The notes beneath the pieces were generated by a model. It made no database searches and was not told the DNA's origin. It saw only the letters and a list, made by a program, of their open reading frames with translations. Positions 1 through 48,144 of a stretch of DNA of 48,144 nucleotides are shown here, one piece after another. The translations under genes and the position numbers were made by a program. Numbering within the stretch: the first letter of the stretch is position 1; each line of letters opens with the position of its first letter. Source of the DNA: Candidatus Heimdallarchaeota archaeon. GTDB lineage: Archaea; Asgardarchaeota; Heimdallarchaeia; Heimdallarchaeales; Kariarchaeaceae. The stretch lies in the NCBI GenBank assembly GCA_015522385.1, contig WAMJ01000252.1, positions 1 through 48,144 on the forward strand, read 5' to 3'.

Positions 1-2
1 AG

Positions 3-689
3 ACGATCCGCTCGATCAGCGAGTGCATCGGGACGAACTTCAGAAACCAAGTCTATGGCGGCTATTCCATGTCCCATGAGGCATTCAAACGACTTGAAGA
101 GCTCTATGGAAAGCAGATAGACACGTGGGAGAGAGGGAGGAAGAGCTTTGTCCTTAACCATTCAGGTGATCTTGCAGAGGTCATCGGGATTCTCCTCGGG
201 GACGGTCACGTATCGAGGAATGGGATTGTCGTCACACTGAATATCCTGGAGAGGGACTACGGGAACTATGTTACGGATATACTTGAGCGGGTCTGGGGTC
301 TTCGTGTGCGTAGGAGGGAGAGCGGAGTTCAACGCCTTATCATCAACTCAAGGTCCCTGAGCAGGGCTCTTCTTGAGATGGGATTGCAGAGCAACAAGGT
401 GAGAGAACAGGTGGAGGTTCCGCGATGGATTCGGGATGATCCAGAGTTCAGTCGCAGATGTGTGAAAGGTCTTGTCGACACCGATGGCAGTATCTACCTG
501 AGAATGGGGAAATATCCCAGTATCTCGTTTAGCAACAGGAGCGTCCCTCTGCTTGATTTCTTCGAGAATTTCTGCAACAGGTTCAGGATTCGGACATCGA
601 GATCGACGGATGCTGTCCTCGTCCAGGCCAAGGCTGATGTGATGAGATTTGTTGATATCGTGAGACCAGAGAAGTCCAATCATGATTAG
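3..689 (+). CDS. LAGLIDADG homing-endonuclease-like protein, 5' partial
   Basis: The reading frame is open from the first bases of the window, so the true start probably lies upstream; the first internal ATG is at 69. Two LAGLIDADG-type helices are visible from that ATG: LAEVIGILLGDGH near residue 35 and CVKGLVDTDGSI near residue 133. Each ends in the acidic G-D-G or T-D-G that normally binds the catalytic metal, so a single chain could form both halves of the active site. The stretch before the ATG (SISECIGTN) looks like the end of a helix-turn-helix. Such stand-alone proteins are common in archaea as mobile endonucleases or domesticated DNA-binding proteins. No intein splicing residues are visible at the C-terminus, which ends in KSNHD before the stop. 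Its end overlaps the end of the convergent HepT gene by 4 bp. Confidence 0.7.
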   Translation, partial: TIRSISECIGTNFRNQVYGGYSMSHEAFKRLEELYGKQIDTWERGRKSFVLNHSGDLAEVIGILLGDGHVSRNGIVVTLNILERDYGNYVTDILERVWGLRVRRRESGVQRLIINSRSLSRALLEMGLQSNKVREQVEVPRWIRDDPEFSRRCVKGLVDTDGSIYLRMGKYPSISFSNRSVPLLDFFENFCNRFRIRTSRSTDAVLVQAKADVMRFVDIVRPEKSNHD

Positions 690-1129
690 GAAGTATTATT
701 GGTGGGTTCGATATTATCCTTCAGCCATAAGTTCACTGAATTCATGAAGAGTTTGTAGTCATCTTTGATTGTGAGCAGTGCAAAGTATAATAGCTCCAGA
801 TCTATCTTTCCGTATTGGTGCGCGAGGATATTTCTTAAGCCCACAATCTTCTTGTATGTGATCCTCTGTTCTGGTTCAAGGATTCCCAGATCGACTAATT
901 TTCCTATACAATCACTGTATGTCTCAGGTACTCTGCCTTGATTACTTGATATATGGAGACAGACGTCTATAATTATCTGTGAGATAATTTCAAATATCCT
1001 TTCTCCTATTAGCTGAACCTCAATGCTCTCCTCAAAATCTCTGAAATTCTCGGGTAACTTATTGTCAAGGAAGTCAAGATACTTCTCACCATCTATAAAT
1101 TTCTGGAAGATCATCTCAATATCAATCAC
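686..1129 (-). CDS. hepT: HepT-like ribonuclease toxin (DUF86)
   Basis: This 147-residue protein has the HepT/DUF86 four-helix layout, with the catalytic R-x4-H-x-Y motif seen as RNILAHQY in the second half. In characterised HepT-MntA systems this motif cuts RNA and the toxin is silenced when MntA adds AMP to the tyrosine. The start is a GTG at 1129 that overlaps the stop of the upstream antitoxin by 8 bp (GTGATTGA), typical of translational coupling; an ATG five codons later is an alternative. Family membership is strong; that the pair works as a toxin-antitoxin system here is inferred. Confidence 0.85.
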   Translation of the reverse strand: MIDIEMIFQKFIDGEKYLDFLDNKLPENFRDFEESIEVQLIGERIFEIISQIIIDVCLHISSNQGRVPETYSDCIGKLVDLGILEPEQRITYKKIVGLRNILAHQYGKIDLELLYFALLTIKDDYKLFMNSVNLWLKDNIEPTNNTS

Positions 1130-1550
1130 GGAGTCTCTCCTCCATGATCTTGTGAAGGTATCGATCCCTGTGTGGTTTGAAGTCGAAATATAGCTTTAAA
1201 GTGTGTTCAAGTAGATCCTGCCTATACCGAGTGCCGTCCTCATAGAGAATAATTCCGTCCTTGAATATGTTGAATCTTACGACCAAGGGAAGGGTTTCAA
1301 TTACCCTAACCTCAACACCATGGATTTCGGAGCCAAAGATGAGTCCTAAATTTGTAAGTATCTCTAATTTCTCCCGCCCATTGAATTTCTCAAATTCAGG
1401 GATGGAGACAAATACATCTATATCGCTCCACCAGTTCTGCTCATCACGAGCAACTGAACCCGCGACAATTATGAATCTAAGGTCATACTGACTGAGTGCA
1501 ACTGGAACCTGTCGACTTAAGGCATCCAATATGTCTCCCTTGGATTTCAC
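1122..1550 (-). CDS. mntA: MntA-type minimal nucleotidyltransferase antitoxin
   Basis: A 142-residue protein with the nucleotidyltransferase signature GSVAR followed by SDIDVFV, the G-S-x-A-R...S-D-x-D pattern that binds nucleotide and metal. MntA proteins AMPylate the partner HepT. The frame remains open back to an ATG at 1724, but that would bury the divergent mobB-like start. I chose the GTG at 1550 because it places the catalytic motif about 25 residues from the N-terminus, as in the family, and because a TATA-like ACTATATG lies immediately before it. It is followed by hepT in one transcript with an 8-bp overlap. Confidence 0.82.
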   Translation of the reverse strand: MKSKGDILDALSRQVPVALSQYDLRFIIVAGSVARDEQNWWSDIDVFVSIPEFEKFNGREKLEILTNLGLIFGSEIHGVEVRVIETLPLVVRFNIFKDGIILYEDGTRYRQDLLEHTLKLYFDFKPHRDRYLHKIMEERLRD

Positions 1551-1659
1551 ATATAGTACTTTGTACACCGAGCTAATAAAGATGCGGTCTGCCGTATGTG
1601 AGCGAAACCATAGGTCACACACCCCGACACTTATTTTTAGAGAGATTGTCCAAGAGTTA

Positions 1660-2169
1660 TTGAAGATCATAGCATTTCTCGGGAGCTCAGGGTCGGGTAA
1701 GACCACAACGATTGAGGAACTCATTCGCGGACTCGATTACAGGGTAGGGACAGTTAAGTTCATGCACCACGAGAGGCTGCACATGGAGCCTGACGGTAAG
1801 GACACCCGTCGTCACATAAATGCAGGGTCCAAGTTCACCATAGGGGCGGCAAGGAAGGAGACGGTAATCACCACACCAACGGATACTAGGACTGAATTCT
1901 CGGAGGTACTTCAGATGGTAAAGGTGCTTCCTGAGGTCGATCTCCTCATAGCAGAGAGCCTCTTCGATGTACCGGAGAATGCAGGTATTGTCGTCTCAGC
2001 CAATGACGAGGATGACCTCAAGCACAGCCTTTCCCGGATTAAGTCACCGTATGAGAATGACAGGATACTCGCTATTGTCGGGAGGATCAGTGAGCAAATG
2101 AGCGAATGGCAGGGGATTCCCTGCGTGTCTGATCTTGTTGACATAGTTTCTCATTTCATGAAGAGTTGA
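1660..2169 (+). CDS. mobB: MobB-like P-loop NTPase (molybdopterin-guanine dinucleotide biosynthesis B)
   Basis: The protein starts MKIIAFLGSSGSGKTT, with a Walker A motif GSSGSGKT near residue 8, followed by RVGTVKFMHH and a GKDTRRHINAG segment, both typical of MobB. MobB binds GTP and assists the molybdenum cofactor guanylyltransferase MobA. The open frame extends upstream to an ATG at 1531, but that would overlap the antitoxin gene. The TTG at 1660 puts the P-loop at the expected place, and an AT-rich TTATTTTTAG at 1631-1640 lies about 25 nt before it, fitting a leaderless transcript. The predicted length is 169 residues, usual for MobB. No other molybdenum cofactor gene is seen in the window. 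Confidence 0.78.
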   Translation: MKIIAFLGSSGSGKTTTIEELIRGLDYRVGTVKFMHHERLHMEPDGKDTRRHINAGSKFTIGAARKETVITTPTDTRTEFSEVLQMVKVLPEVDLLIAESLFDVPENAGIVVSANDEDDLKHSLSRIKSPYENDRILAIVGRISEQMSEWQGIPCVSDLVDIVSHFMKS

Positions 2170-2183
2170 AGGTGAGACTGGAG

Positions 2184-2864
2184 TCAGTCCTTCACGCCCA
2201 TCAGCTTGAGGAACTCGTTGATTGTGTTACCTGTTGGTAGAATTGTCAGGTCGAAGTAGACCTTGTTCTCAAGGGTGAAGATGTTGAGGTTGATCCCCAT
2301 CTCGAAGGTCTCACCATTATAAATATCGCTTATTATCTCTGAGATCTTCCCGATATTCAATATCGGAGCATGTACCTCGTGTTCTACTCCCAGTAATTTG
2401 TTGATGGCCACGATATACTGTATGATAAGGATACTGCCCATCTCCTTGAGCAGCGACTTCTGAATCAGAGAGTAGTCATTGATCGACTCCACCTCTTTTA
2501 GATTGGGGAAGATGATGCTTAGGAGCTTGTGACTGTCGGGTTTAGTGATGATACAAATCATGTAGAACGGGTGAGGTTTGCAGACCTCCACGCTTATGAA
2601 TGCCACTTCTTCCTCATTGTACAGGTCCTTGTTGAAGATGATTTTATTCTTCAGGTCATTTGCAGGTATCTCGTGGATGTACGGTAAACTCATGCTTACC
2701 TCGCGGTTAAGGAATTTACTGAGTGCCCGTAGAGAGGCACCTGCACCGATATTCCCCAGCTCTCCCAAGGAGTCAACATGCAGTCTATTCATTCCCGACT
2801 TCATGTCCTTGAACTTGTCGTAGTCGTCAATATTCTCGTTGTACTTGTCAAAATCTTCACTCAT
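2184..2864 (-). CDS. cheC: CheC-type phosphatase of chemosensory cluster A
   Basis: Last gene of the minus-strand che operon, 226 residues. CheC proteins dephosphorylate CheY-P and can bind CheD. The first active-site element is intact: DSLGELGN followed by exactly 22 residues and a proline, matching the family D/S-x3-E-x2-N-x22-P pattern. The second element (SLLKEMGS, 22 residues, P) keeps the glutamate but has serine where asparagine is expected. There is an extra acidic N-terminal stretch of about 25 residues (SEDFDKYNENIDDYD). The start ATG at 2864 follows GAGGTGAGAAA, a good archaeal ribosome site, 9 bp after the CheA stop. The 32081-32692 paralogue has the same N to S change. Confidence 0.88.
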   Translation of the reverse strand: MSEDFDKYNENIDDYDKFKDMKSGMNRLHVDSLGELGNIGAGASLRALSKFLNREVSMSLPYIHEIPANDLKNKIIFNKDLYNEEEVAFISVEVCKPHPFYMICIITKPDSHKLLSIIFPNLKEVESINDYSLIQKSLLKEMGSILIIQYIVAINKLLGVEHEVHAPILNIGKISEIISDIYNGETFEMGINLNIFTLENKVYFDLTILPTGNTINEFLKLMGVKD

Positions 2865-2873
2865 TTTCTCACC

Positions 2874-4706
2874 TCATACCAAAGCACTGGGCTTGAGTAT
2901 CAATAGTAGTCGTTCAGCTTCCATGAGGGAAGTCCCCGCTAGGTAGGGGATCTGACCCACAAATGGGTCGTCGTAGTTTATGGCCATATCCATGATCTCG
3001 TTGATCTCATTCACCATGAAACTGAATTGATCATCCCCAAACTTCCAGTGAATAAGACTCAGTGACTCATAGCTCAGATTGTGTCTGGAAAACCGTTTTA
3101 TGAGATTGATGATCTTCTGCTTCTCACCACCCCTTTCAATGAAGAAGACATTCTCACTGATGAAATTCTCGTCCTCAAGCTTCTCCTTAAATTCGTCTTT
3201 TACCCTCTCAATCGACAGGACACCGGTCTGAGGGAATCCAAAGGTATGATCTCCCACCGACGTGATGATCACTGGGACAATTGGTTTGGTCGAAGGCAGC
3301 CTGATAATGAAGTCGGTTCCCTTTCCTACCTCTGTTTGGACTGAGATTGTACCTCCAAGTTCGGTTATGTCCTTGCGTATGGATGCAAGACCTACTCCCC
3401 TCCCCGAGGTCATGTCGGTCTCGTCAGCGGTACTAAATCCAGAGATGAAAATGAGATCCTTCGCTACTTCGGGATCAAATGTATCGTGCTTGTCTATGAC
3501 ACCTACCTCGACACCCTTCGCCCAAAGTCTCTTATAATCCATTCCTGCGCCGTCATCCGAGACGGTGAAGACAATCGAGCCATCTTCCTGGGAGACTGCT
3601 ATGGTCAGGGTTCCACTTGAGTTTTTCTTTGACTTGAGCCTCACCTCTGGATCCTCAATTCCGTGCACGATGGAATTCTGCACGAGGATCACCAGTACGT
3701 CTGACATCACCTCTACCACTGGACGGTCAATCCCCACATTCCCACCAGCAGTATGCACGTTCACGATTTTATCCAGCTTCTTGGCGAGGTCTCGGACTAG
3801 TCTGGGGATGGGCTTGAGAATTGTTGACGCAGGGATCTGCTTGAGGGAGAAGATGATGTCCTGCATCTCTACCACCCGCTGATTGAATGAGGACAGGATA
3901 TTGATCTCTGCACTGGACAAGTTACTCTTGTCCACGTTGTTGATGATGTTGCCAACAAGAATGAACTCCTCAACCATGTTGATGACTCTGTCCAGCTGGG
4001 TGATATCGACCTCAATCTTGGAACTAATCGTTGGTCTCTGCTCTGTTCTCCCCTTTTCCTTTGCTACATCAACCTCTATGATAGAGTAGGACTGTAACTC
4101 GGGTACACGGGAAATAGCATCTTGGAGTGACTGCTTTGGTTCCCTTGTCACAAGTTCGATAATGCCTTCGCTGAAGTCGTCTATTTCAAAGAGCTCATCC
4201 ATGTCTGGGGATGTGTGCTGGATCGTAGAAATCCTCTTCAGCTTGTTGATGAGCGCGAGCATCCTGGCTGTCTTCATCGAGGACTTCTCGATAAAGGTGA
4301 AGATCAGTTTATACTTCTGGTCGAGACTTATCTCGGGGTTGAGCTCGGAATTTAGATCTAAATAGAGGTCCGAGAGATAGATATTAGTTGAGTTCTCTGC
4401 TCTCAACCTTTCGATTAGCTTCCGGTTCTCATCACAGTACTTGAGCAGAAGGTCGATAATCGTCGCTCCAGATTCTAGGAAATGGTCTTCAAGCTGATGG
4501 GTAATAATTCGTAACGGGGCGAAGTCCTGACTGAGAAAGCCAAATAGTCCTTTCAGACTATGAAGTGCCATCCTGATCTCTTCAATTGAACCTACCTTGT
4601 TAGAGTCCTTCTCGAGCTCAAGGGCAGCATTTTCAATTATAGAAGTGTTGTTCTCGAGCTCCCGAATCAGGACAGAAACATACTCGTCTTCGTCGTCAGT
4701 ACTCAT
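2874..4706 (-). CDS. cheA: CheA histidine kinase of chemosensory cluster A
   Basis: A 610-residue CheA. Domains in order: an Hpt domain with the phosphorylated histidine at H49 (ALHSLKG); a middle region of about residues 120-215 that could be a divergent CheY-docking domain; a dimerisation helix pair starting near IEVDITQLDRV; an HATPase domain with N box VQNSIVHGIE, G1 box DDGAGMD, an F-box-like IFISGFSTA and G2 box GRGVGL; and a C-terminal CheW-like regulatory domain. The N box departs from the usual R-N-A-x-D-H-G: the arginine is glutamine and the aspartate is valine, though N and H remain. The start follows AGGTGAC, 10 bp after the CheY stop. CheA would pass phosphate to the two CheY proteins of this operon. 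Confidence 0.93.
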   Translation of the reverse strand: MSTDDEDEYVSVLIRELENNTSIIENAALELEKDSNKVGSIEEIRMALHSLKGLFGFLSQDFAPLRIITHQLEDHFLESGATIIDLLLKYCDENRKLIERLRAENSTNIYLSDLYLDLNSELNPEISLDQKYKLIFTFIEKSSMKTARMLALINKLKRISTIQHTSPDMDELFEIDDFSEGIIELVTREPKQSLQDAISRVPELQSYSIIEVDVAKEKGRTEQRPTISSKIEVDITQLDRVINMVEEFILVGNIINNVDKSNLSSAEINILSSFNQRVVEMQDIIFSLKQIPASTILKPIPRLVRDLAKKLDKIVNVHTAGGNVGIDRPVVEVMSDVLVILVQNSIVHGIEDPEVRLKSKKNSSGTLTIAVSQEDGSIVFTVSDDGAGMDYKRLWAKGVEVGVIDKHDTFDPEVAKDLIFISGFSTADETDMTSGRGVGLASIRKDITELGGTISVQTEVGKGTDFIIRLPSTKPIVPVIITSVGDHTFGFPQTGVLSIERVKDEFKEKLEDENFISENVFFIERGGEKQKIINLIKRFSRHNLSYESLSLIHWKFGDDQFSFMVNEINEIMDMAINYDDPFVGQIPYLAGTSLMEAERLLLILKPSALV

Positions 4707-4716
4707 TGGTAGTCAC

Positions 4717-5076
4717 CTACATGATAGAAGCGAATTCTCTGACAAAATCCGCCTTGGTGAATGGCTTGGTGATGAAACCTACGGCACCCATCTTCAGTGC
4801 CTTTTTTATCACTGGCTCGTGAGCCATAGCAGTGACGACAAGAATCTTCACGTCAGGATTGATATCTAGAATCTGCTTCATGGCCTGCAGACCATTCATC
4901 CTAGGCATGATCACGTCCATCGTCACCACTGTTGGTGCGAGCTGCATGAATTGTTCGATGGCCTCACTACCGTTTCTGGCTTCGCCAACCACTACATGGC
5001 CCATCTGTTCGAGATACTTTCTGATATTCAGACGAATGAATTCAGAGTCATCCACTAAAAGTACGGTTTCACTCAT
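4717..5076 (-). CDS. cheY: CheY response regulator (second of cluster A)
   Basis: A stand-alone receiver domain of 119 residues. All key residues are present: D9/D10 acidic pocket, phosphoacceptor D54 in MDVIMPRMNG, T82 in VTAM and K104 in TKPF. No output domain is attached. Its ATG overlaps the stop of the tetra-CheW gene by 8 bp and it sits directly before CheA, the same position as the CheY of cluster B (29965-30330). The two share a matching stretch, AHEPVIKKAL here and GHEPMIRKAL there, so they look like direct counterparts. Confidence 0.93.
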   Translation of the reverse strand: MSETVLLVDDSEFIRLNIRKYLEQMGHVVVGEARNGSEAIEQFMQLAPTVVTMDVIMPRMNGLQAMKQILDINPDVKILVVTAMAHEPVIKKALKMGAVGFITKPFTKADFVREFASIM

Positions 5077-7060
5077 ATGACTTCTCTCCTATTAGTTCTT
5101 TGAGATCAAGGACGAAGATCTCCTCATCACCCTTGATTACTGCCTTGACGTAGGGCTTCGCAACATCCTCGACCAGACTGTTCTTGTAGAAGTATCTGAT
5201 ATCACGGAAACTACTGAAAGAATAGTCACCAACGTCAAGTTCGAAGAAAGCGGGGTTGTCACTCTGTTGATTGACGTCAAAGAAGTCCTCTATCGGTTGA
5301 GTCTCACCCTGCTCTCTTCTGACTCCTTTGACGTGCAACATCTCTATTGCATAAGTTGTATCTTCGACCTCGAAGAGCAGAAGTGCTACTGTCTCATTCG
5401 AGATCTCCTCCATACTATGGGCAGCCTTAAACTGATCATCTTTGGCTGCAACGGTAATTTCCTCCTCAGCTATTTTCCCGGCATTAAACTCATTATATCT
5501 GACACGGACGTACCTCTCAAGAGCATGGTCATCGATTGAGACCACGACCCTATCATCGGTATCCCGACCCCCTATTCTCCCGAATCCAATGATACCAACC
5601 ACGGACATGAAATCACTGGCATAGGTGCCAAGAATCTGAGCAACATTAAAAGAAGTCACGGATGTCCAGTGTATCTCTCCGTAATCGATGGTATTAGTGA
5701 AGGGGATACCAACGAGATATTCCTCAACTTGGTAGATGAGAATGCTGTTGTAATCCATTTCTTGTCCGAATAGATCCTTCATTACAGGGAAGATAGGAAC
5801 GATATCTCCCCTGTAAATAATCCACTGCTTTTCATCCCCAAAGAGTTCCTGCATACGGATGATCGAGATGAAGTTATCCCGCGTGAAAGCGAAGTGGAAT
5901 CTCTCCGATGAGATGATGAAGTGATTCTTTTCCCCAATGAAGTCATGTGACTGGTCAGGATCTACATCTCTGTGGACTACTGAAGGTTCATAGGGTTTGT
6001 CAAATTGCACAACCTCCATCTTACCCCGCATCAATTGCAGGAAGAGTGATCTTGCGTCTATGTGGAAGATGGGAGTGTTTACATCCCATGTTATATACTC
6101 TATAAAGTACTCGGAATCAGGATATATCATGGGATAGATCTCTCTAGATACATATTGGTTCTCTGAGGTACTGTGAACTTCATCGATTCCATCAACTGCG
6201 ATGCCGAAGTACATATTCTCCACACGGTCAAGGAGTACTATCGCCTGTGAGTACATTTTAGTCTCTCCTTCTGGATCGTGGAGATACTTGGGGTCGAAGA
6301 CAGGGATGATCTGCTGCTGGTGCTGTACATATCCAAGGACAAATTGGTGGAGAACCTCTGTTTCCACTGATAGTTTCAGGTCACGAATGAGAAAACCAAC
6401 TTCGTTCAGAGGAATGGAAAATATGTATCCTGAGACCGTAAAACGGAGCTCGAATTGTTCCTGCTCGACACGCCGTGTCGGGCTCATTGGGGTACTCTGA
6501 AAGGTCTCAAGTTTCTGGGAAGTCTTCTGCTCCTCGTCGAGGATAATGGTTCGAAGCTCTTCTGGTTCCCCATTTTCGACTTCATGAGCCAAGGTGTTGT
6601 TAATCCCCTGCAGAAGTTCAGAAAGGTTCAACGATAGGACGTAATGAGTTAAATTGGAGATGCCATCCTTCACCAACATAGATTTCTCGAAGAGGCTCTG
6701 TCCTGAAATCTCTCTAAGATCAAGGATGGAGATAACTTCTGAGACGATGATAGAGTCCATGATACTAGCACTACGAACAACTAATCTCTCATCACCGACA
6801 TTAAAGACCAAACCCTCCTTTCCCTCTGATCCTCTCCCACCGAAATAGAGGTCGAGATCGACCACTTTAATGAGGTGTCCCTGCAGATTCAGCACCCCTT
6901 CTAGATACGGGATTGAACTTGGAAAAGATGTGTACTCAACCGATTTGATTGTTCGGTCAATCTGCTCGATTGGGACAAGAACAGGAAGAGGAACCATAGG
7001 AACATTCACGAGAAAATGAAAGGACTCCATGTCACTTCCAATAAACTGACTACTACTCAT
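5069..7060 (-). CDS. Adaptor with four CheW-like domains (tetra-CheW)
   Basis: A 663-residue soluble protein with what I read as four CheW-like beta-barrel units: about residues 10-152 (best preserved, with PYLEGVLNLQGHLIKVVDL), 200-345 (FVLGYVQHQQQIIPVFD), 380-520 (WIIYRGDIVPIFPV) and a shortened one at 555-663 (AVIKGDEEIFVLDL). Acidic, low-complexity linkers separate them. Ordinary CheW has one such domain of about 150 residues and bridges receptors to CheA. Four in tandem could hold several receptor or CheA contacts at once. The ATG is 6 bp after the CheW stop and its end overlaps cheY. A 571-residue protein at the same place in cluster B appears to be built the same way. Domain count comes from visual repeat matching, so the exact boundaries are soft. 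Confidence 0.75.
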   Translation of the reverse strand: MSSSQFIGSDMESFHFLVNVPMVPLPVLVPIEQIDRTIKSVEYTSFPSSIPYLEGVLNLQGHLIKVVDLDLYFGGRGSEGKEGLVFNVGDERLVVRSASIMDSIIVSEVISILDLREISGQSLFEKSMLVKDGISNLTHYVLSLNLSELLQGINNTLAHEVENGEPEELRTIILDEEQKTSQKLETFQSTPMSPTRRVEQEQFELRFTVSGYIFSIPLNEVGFLIRDLKLSVETEVLHQFVLGYVQHQQQIIPVFDPKYLHDPEGETKMYSQAIVLLDRVENMYFGIAVDGIDEVHSTSENQYVSREIYPMIYPDSEYFIEYITWDVNTPIFHIDARSLFLQLMRGKMEVVQFDKPYEPSVVHRDVDPDQSHDFIGEKNHFIISSERFHFAFTRDNFISIIRMQELFGDEKQWIIYRGDIVPIFPVMKDLFGQEMDYNSILIYQVEEYLVGIPFTNTIDYGEIHWTSVTSFNVAQILGTYASDFMSVVGIIGFGRIGGRDTDDRVVVSIDDHALERYVRVRYNEFNAGKIAEEEITVAAKDDQFKAAHSMEEISNETVALLLFEVEDTTYAIEMLHVKGVRREQGETQPIEDFFDVNQQSDNPAFFELDVGDYSFSSFRDIRYFYKNSLVEDVAKPYVKAVIKGDEEIFVLDLKELIGEKSYE

Positions 7061-7066
7061 TCTGAC

Positions 7067-7651
7067 CTACTCTGGCAATGTGAATTGATCGATGTCCAAT
7101 TCATCTTCATCATCAGGGATATCGAATTTCGAGAAATCGATCTCCCTATCGGCATCAGGAGATGTAGGAGGACTAACAACCTCCTTAGACTTAATATTCG
7201 ACAATATCTCATCCAGATTTAATAGGTAGACCTCCTGGTTAGTCTCACCCCCTATTGCACGGTATATCTCAGTAACATAGGCGTCTTCCCTGAGCCCCGA
7301 CCTCACTCCATCTGAAACCTCTGTGAGGTTGAAATAACCCACGATTGAGTTGATCTTTAAGCAGATCTGGGTGTCATGGAAAGAGATGAGGATGAATGCA
7401 TCCTTGTTGATGTATTCCTCCTCAAACTCGTAGTCAATGTCACTGAAGATCATCTCCTTCAGATCTAAAAGTGGGACAGTCTCCTTCCGGAGCAACGTGA
7501 TGCCTATGAACGGTGGTTTGCTCAATGGTACCTTGAATATCTCATCTCTCTTGAGGAAAAGAACCTCAATGACCAAATTTGTGGGGATACCCACTGGGTT
7601 GAGGTTATAACCAAGATCAAGAATGATAGATTCAACACCTTGAGCTGACAT
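7067..7651 (-). CDS. cheW: CheW adaptor with acidic C-terminal tail (cluster A)
   Basis: A 194-residue single-domain CheW-like protein. The core from about residue 20 to 155 has the CheW pattern (PPFIGITLLRKETVPLLDLKEM, then an acidic strand and YLLNLDEIL at the end of the barrel). The last 35 residues are an acidic tail (DIPDDEDELDIDQF) not found in standard CheW, which may regulate or contact partners. It lies between the first CheY and the tetra-CheW gene with 6-8 bp gaps. Its expected job is to link the cluster A receptor with CheA. Confidence 0.85.
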   Translation of the reverse strand: MSAQGVESIILDLGYNLNPVGIPTNLVIEVLFLKRDEIFKVPLSKPPFIGITLLRKETVPLLDLKEMIFSDIDYEFEEEYINKDAFILISFHDTQICLKINSIVGYFNLTEVSDGVRSGLREDAYVTEIYRAIGGETNQEVYLLNLDEILSNIKSKEVVSPPTSPDADREIDFSKFDIPDDEDELDIDQFTLPE

Positions 7652-7659
7652 GACTCCAC

Positions 7660-8013
7660 CTACAACCGTGTGAGGGCTGCCTCGATCTTAGCAACAGTCA
7701 CAGGCTTCATGACGATCTCAAGAACCCCATCGAGCTCCTTCTTCTTGTCTTCGCTGAGCTGGAGCTCTGTGATCACGATGATCTTGGCGTTCTTGTCGTA
7801 TGACAGGATCTGCCGAGTTGCGTTGATACCGTCTGTCCCAGGCATGTTGAGATCCATGGTGACAAGATCGGGATTGACCTCCTTGTATTTCTCCAAGGCA
7901 AGGTCTCCCTGCTCGATCATGTGGATGTTCGTGAATTCTGCCCCCTCAAGGGCCCGCTTTATTGCCAACGACGCCATCTTGGAATCGTCTACTATTAGTG
8001 CTGTTTTGCTCAT
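7660..8013 (-). CDS. cheY: CheY response regulator (first of cluster A)
   Basis: A 117-residue receiver domain with D9/D10, phosphoacceptor D54 (MDLNMPGTDG), T82 and K103 (MKP). It follows the receptor gene by 11 bp, with AGGTGATC (a near-perfect archaeal Shine-Dalgarno) 6 nt before the ATG. It differs from the second CheY of the operon around residues 84-98, where a charged insertion (LSEDKKKELDG) replaces the usual helix, so the two probably have different targets. One may act as output and the other as phosphate sink; this division is inference. Confidence 0.92.
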   Translation of the reverse strand: MSKTALIVDDSKMASLAIKRALEGAEFTNIHMIEQGDLALEKYKEVNPDLVTMDLNMPGTDGINATRQILSYDKNAKIIVITELQLSEDKKKELDGVLEIVMKPVTVAKIEAALTRL

Positions 8014-8024
8014 GTTTTGATCAC

Positions 8025-9854
8025 CTACTCAGAGATGCTGAATACCTTAGTGGAGTCCAGCAACCCTTGTGCCATTGTGTTCAATCTGGTGATGGTGTTG
8101 GCCATCTCCATGAATATCGCGAATTGCGTATTCAGTTGATCTTCTGATGATTTGGAAATTTCTACCACTTCTTTAGCCGCGTTTGTAAAGCTCTCGACAT
8201 TGGTATTGATCTCACTCACTGAGGTGTCGACCTTTTCCTTTATCAGCTTCATGTTGTTCTGCATGTTCTTTAGCTGGCTCTTCGTGTTCTTGGCTAGGTC
8301 TCGGATGCTGGATGCGACAATCATGAAACCCCTACCTACTGCACCCACACGGGCGGCCTCTATCTGTGCGTTGAGAGCGATGAAAGTCACTTCCTCATTG
8401 ATCTCCCTGATGAGTTCTACGGTCTCCTCCATCTGGCTGACCACGCTAAGTACGAGGTCGGTGAAGTCGTTGATGTAGACGTTGACCTCGGAGTTCTGTT
8501 CAGCGATCCTGTCGATACCCACACCGATCTTATTGAAGGATGACGTGGTGTCCCTTGTAATGTTCCTTACTTCCTGTGATGCGAGGAATAGTTGCTCCAT
8601 GTACTCGGTGAAGGTAAGGGTCGAGTTCTTGATGTTTTTGACGAAGCTGTTCAAATTACCCTGCATGGTAACGAATTGGTGGCTCAGGACACCTATCTCA
8701 TCTTGGCGTTCTAAGCTCCTATCCAGTGATGCCCTGAGTTCTCCTTCCGCAATCTTCCTCGCCTCATCGACGATGTCTTGGATAGGGTCAGTGATTGCAT
8801 ACTTCATGGAAAACCCTACAATGAGGATCGAGACAATAGCTACCGCTAGAGTAATGATGAATGAAATCAGGATCTGATTGTCAATACTGGCAAAGATACT
8901 ACTAAGTGGCACTTTGATTACGGAATAGATCACGAAAGCCTCTCTGGAGAAGTTAATGTTGATCTTGGATGAAACGAACAAACTATTCGAGCTCTCATAA
9001 GAGTTACCTTCGGTGAAGACCGATGGAGGAACCTTCTCTATGTCGAAAATGGTCTCATATGTTGTGTCGTCCTCGTCCGAGTTAGCCTTTGCAGTCCATT
9101 GGTAAGGACCAGTGCTGAAGAGGAATTCACCCGTATTTTGGACGATACTAATATCCATCCCGTCGAATATGTCAATGAAGGCATTGACGACGTCGTCAAA
9201 GACAGACTGGAAATAGTAGTTGAGGATGAGAATCCCGTCAAATTTATCATCCTTGTAGATTGGGGTGGCGTACCTCAACACAGGAACAACCTTTCCGTCG
9301 ATCTTCTGCACCTTCCCCTGCTCACGATTAAGGTCGAGGTCAGAGATGTATATAGAACCCTCAGGAAGGGCTTTTGTATCAAGGAAGTATCCACGAGAGC
9401 CCTTGTTTTGAAGGTTTTCTTCGGTAACGACAGTCAACTCGGACGGATTGTCATCGCCCGAGTAGATAAAACCAGGTGCGACATCCGTACGGACAACCTC
9501 CCAACCGCTAGCATTGAGCAATCTAACTTGGGCGATTCCAAATGTGTGCAAAGCGATAGTCTTGAAGAGATCACGAACACCAGTTTTAAGACTAAGTCGT
9601 TCGGTCTTATTCGCGGCAATATAGTCTTTCACCTGGGACGACGAATCAATGATCCGGAGAACCTCGATGCTGTCGTTCACCTTACTCTCGAATCTGTTAC
9701 TCACCTCATCCGCAATAGAGTTGATATCTGTGATAGCACTGTCTGCAACCTGAGGTCTGAGAACCAGAGAAGAATATGCTCCGACACCACCAAGTGGTAG
9801 GAGAATGAGCAGGATAATAAGAGCAATCAACTTTTGCTGTATCCGTAGATTCAT
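8025..9854 (-). CDS. Methyl-accepting chemotaxis receptor with dCache ectodomain
   Basis: First gene of cluster A. Order: N-terminal membrane helix (IALIILLILLPLGG), an extracellular double-Cache-type domain of about 290 residues, a second membrane helix (TLAVAIVSILIVG), a HAMP domain (DPIQDIVDEARKIAEGEL) and a cytoplasmic signalling coiled coil. The hairpin tip EVTFIALNAQIEAARVGAVGRGF departs from the usual QTNLLALNAAIEAARAGE: the Q-T-N is replaced and the last glutamate is alanine. I chose ATG 9854 because MNLRIQQKL is a typical receptor start; the frame extends to a TTG at 9908. A TATA box on the minus strand at 9931-9938 would start RNA near 9907, leaving a 50-nt leader for ATG 9854 or none for TTG. 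Confidence 0.92.
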   Translation of the reverse strand: MNLRIQQKLIALIILLILLPLGGVGAYSSLVLRPQVADSAITDINSIADEVSNRFESKVNDSIEVLRIIDSSSQVKDYIAANKTERLSLKTGVRDLFKTIALHTFGIAQVRLLNASGWEVVRTDVAPGFIYSGDDNPSELTVVTEENLQNKGSRGYFLDTKALPEGSIYISDLDLNREQGKVQKIDGKVVPVLRYATPIYKDDKFDGILILNYYFQSVFDDVVNAFIDIFDGMDISIVQNTGEFLFSTGPYQWTAKANSDEDDTTYETIFDIEKVPPSVFTEGNSYESSNSLFVSSKININFSREAFVIYSVIKVPLSSIFASIDNQILISFIITLAVAIVSILIVGFSMKYAITDPIQDIVDEARKIAEGELRASLDRSLERQDEIGVLSHQFVTMQGNLNSFVKNIKNSTLTFTEYMEQLFLASQEVRNITRDTTSSFNKIGVGIDRIAEQNSEVNVYINDFTDLVLSVVSQMEETVELIREINEEVTFIALNAQIEAARVGAVGRGFMIVASSIRDLAKNTKSQLKNMQNNMKLIKEKVDTSVSEINTNVESFTNAAKEVVEISKSSEDQLNTQFAIFMEMANTITRLNTMAQGLLDSTKVFSISE

Positions 9855-9930
9855 CCACCAATTGGATAGGGGTGAAATTACGCTTCCTTTCGATGCCAAT
9901 ATAATCAAGTTTATCTTATTTTATCGCATG

Positions 9931-9938
9931 TATATAAG
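9931..9938 (-). promoter_or_regulatory. TATA box of the cluster A receptor operon
   Basis: CTTATATA on the minus strand stands in an AT-rich stretch upstream of the receptor gene. With the usual archaeal spacing of about 25 nt the transcript would start near 9907. It is the only convincing promoter in front of the seven-gene operon, whose inner gaps are all 11 bp or less. Confidence 0.6.
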
Positions 9939-10288
9939 CATTGTGATGAAAATTTATCTAGAGGGGATTTTCAACATAATCAGTGAATATTACAATATAT
10001 TATCTATTAATTTCATATCCCTTAGGAAGTACTCAGAAAGTGGGAAGCGCACAATAGTTACCATGATTTTCATAATAATAAAACATAGCAGGGCATTTCA
10101 AATTCCCCGAGCTAGTTGATGAAAACACACTCAATTTCCACGGATTATAATGAGTTAATTCACAGACTATCTCAATATATGGCTCTTGAGATAATTGTTC
10201 GATCATACTACAAAACATAAGTAATGGAGTTCTATATACCTAATCTCAACTGGAACTGGGATTCACGATAATGATCAACTTTATACCA
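9939..10288. other. Non-coding AT-rich gap downstream of the longin-like gene
   Basis: About 350 bp with no gene I can support. On the minus strand a TATA-like GGTATATAGAAC around 10231-10242 precedes a 61-codon open frame (10033-10218) whose product matches nothing I recognise and has no clear ribosome site. It may be an unannotated small gene, a short RNA, or simply the trailer of the gene at 10289-11170. Confidence 0.4.
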
Positions 10289-11170
10289 TTAATCGATAAC
10301 AGACCTGTCCTTGGCCTCAAGTGCATAGGTGTCAAATACTTCTTCGATCGTCTCTTCATCCGTAGATGGATTGAGCTCAAACATGAGTTCAAGGGCATCG
10401 CCAATCGAGAATAGGAGAGACCCCAGCTTCTTCTCAACATCATAGGGAAGAATCCTCTGGAATTTTCTGGAACAACTGATACCCACAACATAGAGACGTT
10501 CGTTCTTGTGGCTGAAGATCAGTTTGATATTCTCCAAGTGGATGATATTAATGTCCAGTCCCAGATTTTTCTTTATGAATGAGTTCAGCATAATCAGCAT
10601 TCCGCTAATGATTACAGGATCGATCAATGGCTCTGCTCCGTAGTACTTGTAGTGGATGGGGAGGCCAGACAGATCACTTACATTCATCATCTCGATTTCC
10701 CATTCTTTGTCGGACTTCACATTGGGAATATCTAAATGAACAGTATTCTCTATGATTCCAAGGTTCAACTCAATGAAGGATTTAAGGTATTCCACCTTAT
10801 CCGGATATCGAAGGAACTCTGGTGACTTCTCAAATAGGTCTTCTATCATCTCCAAGAAGACCTCGATAATCCTGCTGAAACCTTGACGCTTAGACATATG
10901 AGAATCTCTGTCCACTGAAGAAAGAATGAGGACATATCCTCCCTTGACCTCAAGAAAATCTAACCAGTAATTATTGAGGTCAACCCGCGTGATCAGTGAG
11001 GAGGTAAGTTCATCAGCAAAGTTACTCAGACCGTTTACAAATGATGTAAAGAGTAAGATCATGTCCGTGTCCGATGCCCTATCAGTTTGATAGAGATACT
11101 TTAGGTTGAAATCACCGTCCAAGATAGATATTGAACAAACTCTCAATGAGAAGGTAAGAGTCAGTACCAT
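10289..11170 (-). CDS. Protein with two longin-like domains
   Basis: A 293-residue protein without signal or membrane helices. I recognise two copies of the fold pattern common in Asgard longin/roadblock-type proteins: residues about 10-110 (SISILDGDFNLKYLY, then a helix LLFTSFVNGLSNFADEL, then strands ending GGYVLILSSVDRD) and about 180-280 (LPIHYKYYG, helix ISGMLIMLNSFIKK, strands LENIKLIF and ERLYVVGISC). Longin domains bind small Ras-like GTPases or membrane-traffic complexes in eukaryotes. The gene lies directly upstream of the cluster A operon on the same strand with a gap of about 350 bp, so it could be co-regulated with it. The fold call is from pattern only; no function is known. Confidence 0.6.
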   Translation of the reverse strand: MVLTLTFSLRVCSISILDGDFNLKYLYQTDRASDTDMILLFTSFVNGLSNFADELTSSLITRVDLNNYWLDFLEVKGGYVLILSSVDRDSHMSKRQGFSRIIEVFLEMIEDLFEKSPEFLRYPDKVEYLKSFIELNLGIIENTVHLDIPNVKSDKEWEIEMMNVSDLSGLPIHYKYYGAEPLIDPVIISGMLIMLNSFIKKNLGLDINIIHLENIKLIFSHKNERLYVVGISCSRKFQRILPYDVEKKLGSLLFSIGDALELMFELNPSTDEETIEEVFDTYALEAKDRSVID

Positions 11171-11534
11171 ACTTTAATGTACTTATAGTATTCAAATTTT
11201 AGGAAAAGACAGTGGAGACCTTGATGGGTAATATTACAAAGAAATTGCGAGAAACAGATGTAAAAACATATTGTATTTTATAGCCACCCATCACACCACT
11301 ACAATCGCAATAATTGAGACTACAGACCATCTAGATGTTGTTCATTCTCACAATAGTGTCAAAAGAACACTTTGCCAGAAATAGTCAAGCAGTACATCAC
11401 TAAGTTAACCATATAGAGAATCCGAAATACTGGTTGATATGAGAAACTGAAAGTCTCCACAAGAGAGAATTGGAATGATGGAATACAAGATGGTTTGAAA
11501 ATACGACTTAATCAGTAATGTAAATTGTCTCAGA
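11171..11534. other. Intergenic region with possible promoter
   Basis: This 364-bp gap is AT-rich and has no supportable ORF. The minus strand carries two TATA-like boxes: TACTATAAGT at 11181-11190, close to the ATG at 11170, and a stronger TATAAAATACAA at 11271-11282, which would give a leader of about 80 nt for the longin-like gene. I see no terminator hairpin after the ALDH gene. Confidence 0.4.
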
Positions 11535-13922
11535 TTACACTCCGTATGGTACCCAGATGTTCTTGACCTCGGTAGATTTCCTGATGAATTCCAGCCCCAT
11601 TCCGTGGGTGGAGTTGAACCAGTCCCTGTGCTTACCGTTGGAGACCCAAGTCCGTTTCATGTTCTCGGATCCCTCGAGCTCTATCATCTTGCTGAGGTCG
11701 TCTCCTCCAAAGTACCATAACCCCTCAAGGTCATAATGCTTGGCAAGAACCTCCGTGAGCTTCATGGGATCTCCAGTTACGATATTGATCGTTCCCGCGG
11801 GTAGATCAGAGGTTTCGAGGATCTGGTAGAAGTCGGTAGCAGCAAGCGGGTACTTGAACGAGGGGATCACCACCACATTGTTACCCATGGAGATAGCAGG
11901 GATCACAGTCGAGACAAAGGCGAGCAGCGGATACTCGTCAGGTAGGACAATACCTATACTACCAACAGGTTCATTCATGGCCAAGGTCACGTTCCTCACC
12001 GGAGTGTGGTGAACTGCACCGTCATACTTGTCTGCCATAGCCGCATAGTAGTAGATCCTCTCAATTGAGAGATCGACTTCCTTCTCGGCAGACGCCATGT
12101 CCATGCCCGTCATAGAGACCAGCCGCTCGATGAACTCAGTCTTCCTCTGTACAAGGTTCTCTGCTATGTAGTAGATGACCTGCGCACGATTATGCGAGGT
12201 GGCAGATCGCCACTTCTTGGACTTGGAGGCAGCCTCAACTGCGTTCCTGATGTCCTTGCGGTTTCCCTCGCTGGCCTCACCTACTCTCTCACCCGAGGGA
12301 TTGTAGACAACATAGCTGTAGTTTCCATCAGGCCGAACCTGTTTGCCACCGATGTACATTTTGGCAGTACGGTCAATAGGGGGTAGACCGTTGTGTTTAG
12401 GTTGAGAACCTGTCCCAGCATATGTCACAAAGGGCTCCGTCCTGAACTCCTTCTCCCATTTGGGCTTGACGAAGTCCCACATACCCTCTATACCACCTTC
12501 ACGTCCGAATCCAGATTCCTTGTATCCACCGAATCCTGCCGCGGCGTCGAAGAGGTTTGTGGCATTCACCCACACAACTCCACACTCCAGCTTTGGAGCA
12601 ATGTCCAATGCGAGGTTGAGGTTCTCCGTCCACACACTCGCGGCGAGACCGTACCTGCTGTTGTTCGCCAGCTTCACTGCCTCCTCGGGAGTGCGAAAGG
12701 TCATACTGACGAGGATTGGACCGAAGATCTCCTCCTGCGCGAGGGTATCCGCGGGAGAGATGTCAGTGAACAGGGTGGGGGGATAGTAGAATCCCTCGTC
12801 GGGACAGGAGATTGCAGGTTGGAACTTGGTACCCCCTTCCTCCTCACCGATTTTCACATACCCGTCTATGGTGTTGAACTGGTTCCGGTCGACGACCGCG
12901 CCGATGTCGATGGCCTTGTCCAGAGGATTGCCGACCCTGAGCTTGCTCATCCTTACCTTCAGCATCTCGATGAAGTCCTTGGCAATGTTCTCCTGAACGA
13001 GCAGACGGGAACCTGCACAGCATACCTGACCTTGGTTGAACCAGATGGCGTCGACGAGACCCTCGATAGCGCTGTCGATGTCCGCGTCCTCAAAGACAAT
13101 GTACGGGGACTTGCCCCCGAGCTCCATTGTGGACTTCTTGCCCGAGCCTGCGATGCTCTTCCTGATGTGCTTTCCAACCTCGGTCGAGCCGGTGAAGGTG
13201 ATTTTTGCTACGTCCGGATGATTGACGATGTACTCACCCACCGTCCTCCCGCTACCGGGAACGATGTTGACGACACCCGGGGGTAATCCTGCGTTCTTGC
13301 AGATCTCGGCAAAGAGCAGTGCGGTGATGGAGGTGAGCTTCGCGGGCTTGATCACGACGGTGTTCCCCGCGGCGAGAGCTGGTGCGACCTTCCACGAGAA
13401 GATGAGGAGTGGGAAGTTCCAAGGAACGATCCCTCCGACGACACCCAGTGGTTCGTAGTCCTTGAGTTTCTCGTCCATGAGCTGTGCCCATCCAGCGTGG
13501 TGGTAGAAATGCCGAGCGACGAGGGGTATGTCTATGTCCCTTGACTCACGAATGGGCTTCCCATTATCCAGTGATTCTAGGACAGCAAATAGCCTCTGGT
13601 GCTTCTGCACCTGTCTGGCGATTGCGTAGAGGTACCTCGCCCTCCCGTGACCTCCGAGTGCATGCCATGCGGGCTGTGCCTTCTTGGCTGCTTGAATGGC
13701 GTCCTCGACGTCCTTCTCAGATGCCTCTGCAATCTCGGTAAGCTCCTTACCCGTTCCTGGTTCGATACTCTTGAAGTACTTCCCTTCCGAAGACTCTCTC
13801 CACTCATTTCCGATGAATATCTTGAGCTTCCTGTCAAATTTGTCCAGCCACTTGTCCGCATTCTCTCTGCTCTCAGGAGCTGGTCCATATTCCATTGATT
13901 CCATGATCTTTCTAACTTCCAT
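11535..13922 (-). CDS. ALDH16-type double-domain aldehyde dehydrogenase
   Basis: A 795-residue enzyme of the ALDH16 type, in which a complete aldehyde dehydrogenase is followed by a second, shortened one. The first domain (about residues 30-500) has the NAD-binding PWNFPLL, FTGSTEVG, catalytic glutamate in MELGGKSP and the catalytic cysteine pair GQVCCAGSR near residue 301. The second (about 525-795) repeats the N-terminal ALDH fold (YIGGKQV, EPVGSIGIVLP, GNNVVVIP) but has no GQxC motif, so it should be non-catalytic. A single ALDH is about 490 residues. It begins 9 bp after the deoC stop behind GAGGT, so it probably oxidises the acetaldehyde released by DeoC to acetate. Family call is firm; substrate is inferred from the operon. 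Confidence 0.88.
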   Translation of the reverse strand: MEVRKIMESMEYGPAPESRENADKWLDKFDRKLKIFIGNEWRESSEGKYFKSIEPGTGKELTEIAEASEKDVEDAIQAAKKAQPAWHALGGHGRARYLYAIARQVQKHQRLFAVLESLDNGKPIRESRDIDIPLVARHFYHHAGWAQLMDEKLKDYEPLGVVGGIVPWNFPLLIFSWKVAPALAAGNTVVIKPAKLTSITALLFAEICKNAGLPPGVVNIVPGSGRTVGEYIVNHPDVAKITFTGSTEVGKHIRKSIAGSGKKSTMELGGKSPYIVFEDADIDSAIEGLVDAIWFNQGQVCCAGSRLLVQENIAKDFIEMLKVRMSKLRVGNPLDKAIDIGAVVDRNQFNTIDGYVKIGEEEGGTKFQPAISCPDEGFYYPPTLFTDISPADTLAQEEIFGPILVSMTFRTPEEAVKLANNSRYGLAASVWTENLNLALDIAPKLECGVVWVNATNLFDAAAGFGGYKESGFGREGGIEGMWDFVKPKWEKEFRTEPFVTYAGTGSQPKHNGLPPIDRTAKMYIGGKQVRPDGNYSYVVYNPSGERVGEASEGNRKDIRNAVEAASKSKKWRSATSHNRAQVIYYIAENLVQRKTEFIERLVSMTGMDMASAEKEVDLSIERIYYYAAMADKYDGAVHHTPVRNVTLAMNEPVGSIGIVLPDEYPLLAFVSTVIPAISMGNNVVVIPSFKYPLAATDFYQILETSDLPAGTINIVTGDPMKLTEVLAKHYDLEGLWYFGGDDLSKMIELEGSENMKRTWVSNGKHRDWFNSTHGMGLEFIRKSTEVKNIWVPYGV

Positions 13923-13931
13923 ATTATTACC

Positions 13932-14912
13932 TCAGGATACTGCGTGCCTGAACGAGGCAGAGTACCTGCCCGTGACGTTGTGCTCCAACTGCCTCTCGAT
14001 ATCCCCGAGAAGGCTGCTGGCACCGAATCTGAAAAGGTGGGGAGAGAGCCACTCATCACCTAGCTCGTCCTTCAGGAGGGAGAGCCAAGCCAGTGTCTGC
14101 TTCGCAGTCTTTATACCACCTGCAGGTTTGAATCCAACCTTGAACCCCGTCATGCGGTAGTAGCTACGAATCTGCCTCATCATGACAAGACTCACGGGGA
14201 GTGTCGCATTCACAGTTTCCTTCCCCGTTGAGGTCTTGATGAAGTCTGCACCTGCCATCATGGCTACCATACTCGCCTTTGCCACGTTCTCGAAATGACC
14301 AAGCTCCCCTGTCGCGAGTATCGCCTTGAGGTGAGCCTCTCCACACGCCTCTCTGAACGCAGCTACCTCATCGTAAAGACCCTGCCAGTCTCCACCCAGC
14401 ACCTTAGCCCTGCTGATGACGATGTCAATCTCACGAGCACCATCTGCAACAGATGCCTTGATCTGCCTAATCTTCTCCTCCATCGAAATCTGACCAGCGG
14501 GAAATCCCGTGGACACCGCAGCAACAGGTATGTCAGTACCCTTGAGATCCTCAACAGCAGTCTTGACGAAGTTGTGGTAGACGCATACAGCGGCAGTGGT
14601 AATACCCATGTCCGCCACACCGAGCGCTTCGAGAAGGTCCTTCCTAACCGGCTGCCTTGCCTTCCTGCACAGCCGCCGCACCCGTTCTTCGGTGTCGTCA
14701 CCTGCGAGAGTCGTTAGGTCAATCAGTGTTATCGCCTTCAGTAACCATGCAGCTTGCCACTGCTTCTTAATCGATCTACGTTTGGGGTGGGTCTTGGCCC
14801 TCCGCTCAACCGCACTCCGGTTCACCTTTATCGCTTTTATTAAATCGAGCTCCAGAGGCATCCCAGGGTTACGGGGGATGTCAACTTGGCTCTCATGTTC
14901 AGTCTTCAGCAT
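13932..14912 (-). CDS. deoC: Deoxyribose-phosphate aldolase
   Basis: A 326-residue DeoC of the longer, E. coli-like class. It splits 2-deoxyribose 5-phosphate into glyceraldehyde 3-phosphate and acetaldehyde. The Schiff-base lysine is in ADFIKTSTGKE near residue 225, the helper aspartate in REIDIVIS and the second lysine in FKPAGGIKT. The first 55 residues (with RRAKTHPKRR) are a basic extension before the TIM barrel. The frame is open to an ATG at 14972, but a TATA box at 14952-14961 lies inside that extension, so I prefer the ATG at 14912. It is transcribed together with the ALDH16 gene, making a short nucleoside-sugar salvage operon. Confidence 0.92.
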   Translation of the reverse strand: MLKTEHESQVDIPRNPGMPLELDLIKAIKVNRSAVERRAKTHPKRRSIKKQWQAAWLLKAITLIDLTTLAGDDTEERVRRLCRKARQPVRKDLLEALGVADMGITTAAVCVYHNFVKTAVEDLKGTDIPVAAVSTGFPAGQISMEEKIRQIKASVADGAREIDIVISRAKVLGGDWQGLYDEVAAFREACGEAHLKAILATGELGHFENVAKASMVAMMAGADFIKTSTGKETVNATLPVSLVMMRQIRSYYRMTGFKVGFKPAGGIKTAKQTLAWLSLLKDELGDEWLSPHLFRFGASSLLGDIERQLEHNVTGRYSASFRHAVS

Positions 14913-14951
14913 GTTTGTCTGCCTACCAATCCATAATTCGTCAAGAAAGAA

Positions 14952-14961
14952 ATTTAATAAA
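14952..14961. promoter_or_regulatory. Shared divergent TATA element between deoC and the MBL-fold gene
   Basis: The near-symmetrical ATTTAATAAA reads as a TATA box on both strands (TTTATTAAAT on minus, TTTAATAAA on plus). Minus-strand RNA would start near 14930 for deoC, and plus-strand RNA near 14983 for the gene at 15021. One box could serve both genes, or two overlapping pre-initiation sites could compete. Confidence 0.45.
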
Positions 14962-15020
14962 CATACTGACACTACACCTGCGAGGGAGAAGACTCAAAAA
15001 CACAAGGCCGAAACTAATGT

Positions 15021-15896
15021 ATGGACAAATGGCTCTCGGACAACGTCGGTTACCTCCCCGGAGCAGTCAACATCGGATTCATCAGGACGGAGTCGGGGAC
15101 CTATCTCGTGGACACAGGAATAGATAACAGCTCCGTGAACAAGGCGGTCAAAGTCGTAGGTCAAGTGAAAGGTGCACTGGTCACCCACCACCACGCAGAT
15201 CACATGGGCGGACTGAACAAGCTGGAGAAGATGGGGGTCACTGAGCTCTTCGCCCCCAGTGGGGAGCTAGATATGATACGCAATCCAACGAACGAGCCGT
15301 ACACCATGTTCGGGGGAGGGATACCCCCGAAGATCATGAGGAACAGGCACCTCGAAGCCAGACCTTGCACATCCATCAGGGCCAATTCAGAGCAGGATAT
15401 TGCAGCGGTTGTCAAAACCCCCGGGCACACCACAGACCACTCAGCGTACCTCTTCGATAACCACTTCTTCACAGGTGACGCTGCCTTCACCCCCGAGACC
15501 ATCGAGAAGTACAGGCTCCTCTTCGCGGTGGATCCCATGAGGGCTGCGGAGAGTGCGTCCGCCATGAAGTCACAGAGTTTTGATGTCATGGTCCCAGGAC
15601 ATGGACCGTTGCTCGACCAGAGGTCGGACGCTCTCGAGGTCATCGCTTCCACGGAACGACACTATTCCGAGACTGCAGAGAGAGTCCTCACAATAATTGG
15701 GGAAAAAATACCCCTGATGGAGTACACGGACAAGGTCATGGCCGAGCTGGGATTGATGCAGATTGTCAAGGACAGGGGATTTATTCAGTACATCCTCTAT
15801 CAAGTCCCGATCATGGGATACCTCTCCAATGCGCTTGACCTAGGCAAAATAGAAATAGAGATCAGCAATAACGGCCCGATAATACAGGCCGTATGA
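15021..15896 (+). CDS. Metallo-beta-lactamase-fold hydrolase
   Basis: A 291-residue soluble enzyme of the MBL superfamily. The two-metal site is complete: HHHADHMGG near residue 55, a third histidine in KTPGHTTDH, the bridging aspartate in FTGDAAF and the final histidine in VPGHGPL. The C-terminal 80 residues are helical, as in glyoxalase II-like or lactonase-like members. The substrate cannot be told from sequence; it may be a thioester, lactone or phosphoester. It is divergent from deoC-ALDH16 and shares the promoter region, so a link to aldehyde or sugar metabolism is possible but unproven. Confidence 0.85.
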   Translation: MDKWLSDNVGYLPGAVNIGFIRTESGTYLVDTGIDNSSVNKAVKVVGQVKGALVTHHHADHMGGLNKLEKMGVTELFAPSGELDMIRNPTNEPYTMFGGGIPPKIMRNRHLEARPCTSIRANSEQDIAAVVKTPGHTTDHSAYLFDNHFFTGDAAFTPETIEKYRLLFAVDPMRAAESASAMKSQSFDVMVPGHGPLLDQRSDALEVIASTERHYSETAERVLTIIGEKIPLMEYTDKVMAELGLMQIVKDRGFIQYILYQVPIMGYLSNALDLGKIEIEISNNGPIIQAV

Positions 15897-16027
15897 GAAG
15901 AAGATCCAGAATGAACAACAACAACGAAACTATCTCTATAGCATCATCTGGACCAAGCCACACACATGTAGCTAAAGTAACTACCTGAGCAACTCTTAAT
16001 AAATCTTACTCGTTGACAGCGTACAAA

Positions 16028-17650
16028 TCAGAATCTACCCTTCCAGACACTGGGTATGAAGGATCTGAAGAACGACCATTGGGCGCTGAACCCGAAGTTC
16101 TTGATTGCAGCGTAGATCTCCTCCAGAGCATTCTGGATGTGGATTATATCCAACCTCCCATGGAGATCGAGAACACTTCCCACGAATGGGAGTGCAACGA
16201 GCGGAAGGTGTGATGCGATCACGTTACTCAAGGAGCCGATAAAAAGAGCAGTACCACCAACAAGTAACGGCCTCACAACCCTCTCTATCCCCTCTGTAGA
16301 GACAGACTTACAACTGGCGAAGAGGACGAACACCGGTTTCTGCTGAAAGGATTCAATGAACACATCGGCTGCATGACGGGTACCTCTAGAGTCAATGAAG
16401 TAGGGGATACCGTCAGCATCCAAACCACCGTGGGTCGAAACGAGGAGTAAGTCCCACCTCTGGGTAAAAATCTCCGCATTCAGATCCTCCAAACCAGTAT
16501 TCACCAGTATATGACCTGTCGGAGAGAGTATACGGTTAACCTTCGCCCTTAGCATGGCAGAGTTGAGATCGTCAGAAGATAAGTGAAGGATTCGTTTGAC
16601 AACAGGCATCGTGGGTGGGGTGAAGTCGATGGATAGCTCCCTGAGAATCGTTACATGATTCGCCAAAGACACTACATGTCCACTACTGATAAAAACGTTC
16701 TCTAACGGAGGACAACCATGGCAAAGCACAAGGAGGGGTTTCTTCAACCTAACACCACTGTACTCTATGAGCGGTGACAGCTCTGACGACATCAGGGTAT
16801 TGAGACCCCATCCCTCGACCCTCCTGACATCGAAGGGAATATCATGATGAGTCTCTTGGAAAACCGAGGCCGATAACGATTCAAGACCGTCGGTGACTGA
16901 GCTGATGGTTGTGATGACTTGACCATCTTCGTCGGTGAACTCGAAGGTACGCCCAATCTGCTGACCCCTAATCAGGGGAGAATAGCTCCTGACCTCGGAG
17001 ATAAGAGTAGAGCTCCGAGCCCATATATAGTAAGTAAGGGCAAAGAAGATGAGGGCGTTAAAAGTAAAGGTGATGAGCGTAGCATTGAATATCTTCTGAG
17101 CATAAACCCCTCTATCCATCTGAACCTCGACAGGTATGTCCCGAAAGGCGTTTATGAATCTAATCGGTAGTTCAATACCCTCCCGCCCCCTGATGAACCA
17201 GATAGAATAATTAACCAGTGTGATCACCATCGCAGTAGCAAAGAGAAAGACCTGAAAAACAGAGACCCTGCTGAGGAATGACTCCGTTCGGTCTCGCTCC
17301 AAGAGGATCATGGATATCAATGAGAAACCTATCACACCCCACGAGAAGACAATCCCAATGACGTAGTCTACCGAGATGAGAAGCGAGAACACCACAACTA
17401 CCAGATTCGTGGAGATTACAGTAGAGACCCCCCTCGAAATCTTGAACTGGGAGATCAAGAAATCTAAAGCATATGAGGAGCAAGAGAGAAGGAGAAGAAT
17501 GAGCAAAAGGACCACCGTGTTTGTGGGGTACGGAAATATCCCGTAATACAGACCGAAAACATCAAATGGAGTATAGAATGAATTCATCGAGGTGGTGAGG
17601 AAAAAAAGTAGCACAATAAAATGATACACCCACCTCGGTAAACGCCTCAT
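16028..17650 (-). CDS. Membrane-anchored CHAT/caspase-like protein
   Basis: A 540-residue protein with about six membrane helices in the first 210 residues, a linker, then a C-terminal domain that matches the CHAT (caspase HetF) pattern. That domain contains WDLLLVSTHGG with the putative catalytic H407, a short acidic strand, then VFVLFASCKS with putative catalytic C447, followed by VVRPLLVGGTALFIGSL. The His-Gly and Ala-Ser-Cys-x-Ser spacing is that of the clan CD cysteine proteases. A second segment, VLCHGCPP near residue 309, also looks cysteine- and histidine-rich. A TATA-like TTTTTAATAC about 30 nt before the ATG suggests a near-leaderless mRNA. The substrate is unknown; self-processing, signalling or cell-death roles are all possible. 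Confidence 0.65.
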   Translation of the reverse strand: MRRLPRWVYHFIVLLFFLTTSMNSFYTPFDVFGLYYGIFPYPTNTVVLLLILLLLSCSSYALDFLISQFKISRGVSTVISTNLVVVVFSLLISVDYVIGIVFSWGVIGFSLISMILLERDRTESFLSRVSVFQVFLFATAMVITLVNYSIWFIRGREGIELPIRFINAFRDIPVEVQMDRGVYAQKIFNATLITFTFNALIFFALTYYIWARSSTLISEVRSYSPLIRGQQIGRTFEFTDEDGQVITTISSVTDGLESLSASVFQETHHDIPFDVRRVEGWGLNTLMSSELSPLIEYSGVRLKKPLLVLCHGCPPLENVFISSGHVVSLANHVTILRELSIDFTPPTMPVVKRILHLSSDDLNSAMLRAKVNRILSPTGHILVNTGLEDLNAEIFTQRWDLLLVSTHGGLDADGIPYFIDSRGTRHAADVFIESFQQKPVFVLFASCKSVSTEGIERVVRPLLVGGTALFIGSLSNVIASHLPLVALPFVGSVLDLHGRLDIIHIQNALEEIYAAIKNFGFSAQWSFFRSFIPSVWKGRF

Positions 17651-17928
17651 ACAGTATTCAGAGGGAACAGTATTAAAAAACAGTATGTAGCTATTAGCAC
17701 GGTTATGTGAAATCTATCCTGAAAAAAATAATCGACATTCATAGAATACTCAGAGAACCAAAGAGAGAGGTCGGAACCATAAGAAGACAGAAGGTGCCTG
17801 TAGCCTCAGCGGTAGATTCGATAGTCAATATATGAAAGGTGAATCACCATCCACGAATTATCCCAGAAATCCACGATTAAACGGCGATTCACAAGTCTTT
17901 TATGCCATAAAATCAGTAGATAACCTAG
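17651..17928. other. Divergent promoter region
   Basis: This 278-bp spacer separates the CHAT-like gene (minus) from the winged-helix gene (plus). It holds a minus TATA around 17680-17688 and a plus TCTTTTATG around 17895-17903, placed about 25 nt before each start codon. No other gene is visible. Confidence 0.5.
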
Positions 17929-18498
17929 ATGGATTATGTCAATCTCTCCAAATGGCTTGATCGAATGTATATGGAAGAGGGGGACAGGGAGACAAAGGAG
18001 AAGATCCTTCATGCAAAAGTACTTCTCAAGAATGCCGTGGACAAACTGTGCGAGGCAGGACTACCAATTGATCCAGTAATCGAAATCAACCAAGTCATGG
18101 GACAGCATTCTCAGATACAGACCTATCAGAAACTCACCTACAAAGAGGCAAGCAGGGTACTCATGCTCCGCGACTTCATCGTAAACAGAGGAGGAAAACC
18201 AAACTCTACCGATATAGCATCGTACAAGAGCAAACAGGTGAGCAAGTATGATGCCATAAACGAGTCAAGAATAATCAGCAGACTGGTAGAAAAGGGACTG
18301 GTCGTGAGATCTGAAAACCCTGAACTGTCAGAGCACGAAGAGAGGTTAAATCTCACCCCACTAGGGGAGGAAGTCGCACGGGACATCGCATCCGATGACC
18401 CATTCCTCAGAAAGATATACAAGAGATCACGAAACACCAAGATAAGAGAATTCATTATAGGATTCATCGGCAGGGGAAAGAGCGACCTCTTCTCATAA
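17929..18498 (+). CDS. Winged-helix DNA-binding-like protein
   Basis: A 189-residue soluble protein. The first 65 residues are helical (WLDRMYMEEGDRETKEKIL), and the region from about residue 80 to 150 has the look of a winged helix: RVLMLRDFIVNRGG, STDIASY, ESRIISRLVEKGLVVRS, then LTPLGEEVARD. The L-T-x-L-G ending is typical of MarR/PadR-like wings. A basic C-terminal tail (KRSRNTKIREFI) may contact DNA. It is divergent from the CHAT-like membrane protein and might control it. The start is supported by a TATA-like element about 27 nt upstream. Confidence 0.6.
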   Translation: MDYVNLSKWLDRMYMEEGDRETKEKILHAKVLLKNAVDKLCEAGLPIDPVIEINQVMGQHSQIQTYQKLTYKEASRVLMLRDFIVNRGGKPNSTDIASYKSKQVSKYDAINESRIISRLVEKGLVVRSENPELSEHEERLNLTPLGEEVARDIASDDPFLRKIYKRSRNTKIREFIIGFIGRGKSDLFS

Positions 18499-18584
18499 TA
18501 CCCCATAGATCCAAATCATAGAGAAATATTCTCACTTGTCCACTAGAGCTCTACACGCCAAACCTAGAGCAAATGACTCTGTAT

Positions 18585-18666
18585 CCCTGCTCCAGATTAT
18601 TTCACAACTCCAGATCAAGAGATCGCCCTGCTCTAGATTATTTCACAACTCCAGATTACGCAATCT
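18585..18666. repeat. Two imperfect 41-bp tandem repeats
   Basis: Units at 18585-18625 and 18626-18666 share 29 of their first 30 bases (CCCTGCTCCAGATTATTTCA, then CAACTCCAGAT; unit 2 has TCTAG for TCCAG) and diverge in the last 10. A weaker CATGATCCAGATG follows. They lie in the non-coding gap between the winged-helix gene and the PRC-barrel gene. There are only two clear copies, with no spacers, so this is not a CRISPR array. Confidence 0.7.
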
Positions 18667-18777
18667 CCATGATCCAGATGAATCGATATGCTCTACAGCA
18701 GTCGGGGAACCTGCCCCCAAGAACACAATATGGAAGAACAAGGAAGTCTGGAAATAACCTAGAACACTCAGAACTAA

Positions 18778-19398
18778 CTACCGGTTGTACACCAACTGCA
18801 CGTATGAATCTCGATGAAGCTGAATCTCAGCCTCCTCACTCGACTTCTGCTGAGCCTCGTGACTAAGATACGTCTTCATCGTCACAGGCCTACCCCTGAA
18901 CAACCGATCCAGCTCTACCTTGCTCTTGTACAACAGGATGTTATACTGATCGACCGACTTGATGTAACGATAAGGAACAAGCATGTCATCCGCAGAGATA
19001 CCCAAGTACGACAGATAACGCTTCAGACCACTACCTCCGATGATGAAGGAAATGTGCTGGTCGCGGTGGAAAATCACGTCCTGAATCTGACCTATCTTCT
19101 CACCGTCATTGTCAAATACCTGCTTCGTCCTCAGCGTCGTGAACGATATCCACTCAGGCTCGTCCTTCTCGTACAGCCTGACATAACGCTTGGGAACCTT
19201 CAACCTAACCGTCTTCCCGTCAACTAACTCAATCTGCTTCGGCTCGATCAAGAAGATCTCATGACCATACCGAGAAACAAAATACCTCAGCTTGAAATCT
19301 GTGTCCATCACGAAGTCAAAAATAACTCCAAGGCTCTCGTCGCTCTGGGTAACAACTTCCGAACCCTCCATGTCCTTGTACGGATTGTCCTCGCTCAT
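18778..19398 (-). CDS. PRC-barrel protein, probably two barrels
   Basis: A 206-residue soluble protein. Residues about 90-150 are a clear PRC barrel (LRTKQVFDNDGEKIGQIQDVIF through DDMLVPYRYIKSV), and residues 8-70 look like a first, more divergent copy (GSEVVTQSDESLGVIFDFVMD). PRC barrels in archaea appear in RNA-processing, cell-division (CdpB-type) and photosynthetic proteins; which applies here cannot be read from sequence. The C-terminal 50 residues are charged. A minus-strand TATA box CTTATAATG at 19424-19432 lies about 28 nt before the ATG, fitting a leaderless message. Confidence 0.75.
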   Translation of the reverse strand: MSEDNPYKDMEGSEVVTQSDESLGVIFDFVMDTDFKLRYFVSRYGHEIFLIEPKQIELVDGKTVRLKVPKRYVRLYEKDEPEWISFTTLRTKQVFDNDGEKIGQIQDVIFHRDQHISFIIGGSGLKRYLSYLGISADDMLVPYRYIKSVDQYNILLYKSKVELDRLFRGRPVTMKTYLSHEAQQKSSEEAEIQLHRDSYVQLVYNR

Positions 19399-19423
19399 AT
19401 TGATTGAGAATATCTCAACTCCA

Positions 19424-19432
19424 CATTATAAG
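19424..19432 (-). promoter_or_regulatory. TATA box of the PRC-barrel gene
   Basis: CTTATAATG on the minus strand, about 26 nt before the expected RNA start at 19402 and 28 nt before the ATG at 19398. Confidence 0.55.
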
Positions 19433-19570
19433 TCTATCAGGATCACGGAGGATTTATGCACAATAACGAAATATTCTCCTATCTATAGCTTCATTTTAAG
19501 AACCAAGTCGCGGCCGTTTTCATAAGCTTTAAGTTCCACCAGCCTCGAAGTAAATTTGCCAATTGAATTC

Positions 19571-19580
19571 CTTATATTTT
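19571..19580 (+). promoter_or_regulatory. TATA box of the tRNA-Glu gene
   Basis: CTTATATTTT stands 34 nt before the first base of the tRNA, the spacing expected for an archaeal promoter that starts a few bases upstream of the mature 5' end. Confidence 0.6.
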
Positions 19581-19613
19581 GGCAATGTAAAGTTCCAAAA
19601 TACGGAATTTCTA

Positions 19614-19720
19614 GGCCCAGTGGTGTAGTTCGGTCCATCATGGCGGGCTTTCAATGTTCCTATAGAAATTATAGGAACAGAAGTTCCCCGCCGACCCGGG
19701 TTCAAATCCCGGCTGGGTCA
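19614..19720 (+). tRNA. tRNA-Glu (TTC) with a 32-nt intron
   Basis: Acceptor stem GGCCCAG pairs with CTGGGTC (one G-U), discriminator A at 19720, T arm CCGGG-TTCAAAT-CCCGG, anticodon stem GCGGG/CCCGC. The anticodon TTC is at 19650-19652. An intron occupies 19654-19685, between positions 37 and 38, giving a mature loop CTTTCAC. The precursor folds as a canonical bulge-helix-bulge: anticodon stem, a 4-bp helix CTTT/GAAG, three-base bulges CAA and TTC, then a perfect 10-bp inner helix TGTTCCTATA/TATAGGAACA with a five-base loop. CCA is not encoded. This is direct evidence for an archaeal splicing endonuclease. Confidence 0.95.
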
Positions 19721-19833
19721 TGAATTCTGGAAGATACAGCCTCTAGCACCAATACAGTGAATGTCATTATTTTGACCGATTGACTCGCCTATTATTTCTA
19801 CGCAGATTTCGGTTAACCTAACATAGGTATAAA

Positions 19834-22071
19834 ATGGTCACTTATTTGCCAGCTAAGGTCGGAAATAGAAAAGCGAGGAGAACACGATCTAGAAATGATT
19901 TAAATGCTATAAGAGGTAGTAGTGGTATGGAACGAGTGTCCAATGTAGAGGAGGCAATAGAGAGCCGGGCGAAACAGATCGCTACGGTTGTTCTAGCATT
20001 TGTCTTCACAACAATAGAGAGCATAGCTCCTGACCTTACGGTTATCCCGGGGATAGAGATCTCTGGGCAGAACTTGGGGATTTTCATACCTGCATCAGGT
20101 GCGATTATCTTCGGGAAAGGAGTTGGTGCTGGGGCGGCTGGCCTTGGGTCGTTAGCGAACGAGTTCAAGAATGTCCTTACAGGAGAGCCGATAAATGGAT
20201 TATATAGTATTGGTGTGCTCCTCAACGCTGCGTCTTTGTCGATTGGGACTTTGACTGCAGGGCTCCTCGGGACTCCCGAGGGCGAGGACTTTCTGCCAAA
20301 GAACCTGAAGCAGACATTTTTCGGTCTGCAAGAATGGGCGAGTGTTGGTCGGAAGACTCTTGGCTCTGTGATCGGGGTAGGCATGACGGGTAATTTCCTT
20401 TACGCTTATGGATCGCAGATCCAAGAGGGGGCATCAATTGCAGGGGGTACGGTATTCTTCCTTCAGCTATTCATCCGTGACACCATAGTGCTGGTGACTA
20501 CACTTCCTGTGATGTTTATCTCGTATGATATTTTTCAGATGCTTAAGCAGAGGAAGGCGGAGATTCTGGAGACGTTGCTCAAGCAGGTCAATTGGAAGAT
20601 TACTGACTCTGAGCCTGGTCTCGAGGTTCTATCGGTTAAATTGCCTGAGAGCTCGATGATTCAGGGGAAGTGGGTACCTGTGCTCTTGGTGTTCAGGAGT
20701 TTGCGGGATGAGCCCACAGCGTATAATATCGAGGGGGTGGCGACGACGAAGATCACCCCTATGAAGGACAAGACACCTCCGCTTAAGAAGGGGGAGAAGT
20801 GGATACAGTCTTTCTTCGTCCTTCCGTCTAAGCAGAAGGTTGTCAACGCCAGGTTCAGGATACTCCCTGTGATGAAGCCTAAGTTCAGACACATCGAGGC
20901 GGAGGATACGATTGTAGAGTTGGAGGCTAAGACACGTGACCCGCAGGGCTTTATGAACACGCTGTTGGGTTTCAGTGGTCTGAACTTCGGTGTGGCCGGA
21001 GCAGGAGTGGTTTGGGACAAGGTCATTGAGCTAGTCAACAATCCAGATCAGATCATCAACTCTATTACAGGGGGTGCACAGTTGGTCTTCTCTACGATCA
21101 TGATCGAGGTCGGGCTCTTCATCCCCGTGGTTCTTCTCATGTACAGGAATGCCACGAAAGTTACCGATGAGCACAAGATGAAGCTGAGCTTTTCCAACGA
21201 CATCGAGGATCAGAAGATCCAAGAGCTACCCGAGAAGCTGATGAACCGGCTGATCGAGAGGTATGCCGGAAAGGCAAAATTTGTGATCTACACGGCCATG
21301 GCGCTTGGGACTCTCGGGGGTATAGGTTATCTTGGCTTTCAGGGATTCAAGGTATTCACAGAACCGGGTTATGCGATCGCGAATGCAGACCTCATAGCCC
21401 CTGGTATCGCGATCATCATTGGCTCATGGATAGTCGGGATCAAGGGTGACGACGCCCTGAGGAAGCTGAATCTTCTCAAAGAGGAGGTGACGCCGGGGAC
21501 AAACCATTTCGTCGTGGACTTCAAACCACTTGCCAAGTTCCAGCAGAATGTCCCCAACCCAATCATCCTCACGGTGTACAATCCGTCGTCGACTCCTGGA
21601 ATTCGGGTGACCTTTGAGGGGCAGGACAACATCTCACCACCTATGCTGGAGCTCCACATCAAGCCCAGAGAAAAGGCTCAGGCGAAGATTGTTGTGACCC
21701 CTACAGGGAAGGACGGTCGGAAGATCCTCGCACTGGCTTCACCCCTATTTGACGAGAACGAGGAGTACCTAGATGCGCAGGAGACTGAGCCTTATGGTAA
21801 GCAGGAACTCGAATTCATCGTTCAGGGCGAGAGCAGTTTAGGAGTTACGAAGGACCAAGAGAATACAATCAAGAAGCTGGGGGCTGGAGGCGTACTCATC
21901 GGAAGTGCGATCACCATCGTGAACCAATTTCTGAATCTTGGAGACCTTAGCACTATCCTCACTGAGCAGGGACCGCTTCTTGCTGGGGCGCAGACACCGT
22001 TTGTCTATACATATTTCAAGCTCCAGAATAAGTTCGAGAAGATCAAGCAGGACAGGAGGTTGAGGTCATGA
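19834..22071 (+). CDS. Large multipass membrane protein with two beta-rich domains
   Basis: A 745-residue protein not matched to a known family. By hydrophobicity there are about five membrane segments between residues 45 and 235, a hydrophilic Ig-like domain (about 245-365), four more segments (about 370-545), a second Ig-like domain (about 560-685, with NPIILTVYNPSS) and a final membrane segment near 700. So the layout is a repeated membrane block plus beta domain. The N-terminal block is rich in glycine and alanine, like transporters, but I see no transporter motif. It starts the operon; the stop overlaps the next ATG by 4 bp (ATGA). It probably forms a membrane complex with the two Cache proteins that follow. 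Confidence 0.6.
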   Translation: MVTYLPAKVGNRKARRTRSRNDLNAIRGSSGMERVSNVEEAIESRAKQIATVVLAFVFTTIESIAPDLTVIPGIEISGQNLGIFIPASGAIIFGKGVGAGAAGLGSLANEFKNVLTGEPINGLYSIGVLLNAASLSIGTLTAGLLGTPEGEDFLPKNLKQTFFGLQEWASVGRKTLGSVIGVGMTGNFLYAYGSQIQEGASIAGGTVFFLQLFIRDTIVLVTTLPVMFISYDIFQMLKQRKAEILETLLKQVNWKITDSEPGLEVLSVKLPESSMIQGKWVPVLLVFRSLRDEPTAYNIEGVATTKITPMKDKTPPLKKGEKWIQSFFVLPSKQKVVNARFRILPVMKPKFRHIEAEDTIVELEAKTRDPQGFMNTLLGFSGLNFGVAGAGVVWDKVIELVNNPDQIINSITGGAQLVFSTIMIEVGLFIPVVLLMYRNATKVTDEHKMKLSFSNDIEDQKIQELPEKLMNRLIERYAGKAKFVIYTAMALGTLGGIGYLGFQGFKVFTEPGYAIANADLIAPGIAIIIGSWIVGIKGDDALRKLNLLKEEVTPGTNHFVVDFKPLAKFQQNVPNPIILTVYNPSSTPGIRVTFEGQDNISPPMLELHIKPREKAQAKIVVTPTGKDGRKILALASPLFDENEEYLDAQETEPYGKQELEFIVQGESSLGVTKDQENTIKKLGAGGVLIGSAITIVNQFLNLGDLSTILTEQGPLLAGAQTPFVYTYFKLQNKFEKIKQDRRLRS

Positions 22072-23915
22072 GGAAGAGAATACTCCTCACCTCGTTCATT
22101 CTCACCGGTCTGATTGTTGGTGGACTCGGGTACTACTCGGTGATCTTTCCGCAGATTGCGGTCAATTCCACAATCATCGATGAAGCGGAGAGCGAGGTCT
22201 GGAGGTTGAACAACTATGCTGCTCTGGAGACGACGTCACAGTTGAATAGACTTGAGGGAGTCCTGACATCCTCGGTTAATGCTCTGAGGTCGGTCTATGA
22301 CAACGAGGAGTACCTCGGGGACCCAGTCACCTATTACAACAACGTGAACATCTCAGGAGGCCCTCCGGGACTCTATCTAGATACGGAGAGAAATGAGTTT
22401 ATTTCATACAATGCCTCTGCGTACAAGTTTGCACCGTGGGCATTTAACGAGTCATACCAAGAGACGTACCTCACACAGCTCGAGACGGATGACCCACTCC
22501 TCCACGTCAGTGATGACGTAAGAGATACCGTGACAATCGGTGCGAGTCTTGATCCTCTGTGGAAAGACCTCTTTGCATCCAATCCGGACGTGAAGCAGGT
22601 CACCATGGGATTTGCTAATGGTGTGGTTACTACCTATCCATTCAGGATCATCGACAAAGAATACGACCACACCCAGACCTCGTGGTATCCTGCGGCCATA
22701 TCTGGTGTTAAAGACGTTGTCGTCGTCCTCGACAGGTCTGGTTCCATGGAAGGTGGAAAGCTAGAGGCATTGAAGAACTCCACGAAGGAGATCATACAGG
22801 ATCTTGGAGGTTCGGACAGGTTCAGCATCGTTGCCTTCTCGGATACCGTGAAGACGTTTAGGCCAAACCTTGTCACCATAAATGACGAGATCATTGCACA
22901 GAGTAACGAGTTCTTGGACACCATCATCCCCGGAGGAACCACAGATATCCTCGCAGGGATGAACACGGCTCTGGAAATCCTCGCTACCTACGGGAATCCG
23001 AAACACCAGAAAGTTGTCGTTTTTGTCACCGATGGCGAAGCGTCTACTGGTATTACAGACAAGGATTTGATCGTCGAGGAGATCGGTAGAGCTAACGGTT
23101 TAGCAAATGCGGAGTTGATGATGTACGCTATCGGTCAAGACGCGGACTACGACCTGTTGACTAGCATTGCAAATGTCACGAACGGTTACACCGCGTGGTA
23201 CAACTCCACGGAGAATTTCACCAAGAACGTCCCGCTGTACCACAGTGTCCTTGCAGAGGTCAAACCCAATGAGAACCCCGTGTGGAGCACCCCCTATTTC
23301 GGGAAGGTCAGCAAGGGACAGCTCATGACCGTCTCACAGCCCGTGTACTATAGGGGAGAGTTCAAGGGAGTCATGCAGATCGAACTCTCACTTAACTTCC
23401 TTGTCAACAATGTGAAGCAGGCGGAGAATTTCCCCTCGGAGTACAGGTTCGTAATCGACTCTGGTGGGATCACCGTGATGCACCCTCAGACATTGTCAAT
23501 TCCAATAGATGACTGGACGGAGGAGAACAGTAGACTTGACATCGAGACCCTCGAAGAAGGAGGTGAGAAGTTCAGCAGCATTCTCTCAGAGGCGAAGTTC
23601 GGTATAAGCACTTATACCACCGTCACAAACGATAGGGGAGAGGATCTAACCTATGCACTTGCTCCTCTCGGAGCCACCAGTCTCATCCTCGCAACAGTGG
23701 TGTCATTCAATGACCTCCTACCACCCGATATAGATACCAAGGTGGAGTTTATCTCTATTTCCCCAATTGTGCTAGCTCCTGCTCTCGGAGCCAGTATCCT
23801 CACGATTGCAATTGTCACGGTGGTTGCACCCTTTGTATTAGAGGAGGAGAAAAAGGTGCAGAAGAAAAAGGAAGAGGAGAAGAAAGAAGAGCAGGAACAG
23901 GAGGATAAGTCATGA
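22068..23915 (+). CDS. VWA domain inserted in a dCache ectodomain, alpha2-delta-like
   Basis: A 615-residue membrane protein: N-terminal helix (residues 5-25), a long helix, a dCache-like region starting about 30-210 and ending in TSWYPAA, a VWA domain at about 214-395, then continuation of the Cache domain from NPVWSTPY (403) to about 550, a second membrane helix (565-590) and a lysine/glutamate-rich tail. The VWA MIDAS is complete: DRSGSM at 222-227, T292 and D322. VWA within the W-Y...P-Y loop of a Cache domain is the organisation known in the animal voltage-gated calcium channel alpha2-delta subunit. The function here is unknown; a divalent-cation-dependent ligand or partner binding role outside the cell is inferred. 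Confidence 0.75.
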   Translation: MRKRILLTSFILTGLIVGGLGYYSVIFPQIAVNSTIIDEAESEVWRLNNYAALETTSQLNRLEGVLTSSVNALRSVYDNEEYLGDPVTYYNNVNISGGPPGLYLDTERNEFISYNASAYKFAPWAFNESYQETYLTQLETDDPLLHVSDDVRDTVTIGASLDPLWKDLFASNPDVKQVTMGFANGVVTTYPFRIIDKEYDHTQTSWYPAAISGVKDVVVVLDRSGSMEGGKLEALKNSTKEIIQDLGGSDRFSIVAFSDTVKTFRPNLVTINDEIIAQSNEFLDTIIPGGTTDILAGMNTALEILATYGNPKHQKVVVFVTDGEASTGITDKDLIVEEIGRANGLANAELMMYAIGQDADYDLLTSIANVTNGYTAWYNSTENFTKNVPLYHSVLAEVKPNENPVWSTPYFGKVSKGQLMTVSQPVYYRGEFKGVMQIELSLNFLVNNVKQAENFPSEYRFVIDSGGITVMHPQTLSIPIDDWTEENSRLDIETLEEGGEKFSSILSEAKFGISTYTTVTNDRGEDLTYALAPLGATSLILATVVSFNDLLPPDIDTKVEFISISPIVLAPALGASILTIAIVTVVAPFVLEEEKKVQKKKEEEKKEEQEQEDKS

Positions 23916-25807
23916 AGTTACCAAAGATCAAGATAAAGAAATTTAGGTTGTCCAAGAGATCAGAGAAGTTCAGTATGATCCTCTCAATTTCTCTCATCCC
24001 AGCTCTCATCGGGATGGGCTTCCTCGGAGTCACACTCTTCTACGTGTCAGAGACCAGCAAGATTGAACTTAACAGTGACTATCTAACAACTATCAGTCAG
24101 AACCAAGGTCTCTTGCTCAACGCATCCAAGGAGAGTTTTGAGCAGAACTTCCTACAGTTTGCTCAGGCATCAGTGACTATTGAACGTTATCTAGAGGATC
24201 TCTGGACAGGCAATATCACCACTTCGCTACCATCGTACTATATCAATCAGACCATCGACGGAAAGGATCTTGATCTCGAATTCTCAGAGAAGCATAACAT
24301 GGAGGTCGACTTCAAACGATCCTCCTATTTCGTCTACACGCAACCTGCCTATGGAAAATGGACGTCAGATGTCAACGAGACCATAAAGAGGAGCTCTAAC
24401 CTTGACTTGGTTCTGCCCTCAATTTACTCATCCTACCCACAGATCCTCTGGATGAATATGGTCTTCAACAACGGTGTTGTTCGAGGTTATCCATACGTGG
24501 AAAGGAATGTCACGGGATACGATCCACTTGACTACGGATGGTATATCGAGGAGTTCTTCAGGGGGAACGCATCCGATGGGCTCTACTTCTCCGAACCAGA
24601 GGTAGACGAATTGACCGGCAGATTAGTGATCCAGGTGGCCCAAAATGTATTTGTTGGAAACCAGTCACTGGGTATTTTAAATTTCGCCATCACCTTTGAT
24701 GCCCTCGATTCACTCGTTGTGAACACTGCTCGTAATTCACCCCGTTCCTCCGTGTACCTCTACACCTCGGGGCAGAAACTCAGGTCACATTCGAGATTGG
24801 ATGTTCCAAAATTCGGATGGAACGAGACGTACTTGAACACCTCAGTAGCAGACCTTGAGTTGGTCTCAGAGAACTACAGCGCAATTCTCAACAAGGTGAT
24901 ATTCTATAATTACGTCAATGAGTACATGGTGGTCAACGGAACTACCTACATGGCCAGCCTATCATCTCTTGACCATGCAGGGCTATACCTTGCGATAATA
25001 AGAGAGATCGACACCTCACCGGTATATGCAGAGTTCCCATTATTGGATCTCTTCTTCATACCCTCCCTTGTATTCCTCACTATCCTCGGAGCGATAGCAT
25101 TCGTCCAGAGGCAATGGGGAATTTTCAAAGGAAAGACCCTCGATGATCTCCTCAAGCCACTCGAAGAGATTATGGACAAAGCGGATCAGATCTCGGATAT
25201 GGTGGCTGGAGAAGGAGAAGCACCTGACCTCCAGCAAGTGATTTCCGACGCCACTGAGCAGGTTTCTGAGAAGGTCGCAGACCTCGTGAAAGAGAAAGGT
25301 GCAGAGCTTCGTGAAACGATGCAGGAGAAGGGTGAGGAGTTAATTGAAAAGATCGAGCAGAAGATCGAGACTGGGGAGGGGATCACGCAGGACGACATTC
25401 TTGACCTCGTGGAGGAGAAGATCGAAGAGAAGCTCTCACTGGAAAACAAGATCGAGAGCCTCATCTCCGATGAGAGTGAGAAGGGATCTGGCACGAGCTT
25501 CCTCGACAAACTAGCGGGTATCGGCCTGGACGTGGAGAAACTCAAGAGCGGGGATCTCAGTGTTGTCAATGTCATCGACAATCCTGCCACTAAGCTCCTA
25601 ACGATTGCCTCCACAACTGACTCGATAAGTGTGAAGGAACTCGCGTCCACCCTCGGTGTTGAACAGATGGAGATCAACTCGCTCCTGAAGTTCATGCCTG
25701 CAGAGACTGGTATCACACTGGATGTTGACACTGTCAAGTTCAACAAGAACATGGTACAGGAGAACCTCCCCCAGATTCTGAACATTGCAAAAGAGACCTT
25801 TATCTAA
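23912..25807 (+). CDS. dCache sensor with coiled coil and helix-turn-helix-like C-terminus
   Basis: A 631-residue protein overlapping the previous gene by 4 bp. A basic N-terminal 20 residues precede a membrane helix, then a dCache-like ectodomain (about 45-365, with YGWYIEEFF and VAQNVF), a second membrane helix (about 370-395), a charged coiled coil of about 120 residues (410-530, many Glu-Lys heptads) and a C-terminal domain (about 550-631) with TDSISVKELASTLGVEQMEINSLL, which reads as a winged helix. It has no HAMP, kinase or methyl-accepting domain. It may bring a membrane sensor directly to a cytoplasmic partner. It has no VWA, unlike its operon neighbour. Confidence 0.65.
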   Translation: MKLPKIKIKKFRLSKRSEKFSMILSISLIPALIGMGFLGVTLFYVSETSKIELNSDYLTTISQNQGLLLNASKESFEQNFLQFAQASVTIERYLEDLWTGNITTSLPSYYINQTIDGKDLDLEFSEKHNMEVDFKRSSYFVYTQPAYGKWTSDVNETIKRSSNLDLVLPSIYSSYPQILWMNMVFNNGVVRGYPYVERNVTGYDPLDYGWYIEEFFRGNASDGLYFSEPEVDELTGRLVIQVAQNVFVGNQSLGILNFAITFDALDSLVVNTARNSPRSSVYLYTSGQKLRSHSRLDVPKFGWNETYLNTSVADLELVSENYSAILNKVIFYNYVNEYMVVNGTTYMASLSSLDHAGLYLAIIREIDTSPVYAEFPLLDLFFIPSLVFLTILGAIAFVQRQWGIFKGKTLDDLLKPLEEIMDKADQISDMVAGEGEAPDLQQVISDATEQVSEKVADLVKEKGAELRETMQEKGEELIEKIEQKIETGEGITQDDILDLVEEKIEEKLSLENKIESLISDESEKGSGTSFLDKLAGIGLDVEKLKSGDLSVVNVIDNPATKLLTIASTTDSISVKELASTLGVEQMEINSLLKFMPAETGITLDVDTVKFNKNMVQENLPQILNIAKETFI

Positions 25808-25942
25808 AAACACCATTCAACTAGTTATCATATTCAACTTTTTCATTAACTGATTTCACTAGAGGACGTAATCATTCAAAGAAAGTGAACACAGTAATCA
25901 ATGCTATTTATCTATGACTGCCAAAGCTTTATTGGAGTCAGC

Positions 25943-26830
25943 CTAGCATACAAGATGCTCTTCATTCTCCGCACAGGTTTCAAACTCAGGCTGGAATGTC
26001 GTGTGTGTGTAACCGTAGGTCGAAGCGAGTTGAGTTGCCTTGTTCACCACAGCGTGGAAATCGATATCCTTCTCAAGGATGAGATGGGCAGTAAAGAGCT
26101 CTACACCCTTGGTCACTCTCCATGAGTGGTAGTCACAGACATTGATCACACCTTCAATATCCATGATGGACTCAACCAGTTTGTCTGCCTCAAGCGGGGA
26201 GGCCTCGAGGAGAACAAGGACAGACTTCTTCGTCACGGAGAATCCACTCTTGAATACAAGCAGAGAAACCAGAATGCTGGCGACGATGTCAAAGATGTTG
26301 TTCTTGAAGATGATGATTCCCAGACCGGCGATGAGTGCTGCCACAGATCCTAGGAGATCAGCCATAAGGTGGTGAAAAGCACCTTCCATGTTTACCCCAG
26401 AGTCCTTGTGCTCATTCAGCATATACATCCCCACGATATTGACAAGGAGACCAATGAAAGCGACACTCATCATCAGAGGACCGTCTATCTCAACCGAGGA
26501 TGAGAAGAAGCGATCCACGGCTTCATAGATGATATAACCCGCAATTGCTAACAGAGATACCCCATTGAGCAGACCGGAAAGAACCTCTACTCTTCGATAA
26601 CCATAGGTCATCTTCGAGCTACGGGCAAATGTCCCAATCTTGATAGCGACTAGGGCCAGTGACAGTGAGAATACATCATTGAGCATATGACCTGCATCAG
26701 CAAGTAGAGCAAGCGAGTTGGAGAGTATACCAGCAACGAACTCTATCACCATGAATGTCGTGGTGAAGATCAGTACGAAGAACAATCTAGCTCTCGGTGC
26801 GCTGGTAGGGGAATGGTCGTGTTCGTCCAT
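25943..26830 (-). CDS. Cation diffusion facilitator (zinc/heavy-metal exporter)
   Basis: A 295-residue CDF transporter with six membrane helices. The metal site motifs are present: H-x3-D in ADAGHMLNDVF (helix II) and HHLMADLLGS (helix V), and the signature SLALLADAGHM. The N-terminus holds a small histidine cluster (DEHDHS) and the C-terminal cytosolic domain follows about residue 205. CDF proteins exchange Zn2+, Co2+ or similar for protons. The frame extends to an upstream start at 26878, but a minus-strand TTTTTTTAACC about 27 nt before ATG 26830 supports the shorter, leaderless form. A 14-bp inverted repeat lies upstream at 26892-26905. Confidence 0.9.
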   Translation of the reverse strand: MDEHDHSPTSAPRARLFFVLIFTTTFMVIEFVAGILSNSLALLADAGHMLNDVFSLSLALVAIKIGTFARSSKMTYGYRRVEVLSGLLNGVSLLAIAGYIIYEAVDRFFSSSVEIDGPLMMSVAFIGLLVNIVGMYMLNEHKDSGVNMEGAFHHLMADLLGSVAALIAGLGIIIFKNNIFDIVASILVSLLVFKSGFSVTKKSVLVLLEASPLEADKLVESIMDIEGVINVCDYHSWRVTKGVELFTAHLILEKDIDFHAVVNKATQLASTYGYTHTTFQPEFETCAENEEHLVC

Positions 26831-26891
26831 TAGAGCCCGTTTCGTGCTCTTGGTTAAAAAAACATGGCTTCTTGACAATTTTCGACCCCCA

Positions 26892-26905
26892 GACGTTAAT
26901 ACGTC
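26892..26905. promoter_or_regulatory. Inverted repeat GACGT-TAAT-ACGTC, possible operator
   Basis: Perfect 5-bp arms around an AT-rich four-base centre, located 60-75 bp upstream of the cation exporter start and about 100 bp before the DinB-like gene. Short palindromes there often bind a metal-responsive repressor, but no regulator is adjacent. Confidence 0.35.
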
Positions 26906-27001
26906 ACTAATGGAGAATCGTAACGTGATATCAAAAATTCTATAAATTTAGATATACAACCTCCACAAAGATTTAACCTCAGATTTGTTCTAAAGAACTA
27001 A

Positions 27002-27484
27002 GTGCTGCAAGAGAGTATATTCACCCTAGAAAAGACCCCACTTATCATTAGAATCATCCTCAGAGGATGGGACGACATGCAGGGAGATGACCAGAGGGTG
27101 AGGGAAATAGTTAGTCACCTCATTGAAGGAGAGAAGACCGAGTGGTTGCCAAAGATCAGGATGATTCTCAACCAGAGGGGGCAGATTTCAAAAATTCTCG
27201 ATATCGACGAGAAACATCCGAACACTGATAAGGGACTGCTTGAGCTCCTTGACAACTTTGACCTCCTGAGGCAACAGAATATCTTCGAACTGAGGAATAT
27301 GGACATAACGGAGAAGGATCTAAAGATGAGCGCAGAGCACGAAACACTTGGGCTGATAACGGTAGAGAACCTCCTGTCGACATGGGTGTATCACGATAAC
27401 ACCCACATAGCCCAACTTCTCAAAGAGATGGGAAAACCATTCTGGAGAAAATTAGGACCTTGGAAGAGCGAATTTGGGAATTGA
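27002..27484 (+). CDS. DinB-like four-helix protein
   Basis: A 160-residue protein that fits the DinB/YfiT superfamily: a first histidine in VSHLIEGEKTEW (about residue 39) and a pair in WVYHDNTHIAQLLKE near the end (about 130-140), the three metal-binding histidines of the fold. Many members are thiol transferases or have unknown function. The start is a GTG at 27002, placed about 28 nt after AAGATTTAACC, which fits a leaderless message. It stands alone next to the CAT-anticodon tRNA. Confidence 0.72.
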   Translation: MLQESIFTLEKTPLIIRIILRGWDDMQGDDQRVREIVSHLIEGEKTEWLPKIRMILNQRGQISKILDIDEKHPNTDKGLLELLDNFDLLRQQNIFELRNMDITEKDLKMSAEHETLGLITVENLLSTWVYHDNTHIAQLLKEMGKPFWRKLGPWKSEFGN

Positions 27485-27557
27485 GGGGAAGAGATTCTAA
27501 AGAGAAATCTGGTCAATTTTATCTCTCAATGAACAGTAGATTGTATATTCCGAAAAA

Positions 27558-27632
27558 TGGGGTATACCGGATTTGAACCGGTGACTGATCGGTTATGAGC
27601 CGACCACTCTAACCAGGCTGAGTTAATACCCC
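27558..27632 (-). tRNA. tRNA with CAT anticodon (elongator Met or Ile2)
   Basis: Reading the minus strand, acceptor stem GGGGTAT pairs with ATACCCC, with discriminator A at 27558. The T arm is ACCGG-TTCAAAT-CCGGT, the D arm region TAACTCAGCCTGGTTAGAGT, and the anticodon arm GTCGG-CTCATAA-CCGAT. Total length is 75 nt with no intron and no encoded CCA. The first base pair is G-C and the acceptor does not match the archaeal initiator AGCGGG pattern, so this is either elongator tRNA-Met or the Ile2 tRNA whose C34 is modified to agmatidine; I cannot separate them. Confidence 0.9.
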
Positions 27633-27811
27633 CTACAAGTTGATACCTGTCTAACTTTGATCAGAATGTATCCTTCTAAAAATTTGCCCTTGGAATCATG
27701 ACGATGCACCCGTTTCGTTCGAGAATTACAAAATTTTTCCACAGGCAGGTGAAAGGTTAAAAGTGATGCCTCGAATAATAGAGAGTAGATAAAACTAGGG
27801 AGCGCAAGAGT

Positions 27812-28249
27812 ATGTTTTCGGATTATTATACATTCTTGGAGGTCGATCAACAGGTTCTTACCTTTAATGTAGGTGAGGAGCGGGTCGCTATTGAGCTGAA
27901 ATACGTAAAGAAAGTGGATCTTGCAGAGGATCTGATGCCACTTCCCCGTTCTCCACCAGGTGTTGAGGGTGTGATCCAGATCGATGAGGAACCATATCCA
28001 CTCCTCAATCTCGAAAGGTTGCTGGATCCTACAATCCCGTTCAAGCCACCTCAAATCGTTGTCCTTGTGAACACGGTCGACAACCTCTACGCAGTCCAGC
28101 TTTCCGAGCTCCCGAATGCATTGGAAAAAGTAGAGACAGAGTCAGGCAGTACTTCTCTCCCAGAGGAGTGGGTGAAGGGCTATGTTCAGTCGAATGACAG
28201 TAGTATTCCCCTTCTTGACATCAAAGCAATTTGGGAAGGTTTGGAGTAA
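27812..28249 (+). CDS. cheW: CheW adaptor (cluster B)
   Basis: A 145-residue single CheW domain starting cluster B: TFNVGEERVAIELKYVKKV, then SPPGVEGVIQIDEEPYPLLNLERLL and a final PLLDIKAIW. These match the standard CheW strands more closely than the cluster A version and there is no acidic tail. The stop TAA overlaps the next ATG by one base (TAATG), so translation is coupled to the tetra-CheW gene. It is expected to join a receptor to the cluster B CheA. Confidence 0.88.
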   Translation: MFSDYYTFLEVDQQVLTFNVGEERVAIELKYVKKVDLAEDLMPLPRSPPGVEGVIQIDEEPYPLLNLERLLDPTIPFKPPQIVVLVNTVDNLYAVQLSELPNALEKVETESGSTSLPEEWVKGYVQSNDSSIPLLDIKAIWEGLE

Positions 28250-29964
28250 TGGTTGAGTACACGGTTCTTCGGTACAGAGAGATCAAGGTTCTATTGGAAC
28301 TGGACAATTCTGTGGAGTTCCATCCGTACCGCGAGGCGAGTGTGCAACTCAATCACTACCCAGACTATATCGAGGGGGTACTCAGCCCAGCAGGGAACCG
28401 AGTGTCATTACTTGTGGATCTAGGGAGAATGCTCACTCTGCACCCCGAGGAGGGGGTGCCGGAGATTATTCTAGAAATTGCCAAGCGGGAGAACCTTTCG
28501 TTGAAAGTTCCACTTCCAGAGGTAATAGATATAGATATACCTCATAAAGATCTGTTCAGCGGTCATTTACCCTCCGCTGAATATTGCGATGTAGATGGTG
28601 TGACTTACCTAGTCATCCAGCTCAAGAATCTCTACAAGACCATCCGGAGGGACCTCAAAGAAGTTCATGTTCAACTCCCTGAGCTTGACCATACCGGCCT
28701 ACTGGACGAGATCTCCACCTTCAGATCAGCACCCTCTATAGAGATGAATACTGGGGGAACTGCACAAGAAGCAGTTCTGATGACCCTCGGTGACCTCCGA
28801 ATTTTGATAGATCGGGATTTTGTCCGTGAGATATTGCAGAGCATACCGACTTCCATCCCTCACCCATCTCGTAAGGAGTGGATTAGAGGATTGTACAAAT
28901 TTGAAGACGACTCCATACTGGCAATAGACAGCGTACATTATTTTGGTGTCACCGGACAAACCCTCATGGATGTGGTGATCGAGAAGGGGGATTCAATCTT
29001 CATGATGGATGCCGAGACCATTGAGAACGTTGACATGGCAGATTTCGAGCAAGTTCTACTAGGGGACTATACTGGAGATTACCTTTTCGACAACATGTAC
29101 TATGATAAAGAGGGGATAGTTTACCATCTGAACGTAGACTCGGTTATCTCAGACATCATCAGCTTGGAGAGGAAGATGTTCACCCTTGACTCTATACGCG
29201 AGTTCTTCAGCAGAGAACACCGAGAAAGAGACTTTAAGCTGGATGAGTTGCAGAGTTCGGAGGAGATGAACTACATGAACCTCATAGTTGACGACGTGAA
29301 CTGCTTCGTGAACAATATGACAATTGAACAGATCGGCAAGCCAGAGGACTATCCAGACCTACCAAAGATCACATTGGGAGAGGTGTTGGAGAGAGACTCC
29401 AATCCACAATATGCAGTTGTGACCGATGTGGGAACGGGACATATCGCACTCCTGTGCGACGAGATCACCACCACCCCTAGTTTAAGGACTCACGTTGAGG
29501 AGAAGGTCTTCGCCAAGATGAATCCGGTACTGAATGAACTGGGATTTAATGAAATGGTAGAGGACGGAAAGCATGTCGGAATTAACTTTGATCCTGTTCA
29601 GATGTCGAAAGGTCTTGGAACTAAGGCTGGTAAACTGAATAAGGAGGGGATTGAGATAAAGATAGGGGAGTCAAACTACGGGATCTGGTTCACGGATTAC
29701 GTCACCCTACTGAGGGTGGAAATTAGTAAAAACACATACCGGTATTTCTCGACAGAGGGTGTAGAGGAATTTCTGACAAAGGCGGATTCCCCGAAGAACC
29801 CTTTTGACCTTAGCGGGAGAATGGTGTTTGTCAAGTACAAGGGAGAGGAGTATGCGATTCCAAGGGGATCAACTCTTGTAAATGTGCAGAGAGATCTAAT
29901 GGATGGGGATGGATTTGTTCTTGATGGAGAACATATCAAAATAGAGGAGATAGGTGAACTATAA
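28249..29964 (+). CDS. Adaptor with four CheW-like domains (cluster B)
   Basis: A 571-residue soluble protein with the same layout as the cluster A tetra-CheW. I read CheW-like units at about residues 1-135 (YIEGVLSPAGNRVSLLVDL), 165-310 (WIRGLYKFEDDSILAIDS), 340-460 (EEMNYMNLIVDDVNCFV, degraded) and 470-571 (IEIKIGESNYGIWF to MVFVKYKGEEYAIPRG). Only the first keeps the usual G-V-x-x-x-x-G-x-x-x-x-x-V-D-L core, so the others probably act as spacers or alternative docking sites. The start is ATG 28249 rather than an upstream in-frame GTG/ATG at 28231 because of the TAATG coupling. The ends abut cheY with no gap. Confidence 0.72.
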   Translation: MVEYTVLRYREIKVLLELDNSVEFHPYREASVQLNHYPDYIEGVLSPAGNRVSLLVDLGRMLTLHPEEGVPEIILEIAKRENLSLKVPLPEVIDIDIPHKDLFSGHLPSAEYCDVDGVTYLVIQLKNLYKTIRRDLKEVHVQLPELDHTGLLDEISTFRSAPSIEMNTGGTAQEAVLMTLGDLRILIDRDFVREILQSIPTSIPHPSRKEWIRGLYKFEDDSILAIDSVHYFGVTGQTLMDVVIEKGDSIFMMDAETIENVDMADFEQVLLGDYTGDYLFDNMYYDKEGIVYHLNVDSVISDIISLERKMFTLDSIREFFSREHRERDFKLDELQSSEEMNYMNLIVDDVNCFVNNMTIEQIGKPEDYPDLPKITLGEVLERDSNPQYAVVTDVGTGHIALLCDEITTTPSLRTHVEEKVFAKMNPVLNELGFNEMVEDGKHVGINFDPVQMSKGLGTKAGKLNKEGIEIKIGESNYGIWFTDYVTLLRVEISKNTYRYFSTEGVEEFLTKADSPKNPFDLSGRMVFVKYKGEEYAIPRGSTLVNVQRDLMDGDGFVLDGEHIKIEEIGEL

Positions 29965-30330
29965 ATGGCAAAATTGATGATTGTTGACGACTCAAATTTC
30001 ATGAGAGCTACCCTGAGGAAGGCCCTGGAGGCAGCTGGGCATGAGATTGTGGCAGAAGCAGATAATGGCGAAGATGCGGTAGCATTCTATGCTAAACACA
30101 GACCAGATTGCACTACCATGGACATTGTGATGCCTAATGGGAACGGGATCGAGGCCCTGACGAAGATAATTGACTTCGATCCGGATGCACGTGTGGTCAT
30201 CATTACTGCACTCGGACATGAACCGATGATACGAAAGGCATTGGCCGCTGGTGCGATGAGCTTCGTGATCAAGCCCGCGGAGGAGGATGAGATCCTTGAG
30301 GCCGTGGATAGCGCACTGATGGGGATGTGA
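29965..30330 (+). CDS. cheY: CheY response regulator (cluster B)
   Basis: A 121-residue receiver domain with D8/D9, phosphoacceptor D53 (TMDIVMPNGNG), T81 (IITAL) and K103 (IKP). No output domain. It starts on the base after the tetra-CheW stop, and precedes CheA as in cluster A. It is the only CheY of cluster B, so it should serve as the output or feedback regulator of that CheA. Confidence 0.93.
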   Translation: MAKLMIVDDSNFMRATLRKALEAAGHEIVAEADNGEDAVAFYAKHRPDCTTMDIVMPNGNGIEALTKIIDFDPDARVVIITALGHEPMIRKALAAGAMSFVIKPAEEDEILEAVDSALMGM

Positions 30331-32069
30331 GAGAGATGCAGGACTTTTCATGGGAACCATGGATAGAGGACATGCGTAGGATCGAGGATTCGCTCAATGA
30401 CCTCCTAACAATATATGAGGAAGATCCAAGCAACAAGGAGATCAGCCAGAAACTGAAAATTGAGCTTCATTCCATGAAAGGTCTGATGGATGCTGTGGGA
30501 TTTAACACCGCCACTGAGACCGTCGTGGAGATCGAAGAAATCGTACACTCTCGTGGAGATGAGGTAGATGAAGACCTGATGGAGATTATCTCGGAGACGA
30601 AGAATAAGATAAATTTCCTTCTAAGGATACTCGAAGCAGGAGAGAACCTTTCCGTCTCAGAGATGGACAAGAAGATAGGATTCGAATCCCTTCTTCTCAA
30701 GGCAGGGAGGAAATTGACACTCGAGATCGAGATTGATGAAAAGCGAAGTATGATGTCCTCAAGGGCACTGAGTATCATCAACAGCATCAAAAAAATTGCA
30801 GTTATCGAGTCGACGAATCCGTCAAATGATGACCTAGTCTCCGATGCTAAGTTTGACATACTAAAGGTGGAAATTACTACACACGAGGGTAAGGACGAAG
30901 TCAAAGAACAGGTAGAGAATATTCAGAAAGTGAAAAGTGTCACAGTCTATGCTTCGGAGGATGCAGAAACCACTACGGGAGAGGAGGAACTATATCTCAG
31001 AGTCAAGCTCAAAGATGTTCGAGAAATAGGTGATGACCTCACAATTCTTACTGGTCAACTTAGCCAGTTGGAAACAGACCTCAGCCCAAAGGGGATGGAC
31101 GTCTTGAATTCAATTTACAACAGCATTGAGAACATCCAAGACGACCTGAGGAGATTGAGGAGTGTCCCACTTATCCAGATCTTCTCGGGACTTCCGGGAA
31201 TGGTCGGCAGGATCGCCAAGCAGGAGAAGAAACTGGTGGAGTTTTCCATGCAGGGGAGGTTTATCCGCGTAGACAAACTCATTGCCAACAATATCCTCGA
31301 GCCCATCACACAAATCATAAGAAACGCGGTCAGTCATGGGATCGAGCCGAGAAACGATCGACGTAAATTAAAGAAGAACCCGATAGGGCTAATCACTCTG
31401 ACAGCCTCTGAGATCAGGGATAAAGTCATCATTAAGATCACGGATGATGGAGCTGGTATAGATGTCAATCATCTGAAGAAGAGAGCGAAAGAGCTGAAGA
31501 TATCAGTCCCCAAGGACAACCCCTTTGACATTATTTTCGAGAACAAGTTCACCACGGGTGGGGAAGACGCCTCAATTTCAGGACGAGGGATTGGTCTATA
31601 CACCGCGAAGAAGAGAATCCAGATGATCGGAGGGTCGATATCCGTGAGATCCGAACCAGGCAAGGGCACGACGTTCACACTGGAGATCCCTAACACGGAT
31701 TCACTTTTGAAGTCGGTGATTGTAAGGAGTGGAGACATGAAATTTGCGGTCTCGACTTACGACATCGAGCATCTTGAGGTCATGACCGAGGTGGGTGATT
31801 TCTACCATTTCATAGACCGTGATATCCCCGTGGTCAGGATCTCAGATATTTTGAGTACTAAGGAGGACAAACTGCCCCAGCAGATCCTTCTTGTCTGTAG
31901 AGGTAGCTCGTCATACTACGCACTAGTGGTCGACGAAGTTCTTGATGAGAGACTCGCCAGTATTAGACCTCTGAATCCATTATTGAGTAACCTAAAGCTA
32001 TTCGATGGGACATTATTCGACGAGAACCAAGAACCGATCTTGGTTCTAAATACGTCGGCACTGGCATAG
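30327..32069 (+). CDS. cheA: CheA histidine kinase (cluster B)
   Basis: A 580-residue CheA. The Hpt histidine is H48 (ELHSMKGL). A middle region with LKVEITTHEG resembles the CheY-docking domain. The HATPase domain has a near-standard N box IIRNAVSHGIE, G1 DDGAGID, an F-box region FENKFTTGG and G2 GRGIGL. The CheW-like C-terminus ends in EPILVLNTSAL. Compared with cluster A the ATP-site motifs are less altered. The GTG at 30327 overlaps the cheY stop; the ATG at 30336 is an equally good start. Cluster B CheA should be a separate signalling hub from cluster A. Confidence 0.93.
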   Translation: MREMQDFSWEPWIEDMRRIEDSLNDLLTIYEEDPSNKEISQKLKIELHSMKGLMDAVGFNTATETVVEIEEIVHSRGDEVDEDLMEIISETKNKINFLLRILEAGENLSVSEMDKKIGFESLLLKAGRKLTLEIEIDEKRSMMSSRALSIINSIKKIAVIESTNPSNDDLVSDAKFDILKVEITTHEGKDEVKEQVENIQKVKSVTVYASEDAETTTGEEELYLRVKLKDVREIGDDLTILTGQLSQLETDLSPKGMDVLNSIYNSIENIQDDLRRLRSVPLIQIFSGLPGMVGRIAKQEKKLVEFSMQGRFIRVDKLIANNILEPITQIIRNAVSHGIEPRNDRRKLKKNPIGLITLTASEIRDKVIIKITDDGAGIDVNHLKKRAKELKISVPKDNPFDIIFENKFTTGGEDASISGRGIGLYTAKKRIQMIGGSISVRSEPGKGTTFTLEIPNTDSLLKSVIVRSGDMKFAVSTYDIEHLEVMTEVGDFYHFIDRDIPVVRISDILSTKEDKLPQQILLVCRGSSSYYALVVDEVLDERLASIRPLNPLLSNLKLFDGTLFDENQEPILVLNTSALA

Positions 32070-32080
32070 GAGGACAGAAG

Positions 32081-32692
32081 ATGACATTCACAAAGAAAGA
32101 TATTGAAGCATTCAAAGAACTTGGAAACGTGGGGGCAGGTCATTCTGCTATCGCTCTGACCAAGTTTCTCAAGAGAGAGGTAGACATGAGTGTTCCATAC
32201 GTGAGGGCAGGATCTATCAAAGATATCCTCGATAACTCAGGTATTGAACCAGATGAGATGGTAGGATACGAGATCATAGATATCAACAAACCAGTGAAGT
32301 ACAGGTTGACGGTGATTATGAAGGTAGACGTCATCCTGAACCTCATCAAGCTCATGTCTGAGACAACCAAGGACATAATTGAGTCTGTTGATGATCTGAC
32401 ACAGATGCAACGGTCGCTCATCCAAGAAATTGGATCCACCATCATGCTCAGGTACATTGCTGCGATTAACAAGATGATGAAGGTCGACTCGGTACCTCAT
32501 GATTCGCCCACGCTTAAACTTAGAACATTCAAGGAGACTGTCAACGAGATTGGATTCAAAGATATGAAAGGAGAAACCGTCTTCGTACAGCTTGATCTCT
32601 TCACTGAGCAGAAAAAATTTGAAGCCGTCTTGTTTATTCAACCCAGTCCAGAGTCCTTAGATAGATATAGAGAGGCATTTCACCTTAGTTGA
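32081..32692 (+). CDS. cheC: CheC-type phosphatase (cluster B)
   Basis: A 203-residue CheC, 11 bp after cheA behind GGAGGACAGAAG. The first site keeps the family spacing (AFKELGN, 22 residues, P) with E and N intact, but D/S at the head is glutamate. The second site (SLIQEIGS, 22 residues, P) has serine instead of asparagine, the same change as in the cluster A paralogue. It should dephosphorylate the cluster B CheY. No CheD gene lies nearby, so the usual CheC-CheD interaction may be absent. Confidence 0.88.
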   Translation: MTFTKKDIEAFKELGNVGAGHSAIALTKFLKREVDMSVPYVRAGSIKDILDNSGIEPDEMVGYEIIDINKPVKYRLTVIMKVDVILNLIKLMSETTKDIIESVDDLTQMQRSLIQEIGSTIMLRYIAAINKMMKVDSVPHDSPTLKLRTFKETVNEIGFKDMKGETVFVQLDLFTEQKKFEAVLFIQPSPESLDRYREAFHLS

Positions 32693-32793
32693 TATAATTC
32701 TTTGAATTTCCACGGAATGGGTTTCGGCAAAAATTTCACCTTGAGGAAATAGCACAGATCATGAATTCAAAATTTCGTGGTATCCAAGTTCTA

Positions 32794-33687
32794 TCAGTCT
32801 TTAACAATTCCAGGTCGGTCAATCTGGAAGAACCCTTCCTTCTCCATGATCAGGATTATGTACAATTGATGGATGTAATTCTTCGCATTGAGGTTGAGGA
32901 GATGAGAGACGGAGGGGGCTTTCATTTCCTCAAGAATTTGTAAATAGGTATCAACAATTTGAAAATCATCACTTCGGAGCACGTGGGAGAGCCTCTCTTT
33001 GAGGTACTGTAGAGAGACATTATCCTTAAGCATAACGTAAACCTCATGTGATGCGAGGATGGTTCTCACAAACTCCCTGTCAAAATTTTGAACCTCGTAC
33101 TTATGCCTCTCGCATATGTAGTCCAGAACCTCCAATAAGTTTCCGAGGTGTGAGGGGGGGAGAATCTCCAAGGTGTCGACGAAGAACTGGAACCACTCGG
33201 TGAGGTGAGGACCTACGATCTTCTTACTTTTGTAGAACTTGAGCTCGATTCCTTCAAAAGTAGATGTTTGAGTGAAAAGTGGATCCTCCGACTCATCGAT
33301 ATCACCTACAATAATAGTCATCTGGAGCATACTACTGTCAAGAATAAGACGGAGGTCATGATTCTCGAAATGCGTAATGCGTATAGTTATTGCGTCATCC
33401 TGATTCTTCTTCAAACTTGGCATGGGTATGCTGTAAGCATTCATCACTTTGTACTCGGGAATTTTTAGAAGCTCCTGAGACCTGATATTATAATCAGCGT
33501 CTATCGAAAGATTGACTGCCTCAATCTGAGAATCCTTGCACTTGTGTATGTCCGAGAAGAGCCGGAGACCATTCGGACTTAGGGACAACAATCGCTCATG
33601 CTCTGCCATATCAAGATTCAGAATCCTCTGTTTCGAGCAGTAAGTACAAAAGTACTTTGTCATCCTCACATTATTTTCACTCAACAT
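32794..33687 (-). CDS. Unrecognised protein with N-terminal Cys motif, next to cluster B
   Basis: A 297-residue soluble protein. The first 60 residues hold FCTYCSKQ and a HKCK pair, which may bind zinc, then an NLSIDADYNIRSQ strand. The rest alternates beta strands (ITIRITHFENHDLRLILD, MTIIVGDI) and long charged helices. I do not recognise the family. It is convergent with cheC of cluster B, with 101 bp between the stops. A TATA box at 33716-33724 (minus) lies about 32 nt before the ATG at 33687, supporting a leaderless start. Confidence 0.55.
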   Translation of the reverse strand: MLSENNVRMTKYFCTYCSKQRILNLDMAEHERLLSLSPNGLRLFSDIHKCKDSQIEAVNLSIDADYNIRSQELLKIPEYKVMNAYSIPMPSLKKNQDDAITIRITHFENHDLRLILDSSMLQMTIIVGDIDESEDPLFTQTSTFEGIELKFYKSKKIVGPHLTEWFQFFVDTLEILPPSHLGNLLEVLDYICERHKYEVQNFDREFVRTILASHEVYVMLKDNVSLQYLKERLSHVLRSDDFQIVDTYLQILEEMKAPSVSHLLNLNAKNYIHQLYIILIMEKEGFFQIDRPGIVKD

Positions 33688-33747
33688 TTCGATGTAAGTT
33701 AATTCTCTTTGTAGCTATATAAGATTTCTCTTCTCTGCTGTAGTTGC

Positions 33748-34794
33748 TCACAATTCGTTGAGAAAATGCATCATTGTCGGAATAACTTCCCTCAGAGCCA
33801 CGACTTTGTGAGCTATATTGGACTCAATTACCGACTTGTTCATACCGTACACAGGAGTATCCTCTTGTCGGAGTGCTATGACTCTACCACCAAGCTTTCG
33901 CACGATCCTCGATCCCTCACGACCATCAGACCCCATACCTGACAGGATAATGGATATGACATTTGAAGAGTAGACACGGACGGCGGAAAAGATTGTAACG
34001 TCAACGGATGGGCGGACAAAATTCACTGGTGGATCTTTGCGCAGTACGGTAACAATAGAGGATCCATTTTTCTCCAGCTCGAGATGGAACCCTCCAGGTG
34101 CGACATAGACCCTGTTTCCCACTAGAGTCTCCCTGTCCTTAGCAAGCCGTATGTCCTTACCCAGTGAGAAGTTCAACCTCTCCGCGAAGAGCTTGGAAAA
34201 TTGGTAGTTCATGTGCTGTACAACCAGCACAGGGGGAAAACGATCAGGGAGTTGGGAAAGAATCTGCCGGACCAGCTGTGGACCGCCTGCACTTGACCCA
34301 ATGACGACCACCGATTTGAGATTGAAACCTCTGGTCGGAACAGTTGTCTTTTCTGGTAATGATTTGTACGTGGTCTCCTCACCACTGAGTGATCTCTGGA
34401 TATTTGCTCGGAACGCATTGAGATTCAACTTGCACATAACCTTGATCCTGTAGGTGAAAAATGAGTGCCGTGAAGAACCAGAGGCCAACTCCTCAAGGCT
34501 GATATTGTCAACGATAGAGTACTCGAGGATCTGTAGGTGCTCGTCATTGACCACTGCACTCTCCTTTGTAAGAACGAGTATTGGGATCACCTTCTCCCTC
34601 AGAAGCTGTGGAATAAGGGAGATCCCATCACCCTTGAAATCGGAGGATATCACAACCAGATCAAAACTGTCAAGAGGAGGGATAGTATCCCTCTTCCCGA
34701 GACTGACAGCTCTGAGTTGAGGATCATCGCGAAGTATGGATTCTACCAGATCCTTGTCATTGTCTGCTTGTAGTGCGGTAAGTATTCGGTACAT
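33748..34794 (-). CDS. cheB: CheB-like protein-glutamate methylesterase with degraded receiver
   Basis: A 348-residue protein. The C-terminal methylesterase domain (about 160-348) has the full catalytic triad: S168 in GSSAGG, H194 in VQHMN and D290 in GMGSDG. It would remove methyl groups from receptors. The N-terminal 120 residues have the length of a receiver domain but lack the expected residues: no D-D pair (ALQADN) and DLVVISSDFKGDG where the phospho-aspartate motif should be. Its activity may therefore not depend on CheA phosphorylation. GAGGGG lies close upstream of the ATG. It lies 16 bp downstream of the second receptor gene in one operon; no CheR is in the window. Confidence 0.9.
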   Translation of the reverse strand: MYRILTALQADNDKDLVESILRDDPQLRAVSLGKRDTIPPLDSFDLVVISSDFKGDGISLIPQLLREKVIPILVLTKESAVVNDEHLQILEYSIVDNISLEELASGSSRHSFFTYRIKVMCKLNLNAFRANIQRSLSGEETTYKSLPEKTTVPTRGFNLKSVVVIGSSAGGPQLVRQILSQLPDRFPPVLVVQHMNYQFSKLFAERLNFSLGKDIRLAKDRETLVGNRVYVAPGGFHLELEKNGSSIVTVLRKDPPVNFVRPSVDVTIFSAVRVYSSNVISIILSGMGSDGREGSRIVRKLGGRVIALRQEDTPVYGMNKSVIESNIAHKVVALREVIPTMMHFLNEL

Positions 34795-34810
34795 TGGGCC
34801 CCTCTAAAGA

Positions 34811-35992
34811 TTAGTTATAGTCTTTATCGAGAAGCTTAGTTAAATTGTTTTCCTCCATGTATTGGAGAATGTTGTTAGCCATTTCAGCGAGGTGATCAGT
34901 TGACTGATTGAGTTCCTCCATTGCAGAAGTCATCTCCTCTGCAACTGAGGCAACTTCCTCCGACGATGCAGCGGTTTCTTCAGAGAGTGCGGAGATGTCT
35001 TCGATCTTATCTCTGATTGTAGAGAAAGTGGACTGTAGAGTCTCAGATACAATGTGTGAGACAGATATGATATTCTCCGCTGCAGCCTTGGATTCTTCTG
35101 AAAGCTTCCGTACATTATTAGCAACGACTGTGAAACCCCTACCGTAATCCCCAGCTCGGGATGCCTCAATCCCTGCGTTAAGGGCTAGGATATTCGTCTG
35201 CAGAGCGATCTGTGAGACCACTTGGGAGTTGGTCGTGATCTGCTCAATAACTTTGTTGATCGTCTTGTCTAGAAGTGCGATCTTCTCGAAAATCTCTTGG
35301 ACGTGGTGAGCCTGCTGATTGGCGACCTCAGCCATGTTCTGGCTTGATGAAGCCACTTCTTCGGAGGAGGCAGAGATGTCTGTGGAGATGGCACTTAGCT
35401 GCTTAGTGGATGAGATAATAGCATCGGTAGCGTTGAGGTTGCTGACCAGTGCACCCGTCTCCATTATAACTTGGTTCAGGCTTTTGAACAGTTCACCGAA
35501 TATAGGGTCACCGAGCTGGTTCTTGTCCTCAATGCGATGATTATAATCTCCAGATGAAAGTGCCTGCACACTGTCTGCCACAACAATGAGTTTGTCTGTG
35601 GTGTCGAAAAGAGTGAGGAAGAAAACAGATAGGCCGATTACTGCAAGTAATACGAATCTAACAACTAGTGAAAGATCTATGTCATTAACATTTAGTGAGT
35701 AGAAGAACATCCCGAGGATCATTGCAAGTACGTAGAAATGGTTGGCAACCTTCATACGGTAGTCATAGTACCCGAAGTAGATTCGAAATCCAATGAGGAA
35801 AACCACACCAGGAATTAGTGCATAGAAGAAGTACAGCCATTCGTTCTTTGTTCGGTTGAACAGGATATCCACGTTAAACAGAAGTGCGATGACCACTGGG
35901 GTGAAAGCGTAGAGATATCCTGTCAACTCCAGTATTCTGAGGATATTGAGGTAGGAGGAATTCAGTTTTAACGAAGCAGGGTTAGAGCTCAT
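34811..35992 (-). CDS. Receptor with multipass membrane N-terminus and methyl-accepting domain
   Basis: A 393-residue chemoreceptor without any Cache or other extracellular domain. The first 130 residues form about four membrane helices ([61 protein letters not shown]), followed by a short HAMP-like stretch and the coiled-coil signalling domain. The tip [27 protein letters not shown] is canonical, unlike the cluster A receptor. Such receptors may sense membrane state, redox or light. The ATG at 35992 is about 30 nt from AAGTTATAACC at 36018-36028. CheB is next in the operon. Confidence 0.9.
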
Positions 35993-36398
35993 ATGATGTA
36001 AAGTTTACGAAGTATAGGTTATAACTTTTTGGGAGTGTATGTGTGATTCTGTTCAGACCTGTGTGAAAAGATTTTCTCATTAAAATACCTATATTTACCC
36101 CGTAAATGCCATAGAGTTTAGAAGGTAGTATAAAATTATGAGGAGGCATATGGAATATTAACATTCGATTGGTCAGGAAGAAAAGCAATGTTGACATGAT
36201 TACTCTGGAAAATAGTCAATTGTATCAGAGTATCAAGTGAGAAAAGGAGAAAAGAATAAGGTTCAAGATCCACTGGTTTGAAGTAACAAGAGCATGACAG
36301 TTTCTCACAAAGATACTGAGTACATAAACGGGAGAAATGGTTGTATCACCACATGCAAACCGATATAAATTTTAACGTACGTGTGTCTATATTATTTA
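35993..36398. other. Divergent promoter region
   Basis: A 406-bp AT-rich spacer between the membrane receptor (minus) and a secreted zinc-ribbon protein (plus). It contains the minus TATA at 36018-36028 and the plus TATAAA at 36364-36369. Short open frames here have no ribosome site and I do not count them as genes. Confidence 0.5.
36364..36369 (+). promoter_or_regulatory. TATA box of the zinc-ribbon membrane protein gene
   Basis: TATAAA about 30-35 nt before the GTG at 36399, which supports that GTG as the leaderless start rather than the GTG at 36381. Confidence 0.5.
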
Positions 36399-37187
36399 GT
36401 GAAAATAAGAACCAAAGTAATCTTACTATTCCTCCTACTAGGAATGATGGTGACACAAGTATCGGCGCAAACTTCATCCCAGTTGGAATTGACCAATAAC
36501 AACTCACAGGTTGAGCTGTACTTCTCCCAACTCAATTTCACCAAATCGGATGGAACATACCCAATTATCGTTGGTCTGGAGCTTGTGTCCTTAGGGTCTG
36601 GTGTCAGTGAGATATATGACATAATCCTCGATGTCAAGATGGAGTCCCAGGACTATTTCGAGCTAGGGCAGGTGTCATTCCTTGATAGATCAACTGATTC
36701 CCTCTCAAACAAGGGGGACAAGGTGGAAACACAGTATACATTTACAATGAAAGGAGCAAGCAGAGGGAGTTATACCATAAGCGCAAAGGTTACTCTGACC
36801 GAGAGAGTCGGTTCGGTAGATGTGGAATACAAATCTGCATGGAGAAGCCTTGTGAACTTGAACTATATACCCCCGGCATCCACCGTATCAGAGGAAGATT
36901 TGAGTGTCAGTGAAGGCGTTGTGGTAGGTTCAGATAGCCTCGTGAGTCTCAACACCATAGTCGTATTTGCCCTGATTGGAAGCGTGTTTGCCGGTTTGTA
37001 CTTTATCTTCAAGGAGAAGATCAGAGTTGGAGACACTACCATGAAATACAATGACTCACCGAAGGCCATGGACACAAAACCTTTGGGGAAGATAAACAAG
37101 GTGCCAATCCTTGCCTGTCCCCACTGTGGGACAAAGTGTGATGACGGAGATATGTTCTGTCCTAACTGTGGATCGAAATTGGCATGA
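36399..37187 (+). CDS. Signal-anchored ectodomain with TM helix and C-terminal zinc ribbon
   Basis: A 262-residue protein. A signal peptide (VILLFLLLGMMVTQVSAQ) precedes a beta-rich extracellular region of about 160 residues with serine- and threonine-rich strands, then a membrane helix (about 190-210) and a cytoplasmic zinc ribbon CPHCGTKC...CPNCG. The two CxxC pairs suggest zinc binding inside the cell. The function is unknown. The GTG at 36399 is favoured over the upstream GTG at 36381 by the TATA spacing. The same extracellular domain-helix-zinc layout recurs in the FKBP gene at 43680. Confidence 0.65.
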   Translation: MKIRTKVILLFLLLGMMVTQVSAQTSSQLELTNNNSQVELYFSQLNFTKSDGTYPIIVGLELVSLGSGVSEIYDIILDVKMESQDYFELGQVSFLDRSTDSLSNKGDKVETQYTFTMKGASRGSYTISAKVTLTERVGSVDVEYKSAWRSLVNLNYIPPASTVSEEDLSVSEGVVVGSDSLVSLNTIVVFALIGSVFAGLYFIFKEKIRVGDTTMKYNDSPKAMDTKPLGKINKVPILACPHCGTKCDDGDMFCPNCGSKLA

Positions 37188-37270
37188 CCTGCCAAAATAT
37201 GATAATAATTATAGCAAATTGAGATCATGCGATCAAAAGCTTTTAGATTAAACAACAGAGATTCATAGCT

Positions 37271-37732
37271 ATGAACACCCTAGAGCCAATTGAGAGATAC
37301 AGGAGAGGAGAATTGAACTGTGCACAAGCGACAGTAGCGTCCATCCTAGGGAAATATAGCGACATCGACAGCGACACGATCACTCATACATTCACCCTAC
37401 TTGGAAATGGAGTGACAAAGACCGGGACATGCGGGATACTTCTTGGGAGTCTTGCAGCCTTGGGGAAGATTCTGACAGATCAGGGACTGGAGGAGGAGGA
37501 GCTTAAACAGGTGTACAGTGAGGTAACCGAGGAGTTCCTAAAGAAGTTCAACGCCCACGAGTGCAACAAGATTCTCAGGGTGCACGAGGACGAGACCATA
37601 GACTTCCGATCGGAGGAAATAATTCAGCAGTGCTCACCCCGGATGGAAGAGATAATCGAGGAGGTTGCGAAGATTATAGATTTCAAGACTAATCCAGCCA
37701 TACCAATTATGAGAAGATTCAGCTTACACTAA
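37271..37732 (+). CDS. C_GCAxxG_C_C family redox-type protein
   Basis: A 153-residue soluble protein with the spaced cysteines of the C_GCAxxG_C_C family: LNCAQATV near residue 17, TGTCGILLGSLAALG, HECNKIL and QCSPRME. The family is predicted to bind metal or act in redox chemistry, with the exact role unknown. The ATG is well placed after TTTAGATTAAAC. It stands alone and is convergent with the HEAT-like gene. Confidence 0.75.
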   Translation: MNTLEPIERYRRGELNCAQATVASILGKYSDIDSDTITHTFTLLGNGVTKTGTCGILLGSLAALGKILTDQGLEEEELKQVYSEVTEEFLKKFNAHECNKILRVHEDETIDFRSEEIIQQCSPRMEEIIEEVAKIIDFKTNPAIPIMRRFSLH

Positions 37733-37755
37733 CAATGTCATGAATATATAAGGGA

Positions 37756-38547
37756 TCAGACCAAGATGAACTGTGTCTCGTCATCATCTTTCTTGAAGGT
37801 GAAATAGGCCGGAACCACAAGGTTGTGCAAAGATCTATAGATATCGGGATCGTAGTCCCACTTATTTATCAGTGAGATCAGGTACCTCGTGATGAACTCA
37901 GGATAGGCCTTAGCGGATGGCAGATCCTTCTTCCTTGCATTGGACAGGACATTTCTGAGCAACGATCCATCGTCTTTCATCTCATAAGTCGATCGAATAA
38001 GATAGTGGATCAATGGGGTTGCATACGCCATCATAGTCTCCTGATCCATTCCCTTGAGCCCTTCAAACCATACCATGTACGCAAGTCGGCGTAGCAGTAG
38101 ATCCTTGCTCTCCGCGATCTTAAGCGCACGGTCGAGGATCGTTTCATCCACAGTACCCATCAAAGCTTCAAGAATGGCATAGACCAAGTCGCCTTCTGCA
38201 CGATCGAGGTAGCTCTTTAGCATCTCTTCTCTGGTTGAGATGTCGAAAACTTCCAAGACCTCGGTCACGGCAAGCCTCTCGATCAACTCCGCTTCCTTGA
38301 ATCTCTTTTGGAGGACAATGAGGTGTGATGACTTCTCCTCTGAATCCGCGAGGATAAGCTTGAGCGATCTTACAGCAGCATTACGCAAAAGTGTGTCCTC
38401 GTTTGAGAGGAACGGGATTAACAACTCGACAACCGAATCGTCGCCAAGACTCCCCAGTAGGAGAATAGAGTTGTACACAGGTACCTTAGCAGGATCATTC
38501 ACCTTCTTCTTGGCGAGGAATTTCCAGATCTTTTCCATGAGACTCAT
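37756..38547 (-). CDS. HEAT-like repeat protein
   Basis: A 263-residue all-helical protein with repeated HEAT-like pairs (SLGDDSVVELLIPFLSNEDTLLRNAAVRSL and YAILEALMGTVDETILDRAL), a scaffold for protein binding. It is the last gene of the four-gene AAA+/VWA operon, overlapping the preceding stop by 4 bp (ATGA). Its role is likely to position a partner of the ATPase-VWA complex. Confidence 0.75.
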   Translation of the reverse strand: MSLMEKIWKFLAKKKVNDPAKVPVYNSILLLGSLGDDSVVELLIPFLSNEDTLLRNAAVRSLKLILADSEEKSSHLIVLQKRFKEAELIERLAVTEVLEVFDISTREEMLKSYLDRAEGDLVYAILEALMGTVDETILDRALKIAESKDLLLRRLAYMVWFEGLKGMDQETMMAYATPLIHYLIRSTYEMKDDGSLLRNVLSNARKKDLPSAKAYPEFITRYLISLINKWDYDPDIYRSLHNLVVPAYFTFKKDDDETQFILV

Positions 38548-40049
38548 TGTTTGACCTCCAGTTGTCTGAGCAGGTACTGTATTGCCCTGCGTTGTGGCTC
38601 GGACAGATTCTTGATATTTGAGTAGTCAGCACCGAGCTCGATTTTTCCTGTCTCCTCCCGCTCCTCGGAGAGGTATGCACCTCTCTTCTTGGTCACCTGC
38701 ACAGCCCTCGTGACAATTGGTAGATCGTACGGAGAGCGTGGGTAGTTGAAGCTGTTCTTCACTCCAAGATAGGATGCGACGTGCATCCCTGCGTACTTCT
38801 TGAAGACGATTACGTCAGGAAGACCTGGGAGGGGAGTTGCAAACTCTCCCTTCATGGCGACAAGGTGGTTACGCAGAACAATGAGCTGTTCCTGTCCAAC
38901 CGTGTCCTCCTGAATACTGTAGATAGCGACCTCCCTGTCTGAGAGGATCACCCTGCCGTGGTACTCCACGGTTGGTTTATCCAGTAGAAGCTGGGAGACT
39001 CTTGAGTACTTCCGTCTCTGGAGTTTCCCTACAAGGTCCGCAATTCTGTCAAAGTTAATTCCCCGTACTGGCCAGAGATCCGCCCAGTACCCCTCCTTGA
39101 ATCGATGCCAGACTACTGCCTCGTTGGAGAGCTTCTCCCTGAGGTTCTCAAGACGGGTCTTGGTCTCACCTCTTGACCAGTGCTTGATCAGCTCGTAGTC
39201 ATTCGGGAGTGAGCAGGCTATCTCGAAGATACTTCTGCCCTCATTCTCCTCAAGTTCGGTGTTCCACCTGAGGAACTCAGCTCCGATCTCACCGTAGGCC
39301 AGACCGAGATTGCTCTTCAGATGCGGTTTGATCTTGTCAGCGGTAAGCTCGTCCAGCGAGGTCAGGTACTCTCTGAGCACCCATGTCCCGAATCCGTGGA
39401 GAACCAGTTCCCAAATTGGAGCTTTCCGCTCGGTCTTGGCCCGCTTGAGCGTTATCTCCTTGATCTCCAGAAGGAAGTTGTAGAACACCGAGGTCTCCCT
39501 CATAGTGTCAGGAGGTACGTAGTAGTCCGCAAGGTCGTAACTGGCAAGAAGACGCAGGCTGGCGACGAAGTCTTGGAAGTACTGCCATGCCCAAGCAGAT
39601 CCCCTTTCCCGGACGAGCTCGTAGACATTATTATTGAAGAGCTCGCGTATGATAGCGTCGTACTTGAATATCTTGTCCCCTATGTCCGGGAGCTCCGATA
39701 CGGTCTTTTCGCAGAGAGCACTCATGGCCAGAAGCTGGACAAACTTCGCGGTTAGCGCATCTTCCGGGATCTTCGCCCTGCTACCTGGAAGATATATCCT
39801 GCTCTTTCTCCCCGCGAAGAAGAGCTCCCTGCCGTTGGGAACATAGTCCTGATCGATGATCTCCTTGAGTAATGTCACCTCGTTAGAGGAGATGACAGCA
39901 TTCGGCGTTCCCGCATTCATCGTCTGCAGGAGCACCGAGTCAAAGAGTGTGTCGTCGTAGAAGAAGTTGATGACATAATTCTCCGGAACGTACCCGAGAA
40001 ACTCTTCGAGGAACTTCCTCGCCTTATTGTAAGCTGATTCCACACTCAT
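38544..40049 (-). CDS. Unrecognised 501-residue protein of the AAA+/VWA operon
   Basis: A soluble 501-residue protein without signal or membrane helices. It is helical through residues 1-300 (FVQLLAMSALCEK, WQYFQDFVASLRLLASY), then has a beta-rich stretch (VEYHGRVILSDREVAIYSIQ) and a charged C-terminus. I do not recognise the family. It overlaps both neighbours by 4 bp (ATGA), so it should be made in fixed proportion with the VWA protein. It may be the substrate or adaptor of the ATPase. Confidence 0.65.
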   Translation of the reverse strand: MSVESAYNKARKFLEEFLGYVPENYVINFFYDDTLFDSVLLQTMNAGTPNAVISSNEVTLLKEIIDQDYVPNGRELFFAGRKSRIYLPGSRAKIPEDALTAKFVQLLAMSALCEKTVSELPDIGDKIFKYDAIIRELFNNNVYELVRERGSAWAWQYFQDFVASLRLLASYDLADYYVPPDTMRETSVFYNFLLEIKEITLKRAKTERKAPIWELVLHGFGTWVLREYLTSLDELTADKIKPHLKSNLGLAYGEIGAEFLRWNTELEENEGRSIFEIACSLPNDYELIKHWSRGETKTRLENLREKLSNEAVVWHRFKEGYWADLWPVRGINFDRIADLVGKLQRRKYSRVSQLLLDKPTVEYHGRVILSDREVAIYSIQEDTVGQEQLIVLRNHLVAMKGEFATPLPGLPDVIVFKKYAGMHVASYLGVKNSFNYPRSPYDLPIVTRAVQVTKKRGAYLSEEREETGKIELGADYSNIKNLSEPQRRAIQYLLRQLEVKQ

Positions 40050-41428
40050 CTCATCGTCTCCCTGATGATCTTTGCACCCAGCTTATCGACCTCTGTCGGA
40101 TCGATGAGGATGGGGCGCGTTATGCCCTTGAGCATCTCCTGAGTATCCTTGAAGAGGTTGCTCTCCCTGAACTTCTCGCGTGCCATAAGGAAGTAAGAGA
40201 TGTTCCACTCCCTGTCCTTTGATAACCGGAGGTAGTTGAAGTACTGATTGAGCTGCATCATGCACTCGATGCTGTCCGTATTGGTTGTCTTAGACTCCCG
40301 TTTGAAATACTCCTTGAGGAACTTGTCCCTGAATCCGGGTACCTTGCCCTCGAACGGTACATTCGGTCTCCCGTCAGTGAGCATGATGATCTGCACATCG
40401 TAGTCATTGTCCTTGTGGGCCTCCTTGACGTGCCTGACCACTGTGTTGAGGGCATGAACCAACCTCGTCTTACCCTTGGCCTCTGCTGCGAAGAGGAAGT
40501 CCTCGAGTTTCTTCTTGTCCTCAATGACGTAAGGAAGCTCCACAACTGGCACAAGGTGCATCTGGAAGCTATCGAATTCCCTGCGTTTCCTCCTATTCGT
40601 GAGGTTGTAGTAGTAGAAGAGTCCCAGTGAGGTCAATAGAGCACCGTCAAGGCGAGTAAGACCACCCGAGAACACACGCTTGCCCATGGACTGGCTGACA
40701 TCGACGATGAAGTACACCAGTGATAACCTGTCCTTGTTGACCACTCTGATATCCTGCTCCGCAATATCATTAGGGGGTACACGACCAGATCTCATCATGG
40801 CTGCCCGGTATGTCTTCTTAGCGAGAACCCTTCCCCTCGGACGATTGTCCACATCATCGACTGGTCGAAACGTCGCCTGTCTCATGAGGAATGAGCCAAG
40901 AGCACGCCCGATGACATCGAGCACATCACTCCGTTGTATGCGCTTCTTCCTCCCAAACTGATCCCTCACCTCGATGTCAGTGATCTCTTCCAGTTGGTTC
41001 ATGATTGACAGAGCCTTCTCAAGGGTACGCCCGTAGACCTCCTGCATGAGCTTGATGTGCTTCTGAATGAATTTTAGGATATCCTCCGCTGTGAGAAGCT
41101 TATCCTCGTTGACGAGCTCCAGTGCCTCGGGTAGCGTACGCTCCAGCATAAAGCGGTAGACCATCAACTGCTCCACCAACTCTTCCTCCCTCTCTGCTGA
41201 GAGAGCAGTCGTCTGAAGCATCTCACGGATGTTCAGAGAGGCCATCCGTGCATTTGACGCTAGCGCAAGGATCGTCCCTTCCCGAGAGGATCTCCCAAGG
41301 TGGGGATTCCTCCACTGCCGGAGGAGAGAGGCTGCATCCTGAAATTGCAGGATGAACTCGGTGGAACCGTAGTCCACCAGCGGATCTTGGTAGTGCGCGC
41401 GCGTCAACCATCGTATTCGGTGTGGCAT
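40046..41428 (-). CDS. VWA-domain protein, partner of AAA+ ATPase
   Basis: A 460-residue cytoplasmic protein. The first 230 residues are helical, and the C-terminal VWA domain (about 235-430) has the MIDAS residues DVSQSM at 243-248, a threonine in GKTRLV and an aspartate in LTDGRP. The pairing of AAA+ ATPase and soluble VWA protein is known from MoxR-VWA and YeaG-YeaH systems, where the pair remodels or controls other proteins. A ribosome site GGTGATAGG precedes the ATG, 22 bp after the ATPase stop. Confidence 0.88.
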   Translation of the reverse strand: MPHRIRWLTRAHYQDPLVDYGSTEFILQFQDAASLLRQWRNPHLGRSSREGTILALASNARMASLNIREMLQTTALSAEREEELVEQLMVYRFMLERTLPEALELVNEDKLLTAEDILKFIQKHIKLMQEVYGRTLEKALSIMNQLEEITDIEVRDQFGRKKRIQRSDVLDVIGRALGSFLMRQATFRPVDDVDNRPRGRVLAKKTYRAAMMRSGRVPPNDIAEQDIRVVNKDRLSLVYFIVDVSQSMGKRVFSGGLTRLDGALLTSLGLFYYYNLTNRRKRREFDSFQMHLVPVVELPYVIEDKKKLEDFLFAAEAKGKTRLVHALNTVVRHVKEAHKDNDYDVQIIMLTDGRPNVPFEGKVPGFRDKFLKEYFKRESKTTNTDSIECMMQLNQYFNYLRLSKDREWNISYFLMAREKFRESNLFKDTQEMLKGITRPILIDPTEVDKLGAKIIRETMR

Positions 41429-41450
41429 TTCCTATCACCAATAAGTTCCC

Positions 41451-42992
41451 TTACTGGTAGGAGACCTCGAGAAGTGATTCGTAGCTTGGCTTCACACTCT
41501 CGAATATCTGGTCGATGGTCTCCTTGTCGTAATTGTCAAGTTCCTCAAAGCTCACGACCAGTGCCCTGAGATCCTCGTCGGTGATGGAGCTCAGTTGCTC
41601 CAGCTCCTCCGTGACGTCCTCGACGCTGATGGAGGTCTTGCCTTCCCTGACGTGGTTTCTCAGTTCCTGCTTGATTGCCTGCAGTCCGTTGTTGATGAAT
41701 GCGGGGGAGATGTCGTACTGCTCAAGAGCCTCCTTGACCATCTCCAATGTGATGATGTTATTGGGGTCCTCATCGCTGTAAGCCCTGATCACCACCTCAC
41801 CTATGGCATTGTTCAACGTACGCAGGTCGATGTGCGGTGATCTCTGCGGATTGTGGATCTCGTCAAGACCCGTGTAGAAGTCCCTCCTTGCCACCCGGTT
41901 CTCCGACCTCACATCCTGTATCTTAACCGCAGCAGGTATAGACTCGGAGGCTACATAGGAGACGAACTCATAGGCCAACCTCGAGATAAAGTCCACCTTG
42001 CCCTCACCCGAGAGCTCGAGAAGCTTGATCATGGCGGGATTGGAGGGGATGTTCATCCTCGAGACGACGAGGTGATCTTGGAACATATCCCTGACGATAG
42101 CAATCCTGTTCTGCACATCACGTGCGGGCCACAGAACCTCGGGAATACGATTAATGATTGGTTGTGACTCCTCACCAAAGACCGTGAGAGGTGCGTTGGA
42201 CGTGAAGATGATCACCCCATCGACATAGACCGACTGCCCCGCGATGTTGTACTTGATACCCTGGGGGTCTTCAAGGAAGCCCATGAGGGATTCAAGAAGA
42301 GACAGGTGAAGCCTCTGGATCTCGTTGACCACCATGAAACCCTGTGAAAGAGTCCCGACCTTGTGAGTTGAGCTCTCGAAGGTCGTGCTGGTCTTGTCGG
42401 AAAAGAGTTGCTCGAGGTTCTCTGCACCTGCCAGGAGCATGTAAAGTGACTCGGGGTCATTCCTCGGGTCAATCTGTGACTGCCTGACAACTGTCTTCTC
42501 GACCTCCAGCTTCTTCAGTTTCTCAGGGAGCGTCTTGCTCACCTTGAGGACAGAGGCGGTGTTGTCAAGGTGCAACCTGTTCTTGGGGGTAGAGATCACC
42601 TCCTCGATGTTCGACCTGCAGTAGGGGCAGAGCGACTGCATGACCTCAATGGAGCTGAGGACATTCTCTCCGAAGTACCTCAGGATCTTAATAATGTAAC
42701 CAGCGTCTTCGAGGAATGGGCATCCCTTGATGTGCCATTTCCTGTCGTTGATCTCACGAGTGATGTGCCCAAGAAGAACCCTTGCAAACAGGGTCTTTGC
42801 CTCACCGGTGGGACCAGTAAGGAGGACCTTGCCACCGACTGCAATCTTGTCGAGGACAAACTCCTTGGTGTGGGTATTTCCACGAACTGAAGGATCGTTG
42901 ATAACTTCCTTTCGAAACTTGGAATTAGTAACTATAGATCTGACGCTACATCCATCGTAGCCTTGTTCTATCAGATCACCAATGTTGACCAT
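41451..42992 (-). CDS. AAA+ ATPase, PrkA/MoxR-like, with inserted cysteine motif
   Basis: A 513-residue AAA+ protein starting the operon. The Walker A is GPTGEAKT (residues 60-67). The Walker B-like strand is MVVNEIQ (219-226) with N223 in place of the usual aspartate, E224 kept. Sensor 1 is TSNAP (264-268) and an arginine finger-like R282 follows. Between Walker A and B there is an insertion with C91 (KGCPFLED) and C122/C125 (LCPYC), which resembles the zinc-binding insertion of PrkA-type serine kinase ATPases rather than standard MoxR. A minus-strand TATA CTTTTAACC about 18 nt before the ATG fits a leaderless mRNA. Confidence 0.82.
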   Translation of the reverse strand: MVNIGDLIEQGYDGCSVRSIVTNSKFRKEVINDPSVRGNTHTKEFVLDKIAVGGKVLLTGPTGEAKTLFARVLLGHITREINDRKWHIKGCPFLEDAGYIIKILRYFGENVLSSIEVMQSLCPYCRSNIEEVISTPKNRLHLDNTASVLKVSKTLPEKLKKLEVEKTVVRQSQIDPRNDPESLYMLLAGAENLEQLFSDKTSTTFESSTHKVGTLSQGFMVVNEIQRLHLSLLESLMGFLEDPQGIKYNIAGQSVYVDGVIIFTSNAPLTVFGEESQPIINRIPEVLWPARDVQNRIAIVRDMFQDHLVVSRMNIPSNPAMIKLLELSGEGKVDFISRLAYEFVSYVASESIPAAVKIQDVRSENRVARRDFYTGLDEIHNPQRSPHIDLRTLNNAIGEVVIRAYSDEDPNNIITLEMVKEALEQYDISPAFINNGLQAIKQELRNHVREGKTSISVEDVTEELEQLSSITDEDLRALVVSFEELDNYDKETIDQIFESVKPSYESLLEVSYQ

Positions 42993-43047
42993 AGTTGATA
43001 GGTTAAAAGTGCGGATTTAAGTCGCTCGATTAGTTCTAATATAGGAG

Positions 43048-43623
43048 TCAGTCCTCTTTTTTGCCCTTACTCAGCTCCTTGAGCAGAGGCTTCTTGACCA
43101 GCCCACGGTCGAATGTCATGCAGGTAAGCTTCAGCCAAGCAGCCACCTCGTCTTCCACACCCTCGACGTTGACGAAGACCTCCCATGGTCGATCCGTCAG
43201 CCTAATAAGATTCAGAGCCGAGAGTACCTCCACCCTTGATAGCGTTCCAACCCTCCTCTTCTCTGGGACCACGATGCACAGTGGATGTGGTGGAAGACCA
43301 CCCCAGATCAGATGGTTCCAGAATTCCCTCCTCACACGGTCGAGGTTGTCCTCGTCGAGGTCGATGTTCAGGACATAGCCATCCGTGAGATCTGACTGCT
43401 TGCGGATGAAGATGTCGGATATCATATCCAGCTCCTTGACCGACCAGTCGATGACAAGATCTTCGTCAGAGATATCGTCAATAAACGCCCTTGCCTTCCC
43501 TATCCTGAAGTACTCGATGGTCAATGGAAAACTGTCGTGCTTGCCCTGTAGGAACTTGATTAAGGAGACCACAATGCCCGTCGGAATTGGGAAAATATAA
43601 GACTTGAGGTTCTTCTTGGACAC
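43048..43623 (-). CDS. Unrecognised 191-residue cytoplasmic protein
   Basis: A mixed alpha/beta protein (IVVSLIKFLQGKHD, DLVIDWSVKELDMI, WEVFVNVEGVEDEVAAWLKL) with a basic C-terminal tail (KELSKGKKED). I do not know the family. The start is a GTG at 43623; about 45 nt upstream a TTTTTTAATC on the minus strand could be its TATA box. It lies upstream of the AAA+/VWA operon on the same strand with a gap of 55 bp, and might be co-regulated with it. Confidence 0.6.
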   Translation of the reverse strand: MSKKNLKSYIFPIPTGIVVSLIKFLQGKHDSFPLTIEYFRIGKARAFIDDISDEDLVIDWSVKELDMISDIFIRKQSDLTDGYVLNIDLDEDNLDRVRREFWNHLIWGGLPPHPLCIVVPEKRRVGTLSRVEVLSALNLIRLTDRPWEVFVNVEGVEDEVAAWLKLTCMTFDRGLVKKPLLKELSKGKKED

Positions 43624-43679
43624 AATCCGACAGCAATGAGGTGGAGGAGTGAAAGGTCAATAGATTAAAAAATGCAACT

Positions 43680-44306
43680 GTGGATATCCAATTATTGAAC
43701 AGAACAACGCAAATCACTGGAATATTACTGCTCATATTCGTCGGTAGTCAAGCATTCGTTGCAGTCAATGCCTACAGTCCAACATACGGTATCGAACTGG
43801 GCGACACGGTAACCATGTCATACGTAGGAACCAAGGAGAATGGAGATGTCTTCGACCAGAATGACGCTGCAACTTTTGATATCGACCGCCAAAAACTTAT
43901 CCCCGGATTCGTCGATGGAGTACTCGGGATGAAGATCGGAGAGAGGAAGAAGTTCGAAGTACCACCCGCAAGAGGATACCAAACAGGTGAACTCGCCGGC
44001 ATTTCACTCTTCTTCGACGTCAAGATCCTTTCAGTTGCTGGATACGATCCAAATGCAACCGAGGAAGTGGACGACAGTTTCTCCCGAACTATCATAGGAG
44101 TAAGTACTGCGATTCTCATACTTATCTTCGGGGCTTTCGGCTACGCCATGCTCAAGAACAACCTGATGCCGTCTTTGACGAAGTGCATAGCCTGTGGTGA
44201 AGCATACGAGGGTGTCTGTGACAACTGTGGAGCCGCATTCTGCCGGGCAGATTTCGGCCGTCGTTGCAGTGAGTGCGGCCACAAGACCTTCATTCCACGG
44301 AAGTAA
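43680..44306 (+). CDS. Membrane FKBP-type prolyl isomerase with cytoplasmic zinc motif
   Basis: A 208-residue protein: N-terminal membrane/signal helix, an extracellular FKBP domain (about 35-120: VTMSYVGTKENGDVFDQ, LIPGFVDGVLGMKIGERKKFEVPPARGY), a second membrane helix (about 138-158) and a cysteine-rich tail with CIACG, CDNCG, CRADFGRRC and CSECGH, which looks like a cross-brace zinc finger. FKBPs speed proline turning during protein folding, so an extracellular folding helper is likely. The start is a GTG at 43680; a TTG at 43695 is possible. Confidence 0.85.
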   Translation: MDIQLLNRTTQITGILLLIFVGSQAFVAVNAYSPTYGIELGDTVTMSYVGTKENGDVFDQNDAATFDIDRQKLIPGFVDGVLGMKIGERKKFEVPPARGYQTGELAGISLFFDVKILSVAGYDPNATEEVDDSFSRTIIGVSTAILILIFGAFGYAMLKNNLMPSLTKCIACGEAYEGVCDNCGAAFCRADFGRRCSECGHKTFIPRK

Positions 44307-44533
44307 GGGAGAAGAATTACAGAGATTCATGCCATACCAGAAGGATGGATACTCACGGAGGGAACAGTCCACTCCGCGTCTTTGAGACCATCATCTAGAT
44401 CCATCAGATTCTGTATCCACGCCCATTTGTGCACTACCCTGAGCATTTCAGATCTATTCCCCTACTAGACCACCGACCTAATCGATGCAGGCAGAACAAT
44501 ATTTAAGATAGTAACACCCTATCCTCGATTGAG

Positions 44534-45262
44534 ATGGAGCAAGGACGAGACTTCGAGGACAGGGTGGAGATCAGATCTGTCCACCACGCTGACAAGCCGC
44601 TGATCGACTTCCCAATCAATCTTGTGGATATCGAGAAACTACACCTCCACGAAATGGTGATCGAGAAGGAGTACGAAGGTCTCGTCGACCAATTGAGAAA
44701 AGATGGGTACCTCAGAACACCCATACTCATCACACAGGATCACATCATTCTCGACGGACACCACCGGTTCTCCGCCCTGAATAGGCTTGGAGTGAAGAAG
44801 ATACCAGCGATCATCCTTGACTACGACGACGACAACCTCGTTAAGGTAGACACATGGCACCCCATAGTCAGGAAGCCAGTAGATGAAGTCGCGGAGGAAC
44901 TGCAGAAGAGGGGGCTGACTGTAGAACCCTTAGAAGGAGATTACAAAAGCATGCTGGACAGGAGAGAGGTCGCCGCGGTGGTGGGAAATAAGAAGAAAAA
45001 ATTCAAAGTACTGGGAGACAGGGAGCAGGTCTTCACAGCGGTCCGTGAACTCTGGCTAGACGGGATCAGGTACGCCGACATCCCAGAGCTGGCATTCTCC
45101 ATCACCTCCGAGGAGATAACCGCCATCGCCTCATGGCCGTACACCAAAGAGGAGATAAAGCGGGTAGCCAAGAGCGATCGAGTATTCCTCCCAAAGACCA
45201 CTCGCCACTTCATGGACTTCCAGTTCCCAGACTACAGAGTGGAAATCAAGGACCTCTATTAG
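44534..45262 (+). CDS. serK: SerK-type free serine kinase (ParB/sulfiredoxin fold)
   Basis: A 242-residue protein resembling archaeal SerK, which phosphorylates free L-serine using ADP as donor, feeding cysteine synthesis via O-phosphoserine. The residues matching the known catalytic pair are E40 in [10 protein letters not shown] and D74 in LDGHHR, with the substrate segment RTPILI between them. ParB-family proteins share the fold, but the short length and absence of a helix-turn-helix favour SerK. A TATATTTAAG about 30 nt before the ATG supports this start. It stands alone. Confidence 0.82.
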
Positions 45263-45377
45263 GTATTACCAAAGAACCTCTCCTAGAAATAAGGATCTCT
45301 GTCGATATGTGAGCTCAGAAGCAGACTTCCTACTCATACAAGCTAAGGTATTAATGCAGGTTCACCCACTGCTATCT

Positions 45378-45911
45378 ATGGAGTCAATCTTACTTGCCGG
45401 AGGGTGCTTCTGGTGCATCGAGACAATCTTCAATGAGCTCCGAGGAGTAGAATCAGCAGTCTCAGGGTACTCTGGAGGCCATGTCGAGAACCCGACCTAC
45501 GAGGCCGTCTGCTCAGGACGCACGGGCCACGCAGAGGTGGTCAAAGTGACCTTCGACCCCAAGGTCATCAGCCTTCGGGAGATCCTCGAGATCTTCTTCA
45601 CCATGCACGACCCCACGACACTGAACAGACAGGGCAACGATGTCGGAACACAGTACAGGTCAGCCGTCTTCTATGCCAACGAGGAACAAAAAAAGACCAC
45701 CGAGGAGGTCATCAGTGAATTCGAACAGAAGGGCATCTGGAAGAACAAGATCGTGACAGAGGTCTCAGAACTGGGGACGTTCTATCCCGCGGAGGACTAC
45801 CACCAGAACTACTTCAACAACAACAAGAACAGCAACATGTACTGCAAGATGGTCGTGGAGCCCAAGGTCATCAAGTTCAGGAAGAAGTTCTTCGACAGGC
45901 TCAAGAAGTAG
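45378..45911 (+). CDS. msrA: Peptide methionine-S-sulfoxide reductase A
   Basis: A 177-residue MsrA. The catalytic cysteine is C10 in GGCFWC, followed by [41 protein letters not shown] and the EDYHQ motif; a recycling cysteine lies in NMYCKM near the C-terminus. It repairs oxidised methionine with a thiol donor. The frame is open to 45309, but the ATG at 45378 puts GGCFWC at the standard position and lies about 27 nt after a TATTAATG box at 45348. Confidence 0.93.
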
Positions 45912-45971
45912 ATAAATCAATGAGAGTAGCCACCATCAGCGCCCAACCCAAGAGATATGCAAAGATCGGTC

Positions 45972-46589
45972 TCAGGGGACACTCTTGACCAGCCAAGAGA
46001 AGCCGAAAAACTCGAAGCCAATCACCTCAAACCAGAATGTCGGATTCTCAAAGAGCTCCAAGCCCGTGATCTCGAAGAAGACAATACCAACGACTGCCAG
46101 AAACATCACAATACCACACAGCCGGTAAACAGCCTTCTTCCAGCTCTTACCAGCTGGATTGAGCGTGAACAGGCAGAGGGCCATGTAGATCAACGATAAA
46201 AAGAACAGCAGAGTGAAGATCACATGAAGCCAGCCAACAAAATCACGTGGTTGGTTAGAAGGACTGGTAGGAACCACAGCTAGCAGAATCGAAAACACTC
46301 CAGCAGCAATACTCACCGCATCGTCATACGAACCAGGAAATCCCTTGTACGCTATGAGCATCCAGCCAAGAACTATGAAGAAACCAACAAACCACCACCG
46401 CATCACACTGTAGTAGTACGCACTGATCGAACCAAGGATCGTGAACCCGTTACCCACAACCAGAATACCCGGAAGCAACATTCCGATCAGCCCAATGATC
46501 AGACGAAGGATATTTGGAGAAATAAAACCGAGAAATAAACCGTTCCTCTGTATGGGATCAGAACTCGGCTGACTAGGACAGAATCTCAT
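45972..46589 (-). CDS. Integral membrane protein with about six helices
   Basis: A 205-residue protein with six or so hydrophobic segments. A conserved-looking loop SISAYYYSVMRWWFVGFFIVLG resembles a group of bacterial hypothetical membrane proteins that share S-I-S-A-Y-Y followed by M-R; their function is not known. The ATG at 46589 is about 26 nt after CCTTAATAATG on the minus strand, suggesting a leaderless message. It is downstream of the subtilase but separated by a T-run terminator and the 17-bp repeats, so probably independent. Confidence 0.65.
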   Translation of the reverse strand: MRFCPSQPSSDPIQRNGLFLGFISPNILRLIIGLIGMLLPGILVVGNGFTILGSISAYYYSVMRWWFVGFFIVLGWMLIAYKGFPGSYDDAVSIAAGVFSILLAVVPTSPSNQPRDFVGWLHVIFTLLFFLSLIYMALCLFTLNPAGKSWKKAVYRLCGIVMFLAVVGIVFFEITGLELFENPTFWFEVIGFEFFGFSWLVKSVP

Positions 46590-46727
46590 AACCCCACCAC
46601 TGAATACCTCATTATTAAGGAATAGGGGTCAACGACGGAGGACTGCACCAATGAAAGAACACAACAAATATCCTAAAAGGAGTTATTGTCAAGCAGGACT
46701 ACATCCATGAACCCCCACAATCAAGGT

Positions 46728-46829
46728 ATACAGAACAAGATAAAAGACAGAACAAGACAAGAGGCAGAAAATGACAAGAGGCAGAACAAGACAAGCGACA
46801 TAACAAGATAGGGGACATAAAATGACAAA
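46728..46829. repeat. Six tandem 17-bp repeats
   Basis: Six units in register: 46728, 46745, 46762, 46779, 46796 and 46813. The consensus is close to AGACAGAACAAGACAAG; units 2 and 5 carry AAAATGACAA in the middle. There are no spacers, so it is a minisatellite and not CRISPR. The plus strand is almost pure purine with A and C, a skew that could affect structure. It sits in the non-coding spacer. Confidence 0.85.
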
Positions 46830-46836
46830 AAAAAAA
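46827..46836 (-). terminator. T10 terminator of the subtilase gene
   Basis: A run of ten A on plus is ten T on the minus strand, about 130 nt after the subtilase stop. Archaeal RNA polymerase ends transcription at such T-runs without a hairpin. Confidence 0.5.
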
Positions 46837-46963
46837 TATTATCTATTTAACACTAAATTATGAAACAGAAGTTACATCAAATGGATCCCAAACAGAAATA
46901 ATCGGAAAGGGATTGAATAAAATATACAACAATGAAATAAAATGCTAAGGAGAGAGACTAACC

Positions 46964-47941
46964 TTATACAACAGCAGCTGCATTGACCATCCCGTAGGCA
47001 TCAGCTGATCCAACCACGAGGTTGAAGATCTGGGTGCTGGAGAAGCCCGGATGAGCAGCAATTGCCAAGGCAACAACTCCAGATACGTGGGGTGTAGCCA
47101 TTGAGGTTCCGGCCCAAGACTCGTAGTTGTTACCAGGGGTTGAGCTCAGGACGTCGACACCGGGAGCGAAGATGTCCTCTCCTCTGTTGGAGAAGGAAGC
47201 GATGTTGTTGCTGGAGTCCATGGCACCGACCTTGAGCACACCAGGGTATGCTGCGGGGTAGGAGGGAGAGCTTGCTCCGTCGTTTCCGGTAGCAGCGACA
47301 ATGACGACACCATTGTTGAGTGCGTAGTTGACTGCTGTCTCGAGCTCAGCGGTTCCGACTGAACCACCAAGAGACATGGAGATCACATCAGCGTCATCAG
47401 CTGTTCCAGCAACACCATCAGGTCCGTTCGTTGCGGTGATGATGCCCTCGGAGATTGCGGTGTATGTACCAGAACCCCTGTCTGAAAGTACCTTGAGGAT
47501 GTAAAGACTGACTTGGGGAGCAACTCCGAGCACACCAACTGCGTTGTCCTGTGCCGCAATTGTACCAGCTACGTGGGTTCCGTGACCCTGACCGTCCTCA
47601 CAAGCCCTGGTGTTTCCGGGGGTGCATTCGGTTGCGCTGACTGCTCGATTACCTTTATACCAGGAAAAACCCCACACAAAGAGACCCTGGAGGTCCTCGT
47701 GGGCAAAATCAAGACCTGTATCAAGGATCGCGACCTTGACGCCGCTCTCGTCGACTGTCTGCTGTGCAGTGTCCGCGTTTATTCGACTTATTCCCCAAGG
47801 AATAGACTGAGGTGTGGTACCTCCAGATCCTGGCTTTCCCTTGAGAATGTGTGCGATAGGCTCTGCTGAGCCCACGGAGATGAAAATCGAAGCGATGAAG
47901 ATCGTTACGACCGACATTGCAAGTAGTTTCGTTGTTTTCAT
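46964..47941 (-). CDS. Secreted subtilisin-like serine protease without visible propeptide
   Basis: A 325-residue S8 protease. A signal peptide (LLAMSVVTIFIASIFISVGSA) is followed by only about 20 residues before the mature-like PWGISRINA, so the inhibitor-type propeptide found in most subtilases is missing. The catalytic triad is D74 (ILDTGLD), H120 (GHGTHVAG) and S280 (GTSMATPH), with the oxyanion N220 (AATGN). An acidic loop around DGQGH and two cysteines (C106 and C114) may form a disulfide. I chose ATG 47941 because GAGGT is 6 nt upstream and a TATA CTTATATTA at about 47988-47996 puts the RNA start past the ATG at 47980. Confidence 0.9.
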   Translation of the reverse strand: MKTTKLLAMSVVTIFIASIFISVGSAEPIAHILKGKPGSGGTTPQSIPWGISRINADTAQQTVDESGVKVAILDTGLDFAHEDLQGLFVWGFSWYKGNRAVSATECTPGNTRACEDGQGHGTHVAGTIAAQDNAVGVLGVAPQVSLYILKVLSDRGSGTYTAISEGIITATNGPDGVAGTADDADVISMSLGGSVGTAELETAVNYALNNGVVIVAATGNDGASSPSYPAAYPGVLKVGAMDSSNNIASFSNRGEDIFAPGVDVLSSTPGNNYESWAGTSMATPHVSGVVALAIAAHPGFSSTQIFNLVVGSADAYGMVNAAAVV

Positions 47942-47987
47942 GTTTAAACCTCTACGAGATTTGTCTAATGAAATATTCATAATACAT

Positions 47988-47996
47988 AATATAAGT
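47988..47996 (-). promoter_or_regulatory. TATA box of the subtilase gene
   Basis: CTTATATTA on minus, giving an expected RNA start near 47965 and a leader of about 25 nt that contains GAGGT just before the ATG at 47941. Confidence 0.55.
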
Positions 47997-48144
47997 CTTT
48001 CTACAAAAATTTCATAACCTGTGCGCGATCCTCACGGAGAACTGAGCAATAATACGTGCGCGTTCGCGAAAAGATCGTAGGGTAGAGGGGTAGATTGCGT
48101 GATACTCGTAAAGGAGGTACGACAATCGTGCAGACTGGATACTA

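Follow-up and report, generated by a model that had tools for sequence, protein, structure and literature searches.

The window analysed here, the whole 48,144-nucleotide stretch of DNA, encodes a membrane-anchored protein of 615 residues, g2 (22068..23915, + strand, ATG start; identified by Pfam, phmmer and a family profile), in which a MIDAS-bearing VWA domain is inserted into a single dCache_1 domain, itself bounded on both sides by transmembrane helices, at the site that such a domain occupies in the animal proteins alpha2delta and CACHD1. At the level of the sequence, this architecture, the insertion point and the conservation of the MIDAS are established. With moderate confidence we regard g2 as an outward-facing, Heimdall-type membrane sensor that forms a two-protein receptor with the product of the adjoining gene g3, the product of the upstream gene g1 being a likely partner. 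The Asgards are often regarded as the archaea closest to eukaryotes, and the g2-g3 pair offers a specific candidate for the prokaryotic counterpart of the animal VWA-in-dCache architecture; with this conserved protein and its second dCache gene, the question of origin can be put to the test through structures and through phylogenies that include protists. According to PMC9901441, alpha2delta and CACHD1 are the only animal proteins in which dCache domains have been identified. The literature searched, to which Gumerov et al. 2022 on amino-acid-sensing dCache domains did not belong, contained no earlier report of a VWA-in-dCache Asgard protein.

Architecture and distribution of g2

Read along the + strand, g2 comprises an N-terminal transmembrane anchor (residues 5-23; 22080..22136), a first dCache part (residues 24-213; 22137..22706) and ending in ...YDHTQTSWYPAAISG, the VWA domain with its MIDAS, matched by Pfam VWA and a VWA profile (residues 214-400; 22707..23267), a second dCache part that starts with NENPVWSTPY (residues 401-560; 23268..23747), and a C-terminal anchor (residues ~568-591; 23769..23840). 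The initial annotation, made from the letters alone, had drawn the same outline, and it holds: the VWA begins just after TSWYPAAISG and stops just before NPVWSTPY, hydropathy places one hydrophobic segment at either end with a K/R-poor stretch of 544 residues between them, and the family alignment agrees that the MIDAS is intact, its residues D222, S224, S226, T292 and D322 having been placed correctly. All but one of these positions are identical in 10/10 family members; the exception, position 292, is T in six and S in four. Both Pfam matches lie above cut-off, VWA over residues 216-376 (1e-17) and dCache_1 over residues 335-542 (6.6e-13), the latter model extending over VWA and C half as a result of the dCache being interrupted by the VWA. 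Where dCache_1 domains carry the arginine of the amino-acid-binding motif (as described in PMC9901441), two residues before WY, the window g2 has T (YDHTQTSWY); the arginine is kept in only two of ten g2 and three of ten g3 sequences, and amino-acid sensing is therefore not general. Pfam VWA_N does not match the window g2 at E 0.1, gives weak matches in 3/10 g2 (best 6.5e-5) and 5/10 g3 sequences (best 9.1e-6) and rises above cut-off in none of seven genomes, and the VGCC_alpha2 region, a family name taken from PMC4822843, is not among the families matched in g2 or g3 members.

Of 227 Asgard genomes, 9 encode cache-flanked relatives of g2, and those at 27-29% identity to the window protein retain the whole architecture. 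The family alignment has ten rows and omits L111 (genome G052, whose g2 gene carries one in-frame TGA) and L116 (a contig-end fragment); the split N-flank, VWA and C-flank profiles use eight of these ten, P0002 and P0003 being left out besides, and P0010, at 99% to the window, is omitted from alignment A6. A search with the g2 protein returned two true relatives besides itself, together with five VWA-type proteins whose matches extend over no more than 44% of the query. Four other phyla, sampled through 1,188 genomes (398 of Pseudomonadota, 300 of Thermoproteota, 247 of Bacteroidota and 243 of Thermoplasmatota, no more than 3 to 5 candidates being scored per genome), yielded no match joining flank and VWA at E <= 1e-24; this is a sample without Planctomycetota, Myxococcota, Chloroflexota, Cyanobacteriota and others, and at that threshold it contains none of the much better matching bacterial VWA-Cache proteins whose existence the initial annotation had raised against its own reading. 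The phyla were assigned via anchor genomes, namely L062 (Pseudoalteromonas), L054 (Nitrososphaeria), L053 (Flavobacteriales) and L013 (Euryarchaeota RBG_19FT_COMBO_69_17, which we take to be Thermoplasmatota). A DNA-pattern scan for close relatives in genome contigs and a viral set found nothing, as did tblastn of g2 on phages; on plasmids tblastn matched 27 records, and the 20 listed match only query residues 174-431, around the VWA.

Likeness to alpha2delta-1, CACHD1 and other proteins

When the single g2 sequence was searched with phmmer against PDB chains, CACHD1 came top (7.2e-20, query 158-474), VWA-only ITIH chains second (7.4e-12) and alpha2delta-1 third (2.7e-10, over 159-544). The 10-sequence family profile aligns to alpha2delta-1 in one unbroken run of flank, VWA and flank (best domain 1.2e-36, query 152-550) and to CACHD1 with a best domain of 4e-34 (query 156-477; whole-chain 1.9e-41), the VWA-only ITIH4 (1.7e-31) ranking below both. 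Compared with the VWA alone, the full profile raises the score from 59 to 129 bits for alpha2delta-1 and from 39 to 121 bits for CACHD1, the flanks contributing ~70-80 bits to each match. The alpha2-delta layout that had been proposed for g2 is supported by these one-piece alignments, which score far above the VWA alone and share its insertion point. Used by itself, the N-flank profile reaches whole-chain E values of 2.5e-9 for CACHD1, a sum over two dCache copies, 3.1e-5 for alpha2delta-1 and 0.025 or weaker for chemoreceptors; by single copy it gives 9.3e-5 for alpha2delta-1 and, for CACHD1, 0.0043 (second dCache) and 0.098 (first dCache), the last no better than chemoreceptors (0.025). The C-flank profile gives whole-chain values of 3.8e-14 for CACHD1 (best stretch 466-537), 1.1e-11 for PctA and 4.9e-6 for alpha2delta-1; taken by themselves, the flanks favour the animal proteins over chemoreceptors by a modest margin only.

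An empty-site alignment of the G042 g3 with g2, made with a cheap gap extension of our choosing, leaves 11 g3 residues between WYLTAL and PYVDAS where g2 has its VWA. In the reverse direction, two animal fragments searched against the 227 Asgard genomes found the g2 gene of G052 as top match (1.2e-24, query 4-390) and matched g2 genes in seven of the nine genomes having one (not G035 or G037), as well as 32 Asgard genomes without g2, via cache-only or VWA-only stretches, at up to 1.5e-16. AF2 models of g2 reached a pLDDT of 34 with three sequences and of 44 with eight, five VWA-only proteins having been added, and the VWA region alone was confident. In the Foldseek comparison that had been suggested for g2, the 8-sequence model retrieved ITIH chains ahead of those of alpha2delta and CACHD1, the latter two with rmsd values of up to 27 A, and the result was set aside as evidence for the insertion.

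In alpha2delta-1 (CACNA2D1; PDB 5GJV and others) a MIDAS-bearing VWA likewise splits dCache_1 just after the WY motif, but this protein has the amino-acid/gabapentin arginine (YDVRRRPWY) that the window g2 lacks, and it holds both dCaches within one chain, whereas here the second dCache is encoded by the separate gene g3. Alpha2delta has a signal peptide and a C-terminal anchor only; the TM-like segment that hydropathy places at both ends of g2 would, if the first one is retained, speak against such an arrangement. CACHD1 (PDB 8S7C, 9EQ6) carries its VWA inside the first dCache, in the same place as g2, although DHGAS there replaces the MIDAS DxSxS that is intact in g2; according to PMC7615972 it unites two dCaches and an FZD-binding domain in a single polypeptide anchored by a C-terminal TM, as against separate dCache genes and two TM anchors on g2 here. 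Chemoreceptors of the dCache_1 type, e.g. PctA (PDB 5LTX), share the TM-dCache-TM order and the C-flank likeness noted above, and are the nearest single-copy matches of g3; g2 differs in having no MCP signalling domain and a VWA within the sensor, and the PctA N-flank match is weak (0.05). The VWA nearest to that of g2 is found in ITIH/VIT-type proteins (ITIH1, ITIH4) and bacterial VWA proteins, which match without reported Cache flanks. ITIH proteins have a VIT domain at the N-terminus, of which g2 gives no Pfam match at E 0.1.

Neighbouring genes and the putative receptor

Upstream and downstream of g2, with 4-base overlaps at both junctions, lie g1 (19834..22071, + strand), a polytopic membrane protein of 745 residues with ~10 TM segments and two large soluble insertions, and g3 (23912..25807, + strand), 631 residues with a VWA-less dCache between hydrophobic segments followed by a predicted cytoplasmic part, which we read as a coiled coil and a winged-helix-like end. 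Directly after g2 and overlapping it, g3 is present in 10/10 loci (window and L108-L116); the g2 and g3 profiles match the window g3 and g2, respectively, at 1.1e-29 and 7.4e-32. As judged from sequence comparison, then, the two dCaches are homologous and the pairing is conserved. The gene g1 lies beside g2 in six of ten loci, directly upstream and co-oriented in five (window, L109, L110, L113, L115), and in L108 it stands upstream in divergent orientation; it was not found in L112 or L111, where 9 kb and 1.8 kb upstream are covered, and L114 and L116 are uninformative upstream, g2 reaching the contig end. In animals, alpha2delta associates with a CaV alpha1 subunit and promotes its trafficking. 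The g1 family has no significant match in the PDB (best E 0.49), and one of seven members weakly matches the ECF riboflavin S-component (2.3e-4). The two large insertions of g1 are predicted to lie in the cytoplasm, which makes it unlikely that g2 grasps a big g1 domain outside the cell in the manner of alpha2delta.

In the arrangement that we favour, the products of g2 and g3 would most likely form a two-protein receptor in which the VWA of g2 uses a divalent metal to hold on to a partner, either a protein or a surface, the g2 dCache changes in response, and g3 passes the signal inside the cell, with g1 as a likely polytopic membrane partner. We think it quite improbable that g2 and g3 are instead chemosensory accessory receptors feeding CheA/CheW arrays: che clusters do lie on both sides in the window (2184-9908 and 27812-35992), dCache_1 is a typical chemoreceptor sensor, g3 is near chemoreceptor dCaches and its cytoplasmic part has a coiled-coil look, but MCPsignal has no match in g2 or g3, among window proteins or family members, and in the nine other loci (5.9-20 kb each) no ORF outside the g1-g2-g3 trio, che included, matches a window protein at 1e-5.

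Descent of the layout and host assignment

The initial annotation had raised an old origin for this layout; the layout stands, and the old origin is a candidate reading, the VWA being nearer to ITIH and bacterial VWAs, the flanks modestly nearer to the animal proteins, and the trees, built without protist sequences, not settling the descent of g2 and the animal proteins. To an insertion that arose by convergence, with a common ITIH/VIT-type prokaryotic VWA entering a Heimdall dCache loop independently of the alpha2delta/CACHD1 ancestor, we give a little less than an even chance; the loop would be permissive, and the same site therefore used twice, which would itself be informative on the dCache fold. 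It agrees with the VWA profile alone, nearest to ITIH1 (9.5e-32) and ITIH4 (8.2e-30) rather than alpha2delta-1 (3.6e-15) or CACHD1 (4.7e-9), and with the VWA tree (frame-search rows L108-L110 and L112-L115 dropped as duplicates of split-profile A10 rows), where g2 VWAs form a clade (97/93) within a group containing bacterial VWAs (89/89) and animal VWAs are long branches outside, although the tree test does not reject a clade joining g2 and animal VWAs (p 0.356). The dCache tree marginally rejects a joint g2 and animal-D1 clade (p 0.0456), a result of little weight because that tree does not join CACHD1 with alpha2delta. A dCache-TPR-VWA receptor (L148; L150 looks alike) shows that Asgards combine dCache and VWA in at least two arrangements. 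The copy-wise scores of g3, better for bacterial chemoreceptors than for CACHD1, fall on the side of convergence too. Against convergence stand the agreement of the insertion point within a few residues and the contribution of the flanks to the animal matches.

Descent of g2, with or without g3, and of the animal VWA-dCache-dCache protein from one ancestral system, which eukaryotes would have inherited along the lineage of the archaeal host or acquired by transfer, the second dCache being fused on, appears rather unlikely to us. The identical site, the order VWA-dCache then dCache kept across g2 and g3, the position of CACHD1 D1 inside the g2 group (86/90) and the rank of g2 as top Asgard match of the animal fragments argue for it; VWA similarity does not, alpha2delta-1 D1 is placed among other Asgard dCache receptors (97/98), and the neighbour of CACHD1 D2 in the tree is the g2 group instead of g3 (90/70; forcing g3 with D2 is not rejected, p 0.275). 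The g3 profile ranked CACHD1 best by whole chain (7.2e-16), which had suggested g3 as the CACHD1 second dCache, but this is the sum of two copies (5.7e-6 and 1.3e-4), outscored singly by two chemoreceptors (3.1e-13 and 5.9e-13); that reading is rejected, and its loss counts against common descent and against g2-g3 as precursor. Also adverse are the presence of g2 in so few Asgard genomes and the ascription, in Upadhyay et al. 2016 (PMC4822843), of Cache in archaea and eukaryotes to horizontal transfer. That the Heimdall pair is a living form of the CACHD1/alpha2delta precursor, with the VWA already in the first dCache of an Asgard ancestor and later fusion in eukaryotes, we hold to be unlikely; were it so, the second dCache would once have been a separate neighbour gene, and eukaryotes would have reused a sensor as channel and Wnt-receptor partner. 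Recent transfer from an animal or protist, or assembly contamination, would explain the resemblance to animal proteins and yet is strongly disfavoured and barely credible, given that the Heimdall relatives share only 27-29% identity with the window protein, that the overlapping gene pair or trio is conserved, that nine genomes have g2, and that g2 is anchored in the membrane at either end in the way of prokaryotic dCache receptors.

The host had been called an apparent archaeon, and this is borne out by a SerK-like gene (44534..45262, + strand) whose best matches are Heimdallarchaeota/Kariarchaeota. A dehydrogenase/DeoC pair in the window was not taken as a taxon marker because its dehydrogenase is bacterial-like, at ~60% to Caballeronia. 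Upstream of g1, a 107-base Rfam tRNA match (19614..19720, + strand) serves as a further archaeal marker and probably bears an intron.

Architecture and operon context of g2

The open reading frame at 22068-23915(+), which encodes the 615-aa protein g2, is real and is built as the initial annotation described: a VWA domain (residues about 214-400, between TSWYPAAISG and NPVWSTPY) sits inside a dCache_1 domain, its MIDAS residues (D222, S224, S226, T292 and D322) are in place, and a single hydrophobic segment anchors each terminus. Four of the five MIDAS positions are invariant in 10/10 relatives; at the fifth, six carry T and four carry S. The 544 residues between the hydrophobic segments are poor in K/R, which fits a location outside the membrane.

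Directly 3' of g2, and overlapping it in 10/10 loci (the window and the nine fetched loci L108-L116), lies g3, a homologous dCache gene devoid of a VWA; the overlap measures 4 bases in seven loci (window, L108, L110, L111, L113, L115, L116), 8 in L109 and, as judged from first-start ORF calls, 79 in L112 and L114. Genome G042 has an unbroken g3 dCache that, when aligned with g2, exposes an empty site, namely 11 residues between WYLTAL and PYVDAS at the position that the VWA occupies in g2. The upstream gene g1, which encodes about ten TM segments and two large soluble parts predicted to be cytoplasmic by the positive-inside rule, is co-linear with g2-g3 in 5/10 loci and divergent in L108; no g1 was detected in the 9 kb of sequence available upstream in L112 or the 1.8 kb available in L111, and in L114 and L116 g2 runs to the contig end. 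A weak ECF S-component match was returned by 1/7 g1 members. Among the other neighbours, a protein of 718-726 aa that carries Big_7 and Exo_endo_phos domains adjoins g1 on its upstream side in L109 and L110. Immediately 3' of g3 in L112 (L112:12261-13742) lies the gene of a leucine-rich-repeat protein that matches Prok-RING_2 weakly; in L114 this position is occupied by an ORF of comparable length, 489 aa.

The topology of g2, its intact MIDAS and the conserved g2-g3 pairing are established at the level of sequence, and on balance we favor, with some reserve, a two-protein outward-facing membrane sensor as the best explanation as a whole. The VWA of g2 would bind a partner in a metal-dependent manner, g2 and g3 would form a complex, the signal would pass through the cytoplasmic part of g3, and g1 may act as membrane partner. 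Since the amino-acid motif Arg is missing in the window g2, as in most relatives, the ligand there is probably not an amino acid; the g2 and g3 of the G042 type do retain this Arg.

Resemblance to alpha2delta-1 and CACHD1

According to PMC9901441, a VWA splits dCache_1 in alpha2delta-1 and animal dCache is known only from alpha2delta and CACHD1, the structure of the latter being described in PMC7615972. A phmmer search of PDB with the window g2 returned CACHD1 first (7.2e-20), followed by ITIH1 and ITIH4 (VWA only) and then by alpha2delta-1 over 159-544 (2.7e-10). The ten-sequence family profile A4 matched CACHD1 at 1.9e-41 and alpha2delta-1 at 9.3e-39 over the whole chain, and at 4e-34 and 1.2e-36, respectively, by best single domain, with the controls ITIH4 (VWA only) and PctA at 1.7e-31 and 6.9e-15. 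A VWA-only profile was nearest to ITIH1 (9.5e-32) and scored 3.6e-15 (59 bits) for alpha2delta-1 and 4.7e-9 (39 bits) for CACHD1, so that the flanks contribute about 70-80 bits to both.

On their own, the flanks are weaker evidence of animal likeness. The dCache part preceding the VWA gave, by whole chain, 2.5e-9 for CACHD1, 3.1e-5 for alpha2delta-1 and 0.025 or weaker for chemoreceptors; by single copy it gave 9.3e-5 for alpha2delta-1, whereas for CACHD1 it reached no better than 0.0043 with the second dCache and 0.098 with the first. The part following the VWA gave 3.8e-14 for CACHD1, 1.1e-11 for PctA and 4.9e-6 for alpha2delta-1. Given the single-copy scores of the N-terminal flank, the claim that the flanks are specifically CACHD1-like had to be reduced. 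The same holds for g3, whose whole-chain ranking of CACHD1 first (7.2e-16) is a sum over its copies: taken singly, the second dCache of CACHD1 scores 5.7e-6 and the other copy 1.3e-4, weaker than chemoreceptors (3.1e-13 and 5.9e-13). Hence, although g3 stands at the place that corresponds to the second dCache of CACHD1, it is an ordinary dCache and not a demonstrable counterpart.

Conversely, a two-sequence CACHD1/alpha2delta profile matched 39/227 Asgard genomes at 1e-8, with a g2 gene on top (G052, 1.2e-24); g2 genes were matched in 7/9 genomes possessing one, and the other 32 genomes through cache-only or VWA-only stretches. The same profile matched 0/299 Pseudomonadota at 1e-8, an empty answer that shows little because no known positive was included. 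Within those 32 Asgard genomes the strongest match lay in a dCache-TPR-VWA receptor (1.5e-16). Pfam assigns to an Asgard receptor of this build (L148:793-3450, about 900 aa) a dCache and TPR repeats, with a VWA at the C terminus, and that of L150 resembles it by eye; this is another way of joining dCache and VWA, with what we read as a HAMP-like stretch in between.

Shared ancestry or convergence

The initial suggestion of an old origin for the architecture is neither demonstrated nor refuted, as the VWA and dCache trees leave shared ancestry and convergence undecided. In the VWA tree (62 rows) the g2 domains form one clade (97/93) grouped with bacterial VWAs (89/89), alpha2delta-1 and CACHD1 are long unresolved branches, and a constraint uniting g2 with both animal VWAs is not rejected (p 0.356). 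In the dCache-core tree (40 rows) the first dCache of CACHD1 falls within the g2 group (86/90) and its second beside that group, not with g3 (90/70), and the first dCache of alpha2delta-1 falls with other Asgard dCache receptors (97/98); uniting g2 with both animal first copies is marginally rejected (p 0.0456), and neither the union of the two animal first copies (p 0.354) nor that of g3 with the second CACHD1 copy (p 0.275) is rejected.

Independent insertion of a VWA into a dCache in the Heimdall and animal lineages is a serious possibility, which we hold with slightly less than even confidence. Common descent of g2, with or without g3, and the animal proteins seems unlikely, and we doubt rather strongly that the g2-g3 pair is the living form of a precursor of animal CACHD1/alpha2delta; the single-copy g3 and N-flank scores, not being CACHD1-specific, lowered our estimate of both these readings and raised that of convergence. 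PMC4822843 attributes Cache in eukaryotes and archaea to transfer. In the literature searched we found no report of a VWA-dCache protein in Asgard archaea.

Distribution, host and surrounding genes

With A1, a g2 family profile, relatives with cache flanks were found in 9/227 genomes, all of the same phylum (G001, G002, G003, G035, G040, G042, G048, G052 and G037, the last a contig-end fragment); the remaining matches among those listed at E <= 1e-10 in the 227 genomes were VWA or cache parts alone. The window g2 is 27-29% identical to seven aligned phylum relatives, and a protein search added two nearer ones (57-58%). In L111 (G052) an in-frame TGA cuts the relative at 9518-11305(-) into two open pieces, so that either the gene is disrupted or the sequencing is at fault. 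At E <= 1e-24, A4 gave only VWA-type matches (query 212-413) in the four other phyla sampled: 6/398 Pseudomonadota, 0/300 Thermoproteota and 20/247 Bacteroidota genomes, and 14/243 of the phylum of L013, which we take to be Thermoplasmatota.

The archaeal host is borne out by a SerK-like gene (44534-45262) whose four best matches are Heimdallarchaeota/Kariarchaeota MAGs at 37-42% identity. Just upstream of the operon, Rfam places a 107-base tRNA match (19614-19720(+)), missed by ARAGORN, which probably contains an intron. Two separate chemosensory clusters flank the operon, at 2184-9908(-) (CheC, CheA, CheY, CheW, MCP) and 27812-35992 (CheW, CheY, CheA, CheC, CheB, MCP), their CheA proteins sharing only 27% identity; it is very improbable, in our estimation, that g2 and g3 feed a Che system. 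An aldehyde dehydrogenase of 795 aa adjoining a DeoC-type aldolase (11535-14972(-)) is about 60% identical over its whole length to Caballeronia plasmid proteins, and was therefore probably acquired from bacteria. Consecutive genes for AAA_5, VWA and HEAT-repeat proteins (37756-42992(-)) make up a second VWA-containing locus of the window, and a HepT-like and nucleotidyltransferase gene pair (686-1724(-)) shows an arrangement typical of toxin-antitoxin systems.
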